Below, piece by piece: positions 1 through 64,000 of a stretch of DNA of 64,000 bases. The notes under the pieces were generated by a model that saw nothing but the letters and a program-made list of their open reading frames with translations, did no database searches and was not told the DNA's origin. This DNA comes from Fundidesulfovibrio putealis DSM 16056 (GTDB lineage: Bacteria > Desulfobacterota > Desulfovibrionia > Desulfovibrionales > Desulfovibrionaceae). The translations under genes were made by a program, and so were the position numbers. How positions within the stretch are numbered: the stretch's first letter is position 1; each line of letters opens with the position of its first letter. Where the stretch lies: NCBI RefSeq assembly GCF_000429325.1, contig NZ_AUBQ01000003.1, positions 124,001 through 188,000 on the forward strand, given 5' to 3'.

Positions 1-1
1 G

Positions 2-70
2 AAGACCGCTCCGGCTCGTCCGGAGGAACTCAGGGACATGCCCGAGGCCCTGCCAGAGGAAACAGCATGA
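2..70 (+). CDS. C-terminal end of an upstream gene (partial)
   Basis: An open frame enters from the window edge and stops at a TGA that overlaps the next start codon as ATGA. Only 22 residues are visible (ending PEALPEETA), so no function can be given. The overlap suggests translational coupling with the HD-GYP gene that follows. Confidence 0.45.
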   Translation, partial: KTAPARPEELRDMPEALPEETA

Positions 71-1089
71 CCGTGCGCCATCCGGCAGGGCCGCAGCCGG
101 GGGCCGGGAGCCCCGGCTCCAAGGTCTCCCAGCGCCGGGAGGACTACTTTCCCATCCATCCCCGCACCATCCTGCCCGGCACGGCGGGCCTGTTCGACCT
201 GTATCTCAAGCGGGGCGATTGGTTCGTCCTGTACGCCAAGAAGGGCGAGCACTTCACCATCGAGCCCAAGCTGAAGGACCTGCTGGACGTCAGCGAGTTC
301 TACATCAGGGTGGATCAACGCTTCGACTACGAGACCTATCTGGCCCGCAACCTGGGCAACATGCTTTTGAACGACCAGCTACCCATGGAGGAGCGCTCCA
401 AACTGTTCTACCAGATATCCTCGGGCATGCTGAAGCAGAGCTTCGCCAGCAAGCTGCCCAGGGGCCTGGACGACAAGACCTATCAGGCCATGCAGCTGCT
501 GGTGAAGCGGGGCATCGCCCTGCTGTCCAAGGAAGAATCGCTGAAAAGCCTCTCGGAGTTCCTCTCCCACAAGTACCACACCTACAGCCACTCCCTGAAC
601 GTGATGGTGCTGACCATCTCCGTGCTGCAAAGCCTGTCCGGCATGGACCAGACCACCCTGTTCGAGGCGGGCCTGGGCGCGGCCCTGCACGACATCGGCA
701 AGACCCAGATCCCCGACGAGGTGATCAACAAGTCCGGGCCGCTGAACCAGGCCGAGTGGGAGATGATGAAGACCCATCCGGTGCGGGCGCTGGGCATCTG
801 CGCCTCCATGCCCATCAGCCACGTGGCCACCAACGCCATCCTCTTCCACCATGAGCGCTTCGACGGCGCGGGCTATCCCGGCGGCATAGGGGGGGAGGGC
901 ATCCCGGTGTACGCGCGGGTGCTGTCTTTGTGCGACGTGTACGACGCCCTGACCTCGGAGCGGCCCTACGCCAAGGCCCTCGCGCCCTACAAGGCGCTGT
1001 CCATCATGCAGGAAGATATGAAAGGCGCTTTCGACCCGGCCCTGTTCAAGCGGCTGGTCTACGTGCTGGGCAACGCCCGCATCGTCTGA
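67..1089 (+). CDS. HD-GYP domain protein (probable cyclic-di-GMP phosphodiesterase)
   Basis: A 340-residue cytoplasmic protein. The last 180 residues form an HD-GYP domain: the HD metal pair is at residues 208-209 in LHDIGKTQIP, and the signature HHERFDGAGYP is at 261-271. Enzymes with these motifs hydrolyse cyclic di-GMP. The first 150 residues have no receiver domain or membrane segment that I recognise. The start has a good ribosome site (AGAGGAAACAGC ATG) and overlaps the stop of the preceding frame, so it may be cotranscribed with that gene. It converges on the kinase gene. Confidence 0.9.
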   Translation: MTVRHPAGPQPGAGSPGSKVSQRREDYFPIHPRTILPGTAGLFDLYLKRGDWFVLYAKKGEHFTIEPKLKDLLDVSEFYIRVDQRFDYETYLARNLGNMLLNDQLPMEERSKLFYQISSGMLKQSFASKLPRGLDDKTYQAMQLLVKRGIALLSKEESLKSLSEFLSHKYHTYSHSLNVMVLTISVLQSLSGMDQTTLFEAGLGAALHDIGKTQIPDEVINKSGPLNQAEWEMMKTHPVRALGICASMPISHVATNAILFHHERFDGAGYPGGIGGEGIPVYARVLSLCDVYDALTSERPYAKALAPYKALSIMQEDMKGAFDPALFKRLVYVLGNARIV

Positions 1090-1116
1090 CGCGGTTTTTT
1101 CCCCTCGCGAAACGTA

Positions 1117-2478
1117 TCAGGAAGATCGCACGGCGCGCACGCTGCGCAGGCAGGTCATGTCCGCCCAGGCCACGGCCCCGAGTTCCGTGTCCGCGAACCA
1201 GGCCTGGGTGAAGGCGCGGCGGTCGGCGCTCCAGAGCAGGCGCTGCTCCGGGTTGAAGACCGGGCTCAGGCAGTGCCCGGTGAACTCCGGCGGCGGGGTG
1301 AGGATCCCGGCCAGTTCCTCCACTGTGGGCAGCCTCCACTCGCAGCTTCCGGCGAAACGCGCGGCGTTCAGGCCTGCCACGTATTCGTGGGCCTCCCACC
1401 AGCTCAGCCGGTAGGGGCTGCCCCCGGACTGCCAGATGAGCCGCGAGGCCTCGTCCGCTATGACTCCCGCTCCCGGGCGAAGCTGCTGGACCGCGTAGCA
1501 TTTGGGCCGCCACAGGGCGTCCAACCCCAGCTCCTCGCGGGCGTTCTTTCCGGAAATTTTTCGCGGCTCCCGGCGGGCTTTCGGCGCGCCTTCCGGTCCC
1601 GGAGCGGGGCAGGGGGGCGATGCGTCCGGCGTCTCCAGGCTGCATGCGCGCGCCAGGCGTCTGCGCCAGGCGTCCAGCAGCACCCGCAGCTCGGCAGCCA
1701 TGGAGGCTGCGTCGCGGTGGCGCTCCTTTGGTTCGGGGGAAAGCGCGCGGCGCAGGAAGTCCTCCCAGGCGCCGTCCAGGTCGCGCGAGAGCCTGCCGGG
1801 CGCGTCGGCCCCTTCCAGCGGCCAACGGGGCAGCCTGCCTGTGAGCATGCGGTGCAGGGTGACGCCCACGGAGTACAGGTCCGCGCGCGGCCCGGCGCTT
1901 TTGGGGTCGTCCTCCTGCTCGGGGGCGGCGTAGTAGGGCGAGCCGACCTTGAGTCCCGGCGACTCGGCCAGGGACTCGCCGCGCACCTTGGAGAGGCCGA
2001 AGTCCGTGATCTTGATCTGGTCCTCGTCGGTGAGCAGCAGGTTGAAGGGCTCGATGTCGCGGTGCACGATGCCCGCGTGGTGCAGCCGGGCCAGGCCCTC
2101 CAGCGTCTGGAGCGCGTAGCTGGCCGCGCGCGGCAGGGAGAGCCGACGGGTGGGGGCTTCAACGTCGGCGGTCTCGCCGATCACCTGCCCCAGGTCCCGG
2201 CAGAAGTATTCCATCAGGAAGAAGGGGCGGCGTCCCATGCGCCCGAAATCCCACACGGCGGCCACGTTGGGGTGGTTCAGGCTGGCCAGCGCGGCGGCCT
2301 CGGCGATGAACTGGCGCTCGATCACCGCCCGGCCCAGCAGCGTGACCAGGAAGGGATTGGGGGCCAGGAGCTTGAGAGCCATGATCTTGCCCGTGACGGG
2401 CATGGCCACCTTGTACACCGCGCCCATGCCGCCGCGCCCCAGGAGTCCCAGCACCTCGTACCTGCCGATGCGCTTCAC
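1117..2478 (-). CDS. Ser/Thr protein kinase-like protein with C-terminal DUF1566-type domain
   Basis: 453 residues. The N-terminal Hanks-type kinase domain has the glycine loop GRGGMG (15-20), the VAIK-like lysine K36 (ALKLL) and DFG at 159-161. The catalytic loop reads HRDIEPFN (139-146): the aspartate and asparagine are kept, but the usual lysine after HRD is glutamate. After a basic linker the last 110 residues look like a DUF1566/Lcl domain (LIWQSGG, WRLPTVEEL). The GTG start overlaps the phosphoesterase stop as GTGA, so the two genes are coupled. Activity is uncertain because of the changed loop. Confidence 0.85.
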   Translation of the reverse strand: MKRIGRYEVLGLLGRGGMGAVYKVAMPVTGKIMALKLLAPNPFLVTLLGRAVIERQFIAEAAALASLNHPNVAAVWDFGRMGRRPFFLMEYFCRDLGQVIGETADVEAPTRRLSLPRAASYALQTLEGLARLHHAGIVHRDIEPFNLLLTDEDQIKITDFGLSKVRGESLAESPGLKVGSPYYAAPEQEDDPKSAGPRADLYSVGVTLHRMLTGRLPRWPLEGADAPGRLSRDLDGAWEDFLRRALSPEPKERHRDAASMAAELRVLLDAWRRRLARACSLETPDASPPCPAPGPEGAPKARREPRKISGKNAREELGLDALWRPKCYAVQQLRPGAGVIADEASRLIWQSGGSPYRLSWWEAHEYVAGLNAARFAGSCEWRLPTVEELAGILTPPPEFTGHCLSPVFNPEQRLLWSADRRAFTQAWFADTELGAVAWADMTCLRSVRAVRSS

Positions 2479-3314
2479 GCAGAGCCTTCCAGTGATTCGA
2501 CCAGGCGCTCCGCATAGACGCGCGGCTGGCCGGACGCCAGGATCTTCCCTGCGGCGGTCCCGGCGTCGTAGGGGACGAAGCGCACGGTAAGCGCGCGGCT
2601 CACGGGGTCGAAAATCAGGTATTTGGCGCGCGGGTCGCCGTCGCGGGGCTGGCCCACGGCTCCGGCGTTGACGATGTGCCTGGGGCCGCGCTCCAGCCGG
2701 AGGGTCCCCTCGTACAGGGGGCTTCGGGTGAGCGCGTCCGGGCGGATGGTCACGAGCTTCAGGCGGTGGGTGTGCCCCACGAAGCAGACGTCCTCGGAAA
2801 TCTGGCCCATCAGGCGGCGCAGGCACGGCTCGTCGGCCTGGGCCAGATAGGCGTGGGGGTCGGCGGGGGGCAGTCCATGCACCAGATGGCAGCCCTGGAC
2901 GCTCAGGCTGAAGGGGAGTCCGGCGATCCAGGCGAGGCTCTCCTCGGAGAGGTGCGAAGCGGCCCAGCGCACGGCGTCCCAGGCCTGGGGGTTGAAATGC
3001 CCGCGCGACTTGGGCGAGAGCACCCCGTCCTCGTGGTTGCCAAGCACCGCGACGATTCCGGCTTCGCGCACCCGGCGCACCACGGCCTCGGGGTCGGCCC
3101 CGTAGCCGACCATGTCTCCCAGACAGACTATCTCGCCTAGCGAATGGGGCTCGGGCAGGGATGCGATGTCCTGGAGGACGGCTTCCAGGGCCTCCAGGTT
3201 GGCGTGGATGTCGGAGAGGATTATCAGTCGGGGCCTCTGGCGCAGCTCAGGGCGTCGCTTAAACGGGCGGCCAGCTCCCTGGAGTCCACGGGTTTGGAGA
3301 CGAATCCGGCGCAT
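2475..3314 (-). CDS. Calcineurin-like metallophosphoesterase (YfcE/ApaH type)
   Basis: The metallophosphoesterase motifs occur in order: SDIHANLEAL, CLGDMVGYG, VLGNHE, VHG and GHTHR, giving the usual set of Asp, Asn and His metal ligands. Members cleave phosphodiester or phosphomonoester bonds; the substrate cannot be told. The first motif begins only about 30 residues into the frame. This long start overlaps the response-regulator gene by 90 bases, and a non-ATG start nearer the end of that gene is possible. It lies between a receiver protein and a kinase, which suggests a signalling operon. Confidence 0.8.
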   Translation of the reverse strand: MRRIRLQTRGLQGAGRPFKRRPELRQRPRLIILSDIHANLEALEAVLQDIASLPEPHSLGEIVCLGDMVGYGADPEAVVRRVREAGIVAVLGNHEDGVLSPKSRGHFNPQAWDAVRWAASHLSEESLAWIAGLPFSLSVQGCHLVHGLPPADPHAYLAQADEPCLRRLMGQISEDVCFVGHTHRLKLVTIRPDALTRSPLYEGTLRLERGPRHIVNAGAVGQPRDGDPRAKYLIFDPVSRALTVRFVPYDAGTAAGKILASGQPRVYAERLVESLEGSA

Positions 3315-3607
3315 CCCAGGATTGTGGCGCGCTCACGGGTGCCCTGATCGTTGCAGGCGGACACGAACACCACGGGGATTGTGCGGTTTTGCAGGATCTG
3401 CGTGGCGGCGTCGATGCCATCCATGCCGCCGTCCAGGATGATGTCCATGAGCACCAGGTCGGGGGTCAGTTCTTCCGCCAAGCGGATGGCCTCCTGCCCG
3501 GTATGAGCCATCCCGGCCACCACGTACCCCAGCCTGGCCACCTTGCTGCGCAGATCCAGAGCGATGATGCGTTCGTCCTCGACGATGAGGATGCACGCCT
3601 TGTCCAT
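3224..3607 (-). CDS. Single-domain response regulator (CheY-like receiver)
   Basis: 127 residues, the length of a stand-alone receiver. It has the acidic pocket E10/D11, phospho-acceptor D55 in LVLMDIIL and the conserved lysine K106 in SKP. No output domain follows, so it probably acts by protein contact. It is the first gene of a three-gene minus-strand group with the phosphoesterase and kinase-like protein. No histidine kinase partner is visible. Confidence 0.9.
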   Translation of the reverse strand: MDKACILIVEDERIIALDLRSKVARLGYVVAGMAHTGQEAIRLAEELTPDLVLMDIILDGGMDGIDAATQILQNRTIPVVFVSACNDQGTRERATILGCAGFVSKPVDSRELAARLSDALSCARGPD

Positions 3608-3683
3608 TTAAGCCTCCAACCCGGATTGTACGCCAAAATCCGCCGGTTGAGAAATTCTACATCCCGCGCAGGGAGCAAGGCAA

Positions 3684-3712
3684 CAAAAAAGGCCGGTTTC
3701 CCGGCCTTTCAG
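3684..3712 (-). terminator. Rho-independent terminator after the 3729-4073 gene
   Basis: A perfect 9-bp stem (AAAGGCCGG / CCGGCCTTT, 3688-3696 with 3701-3709) and a TTTC loop. On the minus strand it is followed by a T run, so it fits as the terminator of the minus-strand gene ending at 3729. Confidence 0.85.
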
Positions 3713-3728
3713 GCGTTTCAGGGCTTTT

Positions 3729-4073
3729 CTAGTTGCTCATCTGGGTCCGCAACCATTCCTTGATTTCAGGAGTGGGGGCGTACACTCCCTTGTTGCAACC
3801 CACCTCTTTCATGAACCTGGGACGAAGATGCTCGGGCAGGGGCAACTCCGCAAGCTCCTTGGCCTCGTCGCAGGTGCGCTTGATCAGGGTGAGCTTGGGT
3901 GCCGGCTCCCAGGTGTTCACCACGAAGTAGGTCACTGAGTCGCTGCGGTGGCGCACCGGCTTGAATTCGTTCAGCCAGCAGTTGTTGCCCCACTCCAGAT
4001 AAAGAGTCACGGCCGCTTCAGGGGTCATTTCCCAGTCCACGTCGTATTCCTTGAAATTTTCGAGCTGAGCCAT
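3729..4073 (-). CDS. Conserved small protein, probably the Desulfovibrio DVU0772-like family
   Basis: 114 residues, no signal peptide or membrane segment. The start EYDVDWEMTPEAAVTLYLEWGNN and the segment YFVVNTWEPAPKL resemble from memory a family restricted to Desulfovibrio relatives; I could not search for it. The aromatic-rich composition suggests a compact cytoplasmic fold. Start supported by GAGGAGAACTCC before ATG; single-gene unit ending at a strong terminator. Function unknown. Confidence 0.7.
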   Translation of the reverse strand: MAQLENFKEYDVDWEMTPEAAVTLYLEWGNNCWLNEFKPVRHRSDSVTYFVVNTWEPAPKLTLIKRTCDEAKELAELPLPEHLRPRFMKEVGCNKGVYAPTPEIKEWLRTQMSN

Positions 4074-4141
4074 GGAGTTCTCCTCACCGGTGTGTTTTGT
4101 TCAGGGTGATGAGGAAAGTAATAAACATTCCTAGAACTGGG

Positions 4142-4861
4142 TCAAGCGACTTTTTTCATGGCCTCGCGGGCCAACTCGCCGATGCTCACGGGAGACAGCT
4201 CTCCACCGTGGTAGAAATCGAAGGCGTAGCCCCCGGATTCGCCTGAAGCCAGGGCGTCCAGGGCGTCCAGGGCTGGCCCGGATTTCTCCCCGGCCAGGGG
4301 CAGGAGCGACCCTACGGCCCAGGCGGCCAAGCCTCTGCTCTGGGGATCGTCGCCGCCAAAGGCCAGGAGCAGGTCGTCCAGGGCGGGCAGGGCCAGTTCG
4401 GGCCGGGCCTCGGCCAGGCGGCCCAGAGCCCAGTACACGCCCCGGCGCAGAGGGCAGAGCTCCAGGTAGTTGTCGCCGGTCGCGCAGTCGCGGTCGTTGA
4501 TGTAGGAGGCCAGCACCCGGTGGAACTCGCGGGCCAGCTCGGGCTGGGCGGCCAGGATCTCCCCGAAGGCTTCGGGGATGCCCCAGGCGACGTTGCCGGA
4601 CTCCTCGTTCAACCGCCACATGAACTGGCGCACCAGCTGGCGCGCGTCCTCGGGCTTTTCGTCGAACAGTCTGGCCACGGTGCGCCCGAAGGCCGAGGCG
4701 GCCCGCCAGCGCACGCGCTCGTCCGGCTCCAGCAGGCAGGCGTAGAGCGGGCCAAGCAGCGTCTTGGGCCGCACGTCCTCCAGGGCTGCGAGCCCGGCAG
4801 GCCAGGGATCGGCCTCAAGCGCCGCCAGGACGGTTTTTCTCAGGTCGCGCAGTCTGCCCAT
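4142..4861 (-). CDS. HEAT-repeat protein (DVU0298-like)
   Basis: 239 residues made of alpha-helical repeats (for example RVRWRAASAFGRTVARL, RRGVYWALGRLAEARPEL, SRGLAAWAVGSLLPL), typical of HEAT or PBS-lyase-type scaffolds for protein contacts. From memory it resembles a Desulfovibrio family sometimes linked to anaerobic metabolism clusters; this was not checked. The start was chosen at ATG 4861 because GGAGATCCGG lies directly upstream; longer upstream starts lack one. Confidence 0.7.
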   Translation of the reverse strand: MGRLRDLRKTVLAALEADPWPAGLAALEDVRPKTLLGPLYACLLEPDERVRWRAASAFGRTVARLFDEKPEDARQLVRQFMWRLNEESGNVAWGIPEAFGEILAAQPELAREFHRVLASYINDRDCATGDNYLELCPLRRGVYWALGRLAEARPELALPALDDLLLAFGGDDPQSRGLAAWAVGSLLPLAGEKSGPALDALDALASGESGGYAFDFYHGGELSPVSIGELAREAMKKVA

Positions 4862-5235
4862 CCGGATCTCCTTGATGCCTGTCGTCCAAGCGTACGTTGC
4901 AGGTTCGGGTGGCGTCTTCGGGAGACATCCAGACAAGGCTGAACCTGACCCGAGGGAACCATTCCAACTGCGTGCGGAAAACGGGCTCCTGCTTTCCGCA
5001 CGCTCGACATCCGCAGAAATTAAGGCGCTTGGGCCGCTTTGTCCATGACGCCGCCATCTGAAGAGGCGTTCTGCGCGGCAGAGCGAAACAAATGGGGCCA
5101 TGCCCCTATGTGCCCTTCTCAAATCGCGCTTCCCCGCTAAGATGCCCCCTCACATCCAGCCCGGGGCAGAGCGGCCCCGCACATCATGAGCCAGACGGCT
5201 CCGGGCCGGACCACATCACATCCGGCGAGGTGGAT
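4862..5235. other. Intergenic region between divergent genes
   Basis: 374 bases without a credible gene. It must hold the promoters of the divergent HEAT-repeat and transglycosylase genes. The only clear structure is a hairpin near 4971-5002 with a 10-bp stem (CGTGCGGAAA / TTTCCGCACG). Confidence 0.5.
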
Positions 5236-5721
5236 ATGGAGCATGAGACGCTCATTGAAGCCGCCGCCAGGACGCACGGCCTGCCCGTGGGGCTGGTGTC
5301 GGCGGTGGTGGAGGTGGAATCGGGAGGCGATGCGTGCGCCTTCCGGTACGAACCGGGCTTCTTCGAGAGATACATACGCGGCAATCCCGCAGTTCGCGGG
5401 GTGAGGCCGTGCTCTTTGGAGACCGAACGCATGGGCCAGGCCACGTCCTGGGGCCTCATGCAGGTGATGGGGGCCACGGCGCGCGGCCTGGGATATCCCG
5501 GCGCGTTCCTCTCGGGGCTCACCCGGCCCGAGGTGGGGCTGGAGTACGGATGCAGGCTGCTGGCGAAGCTTGCCAAGCGCCACGAAGCAGGCCATGGCTG
5601 GCCCGGCGTGGTGGCAGCATACAACGCCGGCAGTGTGCGTCTGGCTCCCGGAGGGGGCTTCGTCAACCAGTCCTACGTGGACAAGATCGCCCAGGCCCTG
5701 GGCGGGGAATGGCCCAAGTGA
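5236..5721 (+). CDS. Lytic transglycosylase (SLT fold), phage-type
   Basis: 161 residues with the lysozyme-like SLT pattern: VVEVESGGDACAFRYEP near residue 25-40 (E28 the likely catalytic acid), SWGLMQVMGATARGLGYPG and VVAAYNAGSV. There is no signal peptide, which fits a phage-type endolysin or a protein exported another way. Start chosen at ATG 5236 after GGCGAGGTGGAT. Its 3' end overlaps the nuclease gene, and the next genes are packed in one unit, like a lysis cassette. Confidence 0.8.
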   Translation: MEHETLIEAAARTHGLPVGLVSAVVEVESGGDACAFRYEPGFFERYIRGNPAVRGVRPCSLETERMGQATSWGLMQVMGATARGLGYPGAFLSGLTRPEVGLEYGCRLLAKLAKRHEAGHGWPGVVAAYNAGSVRLAPGGGFVNQSYVDKIAQALGGEWPK

Positions 5722-6188
5722 AGAAATCCCTGGCTCTGATTCTGACTCTGGTTTTATCGGCATGGACCGTCCAGGCATGGGCCTTCACGGCCATGGTCGA
5801 GCACGTTCACGACGGCGACACCGTCACCGTGGACGCCACGCGCATCCGCCTCTACGGCATCGATGCTCCGGAGCTCGCCCAGGCCGGAGGCAAGGCCTCG
5901 CGCGACTACCTGACCTCCCTGGTGGAGGGGCAGCGCGTGGAGGTGATCCCCAAGGACACCGACTCCTACGGGCGCACGGTGGCCGTGCTGCGGCTGCCCG
6001 ACGGGCGCGACGTGAACGCCCTGATGGTCGCGGCGGGGCATGCCTGGGTGTACACACAATACTGCCGCAACTGCTACGCGCTGAGCCTGTCGCAGACCGT
6101 GGCCAGGTTCAAGGGCCTGGGCCTGTGGTCGCAGAAGCGTCCGGTTCCGCCGTGGGTGTGGCGCAAAAAACACAGGAGAACCCGATGA
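5709..6188 (+). CDS. Secreted thermonuclease-family nuclease (SNase-like)
   Basis: 159 residues with an N-terminal signal peptide (hydrophobic LALILTLVLSAWTVQAWA) and an SNase fold: VHDGDTVTVD, IRLYGIDAPEL, DSYGRTVAVLRL and AWVYTQYC. The D, R and Y/R positions used by staphylococcal nuclease are recognisable, and a Cys pair (QYCRNC) is present. It probably cleaves extracellular or periplasmic nucleic acid. The start overlaps the preceding stop by 13 bases. A relative is encoded on the ICE at 21578-22072. Confidence 0.85.
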   Translation: MAQVKKSLALILTLVLSAWTVQAWAFTAMVEHVHDGDTVTVDATRIRLYGIDAPELAQAGGKASRDYLTSLVEGQRVEVIPKDTDSYGRTVAVLRLPDGRDVNALMVAAGHAWVYTQYCRNCYALSLSQTVARFKGLGLWSQKRPVPPWVWRKKHRRTR

Positions 6189-6361
6189 ACGGGAAAAGAT
6201 GGTATATGTCCAAGACGTTGTGGGCCAACATGGCGGCCCTGGGGGCCATCGGCGTGCAGGCGGCCATGGGCAAGACGGCCATGGACCCGGCCCTGCAGGC
6301 GGCCATCCTGGCCGTGTCCAACGCGGCCCTGCGTATGACCACCAGCGAGCCGATCAGGTAG
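6185..6361 (+). CDS. Small hydrophobic protein, holin-like
   Basis: 58 residues: MNGKRWYMSKTLWANMAALGAIG followed by an Ala-rich hydrophobic stretch. The start overlaps the nuclease stop as ATGA. Small proteins of the form K-x-W-x-N-x-x-A are common next to phage lysozymes and are often called holin-like; the assignment rests on this and on position, not on a recognised domain. Confidence 0.55.
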   Translation: MNGKRWYMSKTLWANMAALGAIGVQAAMGKTAMDPALQAAILAVSNAALRMTTSEPIR

Positions 6362-6366
6362 CCGCC

Positions 6367-6621
6367 ATGAGCGACGGGCTGAAACCCCTCATCAAGGACG
6401 CCCTGCGCGAGGCCCACGAAGAGGGCCTGATGCGTTCGGGCTGCTGCTCATCGTGCGAGTTGGCCCCCGGCGAGCATGCCAGGCACCATCAGCTGCTGCG
6501 CGGGGCGTTTTCGCTGCGCAGCCAGGTGCTCAACACGGTCATCACCTCGGTGGTGGGCGGCGGGCTGGTGTGGCTTGGCCTGGCGGTCTGGGAGAGACTG
6601 ATCCGCCAGGCGCTGAAGTGA
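6367..6621 (+). CDS. Small phage-type membrane protein
   Basis: 84 residues. The N-terminal half is charged with a CCSSC cluster (GCCSSCELAPGEHARHH); the C-terminal half has one membrane segment (VLNTVITSVVGGGLVWLGLAVW). The arrangement resembles small phage proteins that anchor near lysis genes. It starts five bases after the preceding stop. Confidence 0.55.
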   Translation: MSDGLKPLIKDALREAHEEGLMRSGCCSSCELAPGEHARHHQLLRGAFSLRSQVLNTVITSVVGGGLVWLGLAVWERLIRQALK

Positions 6622-6627
6622 GCCCCC

Positions 6628-6879
6628 ATGGCAGCCGTTCGCAAGACCCAAACCAGGAAGGGACCGGTCTGCGCGCGGGCCGCGAAGCTCCTGAACGAGA
6701 AGGTGCTGGACGTCCTGGAGCGCCTGCTTGAGGCGGGGGACGACAAGGTGCAGCTGGCTGCGGCCAAGGAGATCAAGGAAATAGCCCGGCAGACGGAATC
6801 CGGAGAACAAAAAGCTCCGGGTGAGGCGTCGCGGGTGTTCGTGGTCACCGGCATAGATCGCAAGCCAGGCTGCGAGTAA
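6628..6879 (+). CDS. Small conserved phage-type protein
   Basis: 83 residues, basic N-terminus (VRKTQTRKGP) and an amphipathic helix region (LLNEKVLDVLERLLEAGDDKVQLAAAKEIKEIARQTE). It resembles small DNA-packaging or terminase-adjacent proteins only in general character; function unknown. Last gene of the compact plus-strand cassette, just before a terminator. Confidence 0.5.
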   Translation: MAAVRKTQTRKGPVCARAAKLLNEKVLDVLERLLEAGDDKVQLAAAKEIKEIARQTESGEQKAPGEASRVFVVTGIDRKPGCE

Positions 6880-6883
6880 GAGG

Positions 6884-6913
6884 CCGGGGGGCATTTCGCC
6901 CCCCGGTTTTTTG
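6884..6913 (+). terminator. Rho-independent terminator of the lysis-like cassette
   Basis: A perfect 9-bp GC stem (CCGGGGGGC / GCCCCCCGG) with loop ATTTC, followed by six T. It lies five bases after the last cassette gene. Confidence 0.92.
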
Positions 6914-6956
6914 TGGCGGGAAGAATGTGCGAGGCCAGGGAGGCCGGGGCGTGGTT

Positions 6957-7247
6957 CTACCAGTGGCGGTAGTAGTGGGGGTGGCGTTTGTGCCTGCGCT
7001 CGTAGACGTACACCGGCGGGGGCGGCGGCACATAACCGCGCCACGCGCCAGCGGCGTATCCGCGCTCATACCCGGCGGCGTAGCCGGAAGGATACGCCGG
7101 AGCGGGGACGTACACCGGCGGGGGAACGTACACCGGCGGGGGTGTCCCCACGGAGACGTTGAAGCCCCAGGAAGGGCCGGAATTATACGCGCAGGCTTGC
7201 GAGGAAAAGGCCAATAACAGCACGGCGGCCAATATCAGGTGTTTCAT
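6957..7247 (-). CDS. Secreted Pro/Tyr/Val-rich protein
   Basis: 96 residues with a clean signal peptide (MKHLILAAVLLLAFSSQACA). The mature part is low complexity: PPPVYVPPPVYVP, a YAAGYERGYAAG repeat, and a His/Arg-rich end (ERRHKRHPHYYRHW) that could bind metal. Such proteins are usually periplasmic or surface-attached; no function can be assigned. An AGGTG ribosome site precedes the ATG. Confidence 0.75.
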   Translation of the reverse strand: MKHLILAAVLLLAFSSQACAYNSGPSWGFNVSVGTPPPVYVPPPVYVPAPAYPSGYAAGYERGYAAGAWRGYVPPPPPVYVYERRHKRHPHYYRHW

Positions 7248-7389
7248 GGTGTTTCACCTCCCACCCCTCATAATCACGGAACGTGCCAAGGGTGATTGTA
7301 ATATATTTCAAGTGCTTGTAGAAATTGCCGCCGTGCGCCGGTTACAGTTGCTTCTCCTGCGGTAACGATTTCTGCACACCGACGCGCGC

Positions 7390-8346
7390 TTGACTCCCTT
7401 TCCCCGGCAGGGTAGCAGCTGGGAACTGATTTTGATTTTCATTTTCACGCTGGAGCAGTTCGTGAGTCCACACATCAAGCTCGCCGCCTTTCTGGTCGTA
7501 ACAGTATCCCTGCCCATCCTGGCTGCCCTGGCCCTTTTGGAATCGGGCCGCACCTCTGCGGCGGTGGCCGTGCTTGCGCTGCACGGGTCGCTGGGGCTCG
7601 GGCTCATGCCGTTTCTAGCCAAGCTGGCCCTGCACTTCTGCGTGCTCGGGGAGCTCTCCAAGGTGGACGCCTTTACCTCCAAGCTGCGGGGGGGCGGCTT
7701 CCCGGAGCCCTTCTCGCTGCCCGTGGAGCGCGAAGACGAGCACTTGCTGCTTCGCCTCAAGCGCAACCTCAACTGGATGCTGCATCAGCTGAAAGACCGC
7801 GAGAACCGCCTCATCTGGCGTCTGGAGGAGACGGACCAGGCGCGCCGGGTCATGGAGGATTTAAGCCGCACGGATTCGCTGACGGGGCTCTTCAACCGCC
7901 GCCATTTCGAGCAGATGCTCCAGTCCAAGGCGTTGTGCCCGCTGGACCCGGACAAGGAGACCTGGCTCCTCATGATCGACTGCGACAAGTTCAAGCAGGT
8001 CAACGACACGCTGGGGCACCAGACCGGCGACGAGGTGCTGCGCCTTTTGGCCAGGATCATCCGGGAGTCGGTGCGGGAAGGGTGCGACAGCGCCTTCCGG
8101 CTGGGCGGGGACGAGTTCGCGGTGCTGCTGCCCTGTCTGGAGGCACAGGCGCGCGAGGTGGCCGAGCGCATCCGCCAGCGCTTCAAGGAATCCAACGGCC
8201 AGGGGTGCACCCTGTCCATCGGGCTCTCCTCGGGAATGACCGTCTGCGGCGCGTCGGGAATCTGCTGGAATCAGGTGATCGCCAGGGCGGACGCGGCAGT
8301 CTACGCAGCCAAGAGCGCAGGCGGGGACGCGGTGAGCCTGCGCTGA
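7390..8346 (+). CDS. Membrane-bound GGDEF diguanylate cyclase
   Basis: Two hydrophobic segments near the N-terminus (LAAFLVVTVSLPILAALALL and SLGLGLMPFLAKLALHFCVL) are followed by a helical linker and a GGDEF domain (DSLTGLFNRRHF, LMIDCDKFKQVNDTLGH, FRLGGDEFAVLLP). The catalytic GGDEF is intact, so it should make cyclic di-GMP. The RxxD inhibitory site five residues before it is absent (SVREGCDSAF). The frame opens with TTG at 7390; GTG at 7462 is an alternative start. Confidence 0.88.
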   Translation: MTPFPRQGSSWELILIFIFTLEQFVSPHIKLAAFLVVTVSLPILAALALLESGRTSAAVAVLALHGSLGLGLMPFLAKLALHFCVLGELSKVDAFTSKLRGGGFPEPFSLPVEREDEHLLLRLKRNLNWMLHQLKDRENRLIWRLEETDQARRVMEDLSRTDSLTGLFNRRHFEQMLQSKALCPLDPDKETWLLMIDCDKFKQVNDTLGHQTGDEVLRLLARIIRESVREGCDSAFRLGGDEFAVLLPCLEAQAREVAERIRQRFKESNGQGCTLSIGLSSGMTVCGASGICWNQVIARADAAVYAAKSAGGDAVSLR

Positions 8347-8507
8347 CTGAACTCATCCCGGCGAGCGCTGCAGGACGCCGGTCGGCGCGATGAAACCCGC
8401 AACACAGGGGAGATGTAAACCGTTTGTAACACTGTCCGAACACGGCGATGTCATGGTCACTGTTCATATGTCGGAGAACTTCAGACCGGAGCTGTATCTT
8501 GAATACC

Positions 8508-9773
8508 ATGAGCCTGAAATGGAAACTCCTCGGGAGTTATGTCGTCGTCGCACTCTTGTCGGCCGCCGTCGCATCAGGCGGAAAATTCGGTCCTGTCGCG
8601 TATGCCGGTCCTGTGTTGGGTATTGTGCTCGGCATGGTGTACGCGCTTCGCCTGACGCGGAAGATCGCCAGATGCGCGGCGTTCGCCGAGGCCGCAGCAA
8701 ACGGGCGCGCTGCGGGCGGGCTCGGCGTGACGGGCAGCGACGAGACCGGGCGTCTGGCTGAAAGCCTGCGCTCCATGGCCAGGACCATCACCAGCAAGGA
8801 TGCGTACCTGTCCGGGTTGATGAACGGCGTGGCGGTTCCGTTTTCGGTCATAACGGCCCAGGACACCGTGCTCTACACCAACCGGCACATGATGGACCTC
8901 ATGGAGATCGAAGGCCGCCCCGAGGACCAGATCGGCAAGCAGTCCGGGGAGTACATGTGGGGCGTGAAGGGGCGGGACACCTTGTCCAGCGTGGCCCTGC
9001 GCGACAGGCAGCTGAAGGTTGCGGACCGCACAGTGGAGACCCGGCGCGGCAAGGTGCGCCACGTGCACATATCCACGGCCCCGTTCTTCGATACCGATAA
9101 CACGCTTCTGGGAACGGTCTCCATCTGGCTTGACCAGACGGAGGTCGTGAACGCCAAGGAAGAGGCGCAGCGAGCCATGGCCGAGGGGATGCTCCAGGCC
9201 GCGAGCCAGCTCGAGGGCGTGGTGGAAGTCGTGACTTCGGCGTCCGAGGAACTCTCCGCCCAGATCGAGCAGTCCAGCCGGGGCTCGGAGGCGCAGTCCC
9301 AGCGGGTGGCTGAAACCGCCACGGCCATGGAGCAGATGAACGCCACGGTGTTCGAGGTGGCGCGCAACGCGTCGCAGGCTGCGCAGGCCGCCGAGAACGC
9401 CAGGCACAAGGCCCTGGACGGCGCGCAGGTGGTCACCCAGGTGGTGAAGGGCATCGGCGCGGTGCAGGAGCAGGCGCTTGGCATGCGCTCGGACATGACG
9501 GCCCTGGGCAAGCAGGCCCAGGGGATCGGGCAGGTGTTGAACGTCATCTCCGACATTGCGGATCAGACCAACCTGCTGGCCCTGAACGCCGCCATCGAGG
9601 CGGCGCGAGTGGGGGAATTTCCTTCTGAAGGGGATTTAGGCTATTGTACTTCTTCATCCTTAATCCGCCAGTCCTTAAGGAGGAAACATGACGGTTGCGA
9701 CTCTTTCAACAATTTGGCCCACTTACCTGAGGCTTGTCCGGCATGGGGCAGGGCCGCACGCTTTACGCACTGA
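8508..9773 (+). pseudogene. Methyl-accepting chemotaxis protein, N-terminal part, cut by ICE insertion
   Basis: Starts MSLKWKLLGS with two membrane segments, a short HAMP-like region, a PAS-like domain (NGVAVPFSVITAQDTVLYTNRHMMDL) and the first half of the signalling domain up to LLALNAAIEAAR. There the host reading ends; the next 55 codons (VGEFPSEGDLGY...) are ICE sequence and the frame stops at 9773, inside the integrase gene. The missing half, [20 protein letters not shown], is found 53 kb away. The truncated protein lacks half the coiled-coil hairpin and should not signal normally. Confidence 0.92.
9591..9607 (+). other. Left attachment core (attL)
   Basis: GCCATCGAGGCGGCGCG, matching 16 of 17 bases at the right end (GCCATCGAGGCCGCGCG, 62645). 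It lies in the chemoreceptor codons for A-I-E-A-A-R. Joining host DNA left of this core to host DNA right of attR restores a continuous chemoreceptor. Confidence 0.85.
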
Positions 9774-10866
9774 CCATGGCATGTGGAACAATCACATATT
9801 ACCCTTTTTTGGGGCAGGCTGCAAGCTCAACAAGATTACGTCTGAAAAGATACTTGAGTTCCGTGGGGTTCTTTCCACTAAAAACATCAGCCCTCAGACT
9901 GTCCGGCATATCCTCGGCCTGTTGCGTCGGGTGCTAAACCGTGCTTTTGAATGGAGAATGATTAAGTCTGTCCCGAAATTTGAGATTCAGAGGTTTGACA
10001 ATAAGCGCGATCGTTTTTTGTCCGAAGATGAAGTCGAACAACTGCTCTCAGTTTTGAAAAGTCGGTCTCGTCTTTGGCATGACATCACAGTCCTATGCGT
10101 CCATACTGGACTCAGGTTTGGCGAAATGCGCAATCTCCGCGCGCATAATTTTGACGAATCAAATCGAATAATTCATGTACGGGATACCAAGTCATGCAAC
10201 AACAGGAGCATACCATTAAATGACAAGGCGTATGAGGTGCTGCTTCTAAACAAGTCAAAACAAGAATTCATATTTACGTACAATGGAAAACGGCTAAATC
10301 GTCCTGGAAACTCTTTTTGGAAAGCGGTCGAGGCCTGCGGTTTCAACTTAGGCGTCACGGATAGACGGCATAGGGTCGTATTTCATACGTTGAGACATAC
10401 GTTCGCAAGCTGGCTTGTACAACGTGGCGTCCACCTGCTCACGGTCAGCAAGCTACTGGGGCACACGTCCACGGAGATGACCATGCGCTATTCACATCTC
10501 GCACCAAAGCAAGGGAGAGATGCGGTTGACGCCCTTCTCTCGCTCAGCAAGGAGCCCGCTGCCCTGCCCACGAAGGGGACGGCGGAAGATCAGTCTAAAG
10601 CGCAAACATCCAGTGAGGCACCGCACGCACCGCGTATGACTTTTGCCCAGAACCTTCAGCCTTGTTCGGGCTGCATAAATAGAAATCTGCTCTTCAGGTC
10701 AACGTTCCAATCCATAGTTGATCCCTGCTTTCTTTGCCTGCAAGACGTGATGGATTGGCCTCCGGGGATCACTGGAGTGGGCAGCCTTGACAAATTCAAA
10801 GTCACATTCAATTCCGCTGAGGATTCAACCCCATTCAGCTATATGAAGTTGTTCCTTTCTAAGTAG
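9688..10866 (+). CDS. int: Tyrosine recombinase / integrase of the ICE
   Basis: 392 residues. An N-terminal core-binding domain (1-105) is followed by the catalytic domain with R143 (HTGLRFGE), K168, H233 and R236 (HTLRHTF), H259 (LLGHTS) and the nucleophile Y268 (MRYSH). The first two thirds match the common phage-integrase family in length, but about 110 residues beyond the tyrosine are unusual, including CSGC and CFLC pairs. Start set by AAGGAGGAAAC before ATG. It lies 80 bases inside attL, the usual place for the enzyme that recombines att sites. Confidence 0.93.
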   Translation: MTVATLSTIWPTYLRLVRHGAGPHALRTDHGMWNNHILPFFGAGCKLNKITSEKILEFRGVLSTKNISPQTVRHILGLLRRVLNRAFEWRMIKSVPKFEIQRFDNKRDRFLSEDEVEQLLSVLKSRSRLWHDITVLCVHTGLRFGEMRNLRAHNFDESNRIIHVRDTKSCNNRSIPLNDKAYEVLLLNKSKQEFIFTYNGKRLNRPGNSFWKAVEACGFNLGVTDRRHRVVFHTLRHTFASWLVQRGVHLLTVSKLLGHTSTEMTMRYSHLAPKQGRDAVDALLSLSKEPAALPTKGTAEDQSKAQTSSEAPHAPRMTFAQNLQPCSGCINRNLLFRSTFQSIVDPCFLCLQDVMDWPPGITGVGSLDKFKVTFNSAEDSTPFSYMKLFLSK

Positions 10867-10912
10867 TACCTCTGTCTCTTCCTGGACAGTTCTCCTTATC
10901 CCGGAAACTTTC

Positions 10913-10940
10913 GCAATTAAAGGTCATGGCCTTTAATTGC
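10913..10940. terminator. Hairpin downstream of the integrase
   Basis: Perfect 11-bp inverted repeat GCAATTAAAGG / CCTTTAATTGC around a six-base loop, 46 bases after the integrase stop. No T run follows, so it is either a weak terminator or a protein-binding palindrome. Confidence 0.55.
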
Positions 10941-11022
10941 TCACGTCGTCCGGCAGGATGTCTTGCGCCCTAAAAACAGAGTCAACGTGCTTGTTCATTC
11001 AGGGTTCTTAGCTGTCAGCCGC

Positions 11023-11382
11023 TTACTCTTCATCCCATCCTGGGCATCCAATCCTTTCCGCCAAGCTTGGCGAAGGAATAAACTCACGACAATGCACCGG
11101 CTTGGTCCCGTGGATGCGGCAGATGTAAATGTCTCCTTTCTTCCTCAGCCAAGGACACCGAGCTACCATTTCACCACGGTATCCGTCCCTGGTAAGCTTA
11201 AACCACATATCACGAGCCAAAACCCTGCCGTTTACTATGATCGGTTCAATACGGCTGAGGATGTCAAAACGCATCTCTCGCTTCCATCTTTTCCAGTCCT
11301 CATCGCAACAACTTGTCTGGCTCGCTCCGACAAGATTGAGACAACAGCGCCCGCATTGCCTGCAATGAAATATATCCCGCAT
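11023..11382 (-). CDS. YkgJ-family cysteine-cluster protein
   Basis: 119 residues with the family's zinc or iron-binding pattern: CRQCGRCC at residues 7-14, then CPWL and CRIHGTKPVHCREF. Family members are small cytoplasmic metal-cluster proteins without a firm function. It converges on the integrase and is followed by the hairpin-rich gap 10867-11022. It is probably cargo rather than part of the transfer machinery. Confidence 0.85.
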   Translation of the reverse strand: MRDIFHCRQCGRCCLNLVGASQTSCCDEDWKRWKREMRFDILSRIEPIIVNGRVLARDMWFKLTRDGYRGEMVARCPWLRKKGDIYICRIHGTKPVHCREFIPSPSLAERIGCPGWDEE

Positions 11383-11407
11383 TTATGGTGCCCGCCGATG
11401 ATTGTTC

Positions 11408-11585
11408 AAAGTGGTAAATTTTTTCACGATCCGTAGTTGCGTCTTTTCGGGGTCTTAGCTTCTGGGCGCACCAGGTTTATCCGGCTTGGCCAGCTCCTGC
11501 AGGAAGTCTTCGGCGCAAAATCCTTCCCACTCACAGGGGCAATTGTAGGGTTCTGAGCGGTGCGACTTCCCACCGCGAATGGCCC
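11408..11585. repeat. Left copy of a 178-bp direct repeat (accessory segment boundary)
   Basis: Closely matches 19667-19845 in the same orientation, from AAAGTGGTAAATTTTTTCAC to the CCACCGCGAATG end, with scattered substitutions. Read on the minus strand both copies encode the same peptide end (GGK-HRSEPYNCP-EWEGF... ending APRS and stop), so the repeat includes the 3' part of a small ORF. The pair encloses 8.3 kb of cargo. Confidence 0.85.
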
Positions 11586-11590
11586 CTCTA

Positions 11591-11800
11591 GGGGTCCGCT
11601 CACGAAACGGAAAAAATCGTACGTTAGCGGCCAAACCGTCAGGTTGAAGCCTAAGAGATCGGGCGGATGATGTCAGAAAATGCAAAATCGGCCCTAATCT
11701 GACGTGCTCAACGCTCCAAGCCTGACGCCCGGTTGAGGTATACCCTAAGCGGGCATTCGCCCCTTAGCGTACAATAAACTCCGTTTCGTGAGCAGACCCC
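11591..11800. mobile_element. MITE-like element, 210 bp
   Basis: The ends are imperfect 36-bp inverted repeats: GGGGTCCGCTCACGAAACGG at the left and the reverse complement of GGGGTCTGCTCACGAAACGG at the right, with related inner bases (TCGTACGTTA / TTGTACGCTA). The 138-bp centre has no ORF. It looks like a non-autonomous derivative of an insertion sequence; I cannot name the parent family and see no clear target duplication. Confidence 0.65.
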
Positions 11801-11808
11801 AAAGTGTT

Positions 11809-11952
11809 CAACAGGGTGTCGAGGTCGCCGTGTTTATCGTCTACTCCACTGACGGCCAAGCTCTGCCTCCGGGTAATACCATTGAGCGCCATGTGGACTT
11901 GGCCAACGGCGAGAGGATGAACTGGACCCTCGCGAAGATCCATTACTATTAG
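11809..11952 (+). pseudogene. 3' fragment of a paralogue of the pilus-cluster gene at 35182-35490
   Basis: Codons from CAA 11809 read QQGVEVAVFIVYSTDGQALPPG and go on to WTLAKIHYY then stop. The intact ICE protein at 35182-35490 ends NLQQGVQVVVFIVYSTDGQ...WTLAQIHYY. The 5' two thirds are missing, cut where the MITE-like element ends at 11800. This is a relic of a second, related pilus cluster. Confidence 0.85.
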
Positions 11953-11959
11953 AGTTCAG

Positions 11960-11990
11960 GTTCGCGGTTTTGGGACCTCAAACCGCGAAC
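11960..11990. terminator. Hairpin after the gene fragment
   Basis: Perfect 11-bp stem GTTCGCGGTTT / AAACCGCGAAC, eight bases after the stop of the truncated fragment. Probably the original terminator of that gene; it has no strong T run. Confidence 0.6.
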
Positions 11991-12198
11991 TTGGTTCCCG
12001 ACAGGTATTGCTCCGTCAGTTACAATCCAGAAGGTTGACGAACTGCCCAGGATAAGCGAACAAATCCTCCTCGCAACTCCCGCGTAGCTCATTCGGTAGA
12101 GCACTTCCACTCAGGTCATCCTGCTCTGGTCGTCCAATCCGAAACATTGGGCACCCCTTCATTCGCCGTCGGCCATAATTCCTTAACCTGGCGCAACA

Positions 12199-14160
12199 AT
12201 GCACATTATTAAGACCTCCATCCTCCTGGGCGAACTCGGCCTGCTCACTGCCTCTTGGTACCTTCTCCAAGACCGGGATCAGCCCGCCTCCGAGGCCCTG
12301 GCCCGCGCCATGGCTTTGACCCTGGCCTCCCTGGGCTTAGCCATTTTAGCCCTTTTCTCCGCGCGGTTGACTCACTTGCACCATGCCCTAGACGTCGGGA
12401 TTGCTGTCTTCGCCTTCCATGCAATGCGGCGGCGGCAGCGCTCCCTGGGGTCGGATCTCAGAGCGGTTCTGCTCCTGCATCGCGAGCCTTTGGCCTACTG
12501 CATAATCCTTGCGGCTCTGGTTCTGTTGGTTCAGGCCCTGGCCGTCCCGCCCGCCAATTGGGACTCCATGACTTATAATCTAGCACGCGTGCTCCTCATG
12601 TACCAGGAGAACACACTTGCCTTGGAAAATTACAGTACCTTCAGGCAACTGGCCTTTAGCCCTGGGTTTGATCTGCTTCACTTTTTCTTCTTGCGGCTTC
12701 GTACAGACATTGGCGTAGCGGTTTTTTCTTGGATTTCATGGTGCTGCGTAGTCGCGACGGCCTATTCATTTGGCCGACGGCAAGGCCCAGAATCGCTGGG
12801 TTTGGCCGTTGCGCTAGTGACGGGTTCTTTCAAGCTCCTGGCGCTGCAAGCCACGTCCACCAAGAATGACATCGGGGCCGCAGCCATGGCATGCGCCTGC
12901 GTGTTGGGGGTCGGCGCGCTGATGCGGCGGTCGCGCGTGTCGGACGCAGCGTTTTTGGGTATATGTATTGTGTTCGGGCTGTCTGTGAAAACCTATTTCG
13001 CCTTTTTTGCTCTCGCGATGTCCCTGGCGATTGGGGCTATTTTCCGACGTGAACTGCTGGATATGTCCATGCAAGCTTGGCGGAACTCCCGCCGGAGTGT
13101 CGCCCTTGGAATCCTGCTTCTCGCCGCCGGGGGATGCCTTGCTATGTCCAGCCAGTTCGTGTGCCTCTGGCAATTCGGCAATCCGTTCGGCCCCGAGCCT
13201 CACGTATCGGCCCATCGCAACCTAAATGGCTTTGCGGGGTTCACGGCCAACCTGCTGCGCTACGCGCTCCAACTGCCAGACCTGCCAGGAACTTGGTGGT
13301 CTGGCGTGATCAGCCAAACCCACGCATGGATTATCGGCTCGGTTCGTGGCCCGGGGGCGGCAATGGATTTCGTGCCCCTCCATGGTCTAGGAGCTTGGTG
13401 GTCAGAGGATGTGGGCTGGTTCGGTCCCGTTGCATTCATCCTGGTTATCCCCTGCATGTTTGGAGCTCTCTTCTCCCGCGACCGCTTTGCTCGCGCAGTG
13501 GCCTGGACCCTTGCGATAACTTCGGTTTTCCTGGTCTGGACCGTGGTATGGATGAGTTTCAACGGCCGGTTCTTTGCCCTGGTATTCGCGGCATCGTCCG
13601 CATGCTTGGCCTGGGCCGCCCCCTGGTGGTGGGGTCACGAATGGATCAGGCGAAGTGTGTTGGGCACAAGCCTTTTGGTCCTGGCCTCCGCGCTGGTCCT
13701 CAATCAGGGAAAGCCCCTTCTGGACCACGAGGTCCTGGGCGGAGATAAATTTGACTGGGCCAAGGCTCTCTCCCGAAGGGATGGTGACCGCCGTGGCGTG
13801 TACGATGAACATTTCAACAGCAACGTATTCCTGGAATACTTGGCGCGCGGCATGTTTCCGAATCGCCATATTCTACTTGCAGCCAGTGAGGATAGTTGGG
13901 TGTATCCCGTGCTATTCTTCAACGAACATCGCTGGGTGGTCACAGGGGAGGATAACCCCTTGACGCGCATAGACGGCGAAGTCTTCGACATCCGTGAATG
14001 CGCGCGATTTCGGGAACTGGGCGAACATTTCGATCAAGTGGTGGTAATGGAATACGAGATCGCTATGACCTGCGCGAACGATGCCGGGTGGCGGCCGGTG
14101 CTGCGCACCATCGCTCCATGGGGGGCCGTGGCGGTGTTCGATCCGCACGCCGTACCCTGA
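12199..14160 (+). CDS. Polytopic membrane glycosyltransferase (GT39/GT83-like)
   Basis: 653 residues with about twelve hydrophobic segments. Near residue 115 is NWDSMTYNLARV, the acidic loop expected after the first segments in lipid-linked sugar transferases of the mannosyltransferase/ArnT-like clan. The C-terminal 130 residues are soluble (DKFDWAKALSRRDGDRRGVYDEHF). It probably glycosylates lipid or surface polymer at the membrane. ATG 12199 has only a weak ribosome site. It is alone on the element, with no nucleotide-sugar genes nearby. Confidence 0.65.
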   Translation: MHIIKTSILLGELGLLTASWYLLQDRDQPASEALARAMALTLASLGLAILALFSARLTHLHHALDVGIAVFAFHAMRRRQRSLGSDLRAVLLLHREPLAYCIILAALVLLVQALAVPPANWDSMTYNLARVLLMYQENTLALENYSTFRQLAFSPGFDLLHFFFLRLRTDIGVAVFSWISWCCVVATAYSFGRRQGPESLGLAVALVTGSFKLLALQATSTKNDIGAAAMACACVLGVGALMRRSRVSDAAFLGICIVFGLSVKTYFAFFALAMSLAIGAIFRRELLDMSMQAWRNSRRSVALGILLLAAGGCLAMSSQFVCLWQFGNPFGPEPHVSAHRNLNGFAGFTANLLRYALQLPDLPGTWWSGVISQTHAWIIGSVRGPGAAMDFVPLHGLGAWWSEDVGWFGPVAFILVIPCMFGALFSRDRFARAVAWTLAITSVFLVWTVVWMSFNGRFFALVFAASSACLAWAAPWWWGHEWIRRSVLGTSLLVLASALVLNQGKPLLDHEVLGGDKFDWAKALSRRDGDRRGVYDEHFNSNVFLEYLARGMFPNRHILLAASEDSWVYPVLFFNEHRWVVTGEDNPLTRIDGEVFDIRECARFRELGEHFDQVVVMEYEIAMTCANDAGWRPVLRTIAPWGAVAVFDPHAVP

Positions 14161-14241
14161 TTCGCCTCTAAGCTCCGGCGGATTTCCGGTCGGGTCCACG
14201 GTGGCCAGGTCTGGGTCGGTGTATGGGCAAGCTGTGCATTT

Positions 14242-14979
14242 CATATTATTGAAATTGACGAAGAACGCTGCAACGGTTGCGGCAACTGCGTGGCGGACTG
14301 CGCCGAAGGGGCCATCGCCATTATAGACGGCAAGGCCAGGGTTATTTCCGATTCCTTTTGCGACGGACTGGGGGCCTGCATCGGCAGATGCCCGACCGAC
14401 GCCTTGCGCATTATCCAGCGCGAAGCGCCCCCCTTTGACGAGGCCGCTGCCCTGGCGCAGCTTGCCACGCTGAAGACAGACGAAAGAAAAAATGGTGTTG
14501 CACCTTCCCCGCACGCAGCACCGTCCCTGCATGCCTTAACGCCCCAGTTGGGCGCATCGCCCCTGCGCGGCACCTGTCCCGGCACCCGCCCCGGATCTGG
14601 GCCGGGCTGGACGCCAGGGGCTGCCCCCTGGCCGGTCAAATTGCGCCTGGTCGCGCCGGACGCGCCTTTTCTGCATGGTGCAGACCTGCTTATCGCGGCG
14701 GACTGCGCCGCGCCCGTTACCCCGCAGTTTCAAGAATTGCTGGGGTCCAAAGCCTTGTTGATCTGCTGCCCGAAATTTGAAGACACCGCCGCAACGGTAG
14801 ACAAACTGACCGCCATATTCCGGCAGGCAGACCTTCGGTCCTGCACGGTGCTGCGCATGGAAGTACCCTGTTGCGGCGGCCTGGTGCGCGCCGTGCGCAC
14901 AGCCCACCAGGCCAGTGGCACGGCCTGCCGCCTGGAAGAACGCGTGCTGTCACGGGGCGGGGTGGATATGACGGCATAA
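14242..14979 (+). CDS. Two-cluster 4Fe-4S ferredoxin-like protein, 5' end truncated
   Basis: The frame contains FHIIEIDEERCNGCGNCV (first cluster) and FCDGLGACIGRCPTDAL (second cluster), the pattern of a known bacterial ferredoxin family with a long C-terminal part (here CCPKFEDTAATVDKL and CCGGLVRAV). There is no ATG or GTG before the first cluster; the frame runs open back to the stop of the glycosyltransferase gene. GTG 14290 would remove most of the first cluster. I think the promoter and first codons were lost at a recombination junction near 14240. It precedes the ptx operon. Confidence 0.7.
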   Translation, partial: HIIEIDEERCNGCGNCVADCAEGAIAIIDGKARVISDSFCDGLGACIGRCPTDALRIIQREAPPFDEAAALAQLATLKTDERKNGVAPSPHAAPSLHALTPQLGASPLRGTCPGTRPGSGPGWTPGAAPWPVKLRLVAPDAPFLHGADLLIAADCAAPVTPQFQELLGSKALLICCPKFEDTAATVDKLTAIFRQADLRSCTVLRMEVPCCGGLVRAVRTAHQASGTACRLEERVLSRGGVDMTA

Positions 14980-14998
14980 GCGATTTCCACTTTCCACA

Positions 14999-15031
14999 GG
15001 GCCTGTGACGACACAAAAACGCCACAGGCCC
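14999..15031 (+). terminator. Hairpin between ferredoxin and ptxA
   Basis: Perfect 9-bp stem GGGCCTGTG / CACAGGCCC, 20 bases after the ferredoxin stop and 70 bases before ptxA. There is no T run, so it may be a weak terminator or a leader structure. Confidence 0.5.
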
Positions 15032-15103
15032 GACATGGTTGTGCAACAGCTCCAAGGCATAGTTCCCGCAAATGTACAGACACACTTTTGTGGGAGGCGC
15101 AAC

Positions 15104-16842
<1,739 letters not shown>

Positions 16843-16844
16843 GG

Positions 16845-17645
16845 ATGACCGCGGTGGAATCTACCTTTATTGTCAACAACGTCGCCCAAAATTACCGCGA
16901 ACGCCTGGTGCTGATAGGCTGCATCGCCCTGGGCATAGCCCTGTGCGTTGCCTATTCCGGCCTGGCAGATGTGCCGCGCATTCTTGAGGGCGGCCCCGCC
17001 CTGTGGCACCTGCTGGGCGAGATGACACCCCCGGACCCCAGCAACTGGCGCTCGTGGCTGGGTCCGCTTATGGACACCATCGCCATGAGCGTGGCCGGTA
17101 CGTTTCTGGCCGTATGCCTTTCGCTGCCCCTGGGCTTTCTGGCGGCGGCCAACGTTTCGCCCCACCCCGTTGTCTACCGTCTGGCACGCAGCCTGCTGAA
17201 CACTTTGCGCGCCGTGCCGGAACTGATCATGGGTATTCTTTTTGTGGCGGCTGTGGGTTTTGGCGCATTACCGGGCGTGCTGGCCCTGGGTCTGCATTCC
17301 GTGGGCATGGTGGGCAAATTTTTTGCCGAAGCTGTGGAACACTGCGACCCCAAACCCGTTGAGGCCATCCGGGCCACGGGCGCGAACCCCCTGAAAGTGC
17401 TGGTGTACGGCGTCATGCCGCAGGTGCTTCCGCAACTGGCCGACATTACCGTGTACCGCTGGGAATATAACTTTCGCGCCTCCACTGTCATGGGCATGGT
17501 GGGCGCTGGCGGCATAGGGTTTGAACTTATGGCTTCCCTCAGGCTTATGCAATATCGCGAAGTGTCCGCGATATTATTGCTTATTCTTGTCATGGTGACA
17601 CTGGTAGACGCCCTTGGGTCGTGGTTGCGAGGAAAATGCGCATGA
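16845..17645 (+). CDS. ptxC: Phosphite/phosphonate ABC transporter permease (PtxC/PhnE family)
   Basis: 266 residues with six likely membrane segments and the cytoplasmic coupling loop EAIRATGANPLKVLVYGVMPQ that contacts the ATPase. Its stop overlaps the ptxD start as ATGA. Together with ptxA and ptxB it makes a full binding-protein-dependent importer. Confidence 0.88.
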   Translation: MTAVESTFIVNNVAQNYRERLVLIGCIALGIALCVAYSGLADVPRILEGGPALWHLLGEMTPPDPSNWRSWLGPLMDTIAMSVAGTFLAVCLSLPLGFLAAANVSPHPVVYRLARSLLNTLRAVPELIMGILFVAAVGFGALPGVLALGLHSVGMVGKFFAEAVEHCDPKPVEAIRATGANPLKVLVYGVMPQVLPQLADITVYRWEYNFRASTVMGMVGAGGIGFELMASLRLMQYREVSAILLLILVMVTLVDALGSWLRGKCA

Positions 17646-18637
17646 GTCAAAAACCCCTTTGTGTGGTCACCCACTGGGTGCACCCTGAAATCATCAACTA
17701 TCTTGAACCGCATTGCCGTCTTGTCGTTAACAAAACCCGCGAAACCTGGCCGCGCCAGATCCTCTTTGACCATCTCAAAGAGGCGGACGCCGCCATGATG
17801 TTTATGCCTGACTGGGTGGATGCCGAACTGCTGGACAATGCCCCCCGCCTTAAAATCGTGGGGGCAGCCCTCAAGGGCTATGACAACTTTGATGTGGACG
17901 CGCTGACGTCCAGGGGCGTGTGGCTTTCCTACGTGCCGGACCTTCTGACCATTCCCACGGCAGAGCTGACCATTGCCCTTATGCTGGCCCTGGGACGTCA
18001 TGTGCTGCCAGGGGACAAACGGGTGCGCAGCGGGGCTTTTGAAGGCTGGCGGCCCATTTTTTACGGCCAGGGCCTGCACGGCTCCACCGTGGGCATCATC
18101 GGTCTGGGCCGCCTGGGCCAGGCCGTGGCCCAACGCCTGGCAGGCTGGGGCGTGAAGCTTATTGGCTATGACATTGCCGAACTGCCGGATGAACGCAAAC
18201 GCGAACTTGCGCTGGCGCAAACAGATATGCCCACGCTGCTTGCCACTGCCGACTGGGTGGTGTGCGTAAGCCCGCTGACCCCTGAATCAAAAGGGCTTTT
18301 GGGCGCGGCCGAACTGGCCGCTATGAAACCCGGCGCGTTTCTTGTCAACACCGGGCGCGGCTCGTGCGTGGACGAAGAGGCCGTGACAGAAGCCCTGGAA
18401 AAAGGCCATCTTGCAGGCTATGCCGCCGACGTCTTTGCCTTTGAAGACTGGGGGCTGGCAGACCGCCCCCGCGATGTGCCCGAGGCCCTGCGGGACCCCG
18501 GTCTGCGCACTGTGTTCACCCCGCACCTTGGATCGGCCGTGGAACAGGTGCGCATTGATATCGCCATGGAAGCAGCCCGCAACATTGTGGACGTGCTCTG
18601 CGGCAAAGCGCCCCGAAATCCCGTAAACACAATCTGA
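17642..18637 (+). CDS. ptxD: Phosphite dehydrogenase (PtxD)
   Basis: 331 residues, a D-isomer-specific 2-hydroxyacid dehydrogenase. Residues known to matter in Pseudomonas stutzeri PtxD are present: the MPD motif (55-57), K78 in ALKGYDNFDVDA, R239 (NTGRGS), E268 (FEDW) and H295 (FTPHLGS); NAD binds at GLGRLG (154-159). The strong local match ALKG-DNFDVDA-T-RGVWL makes PtxD far more likely than a general dehydrogenase. It oxidises phosphite to phosphate with NAD. It follows its own transporter, so the operon should allow phosphite use as phosphorus source. The electron-donor ptd genes are not present. Confidence 0.9.
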   Translation: MSQKPLCVVTHWVHPEIINYLEPHCRLVVNKTRETWPRQILFDHLKEADAAMMFMPDWVDAELLDNAPRLKIVGAALKGYDNFDVDALTSRGVWLSYVPDLLTIPTAELTIALMLALGRHVLPGDKRVRSGAFEGWRPIFYGQGLHGSTVGIIGLGRLGQAVAQRLAGWGVKLIGYDIAELPDERKRELALAQTDMPTLLATADWVVCVSPLTPESKGLLGAAELAAMKPGAFLVNTGRGSCVDEEAVTEALEKGHLAGYAADVFAFEDWGLADRPRDVPEALRDPGLRTVFTPHLGSAVEQVRIDIAMEAARNIVDVLCGKAPRNPVNTI

Positions 18638-18677
18638 AAAACGTTTGCGACCTGGCTTTTTGCCAATAAACAAAAAA

Positions 18678-18716
18678 CGCCGCCCGTGATGCATACACGC
18701 GGGTGGCGCTCTTTTT
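18678..18716. terminator. Terminator of the ptx operon
   Basis: Stem CGCCGCCCGTG with CACGCGGGTGGCG (one G-T pair and a two-base bulge), then CTCTTTTT. The preceding CAAAAAA also gives a T run on the minus strand, so it can serve the convergent minus-strand fragment too. Confidence 0.85.
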
Positions 18717-18804
18717 CCCCCCGTACGTACAAGCCGAAACGTCTCGTGCTAAAAGCAGGCGGGGCTGTTCGCTTGCAGGCGAACCTTGCACATAACGCGT
18801 GTCA

Positions 18805-18995
18805 TCACGGGGCCGATTGGACATGACGCCATAAAGGCTTTTCGTGCCCAGCCTTAAAGCTGACAACCCCGATGCCGTCCTGGGTGCGGTCCAGGCGGTA
18901 GATGGTTGTCTCCAGATAGGGGGTCAGCGTTTCTGCCGGGTCCAGGGGGCGGGGCGGTTCCTGTACATACACGCCGTACAGTTTCAGCTGCTCAT
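18805..18995 (-). pseudogene. C-terminal fragment of an unknown gene, cut by the IS30 remnant
   Basis: Read on the minus strand, an open frame ends YEQLKLYGVYVQEPPRP...TIYRLDRTQDGIGV...EKPLWRHVQSAP and a TGA at 18805. It has no start; its 5' side joins the IS30 remnant near 18996. Codon use is regular, so it looks like a genuine gene end. I do not recognise the family. Confidence 0.5.
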
Positions 18996-19646
18996 ACCCC
19001 CATTTACCAGTACATTCTGGCGGACAAAAAACGAGGAGGAACGCTGCACAGCCATTTGCGCTGCCAGCGCAAACGCAAACGACGATATGGCAAACCCGAC
19101 AGACGAGGTCAAATCAAGGGGCGTATCAGCATAGACATACGCCCGTCCATTGTTGCCGAGCGCTCACGCCTTGGTGATTGGGAGGCTGATACCGTTGAAG
19201 GCAGTAAAGGAGGCCCCGTTTTGGTGACACTTGCAGAGCGTAAAAGTCGTCTTTTCCTGTTTGGCAAGGCTCCCAACAAAAGCGCCAGCGAAGTAAGGCG
19301 GGTCATTGAAGGACTCTTGACACCCATTAAGGACTTTGTTCAGACTATTACCTATGATAACGGCAAGGAGTTCAGCTACCATGCCGATGTGTCAGCTACA
19401 CTCGAGGCTCAGGGATTTTTTGCGCACCCCTACCATTCGTGGGAGCGTGGCTTGAACGAGAACTCCAATGGCCTTCTACGCCAATACTTCCCCAAGGGGG
19501 TAAGCTTGGCATCGGTCACGCAAGATGAGATCATAGCGGCAATGTGCCGCTTGAACTGGCGGCCTAGAAAATGCCTTGGGTTTAAGACACCCTATGAAGT
19601 TTTTTTAGAAGACGCCAATACCCAAGGACTGGGTGTTGCACTTTGA
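18996..19646 (+). pseudogene. IS30-family transposase, N-terminus missing
   Basis: The frame holds IYQYILADKKRGGTL and the complete integrase core with its DDE residues: D in GDWEADTVEG, D in TITYDNGKEF and E in HPYHSWERGLNENSN. About 100-150 N-terminal residues with the helix-turn-helix are missing, and no terminal inverted repeat is visible. The copy is inactive. It lies against the right 178-bp repeat. Confidence 0.88.
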
Positions 19647-19666
19647 ACTTGAAACCGCGTTGCGTA

Positions 19667-19845
19667 AAAGTGGTAAATTTTTTCACGAACGTAGTTATGT
19701 CTTTTCGGGGTTTTAGCTTCTGGGCGCACTAGGTGGATTCGGCCTGGCCAGCTCCTGCAGGAGGTCAACGGCGTTAAATCCTTCCCACTCACGGGGGCAA
19801 TTGTAGGGTTCTGAGCGGTGCGTTTTCCCACCGCGAATGCCCCCC
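19667..19845. repeat. Right copy of the 178-bp direct repeat
   Basis: Pairs with 11408-11585 in direct orientation. The flank here (CCCCCCTGAGAGCC) differs from the left copy, where the MITE-like element begins. See the left copy for the shared peptide end. Confidence 0.85.
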
Positions 19846-19882
19846 TGAGAGCCGCCAGGCTCGAAGGGGGAAGACTTGGGCG

Positions 19883-20275
19883 CTATTCTTTCCCTATTTC
19901 AGCCGTGAGACTGTCTTCCGGGTCTTGGGAGATAAGCAGAGTGACCACCCGGCCATCTTGAAGGCCTACGAAGTGGGTGCATTCGGCAGAGTTGTCCAAG
20001 GTCCGGTAAAAGGTGGCGACGATCTTGGCCTCGGGGTTTAAATCTTCCAGCTTGTCTTTCAGTTGCTGGACGGTCCAGGCCAGTTCCTGGTGCCGGGCGT
20101 AAGCTGCCTCGCGTTCTTCTTCGGTCATGGCCAGTTCTTCGGCCATGCCGTAGGCCTCGGGAGCCGTCAGGAGTTGCAAGGCGTCTTCGGCCAGGGCCTT
20201 GATAGGACCATTTTCGGGGGCTGCGTTAAGGATGGCCTGGATGCGTTGGGCGACGAGTTCAGGATATTCGATCAC
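19883..20275 (-). CDS. Hypothetical protein
   Basis: 130 residues, acidic and helical (TEEEREAAYARHQELAWTVQQLKDKLEDLNPEAK, a likely coiled coil), then a short beta-rich end (CTHFVGLQDGRVVTLLIS). No signal or membrane segment. GTG start with AAGGAACC upstream. Family not recognised; first of a run of small minus-strand ICE genes. Confidence 0.6.
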   Translation of the reverse strand: MIEYPELVAQRIQAILNAAPENGPIKALAEDALQLLTAPEAYGMAEELAMTEEEREAAYARHQELAWTVQQLKDKLEDLNPEAKIVATFYRTLDNSAECTHFVGLQDGRVVTLLISQDPEDSLTAEIGKE

Positions 20276-20464
20276 GGCATGGTTCCTTTCCCTTGATTCG
20301 TGCTATGCTGGTTCAACCGCTGAAATTCTTGCCGAAGTCTACATAAAACCACTTATGAGCCCCGTTCTGTCGGGCCTGGGCAGGACTTTGCGCGTCCACC
20401 TGGACGGTCCCCGCCCCCTGTCCTGCAAACCCCGTCACCGGCACGGTGGCCACCCGGAATCGTG
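20276..20464. other. Intergenic gap
   Basis: 190 bases with no credible gene. It includes a short GC palindrome region (CCACCTGGACGGTCC). It separates two minus-strand small genes. Confidence 0.3.
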
Positions 20465-20710
20465 CTACGATGTGCCACGAAAAACATCTAGCGTGTCACT
20501 GCTGGCCGTGGAAATTTTGATCGTTCCCGTGGGCTTTCCCGCCGCGTCTTCGGAGAGGGTCGATTCAATCCCGTGTCTGGCCATTATGGCCAAAGCGTCT
20601 TTCGGGAACAGGGCATATTCCCCAGCAAGCGCCTTGAACAGGTCGGGGATGACCTGGCCCAGGTCGTCGGACTCCTCGATGTCCAGGGCAATGGTGATGT
20701 TCAGTTTCAT
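20465..20710 (-). CDS. Small hypothetical protein
   Basis: 81 residues from MKLNITIALDIEESDDLGQ. Mixed alpha/beta and acidic; no known motif. There is no classical ribosome site but a purine-rich leader (AGGCAGAAGAGAAAAGAC ATG) like those of other ICE genes here. Function unknown. Confidence 0.55.
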   Translation of the reverse strand: MKLNITIALDIEESDDLGQVIPDLFKALAGEYALFPKDALAIMARHGIESTLSEDAAGKPTGTIKISTASSDTLDVFRGTS

Positions 20711-20763
20711 GTCTTTTCTCTTCTGCCTTTCGGCTGTTCTCTTGTGCGGACAGGGAACCCAAG

Positions 20764-20790
20764 CCCCCTGCGAGGCTGCGCCCCTTGGGG
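20764..20790 (-). terminator. Intergenic hairpin
   Basis: Structured CCCCCTGCGAGGCTGCGCCC CTTGGGG segment just after the stop of the 20797-21189 gene. It shares the core CGAGGCTGCGCC-CTTG with a hairpin at 21270-21297. Confidence 0.4.
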
Positions 20791-20796
20791 GGGAGT

Positions 20797-21189
20797 TCAA
20801 GACTCCGAATACTTGAACGCATACCGGACAAAGAGCCAAAGCAACAGGCCGCTTGCCTGGATGGTCAGAATGAAGCCCCACGCATCCACGGGGTATAAGC
20901 TATCTAAGAGCTTTTGTACCGCAGGAAAATAATCGCTTATTGCTGATACAAATTGCAAAACAAAACCAGCAACCATTAACCAGATAGCACTTATTGCACC
21001 AATTCTCACCGTGGAATATTGTTTTGCATTAGTACGAGAAAGTTCAACGTACTCTGTTTCATCAGGCAACTCAAGAGTTGGGATAATTATCCTACCATCC
21101 TTAGAAACCACCCTAGAAATAGGCAATCCATAAACAGCAATCAAGATTGAGCCAACTGTATTCAAAATTAAGCCAATAATACTGAGCAT
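20797..21189 (-). CDS. Small membrane protein
   Basis: 130 residues from the ATG that follows GGAGGTGTATTAGCT. Three hydrophobic stretches: MLSIIGLILNTVGSILIAVY, ISAIWLMVAGFVLQFVSAIS and GFILTIQASGLLLWLFVRYA. The soluble loop is RVVSKDGRIIIPTLELPDETE. Unknown function; AT-richer than neighbours. Confidence 0.6.
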   Translation of the reverse strand: MLSIIGLILNTVGSILIAVYGLPISRVVSKDGRIIIPTLELPDETEYVELSRTNAKQYSTVRIGAISAIWLMVAGFVLQFVSAISDYFPAVQKLLDSLYPVDAWGFILTIQASGLLLWLFVRYAFKYSES

Positions 21190-21269
21190 AGCTAATACAC
21201 CTCCGAATGCTTCATATGCTCTGCCCAAATGGCGCTATAAACCTTCGCCCGCAGCTAAGCAGAGAAGCT

Positions 21270-21297
21270 CCCTCTTCGAGGCTGCGCCTCTTGAGGG
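21270..21297 (-). terminator. Intergenic hairpin
   Basis: Stem CCCTC / GAGGG with inner CGAGG-CTGCG-CCTC, directly after the stop of the 21305-21559 gene. Partner of the hairpin at 20764. Confidence 0.45.
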
Positions 21298-21304
21298 AAG
21301 ATGT

Positions 21305-21559
21305 TCACGATCTCGGAGCCTGGTCCCCCGGAGCCTTCTTCATGATGCTGAATTTCAAGGTGGACAGGTCGAAGCCGCGCCTCTCCAGTTCCGTGCGCAC
21401 GTCGTCGTTGAGCACGTTCAAAAGGTAGTTGGCGCTGGCTCTGTTCACTCCTTCACCATGATCCGCTACAAAGTCGTATCCTTCGTGAGGATGCCAGCCC
21501 CAGGACAGGCACAACTCGCCCGGCTTTGCTCTCTTGTACCGTTGCTTCCTGGCCTTCAT
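21305..21559 (-). CDS. Small basic hypothetical protein
   Basis: 84 residues. A very basic start (MKARKQRYKRAKPGELCLSW) and a middle GYDFVADHGEGVNRASANYLLNVL. No known domain. Its leader (AAAAGGCGCAAGAC ATG) resembles those of neighbouring ICE genes. Confidence 0.5.
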   Translation of the reverse strand: MKARKQRYKRAKPGELCLSWGWHPHEGYDFVADHGEGVNRASANYLLNVLNDDVRTELERRGFDLSTLKFSIMKKAPGDQAPRS

Positions 21560-21577
21560 GTCTTGCGCCTTTTGCTG

Positions 21578-22072
21578 CTAATGCTTTCTGCGCCAATTCC
21601 ATGGCGCGGTAGGATTGGGCTGGCCCCAAAGCCCGGCCTTGGCGGTGCGTGCCGAGGCCTCAGTCTCCTTCCAGGCTTCGCACGTCGGCGTTTTGCAATA
21701 CCGGGTATAGTGCCAGGCTAGGCCTGCCCGAAGCAGCTCCTGATTCAATACAGGCCCATCGGGCTTGCCCAGCCGCACAACGGCCACTAAGCGCCCGTAA
21801 TGGTCCTTGTCGATAACATCCAGGAAGACCTGGCCCCCGGCCTGGACGATCTTTGATGTCACGAAGTCCTTGGCCTCCTGGCCAAAAGGCTGGTCCTTCT
21901 CCGGGCAGTCGATGCCGTACAGACGCACGCGGGCATTCCCAACGTGCAACGTGTCGCCGTCGCTCACCTTCCTGACCTGGCCAGCCTCCCACGCCATGGC
22001 CACCACCGGCAGCACCAGAACCGTGAGGATCAGCGCAATAAACGCCGGGAAGATTCTCTTCATGTCTTTCAT
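21578..22072 (-). CDS. Secreted thermonuclease-family nuclease carried by the ICE
   Basis: About 164 residues with a signal peptide (IFPAFIALILTVLVLPVVAMA) and SNase motifs VSDGDTLHV, VRLYGIDCPEKDQPFGQEAK, DHYGRLVAVVRL and WHYTRYC. Similar in layout to the chromosomal nuclease at 5709-6188, including the Y-x-x-YC Cys pair. IncP and related plasmids often carry such nucleases (ParB/Nuc type). Start is ATG 22072 or 22063. Confidence 0.82.
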   Translation of the reverse strand: MKDMKRIFPAFIALILTVLVLPVVAMAWEAGQVRKVSDGDTLHVGNARVRLYGIDCPEKDQPFGQEAKDFVTSKIVQAGGQVFLDVIDKDHYGRLVAVVRLGKPDGPVLNQELLRAGLAWHYTRYCKTPTCEAWKETEASARTAKAGLWGQPNPTAPWNWRRKH

Positions 22073-22110
22073 TTTCTTTTGCCTTGCTTGTGCGTCTTTC
22101 GCCGGTTGAC

Positions 22111-22335
22111 TCAAACCGTCAGATGATGCTCCATGATGTTATTGTCCGGCATCTTCTTTCTGAGGCTATCAACATACCGCCTCGCATTGTAAGCCTCTCG
22201 TGGTGCAAGAGCCCCTTTGAAGACGTACCACTCCCCGGCGAATCCATGGTCCAGGCCAAGCCTTTCAAAGCGTTCCAAAACTTCATCGTCCGGTTTTGCA
22301 TCGAAAATATATTCGACGTGATCGAAGTCAGGCAT
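22111..22335 (-). CDS. Small hypothetical protein
   Basis: 74 residues with aromatic beta-like pattern (FDHVEYIFDAKPDDEVLERFERLGLDHGFAGEWYVF). Start after AAGGAGTACTCATC. No family recognised. Confidence 0.55.
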   Translation of the reverse strand: MPDFDHVEYIFDAKPDDEVLERFERLGLDHGFAGEWYVFKGALAPREAYNARRYVDSLRKKMPDNNIMEHHLTV

Positions 22336-22365
22336 GATGAGTACTCCTTCTTGATGGAATCAAGA

Positions 22366-22692
22366 TCATTGGTTGTTCATCATCCTAAGCAGCTTGTCTT
22401 TCTGCTCTTTTATCTTCGCCGCATCGCTCTTGGCCTTGCCATCCTTCTTGCATTCTTCTCCGGCCTCTATAATTTTTTCGTAATCCTTCTTCACTATGCG
22501 TCCAACCTCCATCAAATTCTTGCTGATCGCCAAAACACTCGGGCACGCTTCAGAGAGCTTGACGACTTCGGCATACTGATCAGCCGTTATTTCGTCGTAA
22601 TTGCTGCCAGTGCAATTCGAAAACATAACCGTGACAACGACAAATAATGCAACAATTCCAACCAGTACTTTCCAATTTAATTCATCACGCAC
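22366..22692 (-). CDS. Small membrane-anchored protein
   Basis: 108 residues: one N-terminal membrane segment (VLVGIVALFVVVTVMFSNC) followed by a charged helical domain. The Cys after the segment (FSNCTGS) is not a good lipobox. GTG start after AAGGAGAAGTACC. Confidence 0.55.
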   Translation of the reverse strand: MRDELNWKVLVGIVALFVVVTVMFSNCTGSNYDEITADQYAEVVKLSEACPSVLAISKNLMEVGRIVKKDYEKIIEAGEECKKDGKAKSDAAKIKEQKDKLLRMMNNQ

Positions 22693-22703
22693 GGTACTTC
22701 TCC

Positions 22704-23222
22704 TTATCTTGCGTTTGGTGTTTCCGAACTTGCTATTTCAGGCGTGGAAACCATTTTGCCAGCCTTACGCAGAACGCCTTGCCGCTCCTGCCCGTTCAGG
22801 AAGTTCACCCTCTCGGCCGCCGCATCAGGATCGGTGTGGTCGCTCTCCGGCATCCAGGCTCCGTCCGGCAGGAAAAAGCCAACGGTCCAAGTCTCCTCAT
22901 CGGTCTTCCCGTACACGTATCTTCCGGGGAGGGTGGGTCTTTCTTCCTCGTCGTCCACGCCACCATTCTGCATCTTTTTTTCAAAGTTGACCGTACGTTG
23001 AATCATAACGACAACAACGGTGATCAGCAGGCTGGCGAATGCCATTGTTACGAATTCTGAGTTGTACAGCAGAAACCTTTTAGGGATGTGATGTCCCTCC
23101 GCACCCGCGAAGAGCACACCTATCCAGACCAATGCCAAGATGAAGGAATACAGGATGTTGACTCCTATGCGAATCAGAAACAGCACGACTACCACAACGA
23201 GAATGCAGTTGATGATAAGCAT
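22704..23222 (-). CDS. Membrane protein of unknown function
   Basis: 172 residues with three hydrophobic segments (MLIINCILVVVVVLFLI, ILYSFILALVWIGVLFA, FASLLITVVVVMIQ) and a soluble C-terminal half containing YVYGKTDEETWTVGFFLPDGAW. Start after AAAGGAGGTTCCC. Not recognised. Confidence 0.6.
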   Translation of the reverse strand: MLIINCILVVVVVLFLIRIGVNILYSFILALVWIGVLFAGAEGHHIPKRFLLYNSEFVTMAFASLLITVVVVMIQRTVNFEKKMQNGGVDDEEERPTLPGRYVYGKTDEETWTVGFFLPDGAWMPESDHTDPDAAAERVNFLNGQERQGVLRKAGKMVSTPEIASSETPNAR

Positions 23223-23244
23223 GGGAACCTCCTTTGCTTCCGCC

Positions 23245-23595
23245 CTAAAAGCCGTGCTTACGAAGATATTCGTCCAATGCTTCGCGAACGGCCCAGGCTT
23301 CTTTCATGCGCTGGTTGTAGCAATAGCTCCGCAGCCGGTCATAAAGCTCATCTGAGAAAACGACGGTCTTCCTCACTTCGCCTTTTTGCTCTTTCGTATC
23401 TGTGTCTTTGATCAAATTATCATCATCGCCTTTTTGCTTTTTCGCCTTGCCAGACTTACGCAAATCAGGATTTGCGTCTTCACGACCTTGCGCCTTTTCA
23501 CCATCGCGTATCTGTGAAGACTGGCCCCCCTCCTCTTCGGTCACGTCCGTCCGCTTGAACAGCTCCCCGCCCTTGATTCCTTTCCCGAGTACCAT
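23245..23595 (-). CDS. ParA-linked ribbon-helix-helix-type partner
   Basis: 116 residues: a charged, Lys-rich first half and a C-terminal segment VRKTVVFSDELYDRLRSYCYNQ...AVREALDEYLRKHGF, which fits an Arc/CopG-like DNA-binding fold. It starts one base after the parA stop, so it is probably the centromere-binding partner of ParA. This role is inferred from position and fold only. Confidence 0.65.
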   Translation of the reverse strand: MVLGKGIKGGELFKRTDVTEEEGGQSSQIRDGEKAQGREDANPDLRKSGKAKKQKGDDDNLIKDTDTKEQKGEVRKTVVFSDELYDRLRSYCYNQRMKEAWAVREALDEYLRKHGF

Positions 23596-23596
23596 G

Positions 23597-24340
23597 TCAC
23601 GCCCTCCGTGCGATTTCGTTTGCAAGCCTGTCGTAGTCCTCAGCGCCAGCGCTTCCTGGCCGGTAAGCCTGGATGTCCTTGCCGTGGCTGGGTGCCTCGG
23701 CCAAGGCCACGGCATCGCGAATCTTCGTTTCGAAAAGGATGTCCGGGAAGGCTCGGCGCAACTCGTTGAACACGTCGCGGTTCAAAGTCTTGCGCTTGTC
23801 GTAGAACGTCACGGCTATGCCCAGGACACGCAGCATGGGGTTAAGGTCCCGCACCATGGCCACAGTGTTGTGGAGCAGTTCCAGCCCCCTCAGGGCGTGA
23901 AATTCAGCCTGTACCGGGATAACGATCTCATCCGCCGCCACCAGGGCGTTGACGGTGACGAGGCCCAGGTTCGGCGGACAGTCCAGGAGCACAAAATCAT
24001 ACGCCTCGATGTCGCTCAACGCCTTCTTCAGCATGTTCTCTCGCCCGATCCTGCCCGCAAAGGTAAGGTCGGCCTGCGCCAGGCTCATGGTAGCCGGAAG
24101 AAGGTCCAGCTCGCCCTTGCGGACGACCTCCCCCATGCTGGCCCGCCCGTCCATGACGTCATAGACGCTCGCTTCCAGTTCATCCGGTTCGATGCCGCAC
24201 GATGCGGTCAGGCTGCCCTGGGCGTCCAGGTCCACCAGCAGGACACGGCACCCTGCCCGTGAAAGGGCCGCCCCGACATTCTGAACGGTCGTCGTCTTCC
24301 CGACCCCGCCCTTTTGGTTCACAAAAGCTATTTTGCGCAT
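23597..24340 (-). CDS. parA: ParA-family partition ATPase
   Basis: 247 residues. Deviant Walker A KGGVGKTT at 10-17, A' motif LLDCPPNLG and NP-type motifs; Soj/ParA length without an N-terminal DNA-binding domain. It should drive segregation or stabilise the excised circular form with its downstream partner. AT-rich upstream region is shared with the divergent brnT. Confidence 0.9.
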   Translation of the reverse strand: MRKIAFVNQKGGVGKTTTVQNVGAALSRAGCRVLLVDLDAQGSLTASCGIEPDELEASVYDVMDGRASMGEVVRKGELDLLPATMSLAQADLTFAGRIGRENMLKKALSDIEAYDFVLLDCPPNLGLVTVNALVAADEIVIPVQAEFHALRGLELLHNTVAMVRDLNPMLRVLGIAVTFYDKRKTLNRDVFNELRRAFPDILFETKIRDAVALAEAPSHGKDIQAYRPGSAGAEDYDRLANEIARRA

Positions 24341-24357
24341 ATTGGCACCTCACTAAA

Positions 24358-24493
24358 TGTGATGAGTCATATTTCCACAAAGGCATACTTTCGTCAAGTA
24401 ATAAATTGTAAAATGAGAATTTGATAATTGTATGGTACGATTCATCACAAATCTGGCCGGGGGGGTTGACACGACGCGGAATTGTCTATACAT
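24358..24493. promoter_or_regulatory. Divergent parA / brnT regulatory region
   Basis: TGTGATGAGTC near 24358 recurs inverted as GATTCATCACA near 24440, spaced 80 bases, a possible operator pair. For brnT a TTGACA at 24466 and TATACAT at 24487 (15-base spacer) would start transcription almost at the ATG 24501, which has no ribosome site, so brnT may be leaderless. Confidence 0.45.
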
Positions 24494-24500
24494 TTTGACC

Positions 24501-24782
24501 ATGCAATTTGAATGGGACAAAACAAAGGCTCAGGCTAACCTGGACAAGCACGGCTTGGATTTCGAGGATGCCAAGAAAGTTTTTTCCCGTCCTGTCGTGA
24601 TAACGCCGGATGCGCGGCGCGACTATGGCGAGCTGAGATACAAAGCCTTGGGGGAGCTTGACGGAGTGATAGTCTACATCGCCTTCACGCCCCGAAGGGA
24701 TGCAGTTCGCATCATTTCCATGCGCCCGGCCAATAGAAAGGAGCGTGAAGCGTATGCCAAATCCCACCAAAAGCGACCTTAG
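24501..24782 (+). CDS. brnT: BrnT-family toxin (RNase)
   Basis: 93 residues from MQFEWDKTKAQANLDKHGL. The family pattern F-W-D-x-x-K-x-x-x-N-x-x-K-H-G and the later RIISMRPANRKERE are present. BrnT is a ribonuclease toxin neutralised by BrnA. The first ATG of the frame (24432) is 23 codons earlier; 24501 matches the family start. Confidence 0.9.
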   Translation: MQFEWDKTKAQANLDKHGLDFEDAKKVFSRPVVITPDARRDYGELRYKALGELDGVIVYIAFTPRRDAVRIISMRPANRKEREAYAKSHQKRP

Positions 24783-25047
24783 CCGCGTTCGGGCCATGTC
24801 TGACGCTGACATAGAGCGAATTGCTTTGGAAGACCCTGACGCCCAACCCATGACGGACGAAGAGTTGGCGCAAGCAAAACGGATGCGCCTGGATGATTTT
24901 TTGCCAACTACCAAGGCAAAAGTTTGTTTGCGGCTGGATCAGGACGTGGTGACATGGTTCCGTGCCCGTGGGCGCGGGTATCAAACCAAGATCAATGCCG
25001 CCTTGCGAGCCTTCATAGATTCCCAGGAACATCGGCCCCGGCCCTAA
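24754..25047 (+). CDS. brnA: BrnA-family antitoxin
   Basis: 97 residues, overlapping brnT by 29 bases, with AAGGAGCGTGAAGCGT before ATG. The C-terminal DNA-binding part KVCLRLDQDVVTWFRARGRGYQTKINAALRAF is the BrnA ribbon-helix-helix. Usually represses its own operon together with BrnT; helps keep the ICE in the host. Confidence 0.9.
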   Translation: MPNPTKSDLSRVRAMSDADIERIALEDPDAQPMTDEELAQAKRMRLDDFLPTTKAKVCLRLDQDVVTWFRARGRGYQTKINAALRAFIDSQEHRPRP

Positions 25048-25075
25048 CCTAAGGCACCCCCTGGCTCTGCGAAAA

Positions 25076-25302
25076 CCCTCTTCACGCCGCTTCGGCGTGT
25101 AGGCTCTTCGCGGAGCGTACCCAAGCCATACAGCGTCGGTCCATGGCCACGAGCTGCGCTAGAGTATGGCTTGCGTTAGTCCACCCCGCGCCCTCACCGG
25201 CCTGCCTTTAAAATGGTCCTCGTAGCCGAACATGCTGCACCTGGTCATACGCGGGCACGGGCTCCGGCCCGCTTCGGGCCGGTGGGGGCCTGTGTGCTTT
25301 TC
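25076..25302 (+). repeat. Dispersed 230-bp repeat, copy A
   Basis: Two conserved ends around a variable middle. Left end: CCCTCTTCACGC hairpin then AGGCTCTTCGCGGAGCGTAC. Right end: GGGCACGGGCTCCGGCCC, hairpin GGCCCGCTTCGGGCC, then GGTGGGGGCCTGTGTGC. Other copies are at 42594-42816 (inverted) and 58716-58952. Confidence 0.75.
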
Positions 25303-25422
25303 GCTGGAGGTAGCCGCCCGAAAAGGGCAGCCCTGGACGGTCGCGCTGAGGTTTTCGCGAAAGCGTCCAGGGCCAGGCATTGCGCGTTTACGGCGTTCTT
25401 TCTTGGTGGGCTGGTTTGCGGT

Positions 25423-25641
25423 TCAAACCTGGTCAACCGTCTCGGGGCTTTTGAAGGCCCCCACAGTGGCGTTATGGTGGCATTCGGGACAGGCGCAAAA
25501 AGAGGTGTCTTCCCATTCTGCGCCCTCGTAGTCTTCAACACCATTGTCCGAGACGCGAAAGGTAGTCGTGCCAACGATGTCAAACGGACCTTCGTTGCCG
25601 CATTTCGGGCAAACCATGCCCTCTAGGCAATTGATGTTCAT
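25423..25641 (-). CDS. Small zinc-ribbon protein
   Basis: 72 residues with two Cys pairs (VCPKCGNEGPF and CACPECHH) around a beta strand (FRVSDNGVEDYEGAEWED). Probably a metal-stabilised binding domain; short proteins of this type are frequent on conjugative elements. Function unknown. Start after GAGGGAGCAGTGTC. Confidence 0.65.
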   Translation of the reverse strand: MNINCLEGMVCPKCGNEGPFDIVGTTTFRVSDNGVEDYEGAEWEDTSFCACPECHHNATVGAFKSPETVDQV

Positions 25642-25732
25642 GACACTGCTCCCTCAATTTAGTGTTTCTGTTCCTGCTTCAATCCAGGCACACAGACGCG
25701 CCTGGATTGCGTGCTGGGCCAGAAACGGGCCG

Positions 25733-25966
25733 TTAGTCTTCGGTGTCGGGGTTTTCGTCCTGTTCCTCCTCGAAATGCGTTTCGGACAGGCGCACCGCAT
25801 CGGCAAAATCGAAGTCCTCGGCCTCGTGAGCGGCCAGGTGGCGGAGGTCCGAAAGAAGATCGGTCAAGTCGTCTTGCCCGACCTGGCCACCTTCCCCGAG
25901 GCATTGCGCCTTGTAGAATTCCAGGGCCTGCATTGCGCGTTCGCGGCGTTCTTCGTTCGTGGGCAT
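25733..25966 (-). CDS. Small acidic hypothetical protein
   Basis: 77 residues, strongly acidic and helical (DFADAVRLSETHFEEEQDENPDTED). Start after AAGGAGTCCCCACC. The charge pattern resembles DNA-mimic or chaperone-like plasmid proteins, but this is only an impression. Confidence 0.55.
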   Translation of the reverse strand: MPTNEERRERAMQALEFYKAQCLGEGGQVGQDDLTDLLSDLRHLAAHEAEDFDFADAVRLSETHFEEEQDENPDTED

Positions 25967-25978
25967 GGTGGGGACTCC

Positions 25979-26215
25979 TTATTGCTCGGACTTTGAAGGG
26001 TAGATTGTGGCGATGTTGTCCCGGTGAATCGAGCCGCATTTTCCGCCGTCCGTGTTCGTAGGGAATCCGTCGCGGTTGAACATCCGAAGGGCCGGGCGTT
26101 TCTCTTGCGCGAGCTGGTACGCGGCCACGTAGTGCAAACCGCCGTACACTGAACGCACAAGGCAAAGCTCTTCGGGCTTGAGTCCATTGTAGTAGTTCGG
26201 GGCTTTGGTCTGCAT
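25979..26215 (-). CDS. Small hypothetical protein preceded by structured element 1
   Basis: 78 residues starting MQTKAPNYYNGLKPEELCL, after CCGGAGAAAAGCC. The start MQT and ribosome site are shared with the methyltransferase gene at 28541. The upstream structured element reads open in this frame for another 81 codons, but that extension is conserved as structure rather than protein. No family recognised. Confidence 0.6.
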   Translation of the reverse strand: MQTKAPNYYNGLKPEELCLVRSVYGGLHYVAAYQLAQEKRPALRMFNRDGFPTNTDGGKCGSIHRDNIATIYPSKSEQ

Positions 26216-26221
26216 GGCTTT

Positions 26222-26648
26222 TCTCCGGGGTTTTGTGTCTTTGCTTCTTGCCTTCTCTCCCCCCCAACATCCTTCCGGCGGAGGGGGGGAGGGGCAGGGC
26301 CTTTCATCTTCAAAAGGCCTGACCCTCCCCCATCCCGCCGGAAGGCCGCGAACTCTGGAAAATGCGTGCTGTTGCCCGTGGCCAGGTAGCAGGCCGAGTG
26401 ACAGGGCCTCGGGCTTTGACGAGGACCTGGCGCGAAGGCGTGCATTGGCCACGGGCAAGCCTTCAGCACGCCACCGCCCAGCGGTTCTGTGCTCTTAGCC
26501 TTCCTGGGCTCCGGCTGTTTGGATTTGAGGAGCCGACAAGGCGCCGATCTCCGCCCCGGTTCATCCGGGGCAATCGCCGGGTCCAGGGCCGGGCACCGGC
26601 CCTGGTCGCGGGAGAGCGCGAGAGGGGGGGCGACTCCCCCCTCTCGCC
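26222..26648 (-). repeat. Structured leader element, copy 1 of 3
   Basis: A GC-rich non-coding block filling the gap between the methyltransferase stop and the next start. It folds into about seven stems, including CCTTCCGGCGG / CCGCCGGAAGG, GCGTGCTG / CAGCACGC, TTGCCCGTGGCCA / TGGCCACGGGCAA and CCAGGGCCGG / CCGGCCCTGG. Copies 2 and 3 keep the pairing while changing bases. Confidence 0.85.
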
Positions 26649-26711
26649 CGATTTTGAAGTTCCCTTCCCCGTCCAGGCCTGAAGGCCTGGACGATGGAAG
26701 AGGTAGAAGGA

Positions 26712-28541
26712 CTAGATCAGGCTTTGCATCTCAGCACGTTCCCGGACATGGGGTTTACTGATGGTGAGCAGGGCGACCCTGACGCCTGTTCCCGCTTCCT
26801 TGAAGGAGCCCTCCGGGAGGTTTTCCCAGGTAGTGGCCAGGGGCTTCAGCTCGTCATTCTGGCGCGGCCCGTTGGCGCACAGGGCCACCAGGACGCCCCC
26901 AGGGCGGAGCATGTGCAAGGCGTGCTTGATGTGCTTGATGTCCACGCCGTTCTCAAAGGGCGGATTCATCACGATCCGGTCAAAGGTGCCAAGGTCGCCG
27001 TTGCAGGCCAGGAAATCCGCCCGGTGGATGTGGAGCCCGGACAGGCCCAAGCGCGTCAGGCCCTCGGCGAGGTCCAGGTTGATTTCCACGGCTACCTTGT
27101 CGGGCTGGTCGCCGATGGCCCGGAGCAGGTTGCCCGTGCCTGCGCTGGGCTCAAGCACGCGGTGATCGGGGTGGATGTCGGCCAGGTCCACCATTTGCTC
27201 GGCGATCGCGTTCGGGGTGGGGAAGAGCTGGGGCACGGCCTTGACCTCCACGGGCTTCTTGGCAGCCTCCTTGAGAGCCTGAAAGGCTTTGTCGTCTTCG
27301 TTTTCTTCCTTGGACGGCGCGGGGACAATCGGGCGCGGTTGGGGTTTGGGGGCCTCAACCTCGATCGTGGCCGGGCGTTCGTGCACTTTGGCGTCGGTCA
27401 GGTAGACGCACACAAGCGCGCTCTTGACGATGGCGATCCTGACGCGGTGGGAATTGTCCACCATTCGTGTGCCTTTATAGTCGCGCCAGATGGCCGCATA
27501 TTCGGCTTGCGTCATCTCTACCTGTGCGAAGGGCTCAGACTGGCCGCGTCCGTCGAACCTCGTGATGGCGATGCCTTCGGGCGCGCGATAGTTGCAGATG
27601 GGGAGTTGCTTAGGGCGCGGCTTCTTCTCCAGCAGCGCGCTTGCGCCCTGTTCTTCCAACATGGCCTTTTCGTAGGCCAGCCGGTTGTCATAATGGGCAA
27701 TCCATCGGTCGTGCCAGGGGATCATCCTGGAGTGTGCTTCCACTGCGATGTCGCGGGCCTGCTCGGGCGTGATTATGTTATCCTCTAAGGCGCTCCAAAG
27801 GCTTCGCGATCCTTCGTAGGTGTTTTCCGTGCGCGGGTACTCGGAGAGCGGGAAGCAGCGTGAGATATGGTCACGGTCGGTGATGTAAAGCGCCCGCTCG
27901 CGGAAGGTCAGGGGCTCGCCGTCCTTACGTTTGATAGCGGCTGCGTCGTTGGCCCACAGTTTCAGGAACATTTCCGCTTGCGCCTTGCTGCGCTCCTGCT
28001 TCCGCTTGTCTGCTTCAAGGGTCTTGATGCGGCGAGCGCGCACGCCGGGGAGTTCCTTGTATTTTGCATGGGCCAAGGCACCGGCTGCCCTGGTGGTCCA
28101 GTATTTTGACGTTTCCCAAAGGTTTACGGCCTTCCGCATGCCGTTTTCGATGCGCTCCGCGTCCTTTCTTGCGCGTTTCTCGCTGTGGTGCCCCACAAGG
28201 ATCGGCTGGCCAAGCGGGATGCCGTCCGCGAGCGTGTCAACGGCTTTGCGGGCGCTGTGCGCATCCGCTGCCCGCTTTTCGGAGTAGCCCTCGAACCGCT
28301 CGGCGCGATCTTCGGCACGATCAACCAAGCTGGTGTCTTCGTCGCCAATCTCGCCGCACAGTTCAAGCGCGAGATCCTCACGCTCGGGCGTCCACATCGG
28401 GGCAACGAAAAGCTCTTGCTGCGGTGCCCACTTATACCCGGCGGCCTTCACGCGGGCGTATGTTCCGGCGTCCAGGCGGCTTGAGGCGTACAGCCGCAAC
28501 TTGTTGTCTTCGGGCGAATATGTGGCGGTCATGGTCTGCAT
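26712..28541 (-). CDS. DUF3560 protein with C-terminal DNA methyltransferase-like domain
   Basis: 609 residues. N-terminal DUF3560-type region (ATYSPEDNKLRLYASSRLD, YKWAPQQELFVAPMWTPERED), a long charged helical middle, and a SAM-dependent methyltransferase fold in the last 170 residues: FPTPNAIAEQMVDLADI, VLEPSAGTGNLL and the N6-adenine-type IVMNPPFENG. Such proteins are common on conjugative plasmids and may protect incoming DNA from restriction; this role is inferred. Start fixed by CCGGAGAAGAGCC. Confidence 0.8.
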   Translation of the reverse strand: MQTMTATYSPEDNKLRLYASSRLDAGTYARVKAAGYKWAPQQELFVAPMWTPEREDLALELCGEIGDEDTSLVDRAEDRAERFEGYSEKRAADAHSARKAVDTLADGIPLGQPILVGHHSEKRARKDAERIENGMRKAVNLWETSKYWTTRAAGALAHAKYKELPGVRARRIKTLEADKRKQERSKAQAEMFLKLWANDAAAIKRKDGEPLTFRERALYITDRDHISRCFPLSEYPRTENTYEGSRSLWSALEDNIITPEQARDIAVEAHSRMIPWHDRWIAHYDNRLAYEKAMLEEQGASALLEKKPRPKQLPICNYRAPEGIAITRFDGRGQSEPFAQVEMTQAEYAAIWRDYKGTRMVDNSHRVRIAIVKSALVCVYLTDAKVHERPATIEVEAPKPQPRPIVPAPSKEENEDDKAFQALKEAAKKPVEVKAVPQLFPTPNAIAEQMVDLADIHPDHRVLEPSAGTGNLLRAIGDQPDKVAVEINLDLAEGLTRLGLSGLHIHRADFLACNGDLGTFDRIVMNPPFENGVDIKHIKHALHMLRPGGVLVALCANGPRQNDELKPLATTWENLPEGSFKEAGTGVRVALLTISKPHVRERAEMQSLI

Positions 28542-28548
28542 GGCTCTT

Positions 28549-28963
28549 CTCCGGGGGGTTGTGTCTTTGCTTTTTGCCTTCTCTCCCCCCAACATCCTTC
28601 CGGCGGAGGGGGGGAGGGGCAGGGCCTTTCACTCTTCAAAGGCCTGCCCCTCCCCCATCCCGCCGGAAGGCCGCGAACTCTGGAAAATGCGTGCTGTTGC
28701 CCGTGGCCAGGTAGCAGGCCGAGTGACAGGCCGAAGGCTTTGCGTAGGCCTGGCGCGAAGGCGTGCATTGGTCACGGGCAAGCCTTCAGCACGCCACCGC
28801 CCAGCGGTTCTTTGCTCTTAGACTCCTGGGCTCTGGCTGTTCGGATTTGAGGAGGCGAGAACTCGCCGATCTCCGCCCCGGTCGTCCGGGGCAATCGCCG
28901 GGTCCAGGGCCGGGCACCGGCCCTGGTCGCGGGAGAGCGCGAGAGGGGGGCACCCCCCTCTCG
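28549..28963 (-). repeat. Structured leader element, copy 2 of 3
   Basis: Nearly identical to copy 1 in its stems, with the CAGGCC / GGCCTG helix clear near 28727-28753. It ends seven bases before the start of the DUF3560-methyltransferase gene. A terminator for the upstream gene precedes it. Confidence 0.85.
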
Positions 28964-28981
28964 CCGGCTGCGGATTGAAGC

Positions 28982-29022
28982 AGTAAAAATGAAGCGCGCC
29001 CGGCGTTTCACGCCAGGCGCGC
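28982..29022 (-). terminator. Terminator between 29059-29184 and the structured element
   Basis: Stem GCGCGCC-GGCG / CGCC-GGCGCGC; on the minus strand it is followed by TTCATTTTTA. It isolates the small gene at 29059 from the structured element. Confidence 0.75.
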
Positions 29023-29058
29023 TCAAAAGGGGGAAACCGGGCCTTGCGGCCCGGGGTA

Positions 29059-29184
29059 TCAACAGTGGTTGTGCGAGTGACGGCGGTGACGGCCCTTCCG
29101 TGGCGGAAGCCGGAAGGTCAGGATAAGCGCGACTGTGGCCATGAGCGCCAACACGACGACAAAGAGGGTTTCGGTGTATGTCAT
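29059..29184 (-). CDS. Very small membrane protein
   Basis: 41 residues: MTYTETLFVVVLALMATVAL membrane helix and a basic His-rich tail (PPRKGRHRRHSHNHC). Start after TGGAGGGTGTGCAA. Single-span microprotein of unknown role. Confidence 0.5.
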   Translation of the reverse strand: MTYTETLFVVVLALMATVALILTFRLPPRKGRHRRHSHNHC

Positions 29185-29375
29185 TTGCACACCCTCCAGG
29201 TTATAACTTGCGAAATTGCTAGGCATCCAATGCCTATCCAAATTCCCAACGGCCGATCTTGAAAGAAGCCTACCAACAAAGAGCCAGCCGCGACCTTTTC
29301 AAAGGCATCCGCGAAACGCTTCAATACTGCCGTCACAATGCCTCCTTACTCATCCCTGGCAGGGGTTGTCCAGCC
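29185..29375. other. Intergenic gap
   Basis: 191 bases with no credible gene or strong structure; contains the promoter for the small membrane protein, presumably. Confidence 0.3.
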
Positions 29376-30059
29376 TTAAGCAGAACCTTCCCCGACAAAA
29401 GCCCCCTCGCACTTTGCGCACATCATGGCCAGACCGGGCTTGCCCCAGGCGTTTTGCCCGCATGGGCATGTGTATTTGAGCTTGCTTTGCCTGGGCTTTC
29501 TGGGCTTGGGCTCACCACCTTCGCCCTCCTCGCCATCGGCCTGGACCGGTGCCGTGGGCAAGCAATCCACGCTCTGAAAGTTGAAGCGGAAACCGGCGGC
29601 AAGTAGCTCCTGGCAGACCTGTTCAAACAGTCCGCCGGGCATCACATAGTCGGACATGCTCGGGCCGACTTTACGGCCCCCAGGCTGGCCAGTGTCGGAA
29701 GGTATGAGTCCGATTGCCTCCATCTTCCCCGCCCATTCCTTGTTGTGGTAGCCGCCCCGGGTGGGCTTGCCGAAGCACCACTGCCAGTGATGGGCCATTT
29801 CGTGCCCGAGGGTCTGCAATATCTCAACGTCCGTCTGCTTCCGAAAGACTGCGGGGTTCAAAGCCAACTCCGGGACACTGCCGGAACCGTCCCGGCGCTC
29901 GAACCGTCCCGGCGAGTAGTACCCGCACGAGCCCGCCTTGCGCTGGTAGGTGATGAGCAAATCGGGCAGCTCACCATCGAACAGGCGCTCATTGAAAAAG
30001 GCGTAAGCACGCTCGATTCCGGTGTATTCCCTGCCAGTAAGTTCCGGTTTAGCGCCCAT
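29376..30059 (-). CDS. SprT-like zinc metalloprotease
   Basis: 227 residues. The HExxH motif HEMAHHWQW is at 86-90, after a SprT-type N-terminal domain (RAYAFFNERLFDGELPDLLITYQRK). A C-terminal zinc ribbon (TCPCGQNAW, MCAKCEGAF) is as in SprT/Spartan-type proteins. These may act on DNA-bound proteins; here it sits between ssb and the methyltransferase, among genes probably used on DNA entry. Start after AAGAGGAAGATC. Confidence 0.85.
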   Translation of the reverse strand: MGAKPELTGREYTGIERAYAFFNERLFDGELPDLLITYQRKAGSCGYYSPGRFERRDGSGSVPELALNPAVFRKQTDVEILQTLGHEMAHHWQWCFGKPTRGGYHNKEWAGKMEAIGLIPSDTGQPGGRKVGPSMSDYVMPGGLFEQVCQELLAAGFRFNFQSVDCLPTAPVQADGEEGEGGEPKPRKPRQSKLKYTCPCGQNAWGKPGLAMMCAKCEGAFVGEGSA

Positions 30060-30151
30060 GATCTTCCTCTTGATTAGTACGAAACACTTTTAGGTCCCAT
30101 CATCCCGTATGGGCGGCGCATCCAGCCGGACACGCCGCCCTTGCCTATTCC

Positions 30152-30601
30152 CTAGAACGGCACGTCATCCATGCCCGAGGCCTCGGACGGGAAAGCCGGA
30201 CCGTAGTCATCTTCGCCCCCTGACTTGTTCTTGCTGTCCTCGCCCTCGGACTTCTTCTTCTCCAGGAACTTGATGCAGTGGGAGCCGTTGGCCAGAACGA
30301 TTTCAGTCATGTAGTGCTTTTGGCCGTCCTTCTCCCAGGAACGAGTCTTCAAAGAGCCTTCGACGTAGACCAGGCGGCCCTTGTAAAGATGCTCGGCGTA
30401 GAACTTTGCCGATTCGCCGAACACCTTGACGCGGTGCCACTCCACCGCCTGGACTTTCTCCCCGGCCTGGTTCTTGTAGGTTTCGCTGGTGGCCACGTTC
30501 ATTTCGGCCACGGCACGCCCGGAGGGCAGGTATGTGAGCTTGGGGTCCTGGCCCAATCTGCCGATGAGGGACACCTTGTTCATGCTGTTCAGGCTGCTCA
30601 T
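30152..30601 (-). CDS. ssb: Single-stranded DNA-binding protein
   Basis: 149 residues. OB fold: MNKVSLIGRLGQDPKLTYLPSGRAVAEMNVAT, VEWHRVKVFGESAKFYAEHLYKG and VYVEGSLKTRSWEKDG. The acidic tail ends MDDVPF, the usual tip that binds partner enzymes. Coats transferred single-stranded DNA. ATG follows AAGGAGTAAAGAC. A structured element fills the gap to the coupling-protein gene. Confidence 0.95.
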   Translation of the reverse strand: MSSLNSMNKVSLIGRLGQDPKLTYLPSGRAVAEMNVATSETYKNQAGEKVQAVEWHRVKVFGESAKFYAEHLYKGRLVYVEGSLKTRSWEKDGQKHYMTEIVLANGSHCIKFLEKKKSEGEDSKNKSGGEDDYGPAFPSEASGMDDVPF

Positions 30602-30622
30602 GTCTTTACTCCTTATGCCTTT

Positions 30623-31043
30623 AGGGTTTTCGTCTTTTGCTTTCTGCCTTACCCCCACCGTTCCTTCGGCGGAGGGGGGGAGGGGCAGGGCCTTTCATCT
30701 TCAAAAGGCCTGCCCCTCCCCCATCCCGCCGAAGGGCCGCGAAATCTGGAAAATGCGGGCTGTTGGCCGAGGGCAGGTAGCAGGGCGAGTGACAAGCCTG
30801 GAGGCTTTGCGGAGGGCTTGGCGCGAAGCCGTGCATTGCCCTTGGCCAAGCCTTCAGCCCGCCACCGCCTAGCGGTTCATTGTTCATCGGTTCCTGCCTT
30901 CGGCTGTATGTCTTTGAGGCGTGCGAGGAGCCGCCGGTCTTCGCCCCGGACCCCCCAAGCGTCCGGGGCAATCGCCGGGTCCAGGGCCAGGCTCTGGCCA
31001 TGGTCGTGGGAGAGCGCGAGAGGGGGGCGACACCCCCTCTCGC
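30623..31043 (-). repeat. Structured leader element, copy 3 of 3 (upstream of ssb)
   Basis: Diverged copy of the elements at 26222 and 28549. Stems change together: GCGGGCTG / CAGCCCGC instead of GCGTGCTG / CAGCACGC; TTGGCCGAGGGCA / TGCCCTTGGCCAA instead of TTGCCCGTGGCCA / TGGCCACGGGCAA; CAAGCC / GGCTTG instead of CAGGCC / GGCCTG. It begins 10 bases after the TraD stop and ends 21 bases before the ssb start. Confidence 0.85.
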
Positions 31044-31053
31044 TTTCCCCGTC

Positions 31054-32853
31054 CTAGTTGGAAGCCATCTGCACTTTGTCTTCATAGACGCCGTGCCTGA
31101 CAAAGGCCTGCCCGGTCTCCAGCCGCTTGATGTCGTCCGGGTGCACGACGAACTCCCGCACCAGGCGGTTGCTCATCATGCCGGTGAACTCGTCCTCGTC
31201 TGACTGTGCTGTGGATTTGAGCGCCTCCTTTGTGCCGAACAAGCTTGCAAGCTCTTCGGCATCCTTGTGGTCGTTCTGCTTCTGCACCATGAGCGTGTTG
31301 CAGTTCTGGATGATCTGCCGGCGAAGAGCCTCGCCGCTCTCCAGCTTGTCGATGTCCGCCAGGCTCTGGAAGGCGAGGAGCGCTTCAAATCCCGCGCTGC
31401 GGGATTTGTTGATGATGTCCACGACCTGGTGCGAAGCGAAGACGTTGAATTCGTCGAAGAACAAGGCCACCGGCTCGGGGGTTTCCTGACTGTTTCGGGA
31501 GTGGACGGAAATGGCGGTTTTCAGGTCGTTGACGATGAGCCGCCCGAGCGCCCGGCTCTGTTCAGGATACCTCAGGCTGTCGAGGCTGAAGAGAACCGCC
31601 TCCTTGCGCTCGATGGAGTCGGCCAGGTTCAACCCGCCATCCTTGAAGATCGGCCGAAGATCTCCTTCGGCCAGCGCTGAAATGCGTCCCTGAAGGCCGG
31701 ATACGGCCTTGGGATCAACATTCTCCATCAGCCGCCAGCAGCGGAGCGCTTCAGGCTCCACCACCTGCTCAGGCATTTTCCTGTCCACGTCCTCAGGACC
31801 GAAGGGTTCGACCTTCGCGTCCTCCTTCTGCTTCTTTGCCTTCTTGGGATCGTCTTTTATGCCCAGAAGCCGCTTCACGTTCCGGCGATCGCAGTATTCC
31901 ACCACGTTGGAAAGGGAGGGGCGTTTTCCGCGCAATGTGAACGCGATGAGCAGTTGTTGCAGGAAGCTCCTGGCTCCGAGCTTGTAGTGTTCTTCGCTCC
32001 AGTCGAACAGGCCGATGATCTTATCCGTAAGTTCATCCGGGGTGCCTGACGAAAAGGCATTGTACGCGGTATCTCCGTCCATGGTGATGACGGAACAGGG
32101 AATTCCATAGTCAGCCATTGTGGATTTGAACTTTCGGATATTGCCACGGTCGCCCTTGCCATCCACGAAGACGATGGCCTTTCGATTCAGCGCGGCGTTA
32201 ATGATGAAGTTGTAGAGGCTCACGGTCTTGCCCGCACCTGTAGTCCCTATGAGACAGAGATGCTGCGTGAGCCACTCGTGGGGAATGGCCACGGGCAATG
32301 CCGTCTTGAAGCTCAACCCGATGGGCACGGTGTTTTCCGTCTGCCTTGTGAAGCGCTTCCAGTGACGCGGCTTCAGCCGCTTCTCGCCCCTGTGTTGCGC
32401 GAGAACACCCTTGATGGAATCATGCTGCTTGAGTGACAGACCGGCCATCCCACAGGCGCAAGCGGTTGTCAGGGCAAGCAGGATGGACGGAACGATGAAA
32501 ACCACCAGCCAGTCATACATGGGTTGATGGGTGAAGAAGTAAGGAATGCTTCGCGCGTCGGTATTTGCAATGGCCTCCATGCTGAAATATTCGTAGTGCC
32601 AGATTGCCAAAGTCTGAATAAACGCATTGCCTCGGTACAGAATGAACGAGCTTGAAAATAACACCACAAAGGCCACTGCCAGACTTTTTTTTAGCGTCCG
32701 CTTGGTGTCCGGGTCTTTCATGCGAAGCATGACCAGGCAGTACGCGACCGCGCCGAAGAATAATGGGATGGGAGACAACCAGAAGTTGAAGATGAAGTAT
32801 GCGATGGGCAGGACGCCCAGCAGGGTCGTTTTCGCGTCGTCTTTTCTGATCAT
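31054..32853 (-). CDS. TraD/TraG-type coupling ATPase (T4CP)
   Basis: 599 residues. Three or four N-terminal membrane segments, then the motor domain: Walker A LIGTTGAGKTVSL near 220 and Walker B VALFFDEFNVFAS near 455. Couples the relaxed DNA strand to the secretion channel. TraD-like rather than RP4 TraG, judging by the Walker A context and C-terminal region (VREFVVHPDDIKRLETGQAF). Follows the putative relaxation protein by 10 bases. ATG after GAGGAGTGTTGC. Confidence 0.9.
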   Translation of the reverse strand: MIRKDDAKTTLLGVLPIAYFIFNFWLSPIPLFFGAVAYCLVMLRMKDPDTKRTLKKSLAVAFVVLFSSSFILYRGNAFIQTLAIWHYEYFSMEAIANTDARSIPYFFTHQPMYDWLVVFIVPSILLALTTACACGMAGLSLKQHDSIKGVLAQHRGEKRLKPRHWKRFTRQTENTVPIGLSFKTALPVAIPHEWLTQHLCLIGTTGAGKTVSLYNFIINAALNRKAIVFVDGKGDRGNIRKFKSTMADYGIPCSVITMDGDTAYNAFSSGTPDELTDKIIGLFDWSEEHYKLGARSFLQQLLIAFTLRGKRPSLSNVVEYCDRRNVKRLLGIKDDPKKAKKQKEDAKVEPFGPEDVDRKMPEQVVEPEALRCWRLMENVDPKAVSGLQGRISALAEGDLRPIFKDGGLNLADSIERKEAVLFSLDSLRYPEQSRALGRLIVNDLKTAISVHSRNSQETPEPVALFFDEFNVFASHQVVDIINKSRSAGFEALLAFQSLADIDKLESGEALRRQIIQNCNTLMVQKQNDHKDAEELASLFGTKEALKSTAQSDEDEFTGMMSNRLVREFVVHPDDIKRLETGQAFVRHGVYEDKVQMASN

Positions 32854-32863
32854 GCAACACTCC

Positions 32864-33445
32864 TCATAGCGGCATCATTTTCGCTTCAATGTAATCGCGA
32901 ACAACCTTGTCGCTCGCCAGCATCAACACGCGGTCCCTGATTTCCTCCGACCCGCAATAATAAACGACCTTGAAGTATTCACCGTTGCGCAATGCCGCCA
33001 CATACTTCCAAATGTTCTCTTCCTGCCGCTTCAGGCTTTTTTGCGACAGTTCGACCTCGATAGCGGCGCTCTTCCCTTGGAATGTGATCACGAAGTCCGG
33101 TATCTTCTCGGTGAGGCCCCTCCTTCCTTTTTCTTCGATGATCAGGCTCCGCAGCTTCGCGCCGCCGATGTATTCGCAATCGAGCTTCCCGAGGATGTGC
33201 TTGCAAAGCTCCTTGCATTTCCTGTCGTGGTCGAAATCCGAAATGTTGAACTTCATTTTGCCCAGATGATAGAGGTTCACGCCGAGCCGGGATTGCGTCA
33301 TTTTCAGCTTGTTGCTTGAAACGAGCCGCTTAAGTCGTTCGCTCGCAGTTGACTTCGCCACTTCCAAGAAGAGCGTCACATCATCCAGGGTGCAGTATCC
33401 CCATTGATGCGCGAGTTCGATGAGTTCCTGTTCTTTCCGTGTCAC
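32864..33445 (-). CDS. Possible replication-relaxation protein (winged helix plus nuclease-like domain)
   Basis: 193 residues. N-terminal winged helix (ELIELAHQWGYCTLDDVTLFLEVAKSTASERLKRLV) and a C-terminal domain with PDFVITFQGKSAAIEVELSQKS. The PD...E-x-E layout and K-S-x-x-R-x-x-x-I-x-x-Y pattern fit the replication-relaxation (Replic_Relax/MobC-like) family, from memory. It is encoded directly before the coupling ATPase and next to large inverted repeats. It is the only relaxase candidate; this is not proven. GTG start after GAAAGGCGGCGTT. Confidence 0.6.
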   Translation of the reverse strand: MTRKEQELIELAHQWGYCTLDDVTLFLEVAKSTASERLKRLVSSNKLKMTQSRLGVNLYHLGKMKFNISDFDHDRKCKELCKHILGKLDCEYIGGAKLRSLIIEEKGRRGLTEKIPDFVITFQGKSAAIEVELSQKSLKRQEENIWKYVAALRNGEYFKVVYYCGSEEIRDRVLMLASDKVVRDYIEAKMMPL

Positions 33446-33581
33446 AACGCCGCCTTTCTGATCCTGGTACGTTCACATGCGAATGGGACGACTCTCTGTG
33501 CCTGCTGTGAAAAGTGCATCGTACTCTTCACAACCGCGCCTTCCGAACGCCCCCTCCGTCTCTCTGCGGATTTTCGCATTT

Positions 33582-33690
33582 ATGCCTTTCCGTCTTCATG
33601 CCTTTGTGCCTTTCTGTATTTTCGTCTTCCCGCCTTTCTGCCTTTTCGTCTTCCTGCCTTTCTGTCTTTGTGCCTTTCTGCCTTTCGATG
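33582..33690 (-). repeat. Purine-rich tandem-like repeat
   Basis: On the minus strand the motif AGAAAGGCA recurs roughly every 11-14 bases with GAAGAC spacers (for example GAAAGGCAGAAAGGCACAAA). It would encode a charged Glu/Arg/Lys peptide but has no start or ribosome site. Same motif as the purine-rich leaders of several ICE genes. Confidence 0.65.
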
Positions 33691-33727
33691 TGCCGCATCA
33701 TCCAGCGCGGCACATCCTTCCTTCGGT

Positions 33728-33794
33728 GGGTAATCAGCTGATGGGGTAATCGGCACGAGTCTTCGAGTGCCATTACCCCATCAGCTGATTACCC
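33728..33794. repeat. Large perfect inverted repeat 1
   Basis: 23-bp perfect arms (GGGTAATCAGCTGATGGGGT plus AAT, at 33728-33750 and 33772-33794), with a further 5-bp stem GGCAC / GTGCC inside. Total 67 bases. The arms contain CAGCTG palindromes themselves. Lies 280 bases upstream of the putative relaxation gene; oriT or replication-origin candidate. Confidence 0.8.
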
Positions 33795-33913
33795 CTCTTA
33801 TTCTTAATTCTTTTTCTTTCTTTTCATTATCTTACTAACTCTACTGACCTACTCTTAATAACTCTTCTTCCTTACTTCTTACTCTTCACTGTCTTTCACT
33901 GTCTTTCTTCTTC

Positions 33914-33983
33914 CCCGCCGCCCCGTTCCAGACCACCCTCTCTCAACTTGTTGGGAGGGGGTGGTCTGGAACGGGGCGGCGGG
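33914..33983. repeat. Large perfect inverted repeat 2
   Basis: 24-bp perfect arms beginning CCCGCCGCCCCGTTCCAGAC (33914-33937) and the complement at 33960-33983, with a partly paired 22-base centre (CTCAACTTGTTGGG). Between the two large repeats lies a 120-base polypyrimidine tract. Together they define the structured gap. Confidence 0.85.
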
Positions 33984-34018
33984 CTCTAATATATGATTTC
34001 ATTCACTATTTTGCCTTT

Positions 34019-34044
34019 AAAACCCGAATCCCGGATTCGGGTTT
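34019..34044 (-). terminator. Hairpin, possible terminator of the pilus operon
   Basis: Perfect stem AACCCGAATC / GATTCGGGTT with loop CCG and extra A-T pairs; on the minus strand followed by TTTTAAAGG. It may end transcription of the minus-strand transfer operon. Confidence 0.6.
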
Positions 34045-34477
34045 GTGTTCGGGTTTTCAGCCCCTCCGCCGCGTCTGTTAGGTGGCTTTGCGAGGCCGTT
34101 TTCACCTGCATAGTGTCCACTACGCTCCAAATGAGGTTCATTGCGTTCCACTTGGGGGCAATACCGTTCTGGTTCATGTAAATTCGCTCCAGTTCTGTCC
34201 GAATCGCGGAAGCTTGTTCCAATGTGGTTCCAGTACGTGCCGGAACAGGGCAATTCCTTTCCAATTCGTTCCGGTTCTGGCCATTTCGACCATGGGCCTG
34301 TGAAAGCGGAGTGGTCGGCTCGAACCACCTGGTCAACCTGGCTTGATCTGCCTGACGTTCCCTGTGTGGCCTGTGCACCGGCTCCGGGCCGCCGGAATGG
34401 CCCCCCTCGCTCCGCTCGGACTCTCCGGCCCCAGCGGGCGCAAAGCCGCCCGCCAGGGCTCGGAGAGAAAGCCCCAC
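34045..34477. other. Region without a convincing gene
   Basis: 430 bases. A minus-strand open frame covers it but lacks recognisable features. From 34140 to 34290 short GTTCC/GTTCTG words recur (CGTTCCACTT, CGTTCTGGTTC, GTTCCAATG, GTTCCAGTA, CGTTCCGGTTCTGG), possibly degenerate binding sites. Confidence 0.4.
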
Positions 34478-35161
34478 TCAGTTCCTTTTGCCATCAGGCC
34501 TGGCCACACGCTCGGTATCCTCGGCCACGACCCGATACCGTTTCACCAGCATCGGCGATGCAGCCGACGCGGCTGACACGTTCGGGCTTGCAGTCACGGC
34601 GCGAGCCCTCGGCTCGCCTCTGAGAATCCTGATGACATCCTCGGCATAGGCACGGCCGCGTTCCGTATCGACGCCCGGCGTGTGATAAGCGGCCACGGCG
34701 CGCCAGGTCAGGCCATGCTGTTTGATGGCCTGGCCCAATATCCAGACGCCGACCTGGATGTTGCCTGGTTGGTCAAGAACGCTCTCCAGGGGCAGCCTGT
34801 AGCGCCGCAGCCATTGGGAGTTCACCTGCATGACGCCGATATCGAAGGAGAGTCCGGCGGCCATGGCCGCCCGGCTCACCTCCAGCGCCTGTTCCCTGCT
34901 CGATGTCTGAACCGTCCGGCCCTGGATGTTGAGCGCCCAGGGCCGCATGGCGGATTCCTTAGTGGCGATGGCCAGCGCCAGCTGCTTCGGAACGCCGTAG
35001 CGCTCGCATGGCGCGTCAAAGAGCGTGTCCAGGGCCTGGCCGTGAGCAGGAGACACGGCGAGCAGAAGGATCAGCGCGGTGCAGGGCGCCAGGGTTCTCA
35101 GCATGGCCAGGATGGGTGTCATGGGATCAGCCGAATGGGAGTTTACGGGATGGAATGTCAT
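34478..35161 (-). CDS. Pilus-associated lytic transglycosylase (PilT of R64 type)
   Basis: About 227 residues. Signal peptide (PCTALILLLAVSPAHG) then an SLT domain: RYGVPKQLALAIATKESAMRPWALN (catalytic E in KES), SFDIGVMQVNSQWLRRY and WRAVAAYHTPG. Opens peptidoglycan for the pilus, like R64 PilT and VirB1. Start at ATG 35161 or 35122. Last gene of the transfer block. Confidence 0.82.
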   Translation of the reverse strand: MTFHPVNSHSADPMTPILAMLRTLAPCTALILLLAVSPAHGQALDTLFDAPCERYGVPKQLALAIATKESAMRPWALNIQGRTVQTSSREQALEVSRAAMAAGLSFDIGVMQVNSQWLRRYRLPLESVLDQPGNIQVGVWILGQAIKQHGLTWRAVAAYHTPGVDTERGRAYAEDVIRILRGEPRARAVTASPNVSAASAASPMLVKRYRVVAEDTERVARPDGKRN

Positions 35162-35181
35162 GAGACCTGTTCGCCGTGCGG

Positions 35182-35490
35182 CTAGTAGTAATGGATTTGG
35201 GCCAGCGTCCAATTCTGTTCGGCTTCCAGGTCCACCTGGCGCTCGATGGTATCGCCCGGGGTCAGGACTTGCCCGTCAGTGGAGTAGACAATGAACACGA
35301 CGACCTGGACCCCCTGTTGGAGGTTGCGTACTTGGCGCACGATCACTTCCGCGACATGGAGCTGGCCGTCAGCAGAGACCTCCAGGAGAAGAAACGCCCG
35401 CCCGATCCTCAATTCATCGAGAGCCGGGAAAGGTCCTTGCATCGACCTCAGCAGGTTGTGAGCCATCATCTGGGGGTGGACTTGCATCAC
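35182..35490 (-). CDS. Small pilus-cluster protein, duplicated on the ICE
   Basis: 102 residues: MMQVHPQMMAHNLLRSMQGP, then AFLLLEVSADGQLHVAEVIV and VVVFIVYSTDGQ, ending WTLAQIHYY. Starts overlapping the stop of the collar gene (ATGA). No known family. A 3' fragment of a close relative is at 11809-11952. Confidence 0.65.
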   Translation of the reverse strand: MMQVHPQMMAHNLLRSMQGPFPALDELRIGRAFLLLEVSADGQLHVAEVIVRQVRNLQQGVQVVVFIVYSTDGQVLTPGDTIERQVDLEAEQNWTLAQIHYY

Positions 35491-36191
35491 TGGACCGCGC
35501 GGATGAGATACCGGACCCGCGTGTGGACCGGAGCGGTTTCGGAACTACCGGAGTATGTCCCGGTTTGAGCGCTGACAAAGGCTGTGCCCGTCAACGATCC
35601 ACTATTGAGCGACCCGGAAATTGAGCCGCCTGATGTTGAACGAGTTTCTGTGTTGTAATTTGCACCAGTAACAGCACCCATGCCTCCACCACCTGTATAA
35701 TCCCCTCCTGTATTAACTACTGTCTGCGTAAACCAATATGTTTGGGATGACGCTGATCCGCTTAAAGATGTCGAATTCAACCCACCACTGACAGGTGCGT
35801 TTTGCCCAGGAACGGACACGGTATGCGACCTGATGGTGTCCGAAACTTGCGTGCCGACGAGCCCTGCCGTGGTCGTGCCGCGCAGGAATTGATCGTTGAA
35901 GTTAGGAACCGCCCCACCGCCCAAGACCACGCGCAAGCGGTCATACTGGCTGCCTGCCGGAACGGCCTGGCCGTTGCATTCGAGCCACTTGGACACATCG
36001 AAGGGACTGGAGTTCGCAGGCCAAGCGACCACCGTCCCGACGGCGATCGTGCTCTGCGCAGTGATCGGGACCGTTGTGGGGTTGAAACTGGTCGAATCGG
36101 CGGCCAACCCAAGGGAGTGGGCAGCCGTGAGCATGACGATTGTAACAAGCGAAAAGATGCATCTTCTCATATTCATACTCCGTGACTTCAT
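35487..36191 (-). CDS. Secreted phage-tail-collar-like protein, probable pilus tip component
   Basis: 234 residues with a signal peptide (CIFSLVTIVMLTAAHSLGLA). A collar domain: TVVAWPANSSPFDVSKWLECNGQAV and LGGGAVPNFNDQFLRGT. The second half is Ser/Thr/Gly-rich with two loose repeats (GGLNSTSLSGSASSQT, GSLNSGSLTGTAFVSAQT). Collar domains mark receptor-binding tips of tails and of PilV variants. ATG overlaps the pilV stop. Confidence 0.75.
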   Translation of the reverse strand: MKSRSMNMRRCIFSLVTIVMLTAAHSLGLAADSTSFNPTTVPITAQSTIAVGTVVAWPANSSPFDVSKWLECNGQAVPAGSQYDRLRVVLGGGAVPNFNDQFLRGTTTAGLVGTQVSDTIRSHTVSVPGQNAPVSGGLNSTSLSGSASSQTYWFTQTVVNTGGDYTGGGGMGAVTGANYNTETRSTSGGSISGSLNSGSLTGTAFVSAQTGTYSGSSETAPVHTRVRYLIRAVQ

Positions 36192-37294
36192 TTGGCGCAT
36201 GTTGTGCAAACCAGGATTCGCCCGTAGGAAGACGCAGGGTTGACCCAACCGAGATTGTCGTCCGTGGTGAGCAGGCGCAAACGAACCCGCCATTGTGTGG
36301 CACTGGCAGTCTCGGCCCAGCTCTGGAACGCTGTGATGGGAGGAGCGTCAGCTCCGGCAGCTGCGAGAGTGGGAGTCACGAATATCTGTGGCGTCATGCC
36401 GGTGCCGGGGGGGCAGGACGGCATGGTGATGAGGTCCCCATCCTGCGCCAGTTGGGTCCCCTTGAGCAGGAGTGAGTTCCCGGTATCAGCGACAACCTCC
36501 ATCTGCCCATTACGACAAATGTAGAGGCCCTGAGTCACATCCAGGAAAACCCTGCCTTCCGTGTCGGCATCACAGGTTTCCGTGCCAAGCGTCCGCGCAG
36601 TGAACTGCACCTCCTGGACCTTGCGGATGGCGTGATCCGTCATGTCCAGCTCAGTCTGCATGGCGTTCAGCTCTGGATGGCCCGGGACAGCGATCCTGTA
36701 GAGGAAATCCTGGCCAAGGCTGCTGGAGTCGTAGGTCGAGAGGGTGCCCAGATGCCCGGCTCCGGGCGTAGGGACGCCCACGCTGGCCAGGTCGAGGGTC
36801 CAGCCTCCATAGGCTCCCTGCAGGACGCCGGTGGACTGTCCGGTGATCGCGCCTGTCGGGATATAGCCACCCGTACCGCCCGCCATGGATGCGGCCGACG
36901 GCACAACTGCGGTCCCGAATTTCGGCTGGCCCGGGTCATGGCCAAGGCCGCCCGTCGTGAGGACCACGGCCTGGATCGCGTTCGCCGACGGCTGGCGGAA
37001 ATAGACCTGATAGGATTGACCCCAGACGTTCTTCCCCGTGAAGCCTGCCGGAAGGAACTGCTCCGTGACGAGCGGGCCGGTAGTGATCACGGGGCCACTG
37101 GTTGCGGTCGTAGAGCCCAGTAACGTGGTCTGGTGCTTGCGGGCATAGGACGCCGCCGCGCGGCTCACCTGGGTCAACTGGTCCGCAGCCTGGCGCTTCT
37201 GCATTTCCGTGGCCCCGTGCTGCCACAGTGACGCGATCGCGGGCAACAGCACGAACATCACGAGTAGTGAGGCTATGACTTCAATGATCTTCAT
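36188..37294 (-). CDS. pilV: PilV-type thin-pilus tip protein
   Basis: 368 residues. The start MKIIEVIASLLVMFVLLPAIASLW is the pilin-like helix of PilV shufflon proteins; the body has the N-terminal shufflon domain pattern (RQAADQLTQVSRAAASYARKHQ, GGWTLDLASVGVPTPGAGHL). The C-terminal part (CDADTEGRVFLDVTQGLYICRNGQMEVV) is the conserved tip region. No invertible shufflon repeats or recombinase are next to it. Acts as recipient-binding adhesin in liquid mating. Confidence 0.85.
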   Translation of the reverse strand: MKIIEVIASLLVMFVLLPAIASLWQHGATEMQKRQAADQLTQVSRAAASYARKHQTTLLGSTTATSGPVITTGPLVTEQFLPAGFTGKNVWGQSYQVYFRQPSANAIQAVVLTTGGLGHDPGQPKFGTAVVPSAASMAGGTGGYIPTGAITGQSTGVLQGAYGGWTLDLASVGVPTPGAGHLGTLSTYDSSSLGQDFLYRIAVPGHPELNAMQTELDMTDHAIRKVQEVQFTARTLGTETCDADTEGRVFLDVTQGLYICRNGQMEVVADTGNSLLLKGTQLAQDGDLITMPSCPPGTGMTPQIFVTPTLAAAGADAPPITAFQSWAETASATQWRVRLRLLTTDDNLGWVNPASSYGRILVCTTCAK

Positions 37295-37308
37295 TGGACC
37301 TCCGGGCC

Positions 37309-37731
37309 TTATTCCGTCCCTGTGACACTGACCAAGCTCCCCTCGGGGACGAAGCCCGGGACCGGCGTCACGCCATCCGGCACCATGAAGCCGGCGCTTG
37401 CGCGGCCCACTGCTTTACTTCCCCAGAACAGCTCGCGTGTGGCTTCTATTTCGTCGGATGAGGCAGTCCCCCAGACATACAGGCAGCCGGAATCGACCCG
37501 GGCTCGCCAGGGCCGCAGGGGTACGTAGCCGGCCGGCAGCGTCAGCGCCGCCGTCGGCACGTCCCCAGCGCCCTTGTGCCCGTCGAAGACGTAGCGGTAG
37601 ACCTCGTTTCTGAAGACCGCGTAGTTCGTGGCCACCGCCCGGGCCTGCAATGCTTGCGGCGCATCCTCTTCCACGAACCGGATCAGGGCCATCACCCCCA
37701 TGAGCACCATCAAAATGGCCAAGGCCTTCAT
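37309..37731 (-). CDS. pilM: PilM-type thin-pilus protein
   Basis: 140 residues, one N-terminal membrane helix (MKALAILMVLMGVMALIRFV) and the PilM body (ATNYAVFRNEVYRYV, PLRPWRARVDSGCLYVW). In R64 PilM is required for the thin pilus. Starts with ATGA overlap after the pilus ATPase. Confidence 0.78.
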   Translation of the reverse strand: MKALAILMVLMGVMALIRFVEEDAPQALQARAVATNYAVFRNEVYRYVFDGHKGAGDVPTAALTLPAGYVPLRPWRARVDSGCLYVWGTASSDEIEATRELFWGSKAVGRASAGFMVPDGVTPVPGFVPEGSLVSVTGTE

Positions 37732-38750
37732 ATGGCCTCCAGCCCGTCGCGGCCGATGATGTTCTTGATCTGGCGCATGTCGTCGCCAAGGGAGTGGAGC
37801 TGGCAACTGCGAAGCTTGGCCCGTGTGCCTTGCACGCGCATCAGGGATTCATTCGACTGGCCAGGATAGGGGAATGGCAGCAAAAGGAACTGAGGCACCT
37901 TCTGCAACCGCTCCTCGCACTCCAGGTCCTGGAAGATGACCGCCAGGAGCGAGTTGGCCAGGTGCCCGGCCGCATTGGCTCCATCGGTCTCCCTGGCCCA
38001 GTTGAGCAGGCGCTCCAAGGCGGCCTGCACATCAAAGCCGTGGATGGTGGCCACCACCAGTTGCTGACGCGATCCCATGGCCACCCGCAATGACTCCGTG
38101 GCCGCGTGTCGCGTATGGATTTCCCCGATGAAGATCACGTTGGGCGAGGCGTACAGGTGCGCCCGCTCGATGTGGACGGCCAGCTCGGCTTCCGAGTCGA
38201 TTTCGGTCTGGAAGCAGTAGCCGTGTTCCCCCCAGGCCCCGGCCAAAGGGAGTTCCGCCGGGCACTCAAACGTCACCCCATGGCCCCCGAAGTGCTCCAG
38301 ACGGCCTGCCACCAGGGCGCTGGCCGTGGTCGTCTTGCCGGAGGCTTGCGCTCCGGCCACCAACACCAGCCCGTGACGCTGCTGGCGCATGAGCAGCCAC
38401 TCGCATAAGTAGGGAGGTAGCCCCAGCGTCGAAAGACCGGGCACCTTTTCGGGCAGCCGGCGCAAGAACCAGGTTCGGCCGCCGTTCACGTCCTCGAAGT
38501 CCGCCGCCCGGTAGTGCACGTCCTGGTGCAGGAACCGGATAGTGGTTTTGCCTACGCGCGCCCCTGTCTCCGGATCACGGCGCGAGGTCAGGAACGCTCC
38601 CGTCAGCTTGTTGGGCAGATCGGATATCTCATCCGCATACTCTCCGGGCAGCTCCACCAGCTGTTGCCCCGAATCGGGGCAGCCCTTCAGCCGCCCCGTC
38701 CCGTCCGGCAGGATCAACAGGTCGGAGAACACAAGATCCGACAACGGCAT
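37728..38750 (-). CDS. Type IV pilus ATPase, PilT/GspE-like
   Basis: 340 residues. Walker A VAGAQASGKTTTAS and Walker-B-like VIFIGEIHTRHAATESLRVAMG are those of pilus motor ATPases; the canonical GEIRD is GEIHT. The N-terminal part is short. This is a second ATPase besides PilQ, so it could serve retraction. ATG follows GCGAGGTAGGC, 2 bases after the pilS stop. Confidence 0.8.
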   Translation of the reverse strand: MPLSDLVFSDLLILPDGTGRLKGCPDSGQQLVELPGEYADEISDLPNKLTGAFLTSRRDPETGARVGKTTIRFLHQDVHYRAADFEDVNGGRTWFLRRLPEKVPGLSTLGLPPYLCEWLLMRQQRHGLVLVAGAQASGKTTTASALVAGRLEHFGGHGVTFECPAELPLAGAWGEHGYCFQTEIDSEAELAVHIERAHLYASPNVIFIGEIHTRHAATESLRVAMGSRQQLVVATIHGFDVQAALERLLNWARETDGANAAGHLANSLLAVIFQDLECEERLQKVPQFLLLPFPYPGQSNESLMRVQGTRAKLRSCQLHSLGDDMRQIKNIIGRDGLEAI

Positions 38751-38752
38751 GC

Positions 38753-39226
38753 CTACCTCGCAGCAAATATGATGGTGTTGTTCGAGCTGCTGCACGCCGA
38801 CTGGATGTCCGAGACACTGCCTCCGGTCACGTCCGTGCCATTGACGCTCACGCCAAGCCATGCGTCCGCTTGGAAGGTGGCCAACTTGGTGCTCTCCTCC
38901 CTCGGGACTCCAGTGAGTGTGATGGTAAACGACGAGCCGTCCGAAGACGCGGCCAGGGTGATGGTTCCCCCGAATGGGTTGACCAGCTCCGTGCCCTTTA
39001 CGAACTGCTTGGGAACCAGGCCCGCGTTCAGCGCCATGGTATTGTCCAGACCCGTGTAGCCGGGGCTTCCCGAGAACAACTGCTGCGTCTGCATGCGCAA
39101 GACGATTAAATTCTGTTCGGTGTCGTTGAGCTTCACGCCGGTAAAAGCCTTTTGCAGCCCCAAGGCCGCTCCGGCCAGGACGATCAGCGCCACGAGAATC
39201 GCGCCAATGGTTTCAAGAAAGCTCAT
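38753..39226 (-). CDS. pilS: Major thin-pilus pilin (PilS)
   Basis: 157 residues. The leader-less-looking start SFLETIGAILVALIVLAGAALGLQKAF is a pilin-type helix, followed by a PilS N-terminal domain (LVLRMQTQQLFSGSPGYTGLD, GTELVNPFGGTITLAASSDG) and a C-terminal Cys. R64 PilS is cleaved by PilU; no prepilin peptidase gene is present here, so a host enzyme may be used. Confidence 0.83.
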   Translation of the reverse strand: MSFLETIGAILVALIVLAGAALGLQKAFTGVKLNDTEQNLIVLRMQTQQLFSGSPGYTGLDNTMALNAGLVPKQFVKGTELVNPFGGTITLAASSDGSSFTITLTGVPREESTKLATFQADAWLGVSVNGTDVTGGSVSDIQSACSSSNNTIIFAAR

Positions 39227-39227
39227 T

Positions 39228-40292
39228 TTACATTCCTCCAGCTTGCAGCAGTTGTGTTTGCAGAGAGCCTATCGACGCGGCGATAAGGCCTACCAGACCC
39301 GTAATCAGCACAAGAGCGAACAGGTTGAGCACACGGGACTGCCGTTTCACGCGCTCCACCCCATCGTCCATCCACTCCGTGGCCAGTTCGTTCATTCGCA
39401 GGTGGAAGCCCGGCAAAGCCGCGTACACCCTTAAATCGTCAACGATTTCATTGTCGGGGAAATCAAAGCCTGAGTCATACAAGGCCTCTCCGAGGTTCTT
39501 GCCCATGCCGAACTCCCGAGAAGCCGCCAAAACCCGCTCACGCAGGTACGGCGTGGTCGATTCCGAATCGAGGATGCTCTCCAGGATACGGGACAGCTGC
39601 ACGCCGGCCCGCATCATGGTGGCCAGGGTATAGAGCCAGGTGCAGCCCACGGTGAGCCGGTAGATCGACCAGGGCGGGATCGCGTCGGCCACCTGGCGCG
39701 TCCTGCCGGTCCAGAACGGCAGGGCAGCTGTTCCGCAGGCGATGGCCCCAAGGAGCACCGCGAGGGCCATGCCTCCTGCCGGCGATGCGACGAAGCTGGT
39801 CAGCGCGTACAGAGCCCAGGCAGCGCCGGTCCAGGAAGAGGGCGAGGAGAGCGCTGCCAGGTTGGGCATGACCATGATCGACACCACGGCGAGCACGACG
39901 CCCACCATGGCGAACAGGAACACGGGGTAGGCCAAGGCGGAGAACACTGCGCGGCGCATGGCAGCCTTGGCCGTGAGCAGTCCGGCCGCCAGCTGGAGGC
40001 CCTCGGGCAGTGTGCCCGAGCGCTGGCCGGCGGATATGAGCATGATCTCTTCCGGACTGGCGAAACCGGTGAGGCTCGTCCCCAGGTCGAGGCCGAGCGA
40101 AAGCGATTCGAGCACCTGAGCGTACACCAGCCTCACCGGAGACTGGCGTTGTTCAGCTCTTGCCCGCAAGAGCTCCACCGCGCGCAGCAGGTTCAGGCCG
40201 TGGTTCGTCTGCGCCGCCAGCTTGCGCCATGCGCGCTGGCGGACGCCCGGACCAAAGCTCAAGCGCGCCGAGAGGTATTCCGTCTTTTTCAC
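39228..40292 (-). CDS. pilR: Pilus inner-membrane platform protein (PilR, T2SF family)
   Basis: 354 residues, GTG start overlapping the pilQ stop. The T2SF fold: two cytoplasmic domains and hydrophobic segments (FSALAYPVFLFAMVGVVLAVVSIMV, LNLFALVLITGLVGLIAASIGSL), with GTLPEGLQLAAGLL and NLGEALYDSGFDFPD. Scaffold for pilus assembly. Confidence 0.85.
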   Translation of the reverse strand: MKKTEYLSARLSFGPGVRQRAWRKLAAQTNHGLNLLRAVELLRARAEQRQSPVRLVYAQVLESLSLGLDLGTSLTGFASPEEIMLISAGQRSGTLPEGLQLAAGLLTAKAAMRRAVFSALAYPVFLFAMVGVVLAVVSIMVMPNLAALSSPSSWTGAAWALYALTSFVASPAGGMALAVLLGAIACGTAALPFWTGRTRQVADAIPPWSIYRLTVGCTWLYTLATMMRAGVQLSRILESILDSESTTPYLRERVLAASREFGMGKNLGEALYDSGFDFPDNEIVDDLRVYAALPGFHLRMNELATEWMDDGVERVKRQSRVLNLFALVLITGLVGLIAASIGSLQTQLLQAGGM

Positions 40293-41830
40293 GGCCGCCC
40301 CTCCAGGAACATCTGGTTGAAGTCCAGAGGCACCCCAAGGCGTTCTTCGGCCAAGTACGGGTCCACCACTCCCTGCCGGATCAGGTCCAAGGCGTGCTGC
40401 ACGTAGCTCTTGCCGTGCTTCTCGTTGAGCCAGTAGTCGTATGCGTCGGCCATCTTTTCCGCACGCAGGTGCGCCAGCATCCGCTGGTCGAGGGCGATCA
40501 CCTCCGCCGCCACTGTCTGCGACACCAGCCCGAGCCCATGGCACTTCTCGCAGCCCGGGCCGCGCACATGCACGCCCTCCTGCTCGGCCAAAACGATGTC
40601 CAGCCGCTGCTGGACATCCCGAGGCACGAACCGCGCAAGCTCCTTGGGTTTCATTTCCAGCATCTTCACCTTGCATTCAGGGCAAAGCACCGGCAAAAGG
40701 CGCTGATAGGTGAGGCCCGCCAGCACGTTCGGGTCGCACAGAAGATCCAAGGCGTTCATGGCTTTTCCCGAGAGGATGCTCACCAAGCGGGCGATGATCC
40801 CGAAGGCGTTGTTCGCGTGCAGAGTGGCCCACACTCCGTGCCCCGTCAGCGCCGCGTCTATGGCCGCCAATGCCGCCGCGTCATAGCGAATCTCGCCGAT
40901 CATCAGCACGTCCGGGTCCGAACGCATGGCCCCGGCAATGGCGTCCTTGTACGCCTGGGCTCGCTTGTTATCGTCCTTGACTTTTTCGATCAGGACCTGC
41001 CGCACGCCCCGCAATGGATACTCAGGCGGGTCCTCCACCGAAAAGAACGCCTTTTCCGGAGTCCGCTCCACCATGGCCTCCATGATGTGTTTGAGCAGGG
41101 TAGACTTTCCGTGCCCGGTCGGGCCGGAGATGATGGTCAAACCCGTGCGCCGGGTGAGGAACTGCATGGTCTCGCAATGCTCCGGCGTGAATCCCAGCCG
41201 TCCCATCCGTTCGGCCAGGCTCCCCTGGGCCAGCGTCGAGTCGTACAGGAGCCGCAAGGCCATGGACGTGCCCACGCTATCCTGCGCCTGGGTGATTTCG
41301 ATGGGCTCGCAGTGAACACGCGCCGAATGCACGGGGCCCGGCAGGTACTCCCGCTTGGCGATGCGTCCTTCCTGCCGCTCCGACGGGCTGAAGCTCGTGT
41401 CCGACGACTGCCCCATCTTCTGGTACAGGCACGCGATCACCTGGCGGCCGAACGGTCCTTCCAGGTGCGTGTAGTTCGCCAGCATCCCAAGTATTCTGAA
41501 CCGGATCATCGTATACGGGCCGGAGTCGATGATGTGGATGTCCGTCGCGTTCGCTTCGTACGCCTTGGCCAGAAGGTCCATGGCGTACTGCACCACGTCG
41601 TTTTCGCCCTGTCCGGTCCTGGCGGACTGGTTGGCGTATTGCTTGTCGAACTCCTCAGGCGGGTGGAATTCGTATTTAATAGCCCCCCACGAGTGGTATA
41701 AATGACTGTAGCATTCCCGTACCTCTGGTTCGTCGCGCACCTCGGCGCTCACGTGCAGCACGCCGTCCACAAGCGCCACACGGCTGCGCAGCTTGGACGG
41801 AATCTTTTCGAATATCTTCGCGGTCTCCAT
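40289..41830 (-). CDS. pilQ: Thin-pilus assembly ATPase (PilQ, GspE-like)
   Basis: 513 residues. Walker A ISGPTGHGKSTLL, Walker B DVLMIGEIRYDAAAL, and a Cys-based zinc site (VLCPECK...GCEKCHG). Powers pilus polymerisation. The start was chosen at ATG 41830 because GGGAGACGCCC precedes it; the site overlaps the end of pilP. A fragment with a very similar Walker-B region appears in the frame at 42457. Confidence 0.87.
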   Translation of the reverse strand: METAKIFEKIPSKLRSRVALVDGVLHVSAEVRDEPEVRECYSHLYHSWGAIKYEFHPPEEFDKQYANQSARTGQGENDVVQYAMDLLAKAYEANATDIHIIDSGPYTMIRFRILGMLANYTHLEGPFGRQVIACLYQKMGQSSDTSFSPSERQEGRIAKREYLPGPVHSARVHCEPIEITQAQDSVGTSMALRLLYDSTLAQGSLAERMGRLGFTPEHCETMQFLTRRTGLTIISGPTGHGKSTLLKHIMEAMVERTPEKAFFSVEDPPEYPLRGVRQVLIEKVKDDNKRAQAYKDAIAGAMRSDPDVLMIGEIRYDAAALAAIDAALTGHGVWATLHANNAFGIIARLVSILSGKAMNALDLLCDPNVLAGLTYQRLLPVLCPECKVKMLEMKPKELARFVPRDVQQRLDIVLAEQEGVHVRGPGCEKCHGLGLVSQTVAAEVIALDQRMLAHLRAEKMADAYDYWLNEKHGKSYVQHALDLIRQGVVDPYLAEERLGVPLDFNQMFLEGRP

Positions 41831-41840
41831 GGGCGTCTCC

Positions 41841-42470
41841 CTATTCAAATCCGATCATGGTTAGGCTTCGGCCTTTCCGGATTGAAACTCCGTCACGCCC
41901 CACAGCTTCCACAACGCCGTCGGCCAGCCGGTCGCCAGGACGAACCCCCACCACCTTCCCGGAACCAAGCCGGACCCTTGCCGTCAGGCGTCCATCCGCT
42001 CCCTGGACGCTTTCAACCACCGGCCCGGTCTGGGCTTCCTTGTGCACGGGTGAGGTCACGGCCGGAGGAGGTGCGATCACAACCGGAGCAGCCGCCGCCT
42101 TCGGAGCCCCTTTCTCCCGCTCCTGAGCTATCGAAGCCTGCAAGCGCGCCTCCTCCAACTCCGCGCGCAACCTCGTCAGTTCCTTCAGATTACCTGCCAC
42201 CGGCACCGTCACGGACGGCGCTCCAGCCTGGAGAGACGGCGCAACTGTAGCTGCGCCCGGGGCCTCGGCCTTCGGCGCGGAAGCCGGAGCGGAAGAGGTT
42301 TTTACGCCAGGCGAAGAAGGAGCCGACGCCCCGGCCTTGATTGGAGGCGCTGGAGGGGAAAAGCTCTGCCTGACCTCCCCGACGATCATCCACAGCGACG
42401 GCACCACCAGCGCCAGCGCCCCGATCCACATAATGATTTTGCGCTTGTTGCGTCCTTCACCGAGCAGCAT
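41841..42470 (-). CDS. pilP: Thin-pilus protein PilP
   Basis: 209 residues. One N-terminal membrane segment (IIMWIGALALVVPSLWMIV), a Pro/Ala-rich linker, a coiled coil (KELTRLRAELEEARLQASIAQE) and the PilP-type beta domain (TARVRLGSGKVVGVRPGDRLADGVVEAVG). GAGGAGGCTTCCA precedes the ATG. Links the inner-membrane complex to the secretin. Confidence 0.82.
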   Translation of the reverse strand: MLLGEGRNKRKIIMWIGALALVVPSLWMIVGEVRQSFSPPAPPIKAGASAPSSPGVKTSSAPASAPKAEAPGAATVAPSLQAGAPSVTVPVAGNLKELTRLRAELEEARLQASIAQEREKGAPKAAAAPVVIAPPPAVTSPVHKEAQTGPVVESVQGADGRLTARVRLGSGKVVGVRPGDRLADGVVEAVGRDGVSIRKGRSLTMIGFE

Positions 42471-42876
42471 TGGAAGCCTCCTCAGGGAATCTGATCTCAC
42501 CGCTCAACAGCACGCTCGGGTCCGAACGCATGGCGTCAGCAATGGCCTTCCGGTACGCTTCTTCTCTGCGCTGCTGCTCAGGCGCCTCCGGGAGAAAGGC
42601 ACACAGGCCCCCACCGGCCCGAAGCGGGCCGGAGCCCGTGCCCTTCGCCCGGGCAGTGTTGCCAGCTCGGCTGCCTGGACTGTTCAAAGGCAGGCCTGGG
42701 AGGGCGCGAGGTGGACAGGCTTGCCCTGGGGAATAGGGACAGCTTGTTGAAGTTGGCGTTCCCTGTCCGGGCTGGGTACGCTCCGCAAAGAGCCTGCACG
42801 CTTCGCGTGAAGAGGGCTTCTTCTCGGGCGCGTCGCCCTTGCCTGGAAGCATCACGTTGTCTTTATCTGAGGGCAT
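42457..42876 (-). pseudogene. Chimeric open frame: repeat B plus a pilus-ATPase fragment
   Basis: 139 codons. The first part (MPSDKDNVMLPGKGDAPEKK) and the middle read through repeat B. The last 40 residues, QQRREEAYRKAIADAMRSDPS then VLLSGEIRF, match the Walker-B segment of PilQ (AYKDAIAGAMRSDPD, VLMIGEIRY). Everything else of an ATPase is missing. It starts inside the pilO end and ends inside pilP. Confidence 0.65.
42594..42816 (-). repeat. Dispersed 230-bp repeat, copy B
   Basis: Inverted copy of the repeat at 25076 and 58716: ends GCACACAGGCCCCCACCGGC and GCTCCGCAAAGAGCCTGCAC, read on the plus strand. The middle is diverged. Lies within the chimeric frame between pilO and pilP. Confidence 0.78.
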
Positions 42877-44110
42877 AAATCTTCCCTTTGAGCGCCCATG
42901 CGCCTTTGTCATTGGAAACACTCGAAAGCGTGAGTCCCGGGAATAATGTGAGGCCTTCCGGGAACGAACCGTCCGACACAACCAGCGACGGCACCCCCGC
43001 AAGCTCCCATTGCCCCTCAAGCCACGGGCACCAAACCTCGATTCCATCCACCTCACGGCGCTGAGCCCCGGCAAAGGAGAGTTTCAGATGTGCTCCCAGC
43101 AGTTGGGCGCTCTCGTACAGCCGCCGGGATGCCTGCTCCCGGGGAAGGAGCCCCTTCGGGCGTTCCCCCTGGGGCACTCGCACCGGCCAGGACAGCACCG
43201 CCTTCTGCGGCGTCTCAAGACGCGCTCCTGCCGGCAGGGCCAGGAAACTGGCCCCAGGCTGGTGCGCATACCAGCCCGACACCTCGTTGCCCGTGAACGA
43301 TGCGCCATCGAGGACCCAACCGCTCACCGTCACGGGCAGCCCCAGGATCGCGGCCATACCGGCATCGAGCATGGGACCAACAGCGCCCGCGGACTCCCAC
43401 TGCTTCGGGAAATACATCTCCGGGCGCGCCTCGATCTCGCGCCGGCGCTCCTCCTTTCCCACCAGCAGCGCTTGCGCCGCAGCTTGAGCGCGCTGCTGCT
43501 CCTCATGCTCCAGGTACAGCTTCAAGCCGAAGCCGCCGCACATGAGGACCACCACGCCGCCTGCCGCCCACAGCATGCCCGGGCGCAACCCATAGCCGTC
43601 CCGCAATGGAGTGAGCGCGGCCCCTCGCACGAAGGGCAGCTCCAGTGAAAACTGCGGCAGCAGGGCGGTAATCCACCGCACGCTTTCTTCCACGTCCTCG
43701 CAGCGCTTCGACTCGAATTCCGTCTCAGGTATCCCCGCAAGTCCCTGGAACCAGGCTTCGGCCTTGTCCTGCTCCGAAAACACCAGGTCGCCTTTCACGT
43801 CGATCTGTCCACGGAACAGCGAGAACACCCACCAGTACGGCCCCTGGGCATCCTCCAGGCGGAAAAAGCCCAGGAATCCATCCGACGGGATGCGCAGACT
43901 CGATGCCAAGGGCCTCACGCCGCGCCAACGGCGCTCATCCCCGCCGCTCCAGCCGAACCCGTGCTGGCGTTGCCTGAACGTCACCATGTCCGCCACGGGG
44001 TCCAGTTTGCGGGCTTCGCGCCGCAACGCCTCCATGCCCGGACGCGGCGAATCAGGACGCCAGTGCAGCCCCACCGCATAACGTTTGTTGCCAATGACCA
44101 ACTCACGCAT
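42863..44110 (-). CDS. pilO: Thin-pilus protein PilO
   Basis: 415 residues. Cytoplasmic N-terminal half (RRWRGVRPLASSLRIPSDGFLG, WWVFSLFRGQIDVKGDLVFSE), one membrane helix (GMLWAAGGVVVLMCGGFGLKLYL) and a periplasmic domain. The layout matches PilO2/PilO of IncI-type pili, which also links to PilN and PilP. Confidence 0.8.
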   Translation of the reverse strand: MRELVIGNKRYAVGLHWRPDSPRPGMEALRREARKLDPVADMVTFRQRQHGFGWSGGDERRWRGVRPLASSLRIPSDGFLGFFRLEDAQGPYWWVFSLFRGQIDVKGDLVFSEQDKAEAWFQGLAGIPETEFESKRCEDVEESVRWITALLPQFSLELPFVRGAALTPLRDGYGLRPGMLWAAGGVVVLMCGGFGLKLYLEHEEQQRAQAAAQALLVGKEERRREIEARPEMYFPKQWESAGAVGPMLDAGMAAILGLPVTVSGWVLDGASFTGNEVSGWYAHQPGASFLALPAGARLETPQKAVLSWPVRVPQGERPKGLLPREQASRRLYESAQLLGAHLKLSFAGAQRREVDGIEVWCPWLEGQWELAGVPSLVVSDGSFPEGLTLFPGLTLSSVSNDKGAWALKGKIYALR

Positions 44111-44113
44111 GAC

Positions 44114-45730
44114 CTAGACCTCCGCCGATTCCACCTGGATGGTGATAACCAGCAGCGTTCTTCCAGACTTCGCCGTCCTCTTTGTGGTTGGTATTCCAAG
44201 TGATGTACTTGAATCCGTGGACTGCTTCTCAAAACCGCACAGCACGAGCGTTTGCCCCATTCTCATCGCTGAACGCTGTGCGAAAGCGCGAGTCGAAGTC
44301 TGCGGCAACTGAAGTGTGATGTCCGACGTCTCGATCTCCTTCATTTCTTCGAGCGCCGAGAGATTGATGTTGTATTGGAGGATCACGCGGCGCTGATCGA
44401 GGATGTGCGGGATGACGGTCATCGCGAATCCCGTGGTCACCTCGCCGGGCGTCAACTCCGTGGTCTGCTGGTAGTTCGTGGTGGAGGTCCCGGCGCTGGC
44501 CAGGTAGGCGTGCCGCTCGATGGCCATGACCGGCACCGGCTGGTTGCTCATGACCAGGCCGCCTGCAGAAGTCACCTGAGAGGCATTTCCCCATTGGCGT
44601 AATGCCTGGAGCACTGCCGAGGACCCCTTGAGCTTGCCGGATACGATCGTGGCGGTCGCCGTGTTGAGATTGCCGACATTGGTAAGGCTTCCGGCAGCGA
44701 TCGAAAGTTCCTTGTCCTCGAAGATCCCCTGGAGGTTGAATCCAATGTCCGTATTGTCGCTGATGGACAGCGACCACACCTGCACCGTGAGCGCCACCTG
44801 ACGGCCAAGCCTGCTGTTGATGTCCTCAACGAAGGTGGCCACCCTCCTGACGGAGTCCGGAGTATCCCGAACAGTCAGAGTTCCCGCAGCCTGGTTGATG
44901 ACCACTGCGCCTTTCGGCGACAGCAGCGCCTTCACGGCCTTCTCGGTGTCACCGAAGATGTCGAAGGACAGCTTCGTTCCGGTGGACTGCGCTGTTTGCG
45001 CAGCCGTGTCCGAACTGGAAACGGCGCTGTTGACCTGCGATCCGCTGATGGTTGAGGAGCTGTTTTCTTTGGATTTGTTCGTGACCTTGTTCTCGAACGT
45101 GACCGTTCCCGGAGCGCCGAGGAGGGTGAACGTCCTGACCATCATCCGGGCGAACACGATGCTTCCGCTCTGCTTTTCAAAGTCCCAGCCGTAACCCGAT
45201 GCCACGGCCACCTGGTCCAGGAGTCCCCGCAACGGGCCGTCGTAGGATATCGACAGCTGGCGTCCGGACAGCGCATCGAGCGCGGGGGTGGTAGCTTTTC
45301 CAGTCCCCCCGGGCACGCTCAGCAAAGACTCGAGTTCCAGGTTCACACCAGGCTGGCCAGCCTGGGGAATGGCCGGGGGAGTCTGCTTTGGCGCTTGCGC
45401 CGCAGGGCTAATGGTTCCCTCCGCATCAGCGCCCACCTGCACGGGCAGTGAAACCAGCTCGCCGATGGCTGCGGTGATCTGCGACAGGGTGCCTTTCTTC
45501 TTGAGCGTCACATGCCGGTTCAGCACGGGGTCCGCATCCGTTCCTAACTCAACCGCCTTGGCCCCTATGTATGGCTCCGTGGTCACCATCACGGCCCGTG
45601 AACGGCTTTGCTCCCTGAACTTCTCCCCCTGGCGCTCTATATCCACTTCATGCTTCTGCGGTTTTGCGCAGCCGCTCATGGCCAACACCAGCAACATTAC
45701 GGCCAGCACCAGCATTTTACTTCTTGTCAC
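44114..45730 (-). CDS. pilN: Outer-membrane secretin lipoprotein PilN
   Basis: 538 residues. Lipoprotein signal (VLAVMLLVLAMSGCAKPQ). Secretin features: SISYDGPLRGLLDQVAVASGYGWDFE and the C-terminal beta core VVINQAAGTLTVRDTPDSVRRV, TTGFAMTVIPHILDQRRVILQYNINLS. Forms the outer-membrane pore of the thin pilus. Confidence 0.87.
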   Translation of the reverse strand: MTRSKMLVLAVMLLVLAMSGCAKPQKHEVDIERQGEKFREQSRSRAVMVTTEPYIGAKAVELGTDADPVLNRHVTLKKKGTLSQITAAIGELVSLPVQVGADAEGTISPAAQAPKQTPPAIPQAGQPGVNLELESLLSVPGGTGKATTPALDALSGRQLSISYDGPLRGLLDQVAVASGYGWDFEKQSGSIVFARMMVRTFTLLGAPGTVTFENKVTNKSKENSSSTISGSQVNSAVSSSDTAAQTAQSTGTKLSFDIFGDTEKAVKALLSPKGAVVINQAAGTLTVRDTPDSVRRVATFVEDINSRLGRQVALTVQVWSLSISDNTDIGFNLQGIFEDKELSIAAGSLTNVGNLNTATATIVSGKLKGSSAVLQALRQWGNASQVTSAGGLVMSNQPVPVMAIERHAYLASAGTSTTNYQQTTELTPGEVTTGFAMTVIPHILDQRRVILQYNINLSALEEMKEIETSDITLQLPQTSTRAFAQRSAMRMGQTLVLCGFEKQSTDSSTSLGIPTTKRTAKSGRTLLVITIQVESAEV

Positions 45731-45759
45731 AACTACTTCCTCCTTCTATGGCTGCTGGC

Positions 45760-47052
45760 TTAGTCTTCAGCCACTTCAACGACGTTGTTTCCCTGGTATA
45801 TGGTGACGCGCAACGCATGCCCGCCCCGCTGCAACCCCGTGAACAAATCCTTCACGGCCTCCTCGTACGACCCGCCGAAACGGGCTGGCGTCTCCAACAC
45901 GTAGTCTCGCTTCGAGCGCCAAATCAGGCGATACTTCGCCCGCACGGCCCATTCCTCCATCTGTCGCTTCACACCGCCCGGCTCTACCGCCCATTCCAAT
46001 ACTTTGGCGGAGGTCGGTTCAGCCGCCACTTCCGGCAGCACCTTTTCCACAGCGCCGGCGGAGGGCGGGGTCAGTTCTGCAAGTGCGGCCTGGACAGCAG
46101 GGGGCGTCCCCGCCGAATTCCCGGCCGGAACCGTGGCTTTCGCGGGAGCAGGGGCAGAGGCTGGCGCGCCAGGCTTGCCCTCGGGCGCTGAAACCTGGAC
46201 CGGAGCAGGGGAAGGCGCGGTTGCTGGCTGAGAGGATGCGAGGGGCTTGGCGGGACGATCAGCAGTCCTGGCCACAGGCTGTGCAACAGCCTCTGCCTTG
46301 GCCACAGCGGCAGGAGCGCCGGCGGCAGGCTCACGCAAATACACAAGCCTTCCGACCTCCAAAACGCTCTCCGGGGCCACGGAGTTCCAGCGGCAGAAGT
46401 CCGCCACCTGGATGCGATTACGCTTGGCGATCCGCGCCGCCGTGGCCTTGCTCCGGACCGGTGTCGCATCGCCTCGCGCCGCTTCAAGGGCGGCCCGACC
46501 CCCAGAGACGGGCATCATTCTTTCGGGATGGGGCTGGGGCGGAGTAGAGGAAGCAACCGGAGTCGTGGCCGGGCGATCCTCAACGGCCTGCTCTTGCGGC
46601 AAGTCCTTTGACTCCACGGGAGAGGCCGGGTTTCCGGCCTGGAGAGGCGTGGCCACGCCCACGACCCGGACGGTCCCGAAGCTGTTGCCATCGGCTGTGC
46701 GCACCCGCAGGTAGCACGTCGGCGGCGTTTGCCCTTGGAACATGTCCAGGGTGTAGCCGATGGCAATGCCGTTGCCGTCGGAAGAGACCGAGAAGCCTTT
46801 CTCGCGCAAGGCCGCCTCCAGCGCGTTGCCGAAGGGCGTCTTCACCTTCGCCAGGCTCACGGAGGTCGATCCAGGCGGATACTGTTCGGCCAGGTTGTCG
46901 GCGGCAGCTTTCGCCAAAGGACCGGCATCGCCGGGATACGTGTCCGTCACGCCGTCATATGCCGGCATTCCGCCGATCTCGGCACGGCGGCCCTGCATGG
47001 CGCATCCGGACAGACACAACACCAGAAGCAGTAAGTATTTTGCCATCTTCAC
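45760..47052 (-). CDS. Fusion lipoprotein: TrbH-like, LysM-like and TcpQ/PilL domains
   Basis: 430 residues. Lipobox YLLLLVLCLSGCAMQ. Residues 40-115 resemble TrbH of IncP plasmids (ADNLAEQYPPGSTSVSLAKV, FGNALEAALREKGFSV, YTLDMFQG). Residues about 200-235 look like LysM (ATAARIAKRNRIQVADFCRW, VLEVGRLVYL). After a Pro/Ala linker the last 80 residues are a TcpQ domain as in PilL (MEEWAVRAKYRLIWRSKRDY, GGHALRVTIYQGNNVVEV). It lies exactly where trbH and pilL would meet. The fused form could tie the mating channel to the pilus. Confidence 0.75.
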   Translation of the reverse strand: MKMAKYLLLLVLCLSGCAMQGRRAEIGGMPAYDGVTDTYPGDAGPLAKAAADNLAEQYPPGSTSVSLAKVKTPFGNALEAALREKGFSVSSDGNGIAIGYTLDMFQGQTPPTCYLRVRTADGNSFGTVRVVGVATPLQAGNPASPVESKDLPQEQAVEDRPATTPVASSTPPQPHPERMMPVSGGRAALEAARGDATPVRSKATAARIAKRNRIQVADFCRWNSVAPESVLEVGRLVYLREPAAGAPAAVAKAEAVAQPVARTADRPAKPLASSQPATAPSPAPVQVSAPEGKPGAPASAPAPAKATVPAGNSAGTPPAVQAALAELTPPSAGAVEKVLPEVAAEPTSAKVLEWAVEPGGVKRQMEEWAVRAKYRLIWRSKRDYVLETPARFGGSYEEAVKDLFTGLQRGGHALRVTIYQGNNVVEVAED

Positions 47053-47055
47053 GCC

Positions 47056-47976
47056 TCACTTCTTCCGGATGGTCACGCGCTGCTGTTTGCTGCCAACTCC
47101 AGAGATGAGGAACGTCTCCGGGAAAATTCCGTCCACGATCATCGACAGGTTCTTCATGCGATAGTTCACCATTTGGTCCTGCCCGCCCGAACGGGAGAAC
47201 AGGACCGGCGCGTCGCCGGTCTGAACAGCCGCCGGAAGTTTGATGAACGTCTGACGCCCATCGTCGAAGACCTGGACGGGCTTCCAAGGAGCATCGCCCT
47301 TGACCTCGTAGCTGAAGTTCAACTGGCTCAAGTCCTTCGGCTCGCCTGCCGCCTCGGCCGTCTTCCACTGCTTTTCCTTGGCCTCCTTGTCCTGCTTCTC
47401 CCGGTATTTGGCGGCTCCTTCATCAGGGTATAAAAAGCCTACGCGCGGCGTATGACCGTTTTTTTGGCTCACAAGCTGCAAGTAGTAAGAGCGTCGATCC
47501 GTAGTAATGAGAGCTGTCGTGGATAACCCCGCATCCACGGGCTTGATCACGATGTGCGCGGCAGGCCCCGATTTGGCCACCTCGCACATCCAACGGGCCG
47601 AATCACCGACAAGCACTTCATTGACCGCCTCGCCAGGCTGCAATTCCACAACGCAGAGCTGGTTCGGCGCACCCACCACGACAGGAACGGATGCCCCGAA
47701 GGTGAACAGTACTTTTCCGCCTGCCTGGACTGGCGGGACGCCGGCACTCTCCCATTCCCGGGCCAGCTTCACCGCCTGCTGCTCACGCGGGCTCAATTTG
47801 ACGTCCGGGCTCATGTAGTCGCCAGGGGTCAAGGGCTTGATGGGCAATTTCAGGTCCATCGTCTGGCCGTCGCCTTGCCCTCCCTTGCCCCGGCCGGGCG
47901 CGTCCGCCCCGAACACCGGCTGCACCCACAACCAGGTCAGGATCATCAACAAGATCGCCTTACGTCTTCTCATCAC
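47056..47976 (-). CDS. trbG: TrbG/VirB9-family protein
   Basis: 306 residues with a signal peptide (AILLMILTWLWVQPVFG). TrbG pattern: VLFTFGASVPVVVGAPNQLCVVELQPGEAV, HIVIKPVDAGLSTTALITTDRRSYYLQLVS and a C-terminal beta domain (NYRMKNLSMIVDGIFPETFLIS). Outer part of the mating channel core. Overlaps its neighbours. Confidence 0.88.
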   Translation of the reverse strand: MMRRRKAILLMILTWLWVQPVFGADAPGRGKGGQGDGQTMDLKLPIKPLTPGDYMSPDVKLSPREQQAVKLAREWESAGVPPVQAGGKVLFTFGASVPVVVGAPNQLCVVELQPGEAVNEVLVGDSARWMCEVAKSGPAAHIVIKPVDAGLSTTALITTDRRSYYLQLVSQKNGHTPRVGFLYPDEGAAKYREKQDKEAKEKQWKTAEAAGEPKDLSQLNFSYEVKGDAPWKPVQVFDDGRQTFIKLPAAVQTGDAPVLFSRSGGQDQMVNYRMKNLSMIVDGIFPETFLISGVGSKQQRVTIRKK

Positions 47977-48179
47977 TCCGCCTTCCTTTCGGGTTCAGTT
48001 ACCGCCAGACTCGGGGCGTACCAGACGCCCGCCGCGCGTTTCCCGCCTTGGTCGATTTCGGCCGCCGCCACGAAGGCCGCCAGGATCATCCCGACCAACA
48101 CCGGGCAATACATCACGGCCAGACACCACCAACTCAGGCCCGGCGTTTGCCGGACCATGGACCCTGCTTGCGGGCTCAT
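47973..48179 (-). CDS. Small membrane protein of the transfer operon
   Basis: 68 residues with one hydrophobic stretch (LAVMYCPVLVGMILAAFVAAA). ATGA overlaps with trbG and with the peptidase gene show it is translated within the operon. No family recognised. Confidence 0.6.
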   Translation of the reverse strand: MSPQAGSMVRQTPGLSWWCLAVMYCPVLVGMILAAFVAAAEIDQGGKRAAGVWYAPSLAVTEPERKAE

Positions 48180-48832
48180 AAATCCCCCTTCTCTCCGAAC
48201 GTCCAAACCGGCTGCACCTTTTCCAACCCCGCCAAGGACACCAGTCCGAAGTACCGGCTGTCGAATCCCTGCGGGTTCGCATCCGACATCACCAGGGCCA
48301 TGCCCTGGGCGATTGGCCCAGGCCGCAGCAGGCTTTCCGGCATCGGCCGAAAACGGCTATCCGTGTCACGGGTGCGGCTCTCCTGGAGCAAGATCCCGTT
48401 CACCCGGATGCCGTCCGGGCCGATCTCAAGCACGTCGCCGGGCACACCGGCCACGGCCTTCAGCAGCGGCGCTGGGCAGTGCTCAGCGAGTATTGTCTTG
48501 ACGCCTGGACATGGCACGGCCTCCAGGTAGCCGCGCTCCATGGCCAAGGCCGCAAGCGGCCCCGTAAGCCGAAAGGTCGCGTAATCCCCACGAACGACAG
48601 GAGAACCAGCAGGAGCAACGCGGTAGATGCCTAGCGGCATTGACGACGTGAAGTTGAACCGCAAATGGAGATGAACAACGCCAAAGTACAGGACGAACAG
48701 GAATGCGAGGACGATGGTGGATAATCGCAACGTCCACTTCCAAAAACACTTCAGTACCTCGGCAATGAACTCACCTACGCCAGCAACAGCATCCCGGCCC
48801 CATGACCGGCCACCATCATTTTCAATTTGCAT
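48176..48832 (-). CDS. traF: TraF-type peptidase (signal peptidase S26 family) for pilin processing
   Basis: 218 residues. One membrane segment (STIVLAFLFVLYFGVVHLHLR), catalytic Ser in SSMPLGIYRVAP and Lys in LLKAVAGVPGDVLEI, the S26 pair. In RP4 TraF cleaves and cyclises TrbC; both genes are present here. Overlaps trbI by 11 bases. Confidence 0.88.
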   Translation of the reverse strand: MQIENDGGRSWGRDAVAGVGEFIAEVLKCFWKWTLRLSTIVLAFLFVLYFGVVHLHLRFNFTSSMPLGIYRVAPAGSPVVRGDYATFRLTGPLAALAMERGYLEAVPCPGVKTILAEHCPAPLLKAVAGVPGDVLEIGPDGIRVNGILLQESRTRDTDSRFRPMPESLLRPGPIAQGMALVMSDANPQGFDSRYFGLVSLAGLEKVQPVWTFGEKGDL

Positions 48833-50057
48833 ACGGCCCCCTGAACACCAAATCCTTGGTAACGGTCACGTTGAAACGGTATCCGGGCCGTATTTCCAAG
48901 GTCGGCTTGATGTTCATGTTTTTGGAAAGCATCTGTGACGTGGTCTGGCCGAGCTGCGTCGCAAGCGACGAGGCCATCTGCTGCTGGAGGGAAGGCGAGT
49001 TGTTGGAGCCGAGGGAGGCGGTGCTCGCTGGGGTCACGGTATCCACTGCCCAGGAGGTGCCGCCAGCTATCAGCGACATCAGGATGGCGGAGCCGAACAA
49101 CCGGAAATAATGGTTGTCCACATCGTCGCTGAACCCGGCGTAACCGGCGCTGTCGGTCCCCGGCATCGTCTCCAGGGTGACGGACGAGCCGTCTGGGAAC
49201 ACGATCCGGTTCCACGCGACAAGCAGGCGCGATTGGCCGTAGACGATGCGTGAATCGTACGATCCATGGAGCTTCGATCCCTGCGGGATCAGAAGGTTCT
49301 CACCCGTGGCCGTATCGAAGACGTTCTGGCTCACCTGGGCTGTGATGCGCCCGGGCAGGTCCGAGTTGATTCCCCCGACCATCACCGCAGGGATGACCCA
49401 GCCGGTTTTCACCTCGTACTTGTACCCGGGAACACGGGTTTCCTGTGAAACCCACCGGCCGTCCGTCTTCGCCCGGTTGAAGAATCCCTCTTTGTCCTTG
49501 TCCGCCGCCGGGTCGTATGCCCCCTCCCGGGTCGGCATCATACTCTCCAGGTTCAGTTCGCGCGGGGCCTGGGGCTGCCCCACCTCCCTGGCCAGGATCG
49601 GCGTGCTCGCAACCTGTGCCGCATCCTTTTCCCCGGATTTCTCGGGCTTCTCGTTGCCCCGCTTCAACAGAAGCGGGGACGACAAGGCATTCATGGCCTG
49701 CTGGTGCTTGCGCTTCTGCAATTCGTCCAGCTCACGCTTGTTGTCGAGAGGTGTCGGATTCGTGACCACCGTCACCAGCTTCGGTTCTTCTTTCTTCGCT
49801 GCCGCAGAAGGCTGCGGCGGAGGCTGCATGAGGCTTCCTTGCGGAGCCTGCAACAAGGGAGCCTTTGTCTCCGTCGTGTTCACCGTCTGACGCGGTGCTT
49901 GCTCCTTCTTTTTCTTCGAGTCCGCCGAGTCCATCATGAACAGCATGAAGACGGCCACTGCCAGCCCCACGGCCAGCAACGCATACAGGGGCCATTTGGC
50001 CATGCGTTCGACCTGAAGAACGTCCTCGGGCTTCTCTTTTTCAGGCGCTTTGACCAT
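48822..50057 (-). CDS. trbI: TrbI/VirB10-family protein
   Basis: 411 residues. One N-terminal helix (LYALLAVGLAVAVFMLFMMD), a Pro/Lys-rich periplasmic linker and the VirB10 core (VKTGWVIPAVMVGGINSDLPGRITAQVSQNVFD, LLIPQGSKLHGSYDSRIVYGQ, LFGSAILMSLIAGGTSWAVD). Spans both membranes in the channel. Confidence 0.92.
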   Translation of the reverse strand: MVKAPEKEKPEDVLQVERMAKWPLYALLAVGLAVAVFMLFMMDSADSKKKKEQAPRQTVNTTETKAPLLQAPQGSLMQPPPQPSAAAKKEEPKLVTVVTNPTPLDNKRELDELQKRKHQQAMNALSSPLLLKRGNEKPEKSGEKDAAQVASTPILAREVGQPQAPRELNLESMMPTREGAYDPAADKDKEGFFNRAKTDGRWVSQETRVPGYKYEVKTGWVIPAVMVGGINSDLPGRITAQVSQNVFDTATGENLLIPQGSKLHGSYDSRIVYGQSRLLVAWNRIVFPDGSSVTLETMPGTDSAGYAGFSDDVDNHYFRLFGSAILMSLIAGGTSWAVDTVTPASTASLGSNNSPSLQQQMASSLATQLGQTTSQMLSKNMNIKPTLEIRPGYRFNVTVTKDLVFRGPYAN

Positions 50058-50066
50058 CTGGCGCTC

Positions 50067-50780
50067 CTATTTCCGGCCCTGTGCGCCAGAGTCCATGACC
50101 GTGGAAACCGACATGGCCACCACGTAGATGCCGTTCGGATTCTTCAGCACCTGCGCATCGGTGGCCGGAGGTTGCATCTGGATCGTCAACGTGGCCTGGT
50201 AATTCTCGCTGCTCATCTGGATGCCCGCATAACTGCGGGTCACTTCCGTCCATTCGACACGCCAGGATTCCGCGCTCACCTTGGAGGGGAGTGTCTTCAC
50301 GATGACCTGGACCATGCGGTCCTTGCCTCGCTCAAAGGGATTGTACGTCTTGAGCCATTCCTTGACCTGGCCCCTGGCCGCCCCCTCCAAGAATGCATCG
50401 AGCTGGTCCACATACCGTTTCTGAATCTCCAGGTCCGGGCTCACCGTGCGCCAGCGGATAACGAAGTTGGCCAGCTCCGCCTGGATCACCTTCGTCGAAG
50501 GCCCGGTGGACTCGTCCGCCCTGCCCACGGCCATGGTTTGCCCCAGCTGGTCCACCTCGACCACGTAGGGTACGATCTTGCTCTTTGTGGCCTGCATCAC
50601 GTTCCCGGCCACGGAGATGAAGCAGATTCCCAGCGTCACGATCGCCGTCGTGCGCCAAAACGCTTCCCTCTTGATGTAGCTGCCGTAACGCTCAAGCCAT
50701 TCTTCGCGTCCGCTCACGTATGACGACTTCTCTTTGGGCGGTTGCGCCGCAGGACTCTCTTTCTTACGGAAAAACATCAC
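50067..50780 (-). CDS. trbF: TrbF (VirB8-like) protein
   Basis: 237 residues. Cytoplasmic tail, one membrane helix (TTAIVTLGICFISVAGNVMQA) and the NTF2-like periplasmic domain (ANFVIRWRTVSPDLEIQKRYVDQL, SWRVEWTEVTRS). Inner-membrane nucleator of the channel. Confidence 0.9.
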   Translation of the reverse strand: MMFFRKKESPAAQPPKEKSSYVSGREEWLERYGSYIKREAFWRTTAIVTLGICFISVAGNVMQATKSKIVPYVVEVDQLGQTMAVGRADESTGPSTKVIQAELANFVIRWRTVSPDLEIQKRYVDQLDAFLEGAARGQVKEWLKTYNPFERGKDRMVQVIVKTLPSKVSAESWRVEWTEVTRSYAGIQMSSENYQATLTIQMQPPATDAQVLKNPNGIYVVAMSVSTVMDSGAQGRK

Positions 50781-50807
50781 GTGATCCCCCAGTGTTCTTT
50801 ATGGACT

Positions 50808-52040
50808 TCAAGACTTCTTCTTCATGTTGTCATGCATCCGGCGTAAGTTCTGCATAGCTCGACCGGTATGGGTTCGTTTGTCGCCTTGCATGAACGCATC
50901 CTTATGGGCCTTGAACATGGACCCGGCCATGTGCCCCATTGCGCCAAAGCCGGTCTTCCCGGCTGCGCTGGCCATGCTCGCCGCCTGGGCCGTGGCCGAT
51001 GCCCCACGCACTCCGGTCGCCGCCGCACCAATGGCCATTCCCGCAGCAGCGCCCGCGATCCCGGCCACCGCGCTCCCCAGCGCATGACCACTGCTCACGT
51101 GCGATCCAGAAACGATCCCGGCGCAAACCTCCGGAATGCTTTTGGAAAGTGCCAACAGCACAATTGATGCGCCGAGTACGACGAATATGCTTTCAAAAGT
51201 TGCTGGGGCACCCTTCAGCTCTTCCGCGAACTGCATTGCGATGGTTATGATGACTTCCAGCACGAAGAGCTTGATTCCGACCGCGAGTGCATAGCGCATG
51301 GCGTTAAACGCATATTCCTTGGTGTACGTCAGGCCGCCGAACCCTAGTAGTAACGTCGCCGCATTCAGGGCGATCATGGCCTCACACTTCACGAAGACAA
51401 TTTGTGCTGTTATGAGCGCGAATACGATTAGCAACAGTGCCGCGCACAACACCATTCCAAACGCATTCATAGGTTCCCACTTTGTTATTCCATTTAATAT
51501 ATTTTTGACTATCGCAAGGCCCACATCAATCGGACCTGACTCGACCATGCTTGCGCCACCGAGCTGTCCGGAAATCTTTTTCAGCCCGTTGATGATATTC
51601 CACGACCATTCATGATAATTGGCGATGACCGCCCACATGAACATTGTAAACAGAATTACGAGCGCAAACTCCTTCAGAATGTTGTCTAGAGCTGATCTGT
51701 TGAGAGCTGCACGCACGCCAAAGACGAGGATGTTGAGGATCACGCACGTCCGAAACAGACTCATGGCGACGCCTGTCAGAACACTAGACCAAGCGTCGGT
51801 CTTTTCCTTGAATTTGGAAACGATTTGCACTATTATATCAGTGCTTGGTCCGCCGCTTCCGCCAGTTGGCGCTGGTGTCGCATCTCCCGAGGGAGGATAC
51901 CCGTCGGCCTCAGGTGTCCACTGGTCATCGTACGGATTGAGAGGAGACGGTGGTGCTTCCACCGCATAGACCGCCACGGCAATTCCGAAAAACAGGAGTA
52001 CTGTTGTTATGACGACGAACTTCAAATTATGCATTAGCAT
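50808..52040 (-). CDS. trbL: TrbL (VirB6-like) polytopic membrane protein
   Basis: 410 residues from ATG 52040 after GAGGGTA (52034 is an alternative). Six or so membrane segments (for example VILNILVFGVRAALN, ALVILFTMFMWAVIANY, FVVLGASIVLLALSKSIPEV) and an Ala/Gly-rich C-terminal tail. The 5' end overlaps the divergent TrbK-like gene. Confidence 0.88.
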   Translation of the reverse strand: MLMHNLKFVVITTVLLFFGIAVAVYAVEAPPSPLNPYDDQWTPEADGYPPSGDATPAPTGGSGGPSTDIIVQIVSKFKEKTDAWSSVLTGVAMSLFRTCVILNILVFGVRAALNRSALDNILKEFALVILFTMFMWAVIANYHEWSWNIINGLKKISGQLGGASMVESGPIDVGLAIVKNILNGITKWEPMNAFGMVLCAALLLIVFALITAQIVFVKCEAMIALNAATLLLGFGGLTYTKEYAFNAMRYALAVGIKLFVLEVIITIAMQFAEELKGAPATFESIFVVLGASIVLLALSKSIPEVCAGIVSGSHVSSGHALGSAVAGIAGAAAGMAIGAAATGVRGASATAQAASMASAAGKTGFGAMGHMAGSMFKAHKDAFMQGDKRTHTGRAMQNLRRMHDNMKKKS

Positions 52041-52275
52041 TACCCTCGTCATCCTTTGCGTTGGTGGATGCAACCAGAGCAGCAAGTGCAAAGACACTTC
52101 CAGCTTGAAAGGTGATGAGTTTGTGAAGGCTGTTGAACACAACATCGCCAATGGCTGCCCTGTCAGCGAGAAAGACAAGAAGGATGTCTATTCCATTCAA
52201 CACATGTATGACACAGACAAACTTAAAAAACATTTGGACAAGCCTGCTTCAAAAGGTCCCGCTGCTGGATTTTAA
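52009..52275 (+). CDS. TrbK-like entry-exclusion lipoprotein, on the opposite strand
   Basis: 88 residues: signal peptide with lipobox (CISITLVILCVGGCNQSS), then a small charged domain (DTSSLKGDEFVKAVEHNIAN) ending PASKGPAAGF. GGAG lies 10 bases before the ATG. IncP trbK, which blocks mating into cells already carrying the plasmid, sits between trbJ and trbL; this gene has that position and type but the opposite orientation. Sequence identity to TrbK could not be checked. Confidence 0.6.
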   Translation: MTTNFKLCISITLVILCVGGCNQSSKCKDTSSLKGDEFVKAVEHNIANGCPVSEKDKKDVYSIQHMYDTDKLKKHLDKPASKGPAAGF

Positions 52276-53099
52276 AATCCGGCGGCAGGTGTAGTTGAAG
52301 TCGGAGCGTTCAGCTTGTCAGTCTTCGTGGCCTGCCCCCACGCTTCCTGGTCGAGCACCTTTTTGCGCTCGTTCATGGCCTGCTGGGCCTGGGCCTGGGT
52401 GGAGACCGCAAAGAGCTGCCTCAGCTTCTGGCTCTCCTGAAGCAGTCGGCCCAGGAGCTGGTTCCCCGCCATGACGGCCTTCACCTGGCCGTCAGGGGTC
52501 TGCATGAGTTGCTGCACGTCCGTGTCGAGCTGGTCTGCGTTCTGCTCGATGTCTTCGATCTGCTGCCCAGACACCTCGAAAGCCGCCTGCTGCGCATCCA
52601 TGGCAGCCTGGTCAATGGCGTCCTTCTCCTCGCCGACCTCGTTGGGGTTTTTCCACGGCTTCGCGCTGCCGCCATCGGCGGAAGGCAGAGTCAACCCCTT
52701 CTTGGGCGGATAAATCTTGTTGAATATCTGGCTCAACGCCGAGGCATCGCCTCGGTTGAGCTTCAACTGTTTCGACAGCTGTGAAACCTGGCTAAACTGT
52801 CCTTGCAACTGCCCAAGTATGCTTGAGGGCAGGGAAGCCGTATTTTTCAGCATGTTCTGGTACTGATCAAAACCCGTCTGGACCATCTGTATCTGTTTCT
52901 GCGTCTGCTGCATGGCCTCGCTGACCTGCTTGTATGCCTCTTGCAGCTTTTCAACGTTCGTTATCCTGTCTATCATTTGCGTAAACTTATCACTGCAATT
53001 CGTGCAGAACACGACAGGAGATGCCTGCGAAAATGAACATGTTGAGAACAGAAGCAGCCACACCAACGGGAAAAATGATCTCACCATCACCTTTTTCAT
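52272..53099 (-). CDS. trbJ: TrbJ (VirB5-like) secreted transfer protein
   Basis: 275 residues. Signal peptide (SFFPLVWLLLFSTCSFSQA), a CTNC pair just after it, and long helical segments (QEAYKQVSEAMQQTQKQIQM, QQIEDIEQNADQLDTDVQQLM) as in TrbJ. Ends TPAAGF, overlapping the stop of the plus-strand lipoprotein. Start chosen at ATG 53099, overlapping the trbE stop. Confidence 0.87.
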   Translation of the reverse strand: MKKVMVRSFFPLVWLLLFSTCSFSQASPVVFCTNCSDKFTQMIDRITNVEKLQEAYKQVSEAMQQTQKQIQMVQTGFDQYQNMLKNTASLPSSILGQLQGQFSQVSQLSKQLKLNRGDASALSQIFNKIYPPKKGLTLPSADGGSAKPWKNPNEVGEEKDAIDQAAMDAQQAAFEVSGQQIEDIEQNADQLDTDVQQLMQTPDGQVKAVMAGNQLLGRLLQESQKLRQLFAVSTQAQAQQAMNERKKVLDQEAWGQATKTDKLNAPTSTTPAAGF

Positions 53100-55501
53100 G
53101 CCGCTCTCTCCTTGAGCCACTCTTGTGGCCACGATTCCTTGTGGGTTTCCTGTAGGACCTTGATCCTGGCGATGCTTTCCTTGTCGCTGACGCCGACGAA
53201 CGCCAGGGCCTTCTTCTGCAATCCCAACTGCACGAGCCGCCGACCTTCAGGCGTGACCCAGTAGTAATCCCGCTTGGGCCTGGCGGTGGAAATGATGTCG
53301 ATCTGGCGGTCGTTTAGGCCAACCGCTTCGTAGTAGGGACGCTGGTTGATCTCACGGGCGGAAACGTTCGCGAGGAACACTTTCGTGTGGCAGGAGTCGG
53401 CCAGGACGTTCATGATGCCTGATTCGGCAGCGTCAGAAATGTTCTGCGTGGCCAGAACAACCGCGCAGTTGGCCTTACGCATCACTTTCAGCCACTCCCT
53501 GATCTTGGCCAGGAACACGGGATGGCCAAGCATGATCCAAGCCTCATCGAGGAGAATGACCGTGGGCTGGCCCGTGAGCGCGCGCTCGATGCGTCGGAAC
53601 AGGTACAACAGCACTGGGATAAGGGTTTTATCCCCCATGCCCATCAACTCCTCGACATCGAAGGTCAGAAAGGAGCTGATATCCAAGGTGTCCGACTCGG
53701 CATCGAGCAGGTGGCCCATGGTCCCGTAGCGGGTATAGTACCGAAGGCCCTCCTTCACCGTGTCGTCCTGGACCTGGTTCACGAAATCCGACAGGCTGCG
53801 CATGTTGCGCGGGTTCCCCGCCAACAGCTCCATGGCCGCGTGAATGGCGTTGCGGATCGCCGGAGTCACCTTCACTTCCTGCAACACCAGCAAGTCGGCA
53901 ATCCAACCCTCGGCCCACACGCGGTCGGCATGATCGTCAATGTGTTGCAGGGGAGCGAAGGCCAGTCCCTTATCCTTGCCGAGTTCGTGGTGTGTGCCGC
54001 CCGTGGCGGTGCACAACGGATACAGGCTCATACCCTTGTCGAACGCGAATATCTGCGCCCGCTCATATCGCCTGAACTGTGCGGCGATCAGGGCCAACAA
54101 TGTGGACTTACCGGAGCCAGGAGGCCCGTAAATCAGCGTGTGCCCGACATCCCCCACATGGAGGTTGATCCAGACCGGCGTGGCGCCATCGGTCGTGCAG
54201 ACCATGAGCGGTGGCGACTCGGCCGGATAGAACGGACAGGGGCAGAACTCCTCGCCGGTCCAGACGCTGGAGAGAGGGAGCAAGTCCGCGAGGTTCATGG
54301 TGTTGACCATGGGCCTGCGGACATTGGCGAACCAGTTGCCCGGGTGCGAACCGAACCACGCTTCCATCGCATTGATGGACTCGATGCGGCATCCGAAACC
54401 CATGGTGATGAACGTCCGGCGCAATTCGCGAGCCCAGTCGCGCAACTCCGTTTCATCCTCATGCATCAAGACGACGTTGGAAGTGACGTATCCGGCTCCG
54501 ACATACCCGCCCTGGACCTCTGTGAGCGCCTCCTCGGCGTCCGCCTCCATGAGCTGGGCATCCCGGTTCAGTCGCGGATTCGCGTGGTTGAAGAGCTTGT
54601 CGAAGAAGCCGACGACGCCCTGCTTCCACGCTTTCCGGTAGGTATTGATCTCCTTCTGGGCGTCATACTGGTCCAGGCAAATGAACCTGGTGGAAAACCG
54701 GTACTGCAAAGGCAGTCCGTCGATGCTGGCCAGCATGGATGGCCAGCTCTCCTGCGGCAGTCCGTCGATGGCCACCACGGCGAGGCGTTTTTCGCCAAGC
54801 CGGGGGGCGAAGCCACCGACAAGATCTTCGGACCCCAACAACGCATCCAGGTACATGGGGCATCGCGGGATGCGCACCGGCTGGTCCACGCCGCTCACGC
54901 ACAGTTGCAAGTGGGACAGGAGTTCGCTGTACCAGACCTCCCCGTCCTCCTCCTCGATCGGGTAGTCCTCCAGCCTGCGCATGGACGCCAGAACGGCAGA
55001 CATGGCGTCCTCGAACTCCAGGAGGGTATGCTTGAAAACGGCCAGGGATCGTTCAAGAGCGCTGGAAGTGGCCCCTCCGACCCGTGCGGCCGCAGCCACC
55101 TTCTGCACTCCCAAATCCGGCCTGAACGCCAGGGTGACGCATGTGCGTGTCCGGTACACATCACCGCCGAAGTAGCTCCGGCGCTCATCGTCGATCATTT
55201 GGGTGATCGGATCGGGGAAGAAACTCTTTTCAGGCGAAGAATACGCCCGGTATTTGGCACGTACGGCGTCCACATTGAGCAGCCAGTTGGTGCCCAGGAC
55301 CCGAGTCGCGTTGTTGAACTGCGCGGAAACGCCGGCCAGTTCATCCGGCGTGCTCGATGCGGTGTCGTGACCGCTGATCTCGAACCCGGCCAGAAACGTG
55401 CCGTCCTTGCACATGACGATGCCCGGTTCAACAAGGGCAGCGTACGGCAAGACGGTTCCCAGGCCCCGGTTTCTCGACCGGAACTGTCTCAGGTCGAGCA
55501 T
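53096..55501 (-). CDS. trbE: TrbE (VirB4-family) transfer ATPase
   Basis: 801 residues, the usual length. Walker A LIYGPPGSGKSTLLALI and Walker B TVILLDEAWIMLGHP; also the family motif VVLATQNISDA. Powers channel assembly and DNA transfer. Start at ATG 55501, overlapping the trbD stop by one base. Confidence 0.94.
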   Translation of the reverse strand: MLDLRQFRSRNRGLGTVLPYAALVEPGIVMCKDGTFLAGFEISGHDTASSTPDELAGVSAQFNNATRVLGTNWLLNVDAVRAKYRAYSSPEKSFFPDPITQMIDDERRSYFGGDVYRTRTCVTLAFRPDLGVQKVAAAARVGGATSSALERSLAVFKHTLLEFEDAMSAVLASMRRLEDYPIEEEDGEVWYSELLSHLQLCVSGVDQPVRIPRCPMYLDALLGSEDLVGGFAPRLGEKRLAVVAIDGLPQESWPSMLASIDGLPLQYRFSTRFICLDQYDAQKEINTYRKAWKQGVVGFFDKLFNHANPRLNRDAQLMEADAEEALTEVQGGYVGAGYVTSNVVLMHEDETELRDWARELRRTFITMGFGCRIESINAMEAWFGSHPGNWFANVRRPMVNTMNLADLLPLSSVWTGEEFCPCPFYPAESPPLMVCTTDGATPVWINLHVGDVGHTLIYGPPGSGKSTLLALIAAQFRRYERAQIFAFDKGMSLYPLCTATGGTHHELGKDKGLAFAPLQHIDDHADRVWAEGWIADLLVLQEVKVTPAIRNAIHAAMELLAGNPRNMRSLSDFVNQVQDDTVKEGLRYYTRYGTMGHLLDAESDTLDISSFLTFDVEELMGMGDKTLIPVLLYLFRRIERALTGQPTVILLDEAWIMLGHPVFLAKIREWLKVMRKANCAVVLATQNISDAAESGIMNVLADSCHTKVFLANVSAREINQRPYYEAVGLNDRQIDIISTARPKRDYYWVTPEGRRLVQLGLQKKALAFVGVSDKESIARIKVLQETHKESWPQEWLKERAA

Positions 55502-55812
55502 CAGGATTTCCTCCAGTCCTGCGATCCGAGGCTCCAGATGCTGGATTTTGCGGGATAGTAGAGCTGTTGCAGGCTGTGCCGCCACCAGACCCGGCACATC
55601 ATGGGGTCGGCCTTGGCCAGCCTGCGCAGGACGAACATCCCGCTGATGTAGAGCAGCACGGCCACGGCCGCCCCGATCTTGTTCATCCCGGCCATGGCCA
55701 CCATGAAGGACGCAAGCGCCAGGTACAGAACCGGATCGCGCTCCGCTCCCATGACGTGGTTGTGACGGTGTAGAGATTGCCGGATGGGGGTTTTGCGCGG
55801 CGCGATGCTCAT
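55501..55812 (-). CDS. trbD: TrbD (VirB3-like) protein
   Basis: 103 residues. Basic N-terminus (IRQSLHRHNHVMGAERDPVL) and one or two membrane segments (LYLALASFMVAMAGM, GAAVAVLLYISGMFVL). It overlaps trbC and trbE. Matches the small VirB3/TrbD family in length and position. Confidence 0.88.
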   Translation of the reverse strand: MSIAPRKTPIRQSLHRHNHVMGAERDPVLYLALASFMVAMAGMNKIGAAVAVLLYISGMFVLRRLAKADPMMCRVWWRHSLQQLYYPAKSSIWSLGSQDWRKS

Positions 55813-56129
55813 ACAAGCGCCCCGCTGAAGCTGAACAGGCCGTCAACCACATTCGTGGCCAGGGCGATGAAGCAGATGGCCAGGATGACGTCGAGCGCGA
55901 GCTTCACGCCACCGGTCAGATCCTCCTTGTGACGGATGAAATAGAACCCCACCAAGGCGATGCCCGCGATGGCGATATATCTGCCCCAAGGCCCGGTGAT
56001 GTAGCCGATGAACTTTTCCAGAGGGCTGGTGAACTGGTCGAGCCCGCTGGCGGACGAAGCCAACGCCATGGAGCAGGTCGTCAACGTCAGGATGGTCGCG
56101 CTGGTCAGGGACAAATACAGTTTTCTCAT
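55809..56129 (-). CDS. trbC: TrbC conjugative pilin precursor
   Basis: 106 residues. Long signal sequence (LTSATILTLTTCSMALASS) and two hydrophobic segments (YIAIAGIALVGFYFI, VILAICFIALATNVV), the layout of TrbC/VirB2, which RP4 TraF cyclises. Confidence 0.9.
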   Translation of the reverse strand: MRKLYLSLTSATILTLTTCSMALASSASGLDQFTSPLEKFIGYITGPWGRYIAIAGIALVGFYFIRHKEDLTGGVKLALDVILAICFIALATNVVDGLFSFSGALV

Positions 56130-57127
56130 GCTGCTTCTCCAACGATGTATTTTTCATGCCATGCTTCGGCACGGGATGAGTGCCGATTGTTCACAATGAA
56201 CTTCGTGGAATACGACTTGCTTTGCTCGTCATAGCCATCCACATGCATTACCTGCGACACTCTTCTGCCTTCCATGCTCTTCTCGATGAAAACGACTACA
56301 TCCACGGCGCTACCGATAGTCCATTGCATGGGGGCAGGCGTCACTTCCGCTACAAGTTGCTCCAAGCGCCTCAGCGCCTCCAGGGCGCTGTTCGCGTGCA
56401 GGGTTGCTATCCCCCCGTCGTGGCCGGTGTTCCATGCCTTCAGGACTTCCAGGGCGGCCCTGTCGCGCACTTCGCCCGGGATGATCCGATCCGGGCGCAT
56501 GCGCATCATGACCTTGGTGATCTTCTGCATGTCCCAGCCCTCGGCGGTGCGGAGAGAGACAGCATTCTGGCTAGAAATCTGGATTTCGCAGGTGTCTTCC
56601 ATGACCAGCACGCGGTCATGCGGGCACAGCCTGGACATGGTTTCGATGAGCGCGTTGACGAGGGTGGTCTTGCCGGAGCCAGTGCCACCCGCAACGATGA
56701 TATTGGCGTGTCTCAGGACCGCCTCTTCCAGGAAATCCTTGGTCCTGGCATCCATAATGCCCGCCTCGGCGTACTCGGCCAGGGTGAACACGCGCGCGGG
56801 TTTTTTCCGAATGCAAAAGGAGGGGCCAGGAGCCAGGGGAGGAATCACTCCCTCTATCCGGCTTCCGTCGATAGGGAATTCCCCTTCCACCACGGGTGAG
56901 CATGCCGTGATTGTCACGCCCAGGGCGCTGGCCACAAGGGAGAGGATTTTTTGTCCCTCAGCAGGTGACATGCGGCAGGCCTCGAACATCGGCTCGCCGA
57001 ACTTCTCCAGCCACAGCCGGCCGTCGGGGTTGAGCATGATCTCCAGCACGTCCGGATCGCGGAGCGCTTCCATGGCCACTGGCCCCATGGCCTGCTCCAG
57101 GTTTCGCAAGAGACGGTCGTCAATCAT
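56126..57127 (-). CDS. trbB: TrbB (VirB11-family) ATPase
   Basis: 333 residues. Walker A VAGGTGSGKTTLVNALI near 145; LVMEDTCEIQ, a Walker-B-like MRMRPDRIIPGEVRD and TLHANSALEALRRLEQL. Hexameric cytoplasmic motor of the channel. ATG overlaps the trbC start region; 4 bases separate it from traM. Confidence 0.93.
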   Translation of the reverse strand: MIDDRLLRNLEQAMGPVAMEALRDPDVLEIMLNPDGRLWLEKFGEPMFEACRMSPAEGQKILSLVASALGVTITACSPVVEGEFPIDGSRIEGVIPPLAPGPSFCIRKKPARVFTLAEYAEAGIMDARTKDFLEEAVLRHANIIVAGGTGSGKTTLVNALIETMSRLCPHDRVLVMEDTCEIQISSQNAVSLRTAEGWDMQKITKVMMRMRPDRIIPGEVRDRAALEVLKAWNTGHDGGIATLHANSALEALRRLEQLVAEVTPAPMQWTIGSAVDVVVFIEKSMEGRRVSQVMHVDGYDEQSKSYSTKFIVNNRHSSRAEAWHEKYIVGEAA

Positions 57128-57131
57128 CGCG

Positions 57132-57554
57132 TTACCTCAGCTTTATGACCGCGATCACGGTGATGCAGGCTATGACGACCTGGATGGCCAGCAACAGCAG
57201 CATGCTGTTGCGGAAGTCGCGAAGGATGGTGCGGATGGCCCCGATCGAGGTCGCTTCCAGGGCCTGGCCGATCTTGTTGGCCGCCGCCTGGCTCTGCGTG
57301 AAGTAATCCGTCACGTTCCGGTCGAGCAGCTCCTTGAACTCCTCGCGGTGTCTCCTGAGCAGCAAGTTGAACTTCCCGATCAGCATGTTCATGGCCGTGG
57401 GCATGAACAGGAGCACGGGATCGTCATCCAAAACCTTGACCCCCAGCTGAGCCTGGATCGCAGCCACCACGTCCTCTCCCCTGAGGAAGATGGATTCCGC
57501 CTGCTCTTCCTCCTGCTGTCCCTCCCGCGCCTTCGGCGCTTTCCGGGAACTCAC
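57132..57554 (-). CDS. traM: TraM-like protein
   Basis: 140 residues. A soluble helical body (MLIGKFNLLLRRHREEFKEL, QSQAAANKIGQALEAT) with a C-terminal membrane segment (LLLLAIQVVIACITVIAVI), as in IncP TraM. Between trbB and traL, the RP4 traK-L-M order. Starts inside the traL stop. Confidence 0.75.
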   Translation of the reverse strand: MSSRKAPKAREGQQEEEQAESIFLRGEDVVAAIQAQLGVKVLDDDPVLLFMPTAMNMLIGKFNLLLRRHREEFKELLDRNVTDYFTQSQAAANKIGQALEATSIGAIRTILRDFRNSMLLLLAIQVVIACITVIAVIKLR

Positions 57555-58294
57555 GCCTCCTCCAGGAGCCCAGCCGCGTCCACGACGGTGAAAATGTCCC
57601 GCCAGTAGATCTTCAAGCGGTGCTTCACCATCAGGTACAGTTCCGACTCCGGGGCCAACGCATCTTCAAAGGTCTGGTTGCGCGCCAGAAGTTCCCGCAG
57701 GTTCTTGCCGAACGTCGATTCGTCGCGCTCAGGAAGGTCGATCACCGCGTGGATCAACTTTGCGCTCTCGTGGTAGAAATCCCACTCCTGGAACCGCTTC
57801 CCGTCGTGCTTCACCACTCCGTCCTTGTGATTGAGCCACACGACGATGGGAACATTCGGGAAGAACTTCATCACCAGGGCCAAGCCGTCCACGGTGTCCT
57901 GCAACGCCTGGCCACCCGTGACGACCGTGTGCATCATCAGACGTACGCCCATTTCGCCGAACATCTGCGGAATCTCTTGCTGCTTCAGGTACTTAGTCGC
58001 CGGATAGAAGGTGGACGCCCCGGAGTCGACCACCATGCACGTTGAGTCCGGCATCGTGCTGACCATCTCCACGATTGCGTCGAACTTCTCCTTGTCGATC
58101 AAGTCCTCGTCCTTGAGCAGTGGCAGCACATGCACATTGAACTGCTTGTATGCCGCGTAGGAGTGATTCACGACGTCGGTGTCCACCCCCATCACTTCCA
58201 TGCCTTTGGCCTGGAAATACTGATGGAGGACGAACGCTGTGAACGTCTTGCCGACGCCGCCTTTGCCCTGAAGAATCCAATGCACATGTTTCAT
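57551..58294 (-). CDS. traL: TraL (ParA-like ATPase of IncP transfer region)
   Basis: 247 residues. Starts MKHVHWILQGKGGVGKTFTA with the Walker A and continues VVDSGASTFYPATKYL, MMHTVVTGGQALQDTVDGLAL, VVWLNHKDG and RLKIYWRDIF. The TVVTGGQALLDTV-like core is diagnostic of RP4 TraL. Role in transfer is accessory. Confidence 0.9.
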   Translation of the reverse strand: MKHVHWILQGKGGVGKTFTAFVLHQYFQAKGMEVMGVDTDVVNHSYAAYKQFNVHVLPLLKDEDLIDKEKFDAIVEMVSTMPDSTCMVVDSGASTFYPATKYLKQQEIPQMFGEMGVRLMMHTVVTGGQALQDTVDGLALVMKFFPNVPIVVWLNHKDGVVKHDGKRFQEWDFYHESAKLIHAVIDLPERDESTFGKNLRELLARNQTFEDALAPESELYLMVKHRLKIYWRDIFTVVDAAGLLEEA

Positions 58295-58298
58295 GTTC

Positions 58299-58694
58299 TC
58301 ATCCGTTGATTTTCACCCCGCGCGGGATTCCGTAATCATCCTTAACAGCGGGTAAGTTGGTGTTCGCCGTCCCTGGTGTGGAACTCCCCGCAGCCGGAAC
58401 CAGCGTTTGTGATTCTTGCCCGCTCTTGGCCGCTACTATCACTTCCATTGGAAGTGCGTTGCGATGCAGGGTGTAACCTTTGGCTTTCAAAACCTCTTTC
58501 ACTGCTTTCTGAAATGTCTTGAAGCAATATTGCGAAATCTTCTTCTGAACGATGTACATCCGGTACACCTCAGCCAGTGTGTGGCTCTTCAACAGCAACT
58601 TCAGTATGTCGTCCATCAGTTCGACTGTTTCCACACGTGCCAGATTGCGTTTGTTCGCATACTTGTGCGGCGTTTGTTCAGGACTTGGTTTCAT
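58299..58694 (-). CDS. traK: TraK-like oriT-binding protein
   Basis: 131 residues. A helical DNA-binding-type N-terminal part (KYANKRNLARVETVELMDD, YCFKTFQKAVKEVLKAKGYT) and a Pro/Thr-rich tail. Position immediately upstream of traL matches RP4 TraK, which wraps oriT. The similarity to TraK is weak by eye; the position is the stronger evidence. Confidence 0.65.
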   Translation of the reverse strand: MKPSPEQTPHKYANKRNLARVETVELMDDILKLLLKSHTLAEVYRMYIVQKKISQYCFKTFQKAVKEVLKAKGYTLHRNALPMEVIVAAKSGQESQTLVPAAGSSTPGTANTNLPAVKDDYGIPRGVKING

Positions 58695-58715
58695 GACTAC
58701 GCCCTTGCCCCTCGC

Positions 58716-58952
58716 CCCTCTTCACGCCGCTTCGGCGTGCAGGCTCTTCGGCGGAGCCGTACCCAGCACAAACAGGGAACGCTCGCCTCTCGATCCGCGA
58801 CAGGCTATGAAGGGAGTCCAGAAACCCTACCTTTTCCCAGGCCTGCCTTTGAACGGACCTGGGGTCGAGCTGGTTGAACCTGGCCACCCGCAGGCACGGG
58901 CTCCGGCCCGCTTCGGGCCGGTGGGGGCCGGTGGGGGCCTCTGTGCCTTTCC
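58716..58952 (+). repeat. Dispersed 230-bp repeat, copy C
   Basis: Same ends as copies A and B: CCCTCTTCACGCCGCTTCGG then AGGCTCTTCGGCGGAGCCGT at the left, and GGCACGGGCTCCGGCCCGCT then CGGGCCGGTGGGGGCC at the right, with one extra GGTGGGGGCC unit. It fills the gap upstream of traK, where oriT lies in RP4. Confidence 0.78.
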
Positions 58953-58958
58953 CGCCTG

Positions 58959-59288
58959 TCATGACTTGCCTTCAGCCTTCTGCCGTTCAATTTCGGCCAC
59001 GATCCTTGGGTGCAACCGCAGCTGGAACGTGAACTTCTTCTGGGCTTCGCGTTTCAACGTCACCAGCCCGGTCTTCACTATTTCACCGATGTATAAGCGC
59101 ATGGCTGGCTTACTGACGGCGATCTTCTTTCTCAGCGTCTCCAGCGAAACTGTAATTGCGTCGTTTTCGCCACAGTTCTGGACAATCACGAAGTATAGCA
59201 GCTTCGCCCCCGGAGAGATCAAGAAGCCTTCCGTGACGAAATCCGTGATGTTGAATTTGATGACATCACTCCCTGTGAGTTTTTCCAT
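58959..59288 (-). CDS. Small helix-turn-helix replication-type protein
   Basis: 109 residues. KLLYFVIVQNCGENDAITVS, SLETLRKKIAVSKPAMRLYI and GLVTLKREAQKKFTFQL form a winged-helix as in phage and plasmid replication-initiation proteins. Its N-terminal lines resemble those of the adjacent larger protein (FDLSFSAVILYGCLIKRCG), so the two may be paralogous halves. Confidence 0.65.
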   Translation of the reverse strand: MEKLTGSDVIKFNITDFVTEGFLISPGAKLLYFVIVQNCGENDAITVSLETLRKKIAVSKPAMRLYIGEIVKTGLVTLKREAQKKFTFQLRLHPRIVAEIERQKAEGKS

Positions 59289-60515
59289 TTACGCTGCCTT
59301 TGCATCCGTGGTTTCATGTGTTTCACAGTGGTCTTCGGCCCATGGAACAAGAGACGTTCGAATCCATGCGAAGAACTCCTCCTCGGCTAAGGCGGCATAA
59401 GCTTGTGCTTCCTGCCTCAAGGCTTCCCGGGCCGGATAAGACCGTCTGGTGCCCAGCCGGATGAGTGCCGAGATTGCCGTGGATCTCTCCCGGCCGGACA
59501 GGGCGCGTCCCAGACCCAGCGCCATGGCGTCCAAGGCCTCCTGGATTCTGGCGGGAAGTCCCTGCTTTTCCTCATGGCGGTGGCCCTTGGCATTCTCCTG
59601 GACGTTCGGAGCGTGCCCAGCCTTGTTCGAGGTATCCGCCTGCGCGCTTACTGCTCCGGTGGATTCCTGGCCTTCGGCCTCATGGCCATCCTGGAGCGCC
59701 TTCCTCGGCGCTTCAGGAAGTTCCTCCTCCCAGCGCCTGGCCCAGAGCCAGTTGGCCAAGTACGGGGCATAGCCTCTCAGCCAACGGAAATTGCGTTCGA
59801 GGTTTTCCCTGATGGTCGTCACCAGGAAGGCCGCATCGGGTAGGACTCCGGAGCGCCAAAGGTATCGCCACAGGCGCTTGGCTTTGCCCGGATCGGGATT
59901 TTTGTTTTCAGGCCAAACCGCCAGGATCACCCCGAACGTTTTGTCTGCCTCGGCAAGCTCGTCCTGACTGAGCCGGGCGACGCGCCCTGCTTTCTCCGAT
60001 CTCTTCACTTGGCGTAAAACTGCCTTCGGTCTTCTGCGGCTGTCGCTCCCGGCAAAAGCGGGTACCGGTGCCAGCTCCATCGCCTCCCCCCGTCTTGCGG
60101 GGGGTAGGGGGGTCTTCTGTATTTCTTCTTTATTATTTCGTGCGCACTTTTCTGCGGGATAAACAGCAGGTTGCGTGCGGCATGAACTTGTTTGGTACGA
60201 TCCATTTCCGTGTCTTCCGGCCTGATCCGGCTGGCCTTGCCTCGAAACGGCCCTCGGCCTCCGGCGCGCCCTTTCCGCCAGGATCGCGGGATGGAGCACC
60301 AGCCGATAGATGTTGCTGCGCCGCCCGCCGTTCTCCACGGCGATGAGCCCTGCCTTTTTCAGGTCCTGGATCGCTGCCTGGACGGAGCGCACGCTCCTGC
60401 GCATGTCTCGCGCCAAGGTGGCCTGGCCTGGCCAGCAATGGCCGCGCGGCCCGCACCGCTTGATGAGGCAGCCGTAGAGAATCACCGCTGAAAACGAGAG
60501 GTCGAATGTTCTCAT
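59289..60515 (-). CDS. Helix-turn-helix replication-initiator-like protein
   Basis: 408 residues from ATG 60515, which has GAGGAGTTTGTC. The N-terminal winged helix (FDLSFSAVILYGCLIKRCGP, GQATLARDMRRSVRSVQAAI, GLIAVENGGRRSN) is of the replication-initiator/phage type; the rest is low-complexity and charged with a helical C-terminal region. It could initiate replication of the excised circle, but there is no oriV pattern I can point to. Confidence 0.65.
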   Translation of the reverse strand: MRTFDLSFSAVILYGCLIKRCGPRGHCWPGQATLARDMRRSVRSVQAAIQDLKKAGLIAVENGGRRSNIYRLVLHPAILAERARRRPRAVSRQGQPDQAGRHGNGSYQTSSCRTQPAVYPAEKCARNNKEEIQKTPLPPARRGEAMELAPVPAFAGSDSRRRPKAVLRQVKRSEKAGRVARLSQDELAEADKTFGVILAVWPENKNPDPGKAKRLWRYLWRSGVLPDAAFLVTTIRENLERNFRWLRGYAPYLANWLWARRWEEELPEAPRKALQDGHEAEGQESTGAVSAQADTSNKAGHAPNVQENAKGHRHEEKQGLPARIQEALDAMALGLGRALSGRERSTAISALIRLGTRRSYPAREALRQEAQAYAALAEEEFFAWIRTSLVPWAEDHCETHETTDAKAA

Positions 60516-60778
60516 GACAAACTCCTCCACATGGTCGCGTTTCGCGTCCCATCCCGTGAGATTTTCCAATTGTTTCAAGCCCTTGCGACTTGGAGAGAAA
60601 AGTACAAAAAACACTCAGACCCCTTGACGGGACCTCCCCTTTCGGGTACGGTTCGGCCATCCAATTGTGAATGGCCTTTGCCTTTCGTGCTTTTGAAAGC
60701 CTCGGTTGCACCCGAGGCTTTCGCCTTTTCAGGCCAGTCGCTGTTTCGTCGCCGGTGCTCCCGGTTGGACTGTTGACC

Positions 60779-60843
60779 GAGCGGCTGGCTCGTCAGGACC
60801 GGGACACCACGCCCGGCCGACCGCCCCGAAGGGCGGTTTCGCC
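60779..60843 (+). repeat. 65-bp direct repeat, left copy
   Basis: Begins GAGCGGCTGGCTCGTCAGGA, ends GGGCGGTTTCGCC. Repeated at 61822-61886 with four substitutions. It encloses the convergent pair of exported-protein genes. Confidence 0.8.
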
Positions 60844-60897
60844 GAAGAAGTTTTACTGAACGGAAGAAGCATGCCAGCTGAAACCACGGGAGGCCTC

Positions 60898-61239
60898 ATG
60901 CGCTCCATCAGTCTTTGTATTGCCACTGCATTTCTCTTGCTCCTGGCTGGTTGTGCCCCGAAATCTACAAACAAAAGCTCGCTGACTCCTTTGACCATCA
61001 GCATGGGGAATGACTGTACAGCGTACGTCTTTACCAATGATGCTCTCCGGTACACATTTTCTGCCCCTGGAACGCAGGCCGTCCAGCAGGGGACGTACAC
61101 AGTCAACATCGTGTGCCCGACATGGAAGCAAAGCTTCCTCAGTTTTAAAATTGACGTTGACCCTGTGGAGTTGGCAGCAGGGCCAGGTGCGGATGTAAAC
61201 ACTCCGGACACGACCATTACTCACTCTTCCCCACAGTAA
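60898..61239 (+). CDS. Small lipoprotein
   Basis: 113 residues. Lipobox in LCIATAFLLLLAGCAPKST, then a beta-rich domain (DCTAYVFTNDALRYTFSAPG, QAVQQGTYTVNIVCPTW). Start chosen after GGGAGGCCTC. Its 3' end overlaps the convergent gene by 23 bases. No family recognised. Confidence 0.65.
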   Translation: MRSISLCIATAFLLLLAGCAPKSTNKSSLTPLTISMGNDCTAYVFTNDALRYTFSAPGTQAVQQGTYTVNIVCPTWKQSFLSFKIDVDPVELAAGPGADVNTPDTTITHSSPQ

Positions 61240-61747
61240 AGGCGTAGGTCTTGGTTGCCGCGTCGTAGGTAACGCCAAACTTATTTCCATCAATTGTTTC
61301 GATAACAAAAGGCGTGGAAGAGTCCGGCAGGCTACTGAAATGATCCGGCTCAAAATAATGCATGAAGGCCTTCTGACCTATCTGCGCTGCAAGCCGAAAC
61401 TCCACGGAGGGCAAAGCTCTTTGCGGCTTCTGCGGATCACGCATGTACAGATAGCGCATAAGCCTGCCTTCTTTGAAATAGGCATGCTCAACCGAAGACA
61501 GGATCAGAAGCAATGTTCCTGTAGTTGAATGAACCGTCTGGCCTTGCAATAATTCCAACGGTACGCCGAAACTCCTGTCTTCCAACACAATGAATGTATC
61601 GACAGGTGCGGTCAGGCTGACTTCATATGAAAAAGGATGGTTTGACAAAATCCTGTTCGTTGCCTTGATGCTCTTTTCTGCCGCATGTCCGCTGCCGCCA
61701 TGCAGTATCAACAGCATGAGGCAGATGAGTCCGAAGCCAGTTTTCAT
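61217..61747 (-). CDS. Exported protein of unknown function
   Basis: 176 residues. Signal peptide (GFGLICLMLLILHGGSGHA) and a beta-rich domain (YEVSLTAPVDTFIVLEDRSF, YLYMRDPQKPQRALPSVEFR). It converges on the small lipoprotein. Both are probably envelope proteins carried as one cassette. Confidence 0.65.
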   Translation of the reverse strand: MKTGFGLICLMLLILHGGSGHAAEKSIKATNRILSNHPFSYEVSLTAPVDTFIVLEDRSFGVPLELLQGQTVHSTTGTLLLILSSVEHAYFKEGRLMRYLYMRDPQKPQRALPSVEFRLAAQIGQKAFMHYFEPDHFSSLPDSSTPFVIETIDGNKFGVTYDAATKTYAFTVGKSE

Positions 61748-61821
61748 AACGACGATCCTTGTGATAGTGATGATTGTTGTCTGACACCGCCTGCAAGGTG
61801 CCCACGGCCACCAGGCTGCCC

Positions 61822-61886
61822 GAGCGGTTGGTTCGTCAGGACCGGGACACCACGCCCGACCGACCGACCCGAAGGGCGGTTTCGCC
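61822..61886 (+). repeat. 65-bp direct repeat, right copy
   Basis: Begins GAGCGGTTGGTTCGTCAGGA, ends GGGCGGTTTCGCC. See the left copy. Confidence 0.8.
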
Positions 61887-61967
61887 TTGGCCCTCTCCCG
61901 CACCCCGGGAAAGGGGCTCGTGTTAACCCGGCGACCACCCCAGCCGGGAAAATCCCATTTAACCGGC

Positions 61968-62210
61968 TCAGCAAGGCGTTTTCCTCAACCGTTGCGAGTG
62001 AAATGCGATTGCCGTCAGGAGCTGTGCCGCCTTCGCCACCGCCTGGTCAGGCGACGATCCCTTGCGCAAAGCCTCCGCAATAGTGAACCCGGCCCATGAC
62101 TCGACATGGAGCTGGTCGGCATACCTGCGTTGGAAAGTGGTCTTCGGAAACATCCGGTCCCTGCGAGTCCGAAGGACGCGCGTCTTACAGAAGAATTCCT
62201 TCATCAGCAT
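61968..62210 (-). CDS. Small hypothetical protein near the right end
   Basis: 80 residues (or 78 from the second ATG, which has AGGA nine bases upstream). Pattern: MFPKTTFQRRYADQLHVESW, AGFTIAEALRKGSSPDQAVA, KAAQLLTAIAFHSQRLRK. The regular helices and location near attR suggest it could be an excisionase-type or DNA-binding protein, but no motif proves this. Confidence 0.5.
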   Translation of the reverse strand: MLMKEFFCKTRVLRTRRDRMFPKTTFQRRYADQLHVESWAGFTIAEALRKGSSPDQAVAKAAQLLTAIAFHSQRLRKTPC

Positions 62211-62644
62211 ACTTCCTGAGGTGGGCTGCCCTGCCCTGGTTGATCTTCCGCTGGAATGAGGTAGAGGAGCATGAACCCTCGTCCCGCGAAGGAATGCCTG
62301 CGGCCGCCCGGCCAGGTGCCGGGCGGCAGTCGGGTGGAGGGTTTGGCAGGGAGAGAGGGGGATCGGGCTCCCTAGAACGATCGAAGCCGAGTGATCCCCG
62401 GAAGCAAGGACAGCCAAGGGCTGGCGTAGTTTAACAGCGCCTTTTTCTGTTGCTACAAAATCAAGCGACGATACTTTCGACTTGTGTTTGTAACATGCTG
62501 AAAAATAATGATCTTTTAGACTACAGAGAGACTTTAAGCGCCAGAAAATGCAGCATAACACTCGGAAATCTCTGGATTTCTCAAGGTCAAGACATCGTTC
62601 ACGGATAAACCGTGAAAAATCAGAAGGATAGCCCCCCACGCGCA
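62211..62644. other. Right-end non-coding region of the ICE
   Basis: 430 bases without a convincing gene. The left part has a GC hairpin (CCGCCCGG-CCAGGTG-CCGGGCGG, 62304-62326); from 62430 it is AT-rich (AACATGCTGAAAAATAATG), as expected for arm-type integrase sites near attR. Confidence 0.5.
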
Positions 62645-63175
62645 GCCATCGAGGCCGCGCGCGCAGGCGATGCCGGGCGCGGGTTTGCCGTGGTCGCCGA
62701 CGAGGTGCGAAAGCTCGCCGAGAAGACCATGACCGCGACCAGGGAAGTCGGAGAGGCCATTCAGGGAATTCAGGAAGGCACGAAAAAGAATATCGAAAAC
62801 GTCGAAAAATCCGTGGACGGGATCGACGCGGCCACGGCGCTGGCCCAGGACTCGGGCAGGGTGCTTGGCGAGATCGTTGCGCTGGTGGAGGCGGCAACCG
62901 ATCAGGTGCGGTCCATTGCCGCCGCGTCGGAGCAGCAGTCCGCCGCCAGCGAGGAGATCAACCGCAGCATCGAGGACGTGAGCCGCATCTCCGCCGAGAC
63001 GTCCGGAGCCATGCGCCAATCCGCTCAGGCGGTGGAAGAGCTGGCGCAGCAGGCGCGGATACTGGACGGATTGATCGAACGCATGAAAATCGACGGCGCG
63101 GACGAGCCCGTGAAGAGTACCTGGGCTATCCCCGCCGACCCCGGGCGGGTGCGGCGCGAGCGGCTGGCGCAGTAA
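62612..63175 (+). pseudogene. Methyl-accepting chemotaxis protein, C-terminal part
   Basis: From attR the frame reads [21 protein letters not shown] and then [20 protein letters not shown], the second half of a chemoreceptor signalling domain, to the natural stop (RRERLAQ). The frame could be read from a GTG at 62612 in ICE sequence, giving a 187-residue soluble fragment. Without the membrane and PAS parts it should not respond to ligand. Confidence 0.92.
62645..62661 (+). other. Right attachment core (attR)
   Basis: GCCATCGAGGCCGCGCG, one mismatch from attL. Host chemoreceptor coding resumes immediately after. Confidence 0.85.
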
Positions 63176-63725
63176 CGCCTCTACTTTCTTTCTGACAAAT
63201 GATGCCCTGGGGATGATTCCCTGGGGCCTCGTTCATTGGAGAGGTGGGGCGCTGCCCCACACCCCGGCGGGCTCCGCCCTGCACCCGCCAGGGGAGAAGC
63301 CTCCCCTGGACCCGGCTATTAGCTTCGCGTCGTGCGCGGGGGGGGGGCGGGGCTGGGTGCTGGTTGCTGTCCCGTCCGTGTCCTGGCGGGCGGGCTAGAA
63401 CCGATTTGAAGACGATTCGTCGCCCGCCCGCCAGAACCCGACCGTGACAGCACCCAGCCCCCGCCTGAAATCACACCGTACGGCGCTCGGACTCTGCCGC
63501 GCAGGCCGCGTCCGTGGCAGCACACAGCCCCCGCCATCGACGAAGATAGCGATTTCAAGAATTGAAGAGCCTGAAGCGCGGCTTTGCGCGCTTCAGGGCT
63601 CTTATTTGGCAGGGATCTGAACTGTAACGGGGCGTTGCGCGAAGCTAATGCAGGGTCCAGGGGGATCATCCCCCTGGCGGGAGAGTCCAGAGAGGGCAGC
63701 GCCCTCTCTGGCCGCCGGAGGCCAG
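63176..63725. other. Hairpin-rich intergenic region
   Basis: 550 bases between the chemoreceptor remnant and mltG. It contains an imperfect inverted repeat: GGGGCTGGGTGCTG / CAGCACCCAGCCCC and CTGGCGGGCGGGC / GCCCGCCCGCCAG (63349-63395 with 63422-63472), and a third partial copy of one arm near 63509-63535. No gene seen. Confidence 0.6.
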
Positions 63726-64000
63726 TTATTTCCCTTTGCGCAGCTGATACTTCACCACGGCGGCATTATGCTCGTCCAGGCTCTTGGAGAACTGGTGCGT
63801 GCCGTCGTTTCTGGCCACGAAGTACAGATAGTCGTGCACCTCGGGGCTGGCGGCGGCCTTGAGCGCTTCCAGGCCGGGGTTGCATATGGGTCCGGGCGGC
63901 AGGCCGGGATGCTGATAGGTGTTGTAAAGGTTCTTGGGGTCGTCCAGATGGGCGCGCTTCAGGTTGCCGTCGAACTTCTCGCCTAGCCCGTAGATGATGG
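63726..64000 (-). CDS. mltG: Endolytic transglycosylase MltG, C-terminal end (partial)
   Basis: Read on the minus strand, the frame enters from the window edge as IIYGLGEKFDGNLKRAHL, then NTYQHPGLPPGPICNPGLEA, DYLYFVARNDGTHQFSKSLD and EHNAAVVKYQLRKGK before TAA. These are the MltG/YceG C-terminal motifs. The enzyme cuts nascent peptidoglycan strands. The N-terminal part lies outside the window. Confidence 0.9.
   Translation of the reverse strand, partial: IIYGLGEKFDGNLKRAHLDDPKNLYNTYQHPGLPPGPICNPGLEALKAAASPEVHDYLYFVARNDGTHQFSKSLDEHNAAVVKYQLRKGK

Follow-up and report, generated by a model that had tools for sequence, protein, structure and literature searches.

What do three homologous blocks of about 420 bp, each located 5' of a minus-strand gene, do in a 64,000-nucleotide stretch of the Fundidesulfovibrio putealis DSM 16056 genome (hereafter, the window), and on which of the two strands do they do it? 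The blocks, which we call copies A, B, and C (Table 1), are 81–92% identical to one another, and each terminates at a ribosome-binding site (GGAG) and the start codon of its gene, at 26215 (78-aa ORF), 28532 (DUF3560 methyltransferase), or 30601 (ssb), bearing out the first-pass annotation, which had described homologous blocks filling the gaps in front of these three genes. A coding function was rejected for the element, whose loop carries frame-shifting indels of 1–2 nt. No other full copy was found in the 4.7-Mb genome, where the other matches were self-matches of the hairpins and a 39-nt piece on contig C21.

Table 1. Features of the element copies and of the genes around them (window coordinates; CM, covariance model).
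Feature	Position	Strand	Remarks
78-aa ORF behind copy A	25979..26215	-	no Pfam or NCBIfam family found
Copy A	26228..26647	-	5' of ORF 25979-26215; conserved fold on + strand; CM match 26347-26485 +, 150.9 bits
Hairpin H1, copy A	26271..26345	+	hairpin closest to gene
Hairpin H2, copy A	26364..26471	+	stems P1-P5; motif AGTGACA at 26397
Hairpin H3, copy A	26473..26485	+	
Distal hairpins H5-H7, copy A	26554..26647	+	three, near-perfect; strand preference not clear
DUF3560 + methyltransferase-like protein behind copy B	26712..28532	-	PF12083 E 4.1e-41; methyltransferase match below cut-off
Copy B	28556..28964	-	5' of DUF3560 methyltransferase gene; CM match 28672-28808 +, 153.4 bits
Hairpin H1, copy B	28596..28670	+	
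Hairpin H2, copy B	28689..28794	+	AGTGACA at 28722
SprT-like protein	29376..30059	-	PF10263 E 4.9e-11; G187 relative has own element copy upstream
ssb behind copy C	30152..30601	-	PF00436 E 4.1e-33; TIGR00621 E 5.7e-38
Copy C	30624..31043	-	between TraD stop and ssb; CM match 30738-30876 +, 150.4 bits
Hairpin H1, copy C	30663..30735	+	
Hairpin H2, copy C	30755..30862	+	AGTGACA at 30788
TraD-type coupling protein	31054..32853	-	PF10412, PF12696; SXT_TraD subfamily E 1.1e-30, below its cut-off
MobC-like (MOB_C, replication-relaxation) putative relaxase	32864..33445	-	NF041423 E 7.9e-8, below cut-off
oriT candidate	33563..33983		8-bp direct repeats, perfect 23-nt and 34-nt inverted repeats; similar layout 5' of pAM373 relaxase gene

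The genes behind the copies are probably needed by the mobile element on entering a new cell. The DUF3560 methyltransferase-like protein has matches in at least 5,000 plasmid records, and 3,843 of the 5,000 counted were typed as conjugative. Among 199 genomes of the family, two encode MobC, one of them being the window's own, and the protein has three plasmid relatives (weak matches, all Gram-positive).

Covariation was assessed in a set of eight copies from three genomes (A, B, and C, and five copies from two other genomes). Hairpins H2 and H3 held 7 pairs and 16 cells altered on both sides, against shuffle means of 4.1 pairs and 6.0 cells; the observed values were reached in 10 of 500 and 0 of 500 shuffles, respectively, although, as the copies share ancestry, neither these counts nor the strand counts below are independent. 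Control structures displaced by 1–3 columns gave 1–3 double-sided pairs. All four pairs of co-changing stem arms named in the first-pass annotation are present in the sequence.

Evolution has preserved this fold on the plus strand, which is the template of the downstream genes, and not on the mRNA. With RNA energies the eight-copy consensus folded at −71.2 kcal/mol on the plus strand versus −38.7 kcal/mol on the sense strand (strand-bias z −7.8), and with DNA energies at −24.4 versus −4.8 (z −12.1, a value inflated by the small spread of the column shuffles), a difference matched by 0 of 60 column shuffles. When copies were taken singly, with a reduced ninth copy on contig C21 (3.6 kb, from the window's own genome; covariance-model E 0.007), the template strand folded better in 9 of 9 with DNA energies (dinucleotide-shuffle z: −3.9, −2.6, −2.4, −2.9, −3.0, −1.3, −2.8, −3.1, and −0.6; the strand bias of the C21 copy, −0.6, is not significant) and in 8 of 9 with RNA energies (z +0.06 to −2.1). 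The wobbles in H1 and H2 point the same way, with 14 G.T versus 3 A.C on the template strand (the invariant T.G of P4 left out), or 8 versus 3 when each position was counted once (p 0.23); the stems were taken mostly from plus-strand folds, in which G.T at stem ends could be favoured. A scan of 111 intervals between 19.8 and 34.2 kb placed five of the six most plus-biased intervals on H1–H2 of copies A, B, and C; one interval on H1 of copy B lacked a plus bias (+1.4), and the most minus-biased one (28901-29160) contained the distal hairpins of copy B. As a control, the strand test picked the RNA strand in three of three tRNA sets, and the F-type Frpo/ssb set leaned to the template strand (z −1.8/−2.1). 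Tested singly, which is a weak test, nine F-plasmid stretches, some of them overlapping, ranged from −3.7 to +2.2, with −1.5 for the stretch before ssb and −3.7 for that with the second F copy.

Conservation of the fold on the template strand is in keeping with single-strand promoters or with priming sites of the Frpo/ssi kind and speaks against a leader in the mRNA. A leader (riboswitch, attenuator, or SSB autoregulation) is favoured by the location before a start codon and by strong sense-strand RNA folding of single copies (z −6.2 for C, −6.8 for B, and −8.1 for A), but in the consensus the sense strand folds much more weakly than the template strand, most wobbles would turn into A.C mismatches in the sense RNA, and Rfam offers weak hairpin-type matches only. 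We regard it as very improbable, and the suggestion made at first pass, that a leader RNA controls the same genes, is contradicted by the folding and wobble data. An RNA of the opposite polarity fares better: a structured non-coding or antisense RNA made from the plus strand, directed away from the gene, could control the mRNA leader or act alone. The strand tests do not separate plus-strand RNA from plus-strand DNA, and the RNA energies themselves favour the plus strand. This reading nevertheless appears rather unlikely to us: the only promoter-like plus-strand match in our scan falls inside the DUF3560 gene rather than near the elements, no Rfam match at the elements attains the gathering score of its family, DNA energies separated the strands better than RNA energies in 7 of 9 single-copy comparisons (a weak hint), and copies A, B, and C lie directly against translation starts. 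Two hammerhead ribozymes elsewhere were the only Rfam matches to pass; at a lax E-value, 98 matches appeared in 24.5–31.1 kb, nearly all to miRNA-type hairpins, and were taken as chance.

The element family is narrow, with members in 4 of the 348 genomes searched in the order; both large covariance-model searches used the stricter filters of Infernal, so weak relatives may be missed. By blastn, 16 of the 199 genomes of the family gave matches at E ≤ 1e-3 and four were true; the other 12, none of which the covariance model matched, were rejected, and a match in genome G163 (30.7 bits) was dropped because it lies inside a protein-coding gene. No homologues were obtained by blastn with copy C against plasmids or copy B against phages. 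A pattern scan of species genomes returned 17 stretches, three of them true and from two genomes, the remaining 14 being rejected by eye as the flanking stems were absent; among viral contigs it returned 77, many with one common spacing, which we took for a putative conserved phage gene. Five other genomes of the family with DUF3560 had no element match, and three of them have short DUF3560 frames (233–309 aa). In genome G187, two of the three genes behind copies (SprT and DUF3560) match genes of the window or their neighbours; the peptide after the third copy resembled an ssb start when judged by eye but gave no alignment on comparison.

This distribution bears on two further explanations. 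Repeated mobile or recombinogenic DNA (a cassette boundary or attC-like site), copied before various genes with no role in expression, would fit the isolated partial copies of opposite orientation in G187 (L039 9937-10064 and 18493-18619), the two copies of genome G106 that face each other, and the presence of copies on several contigs. Compensatory changes maintain the fold, however, and A, B, C, and G187_1-3 share one orientation relative to the gene; we consider this explanation improbable. A site that only primes second-strand synthesis, in the manner of ssi or sso, after transfer or in rolling-circle replication, with gene proximity incidental, also predicts a template-strand fold and has a precedent: ICEBs1 uses the single-strand origin sso1, and sequences resembling it occur in several further ICEs (PMC4595007). 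In keeping with it, the C21 and G106_1 copies precede short peptides only. We nonetheless judge it unlikely, as one element holds three copies, each directly next to a gene and its ribosome-binding site, and as two of the three G187 downstream genes have counterparts at the window's locus. The sso1 of ICEBs1, which resembles plasmid sso sequences and was assayed for second-strand synthesis (PMC4595007), is likewise a folded single-strand element of an ICE but differs from the three gene-abutting copies described here.

Whether the plus strand is the one that is transferred depends on the position of oriT. The identified T4SS and relaxase genes are all on the minus strand, so that, by the rule that the relaxase gene enters last, the plus strand would be the T-strand of the ICE. 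The likeliest oriT candidate lies upstream of mobC, so by the same rule the genes behind the copies would enter late, though as template strand. As TraL (E 4e-65) and TraM (weak) resemble those of IncP, an oriT at traK was considered as an alternative. A contrary case is contig C21, whose MOBQ-like nic sequence would make the other, sense strand the T-strand.

Our preferred reading, to which we give slightly less than even odds (a probability of roughly 0.47), is that the copies are cis elements active while the ICE's plus strand is single, as the strand that conjugation transfers. The unpaired plus strand would fold into H1 and H2, both large hairpins, and into others behind them, and the end of H1 would adjoin an unpaired pyrimidine-rich tract followed by the ribosome-binding site and the gene. 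By mimicking duplex DNA, the hairpins may load RNA polymerase (or primase); RNA would start at the base of H1, and the mRNA for ssb, for the DUF3560 methyltransferase, or for the small ORF would be copied from the single strand. The same transcript could also prime second-strand synthesis, and duplex formation would abolish the fold and switch expression off. Of this scheme, the copies, their covariation, and the fold conserved on the template strand are observed; the action of this strand as single-stranded DNA, its identity with the T-strand, and the polymerase start at the element are inferred.

Single-strand promoters of this kind have been described as Frpo in F and as ssi2-ssi3 in ColIb-P9 (PMC11541004; PMC7736820). 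As described there, they too are folded repeats of some hundred nucleotides, in several copies, 5' of ssb and establishment genes; the gene types are similar, a methyltransferase included, and in our strand test the F fold leans to the template strand. The ICE element differs in being GC-rich, in lacking an evident −35/−10, and in its MOB_C-like relaxase, likely late position, and Desulfovibrionaceae host. BLAST comparison with two F elements gave no convincing similarity, the best E being 0.006 over 17–34 nt, and we found no sigma-70 promoter above chance at the elements, although a linear hexamer scan scored the F element no better. The first-pass proposal of an ICE equivalent of Frpo/ssi is supported as an analogy, in template-strand fold, leading-type genes, and repeated copies, and not as membership of the same family.

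A parallel was found in enterococci, where pAM373 and its relatives carry a repeated element of 419 nt before leading-type genes. In all eight of the copies retrieved, the strand that folds is the adjacent gene's template (z −4.2, RNA energies). pAM373 resembles the ICE in its T4CP, replication-relaxation relaxase, repeat-rich oriT-like region, and genes on one strand. The enterococcal element is AT-rich and forms one long nested hairpin, in contrast to the two of the ICE element, and there is no convincing similarity between the two sequences. In the Inc18 plasmid NZ_CP148054.1, the folding strand of both long copies is the strand with the nic consensus, by which it would be the transferred strand, leaving oriT away from the relaxase gene. 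A contrary case is the pCF10-like plasmid NZ_CP136342.1: its element and the genes behind it are directed at the relaxase gene, and a relaxase gene that enters last would make the folding strand the wrong one. In a targeted literature search, we came across no such elements reported from either Desulfovibrio or enterococci.

We tentatively propose, as a possibility that we rate below even odds, that single-strand promoters other than Frpo have had at least two separate origins, one in Desulfovibrionaceae ICEs and one in enterococcal plasmids, and that a general way to find them may be to ask which strand carries the covarying, conserved fold in front of establishment genes. The 2024 survey, as it describes its approach, used BLAST to extend a set of five known Frpo/ssi sequences and looked for further candidates by −35/−10 consensus plus structure (PMC11541004). 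If our proposal is true, expression from the incoming strand would be a general stage of conjugation, served by non-homologous families in an ICE from the Desulfovibrionaceae, the family of a sulfate reducer, and in enterococcal plasmids, and the strand of the fold would offer a consensus-free route to such promoters and to the anti-defence genes behind them.

The window appears to contain an integrated conjugative element (ICE). The segment is shared with G118, a Desulfovibrionaceae genome (MAG contig WSYE01000003.1), at 99.5-99.7% identity, with the match ending on both sides, and its conjugation genes, identified on the minus strand at 31-58 kb, include T4SS genes and those for a TraD-type coupling protein, a MobC-like putative relaxase, TraL and TraM. 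Close to its right end are two similarly oriented hammerhead ribozymes, separated by about 1 kb, which could serve RNA release or circularisation. Direct repeats flank a cargo block of ~8 kb, and a second dispersed GC-rich repeat family has one copy inverted and one directly upstream of the ORF at 58299-58694. Thermonuclease genes, one of which is present here, also occur close to DUF3560 in pPRO1 and to structured elements of two enterococcal plasmids.

Features of the element and hairpins of its structured blocks
Feature	Position or length	Remark
Element limits	9169-63054	comparison with G118
Tyrosine-recombinase-like reading, left side of element	about 9.7-10.9 kb	by eye
179-bp direct repeats	11408-11586; 19667-19844	89% identical
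Thermonuclease (SNase) gene	21578-22114	- strand
Two overlapping ORFs	24432-25047	+ strand; resemble BrnT/BrnA-type toxin-antitoxin pair (by eye)
Second GC-rich repeat family	25073-25302; 42594-42819; 58716-58933	~73% identical
Type II hammerhead ribozymes	60779-60844; 61822-61887	- strand; 63.2, 54.2 bits
MCP signalling domain	62612-63175	
Hairpin H1	73-75 nt	
Hairpin H2	106-108 nt	stems P1-P5; motif AGTG(A/C)CA...GGCGCG

Three homologous blocks (copies A, B and C) precede a 78-aa ORF, the DUF3560 methyltransferase gene and ssb, respectively. They are beyond chance, with 81-92% identity among the copies and folding far superior to that of shuffles. Read on the + strand and moving away from the gene, each presents the start codon, ribosome-binding site, an unpaired pyrimidine-rich tract, H1, an unpaired spacer, H2, H3 and three more hairpins; a P4 pair is a T.G wobble in 9/9 copies. 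Both-side changes occur at 7 of 41 pairs (16 cells; 8 copies), against shuffle means of 4.1 pairs and 6.0 cells (observed values reached in 10/500 and 0/500 shuffles, respectively), and shifting the structure by 1-3 columns leaves only 1-3 such pairs; derivation of the structure from the same sequences favours paired-cell counts and is not by itself a source of double changes. The blocks and covarying pairs described in the first-pass annotation are thus upheld.

The family is also present in Solidesulfovibrio alcoholivorans DSM 5433 (three copies) and in the genome G106 (two copies), while C21, a 3.6-kb contig (3632 bases) of the window's own genome, carries a reduced copy with a MobA/MobL relaxase gene and a MOBQ-like nic sequence. 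A covariance model of H2 and H3, run on 348 genomes of the order Desulfovibrionales, detected the family in 4, the window's genome included, and a motif scan of species genomes added none. Distal hairpins alone occur as partial copies on Solidesulfovibrio contig 28 (L039; 9937-10064 and 18493-18619, in opposite orientation). At least 5000 plasmid records carry a relative of the DUF3560 protein; among the 5000 that were counted, 3843 were typed conjugative.

Because a pair that wobbles as G.T on one strand is mismatched (A.C) on its complement, covarying helices tell which strand folds. The + (template) strand was better in 9/9 single copies with DNA energies and 8/9 with RNA energies (shuffle-corrected bias z: -0.6 to -3.9 and +0.06 to -2.1, respectively). 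The consensus gave -71.2 (template) vs -38.7 kcal/mol (sense) with RNA energies and -24.4 vs -4.8 with DNA energies, the latter difference being equalled in 0/60 column shuffles; without the decayed copy G106_2 the strand z was still -5.1/-9.2. Pairs of H1 and H2, P4 excluded, comprised 507 Watson-Crick, 14 G.T, 3 A.C (two from G106_2) and 14 other; counted by position, wobbles were 8 vs 3, not significant. Of the six windows with the strongest + bias among 111 scanned across 19.8-34.2 kb, five fall on H1-H2 of the elements; one window over copy B's H1 was neutral (+1.4), and copy B's distal hairpins lie inside the most minus-biased window. As controls, tRNAs were assigned correctly in 3/3 sets, and the F-type Frpo/ssb of eight E. 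coli plasmids leaned to the template strand (z -1.8/-2.1). A leader RNA controlling the same genes, one of two proposals made at first pass, is therefore discarded, the conserved fold being on the template and not the sense strand.

Enterococcal plasmids carry an element that also folds on the template strand. The coupling protein of pAM373 is the second-ranked plasmid relative of the window's TraD, and in this plasmid a 419-nt gap (12095-12513; 3096-3514 in L186) follows the relaxase gene and precedes small ORFs, AcrIIA9, PcfJ and ssb, genes that all share one strand. The gap has a fold z of -9.7 on the template and -7.1 on the sense strand (bias z -5.8); two other gaps tested in the region had no strand bias. 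Homologues of this giant-hairpin element occupy 1202 places in 663 plasmid records (638 Enterococcus). The template strand was better in 8/8 copies (pAM373 and seven picked for diversity among the matches listed), with a consensus z of -4.2 (RNA energies) and of -33 with DNA energies, inflated by a tiny shuffle spread. A small ORF or DnaJ adjoins the copies; several have PcfM or AcrIIA9 beyond it, and some have ssb close by. Sequence comparison with the ICE blocks gave no convincing similarity.

The fold could belong to single-stranded DNA or to a + strand RNA. The genome's PF03432 relaxase matches are on contigs other than the window's; the MobC-like gene, which shows the E-x-E-x3-K-x3-R spacing of MOB_C relaxases, lies directly left of a repeat-rich region (33563-33983), whose layout resembles that upstream of the pAM373 relaxase gene. 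On C21, a sequence resembling the MOBQ nic consensus would put the transferred strand (T-strand) on the sense side of the block, which is the main contrary observation. On the Inc18 plasmid NZ_CP148054.1, TAAGTGCGCCCT stands at 7943-7954 (+ strand), after an inverted repeat and before mobQ, and the long copies (9582-9873 and 10436-10727) fold on the + strand ahead of minus-strand genes; the folding strand would thus be the entering one, judged on a single plasmid and by resemblance to a nic consensus. The relaxase gene is typically last to enter (PMC11541004). By this rule the T-strand of the window's element would be the +, folding strand; the three genes behind the blocks would then enter late, so their leading-region label is only putative. 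In NZ_CP136342.1, a pCF10-like plasmid, the relaxase gene lies on the side towards which the element and its genes are directed, so by the same rule the folding strand would be retained; three short nic motifs looked for there were not found, and this plasmid may be a contrary case.

The F and ColIb single-strand promoters fold on the entering strand and yield mRNA and primers, according to PMC11541004 and PMC7736820, and blocks A-C are like them in gene types, repetition and abutment to start codons. An ICE equivalent of Frpo/ssi, the other first-pass proposal, is the best-supported reading as an analogy, matching in template-strand fold, gene types and repetition; as a function it stays putative, with the T-strand itself tentatively assigned through the relaxase-last rule. 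The result of greatest use is the strand test, by which the question can be put to a direct test on many elements.
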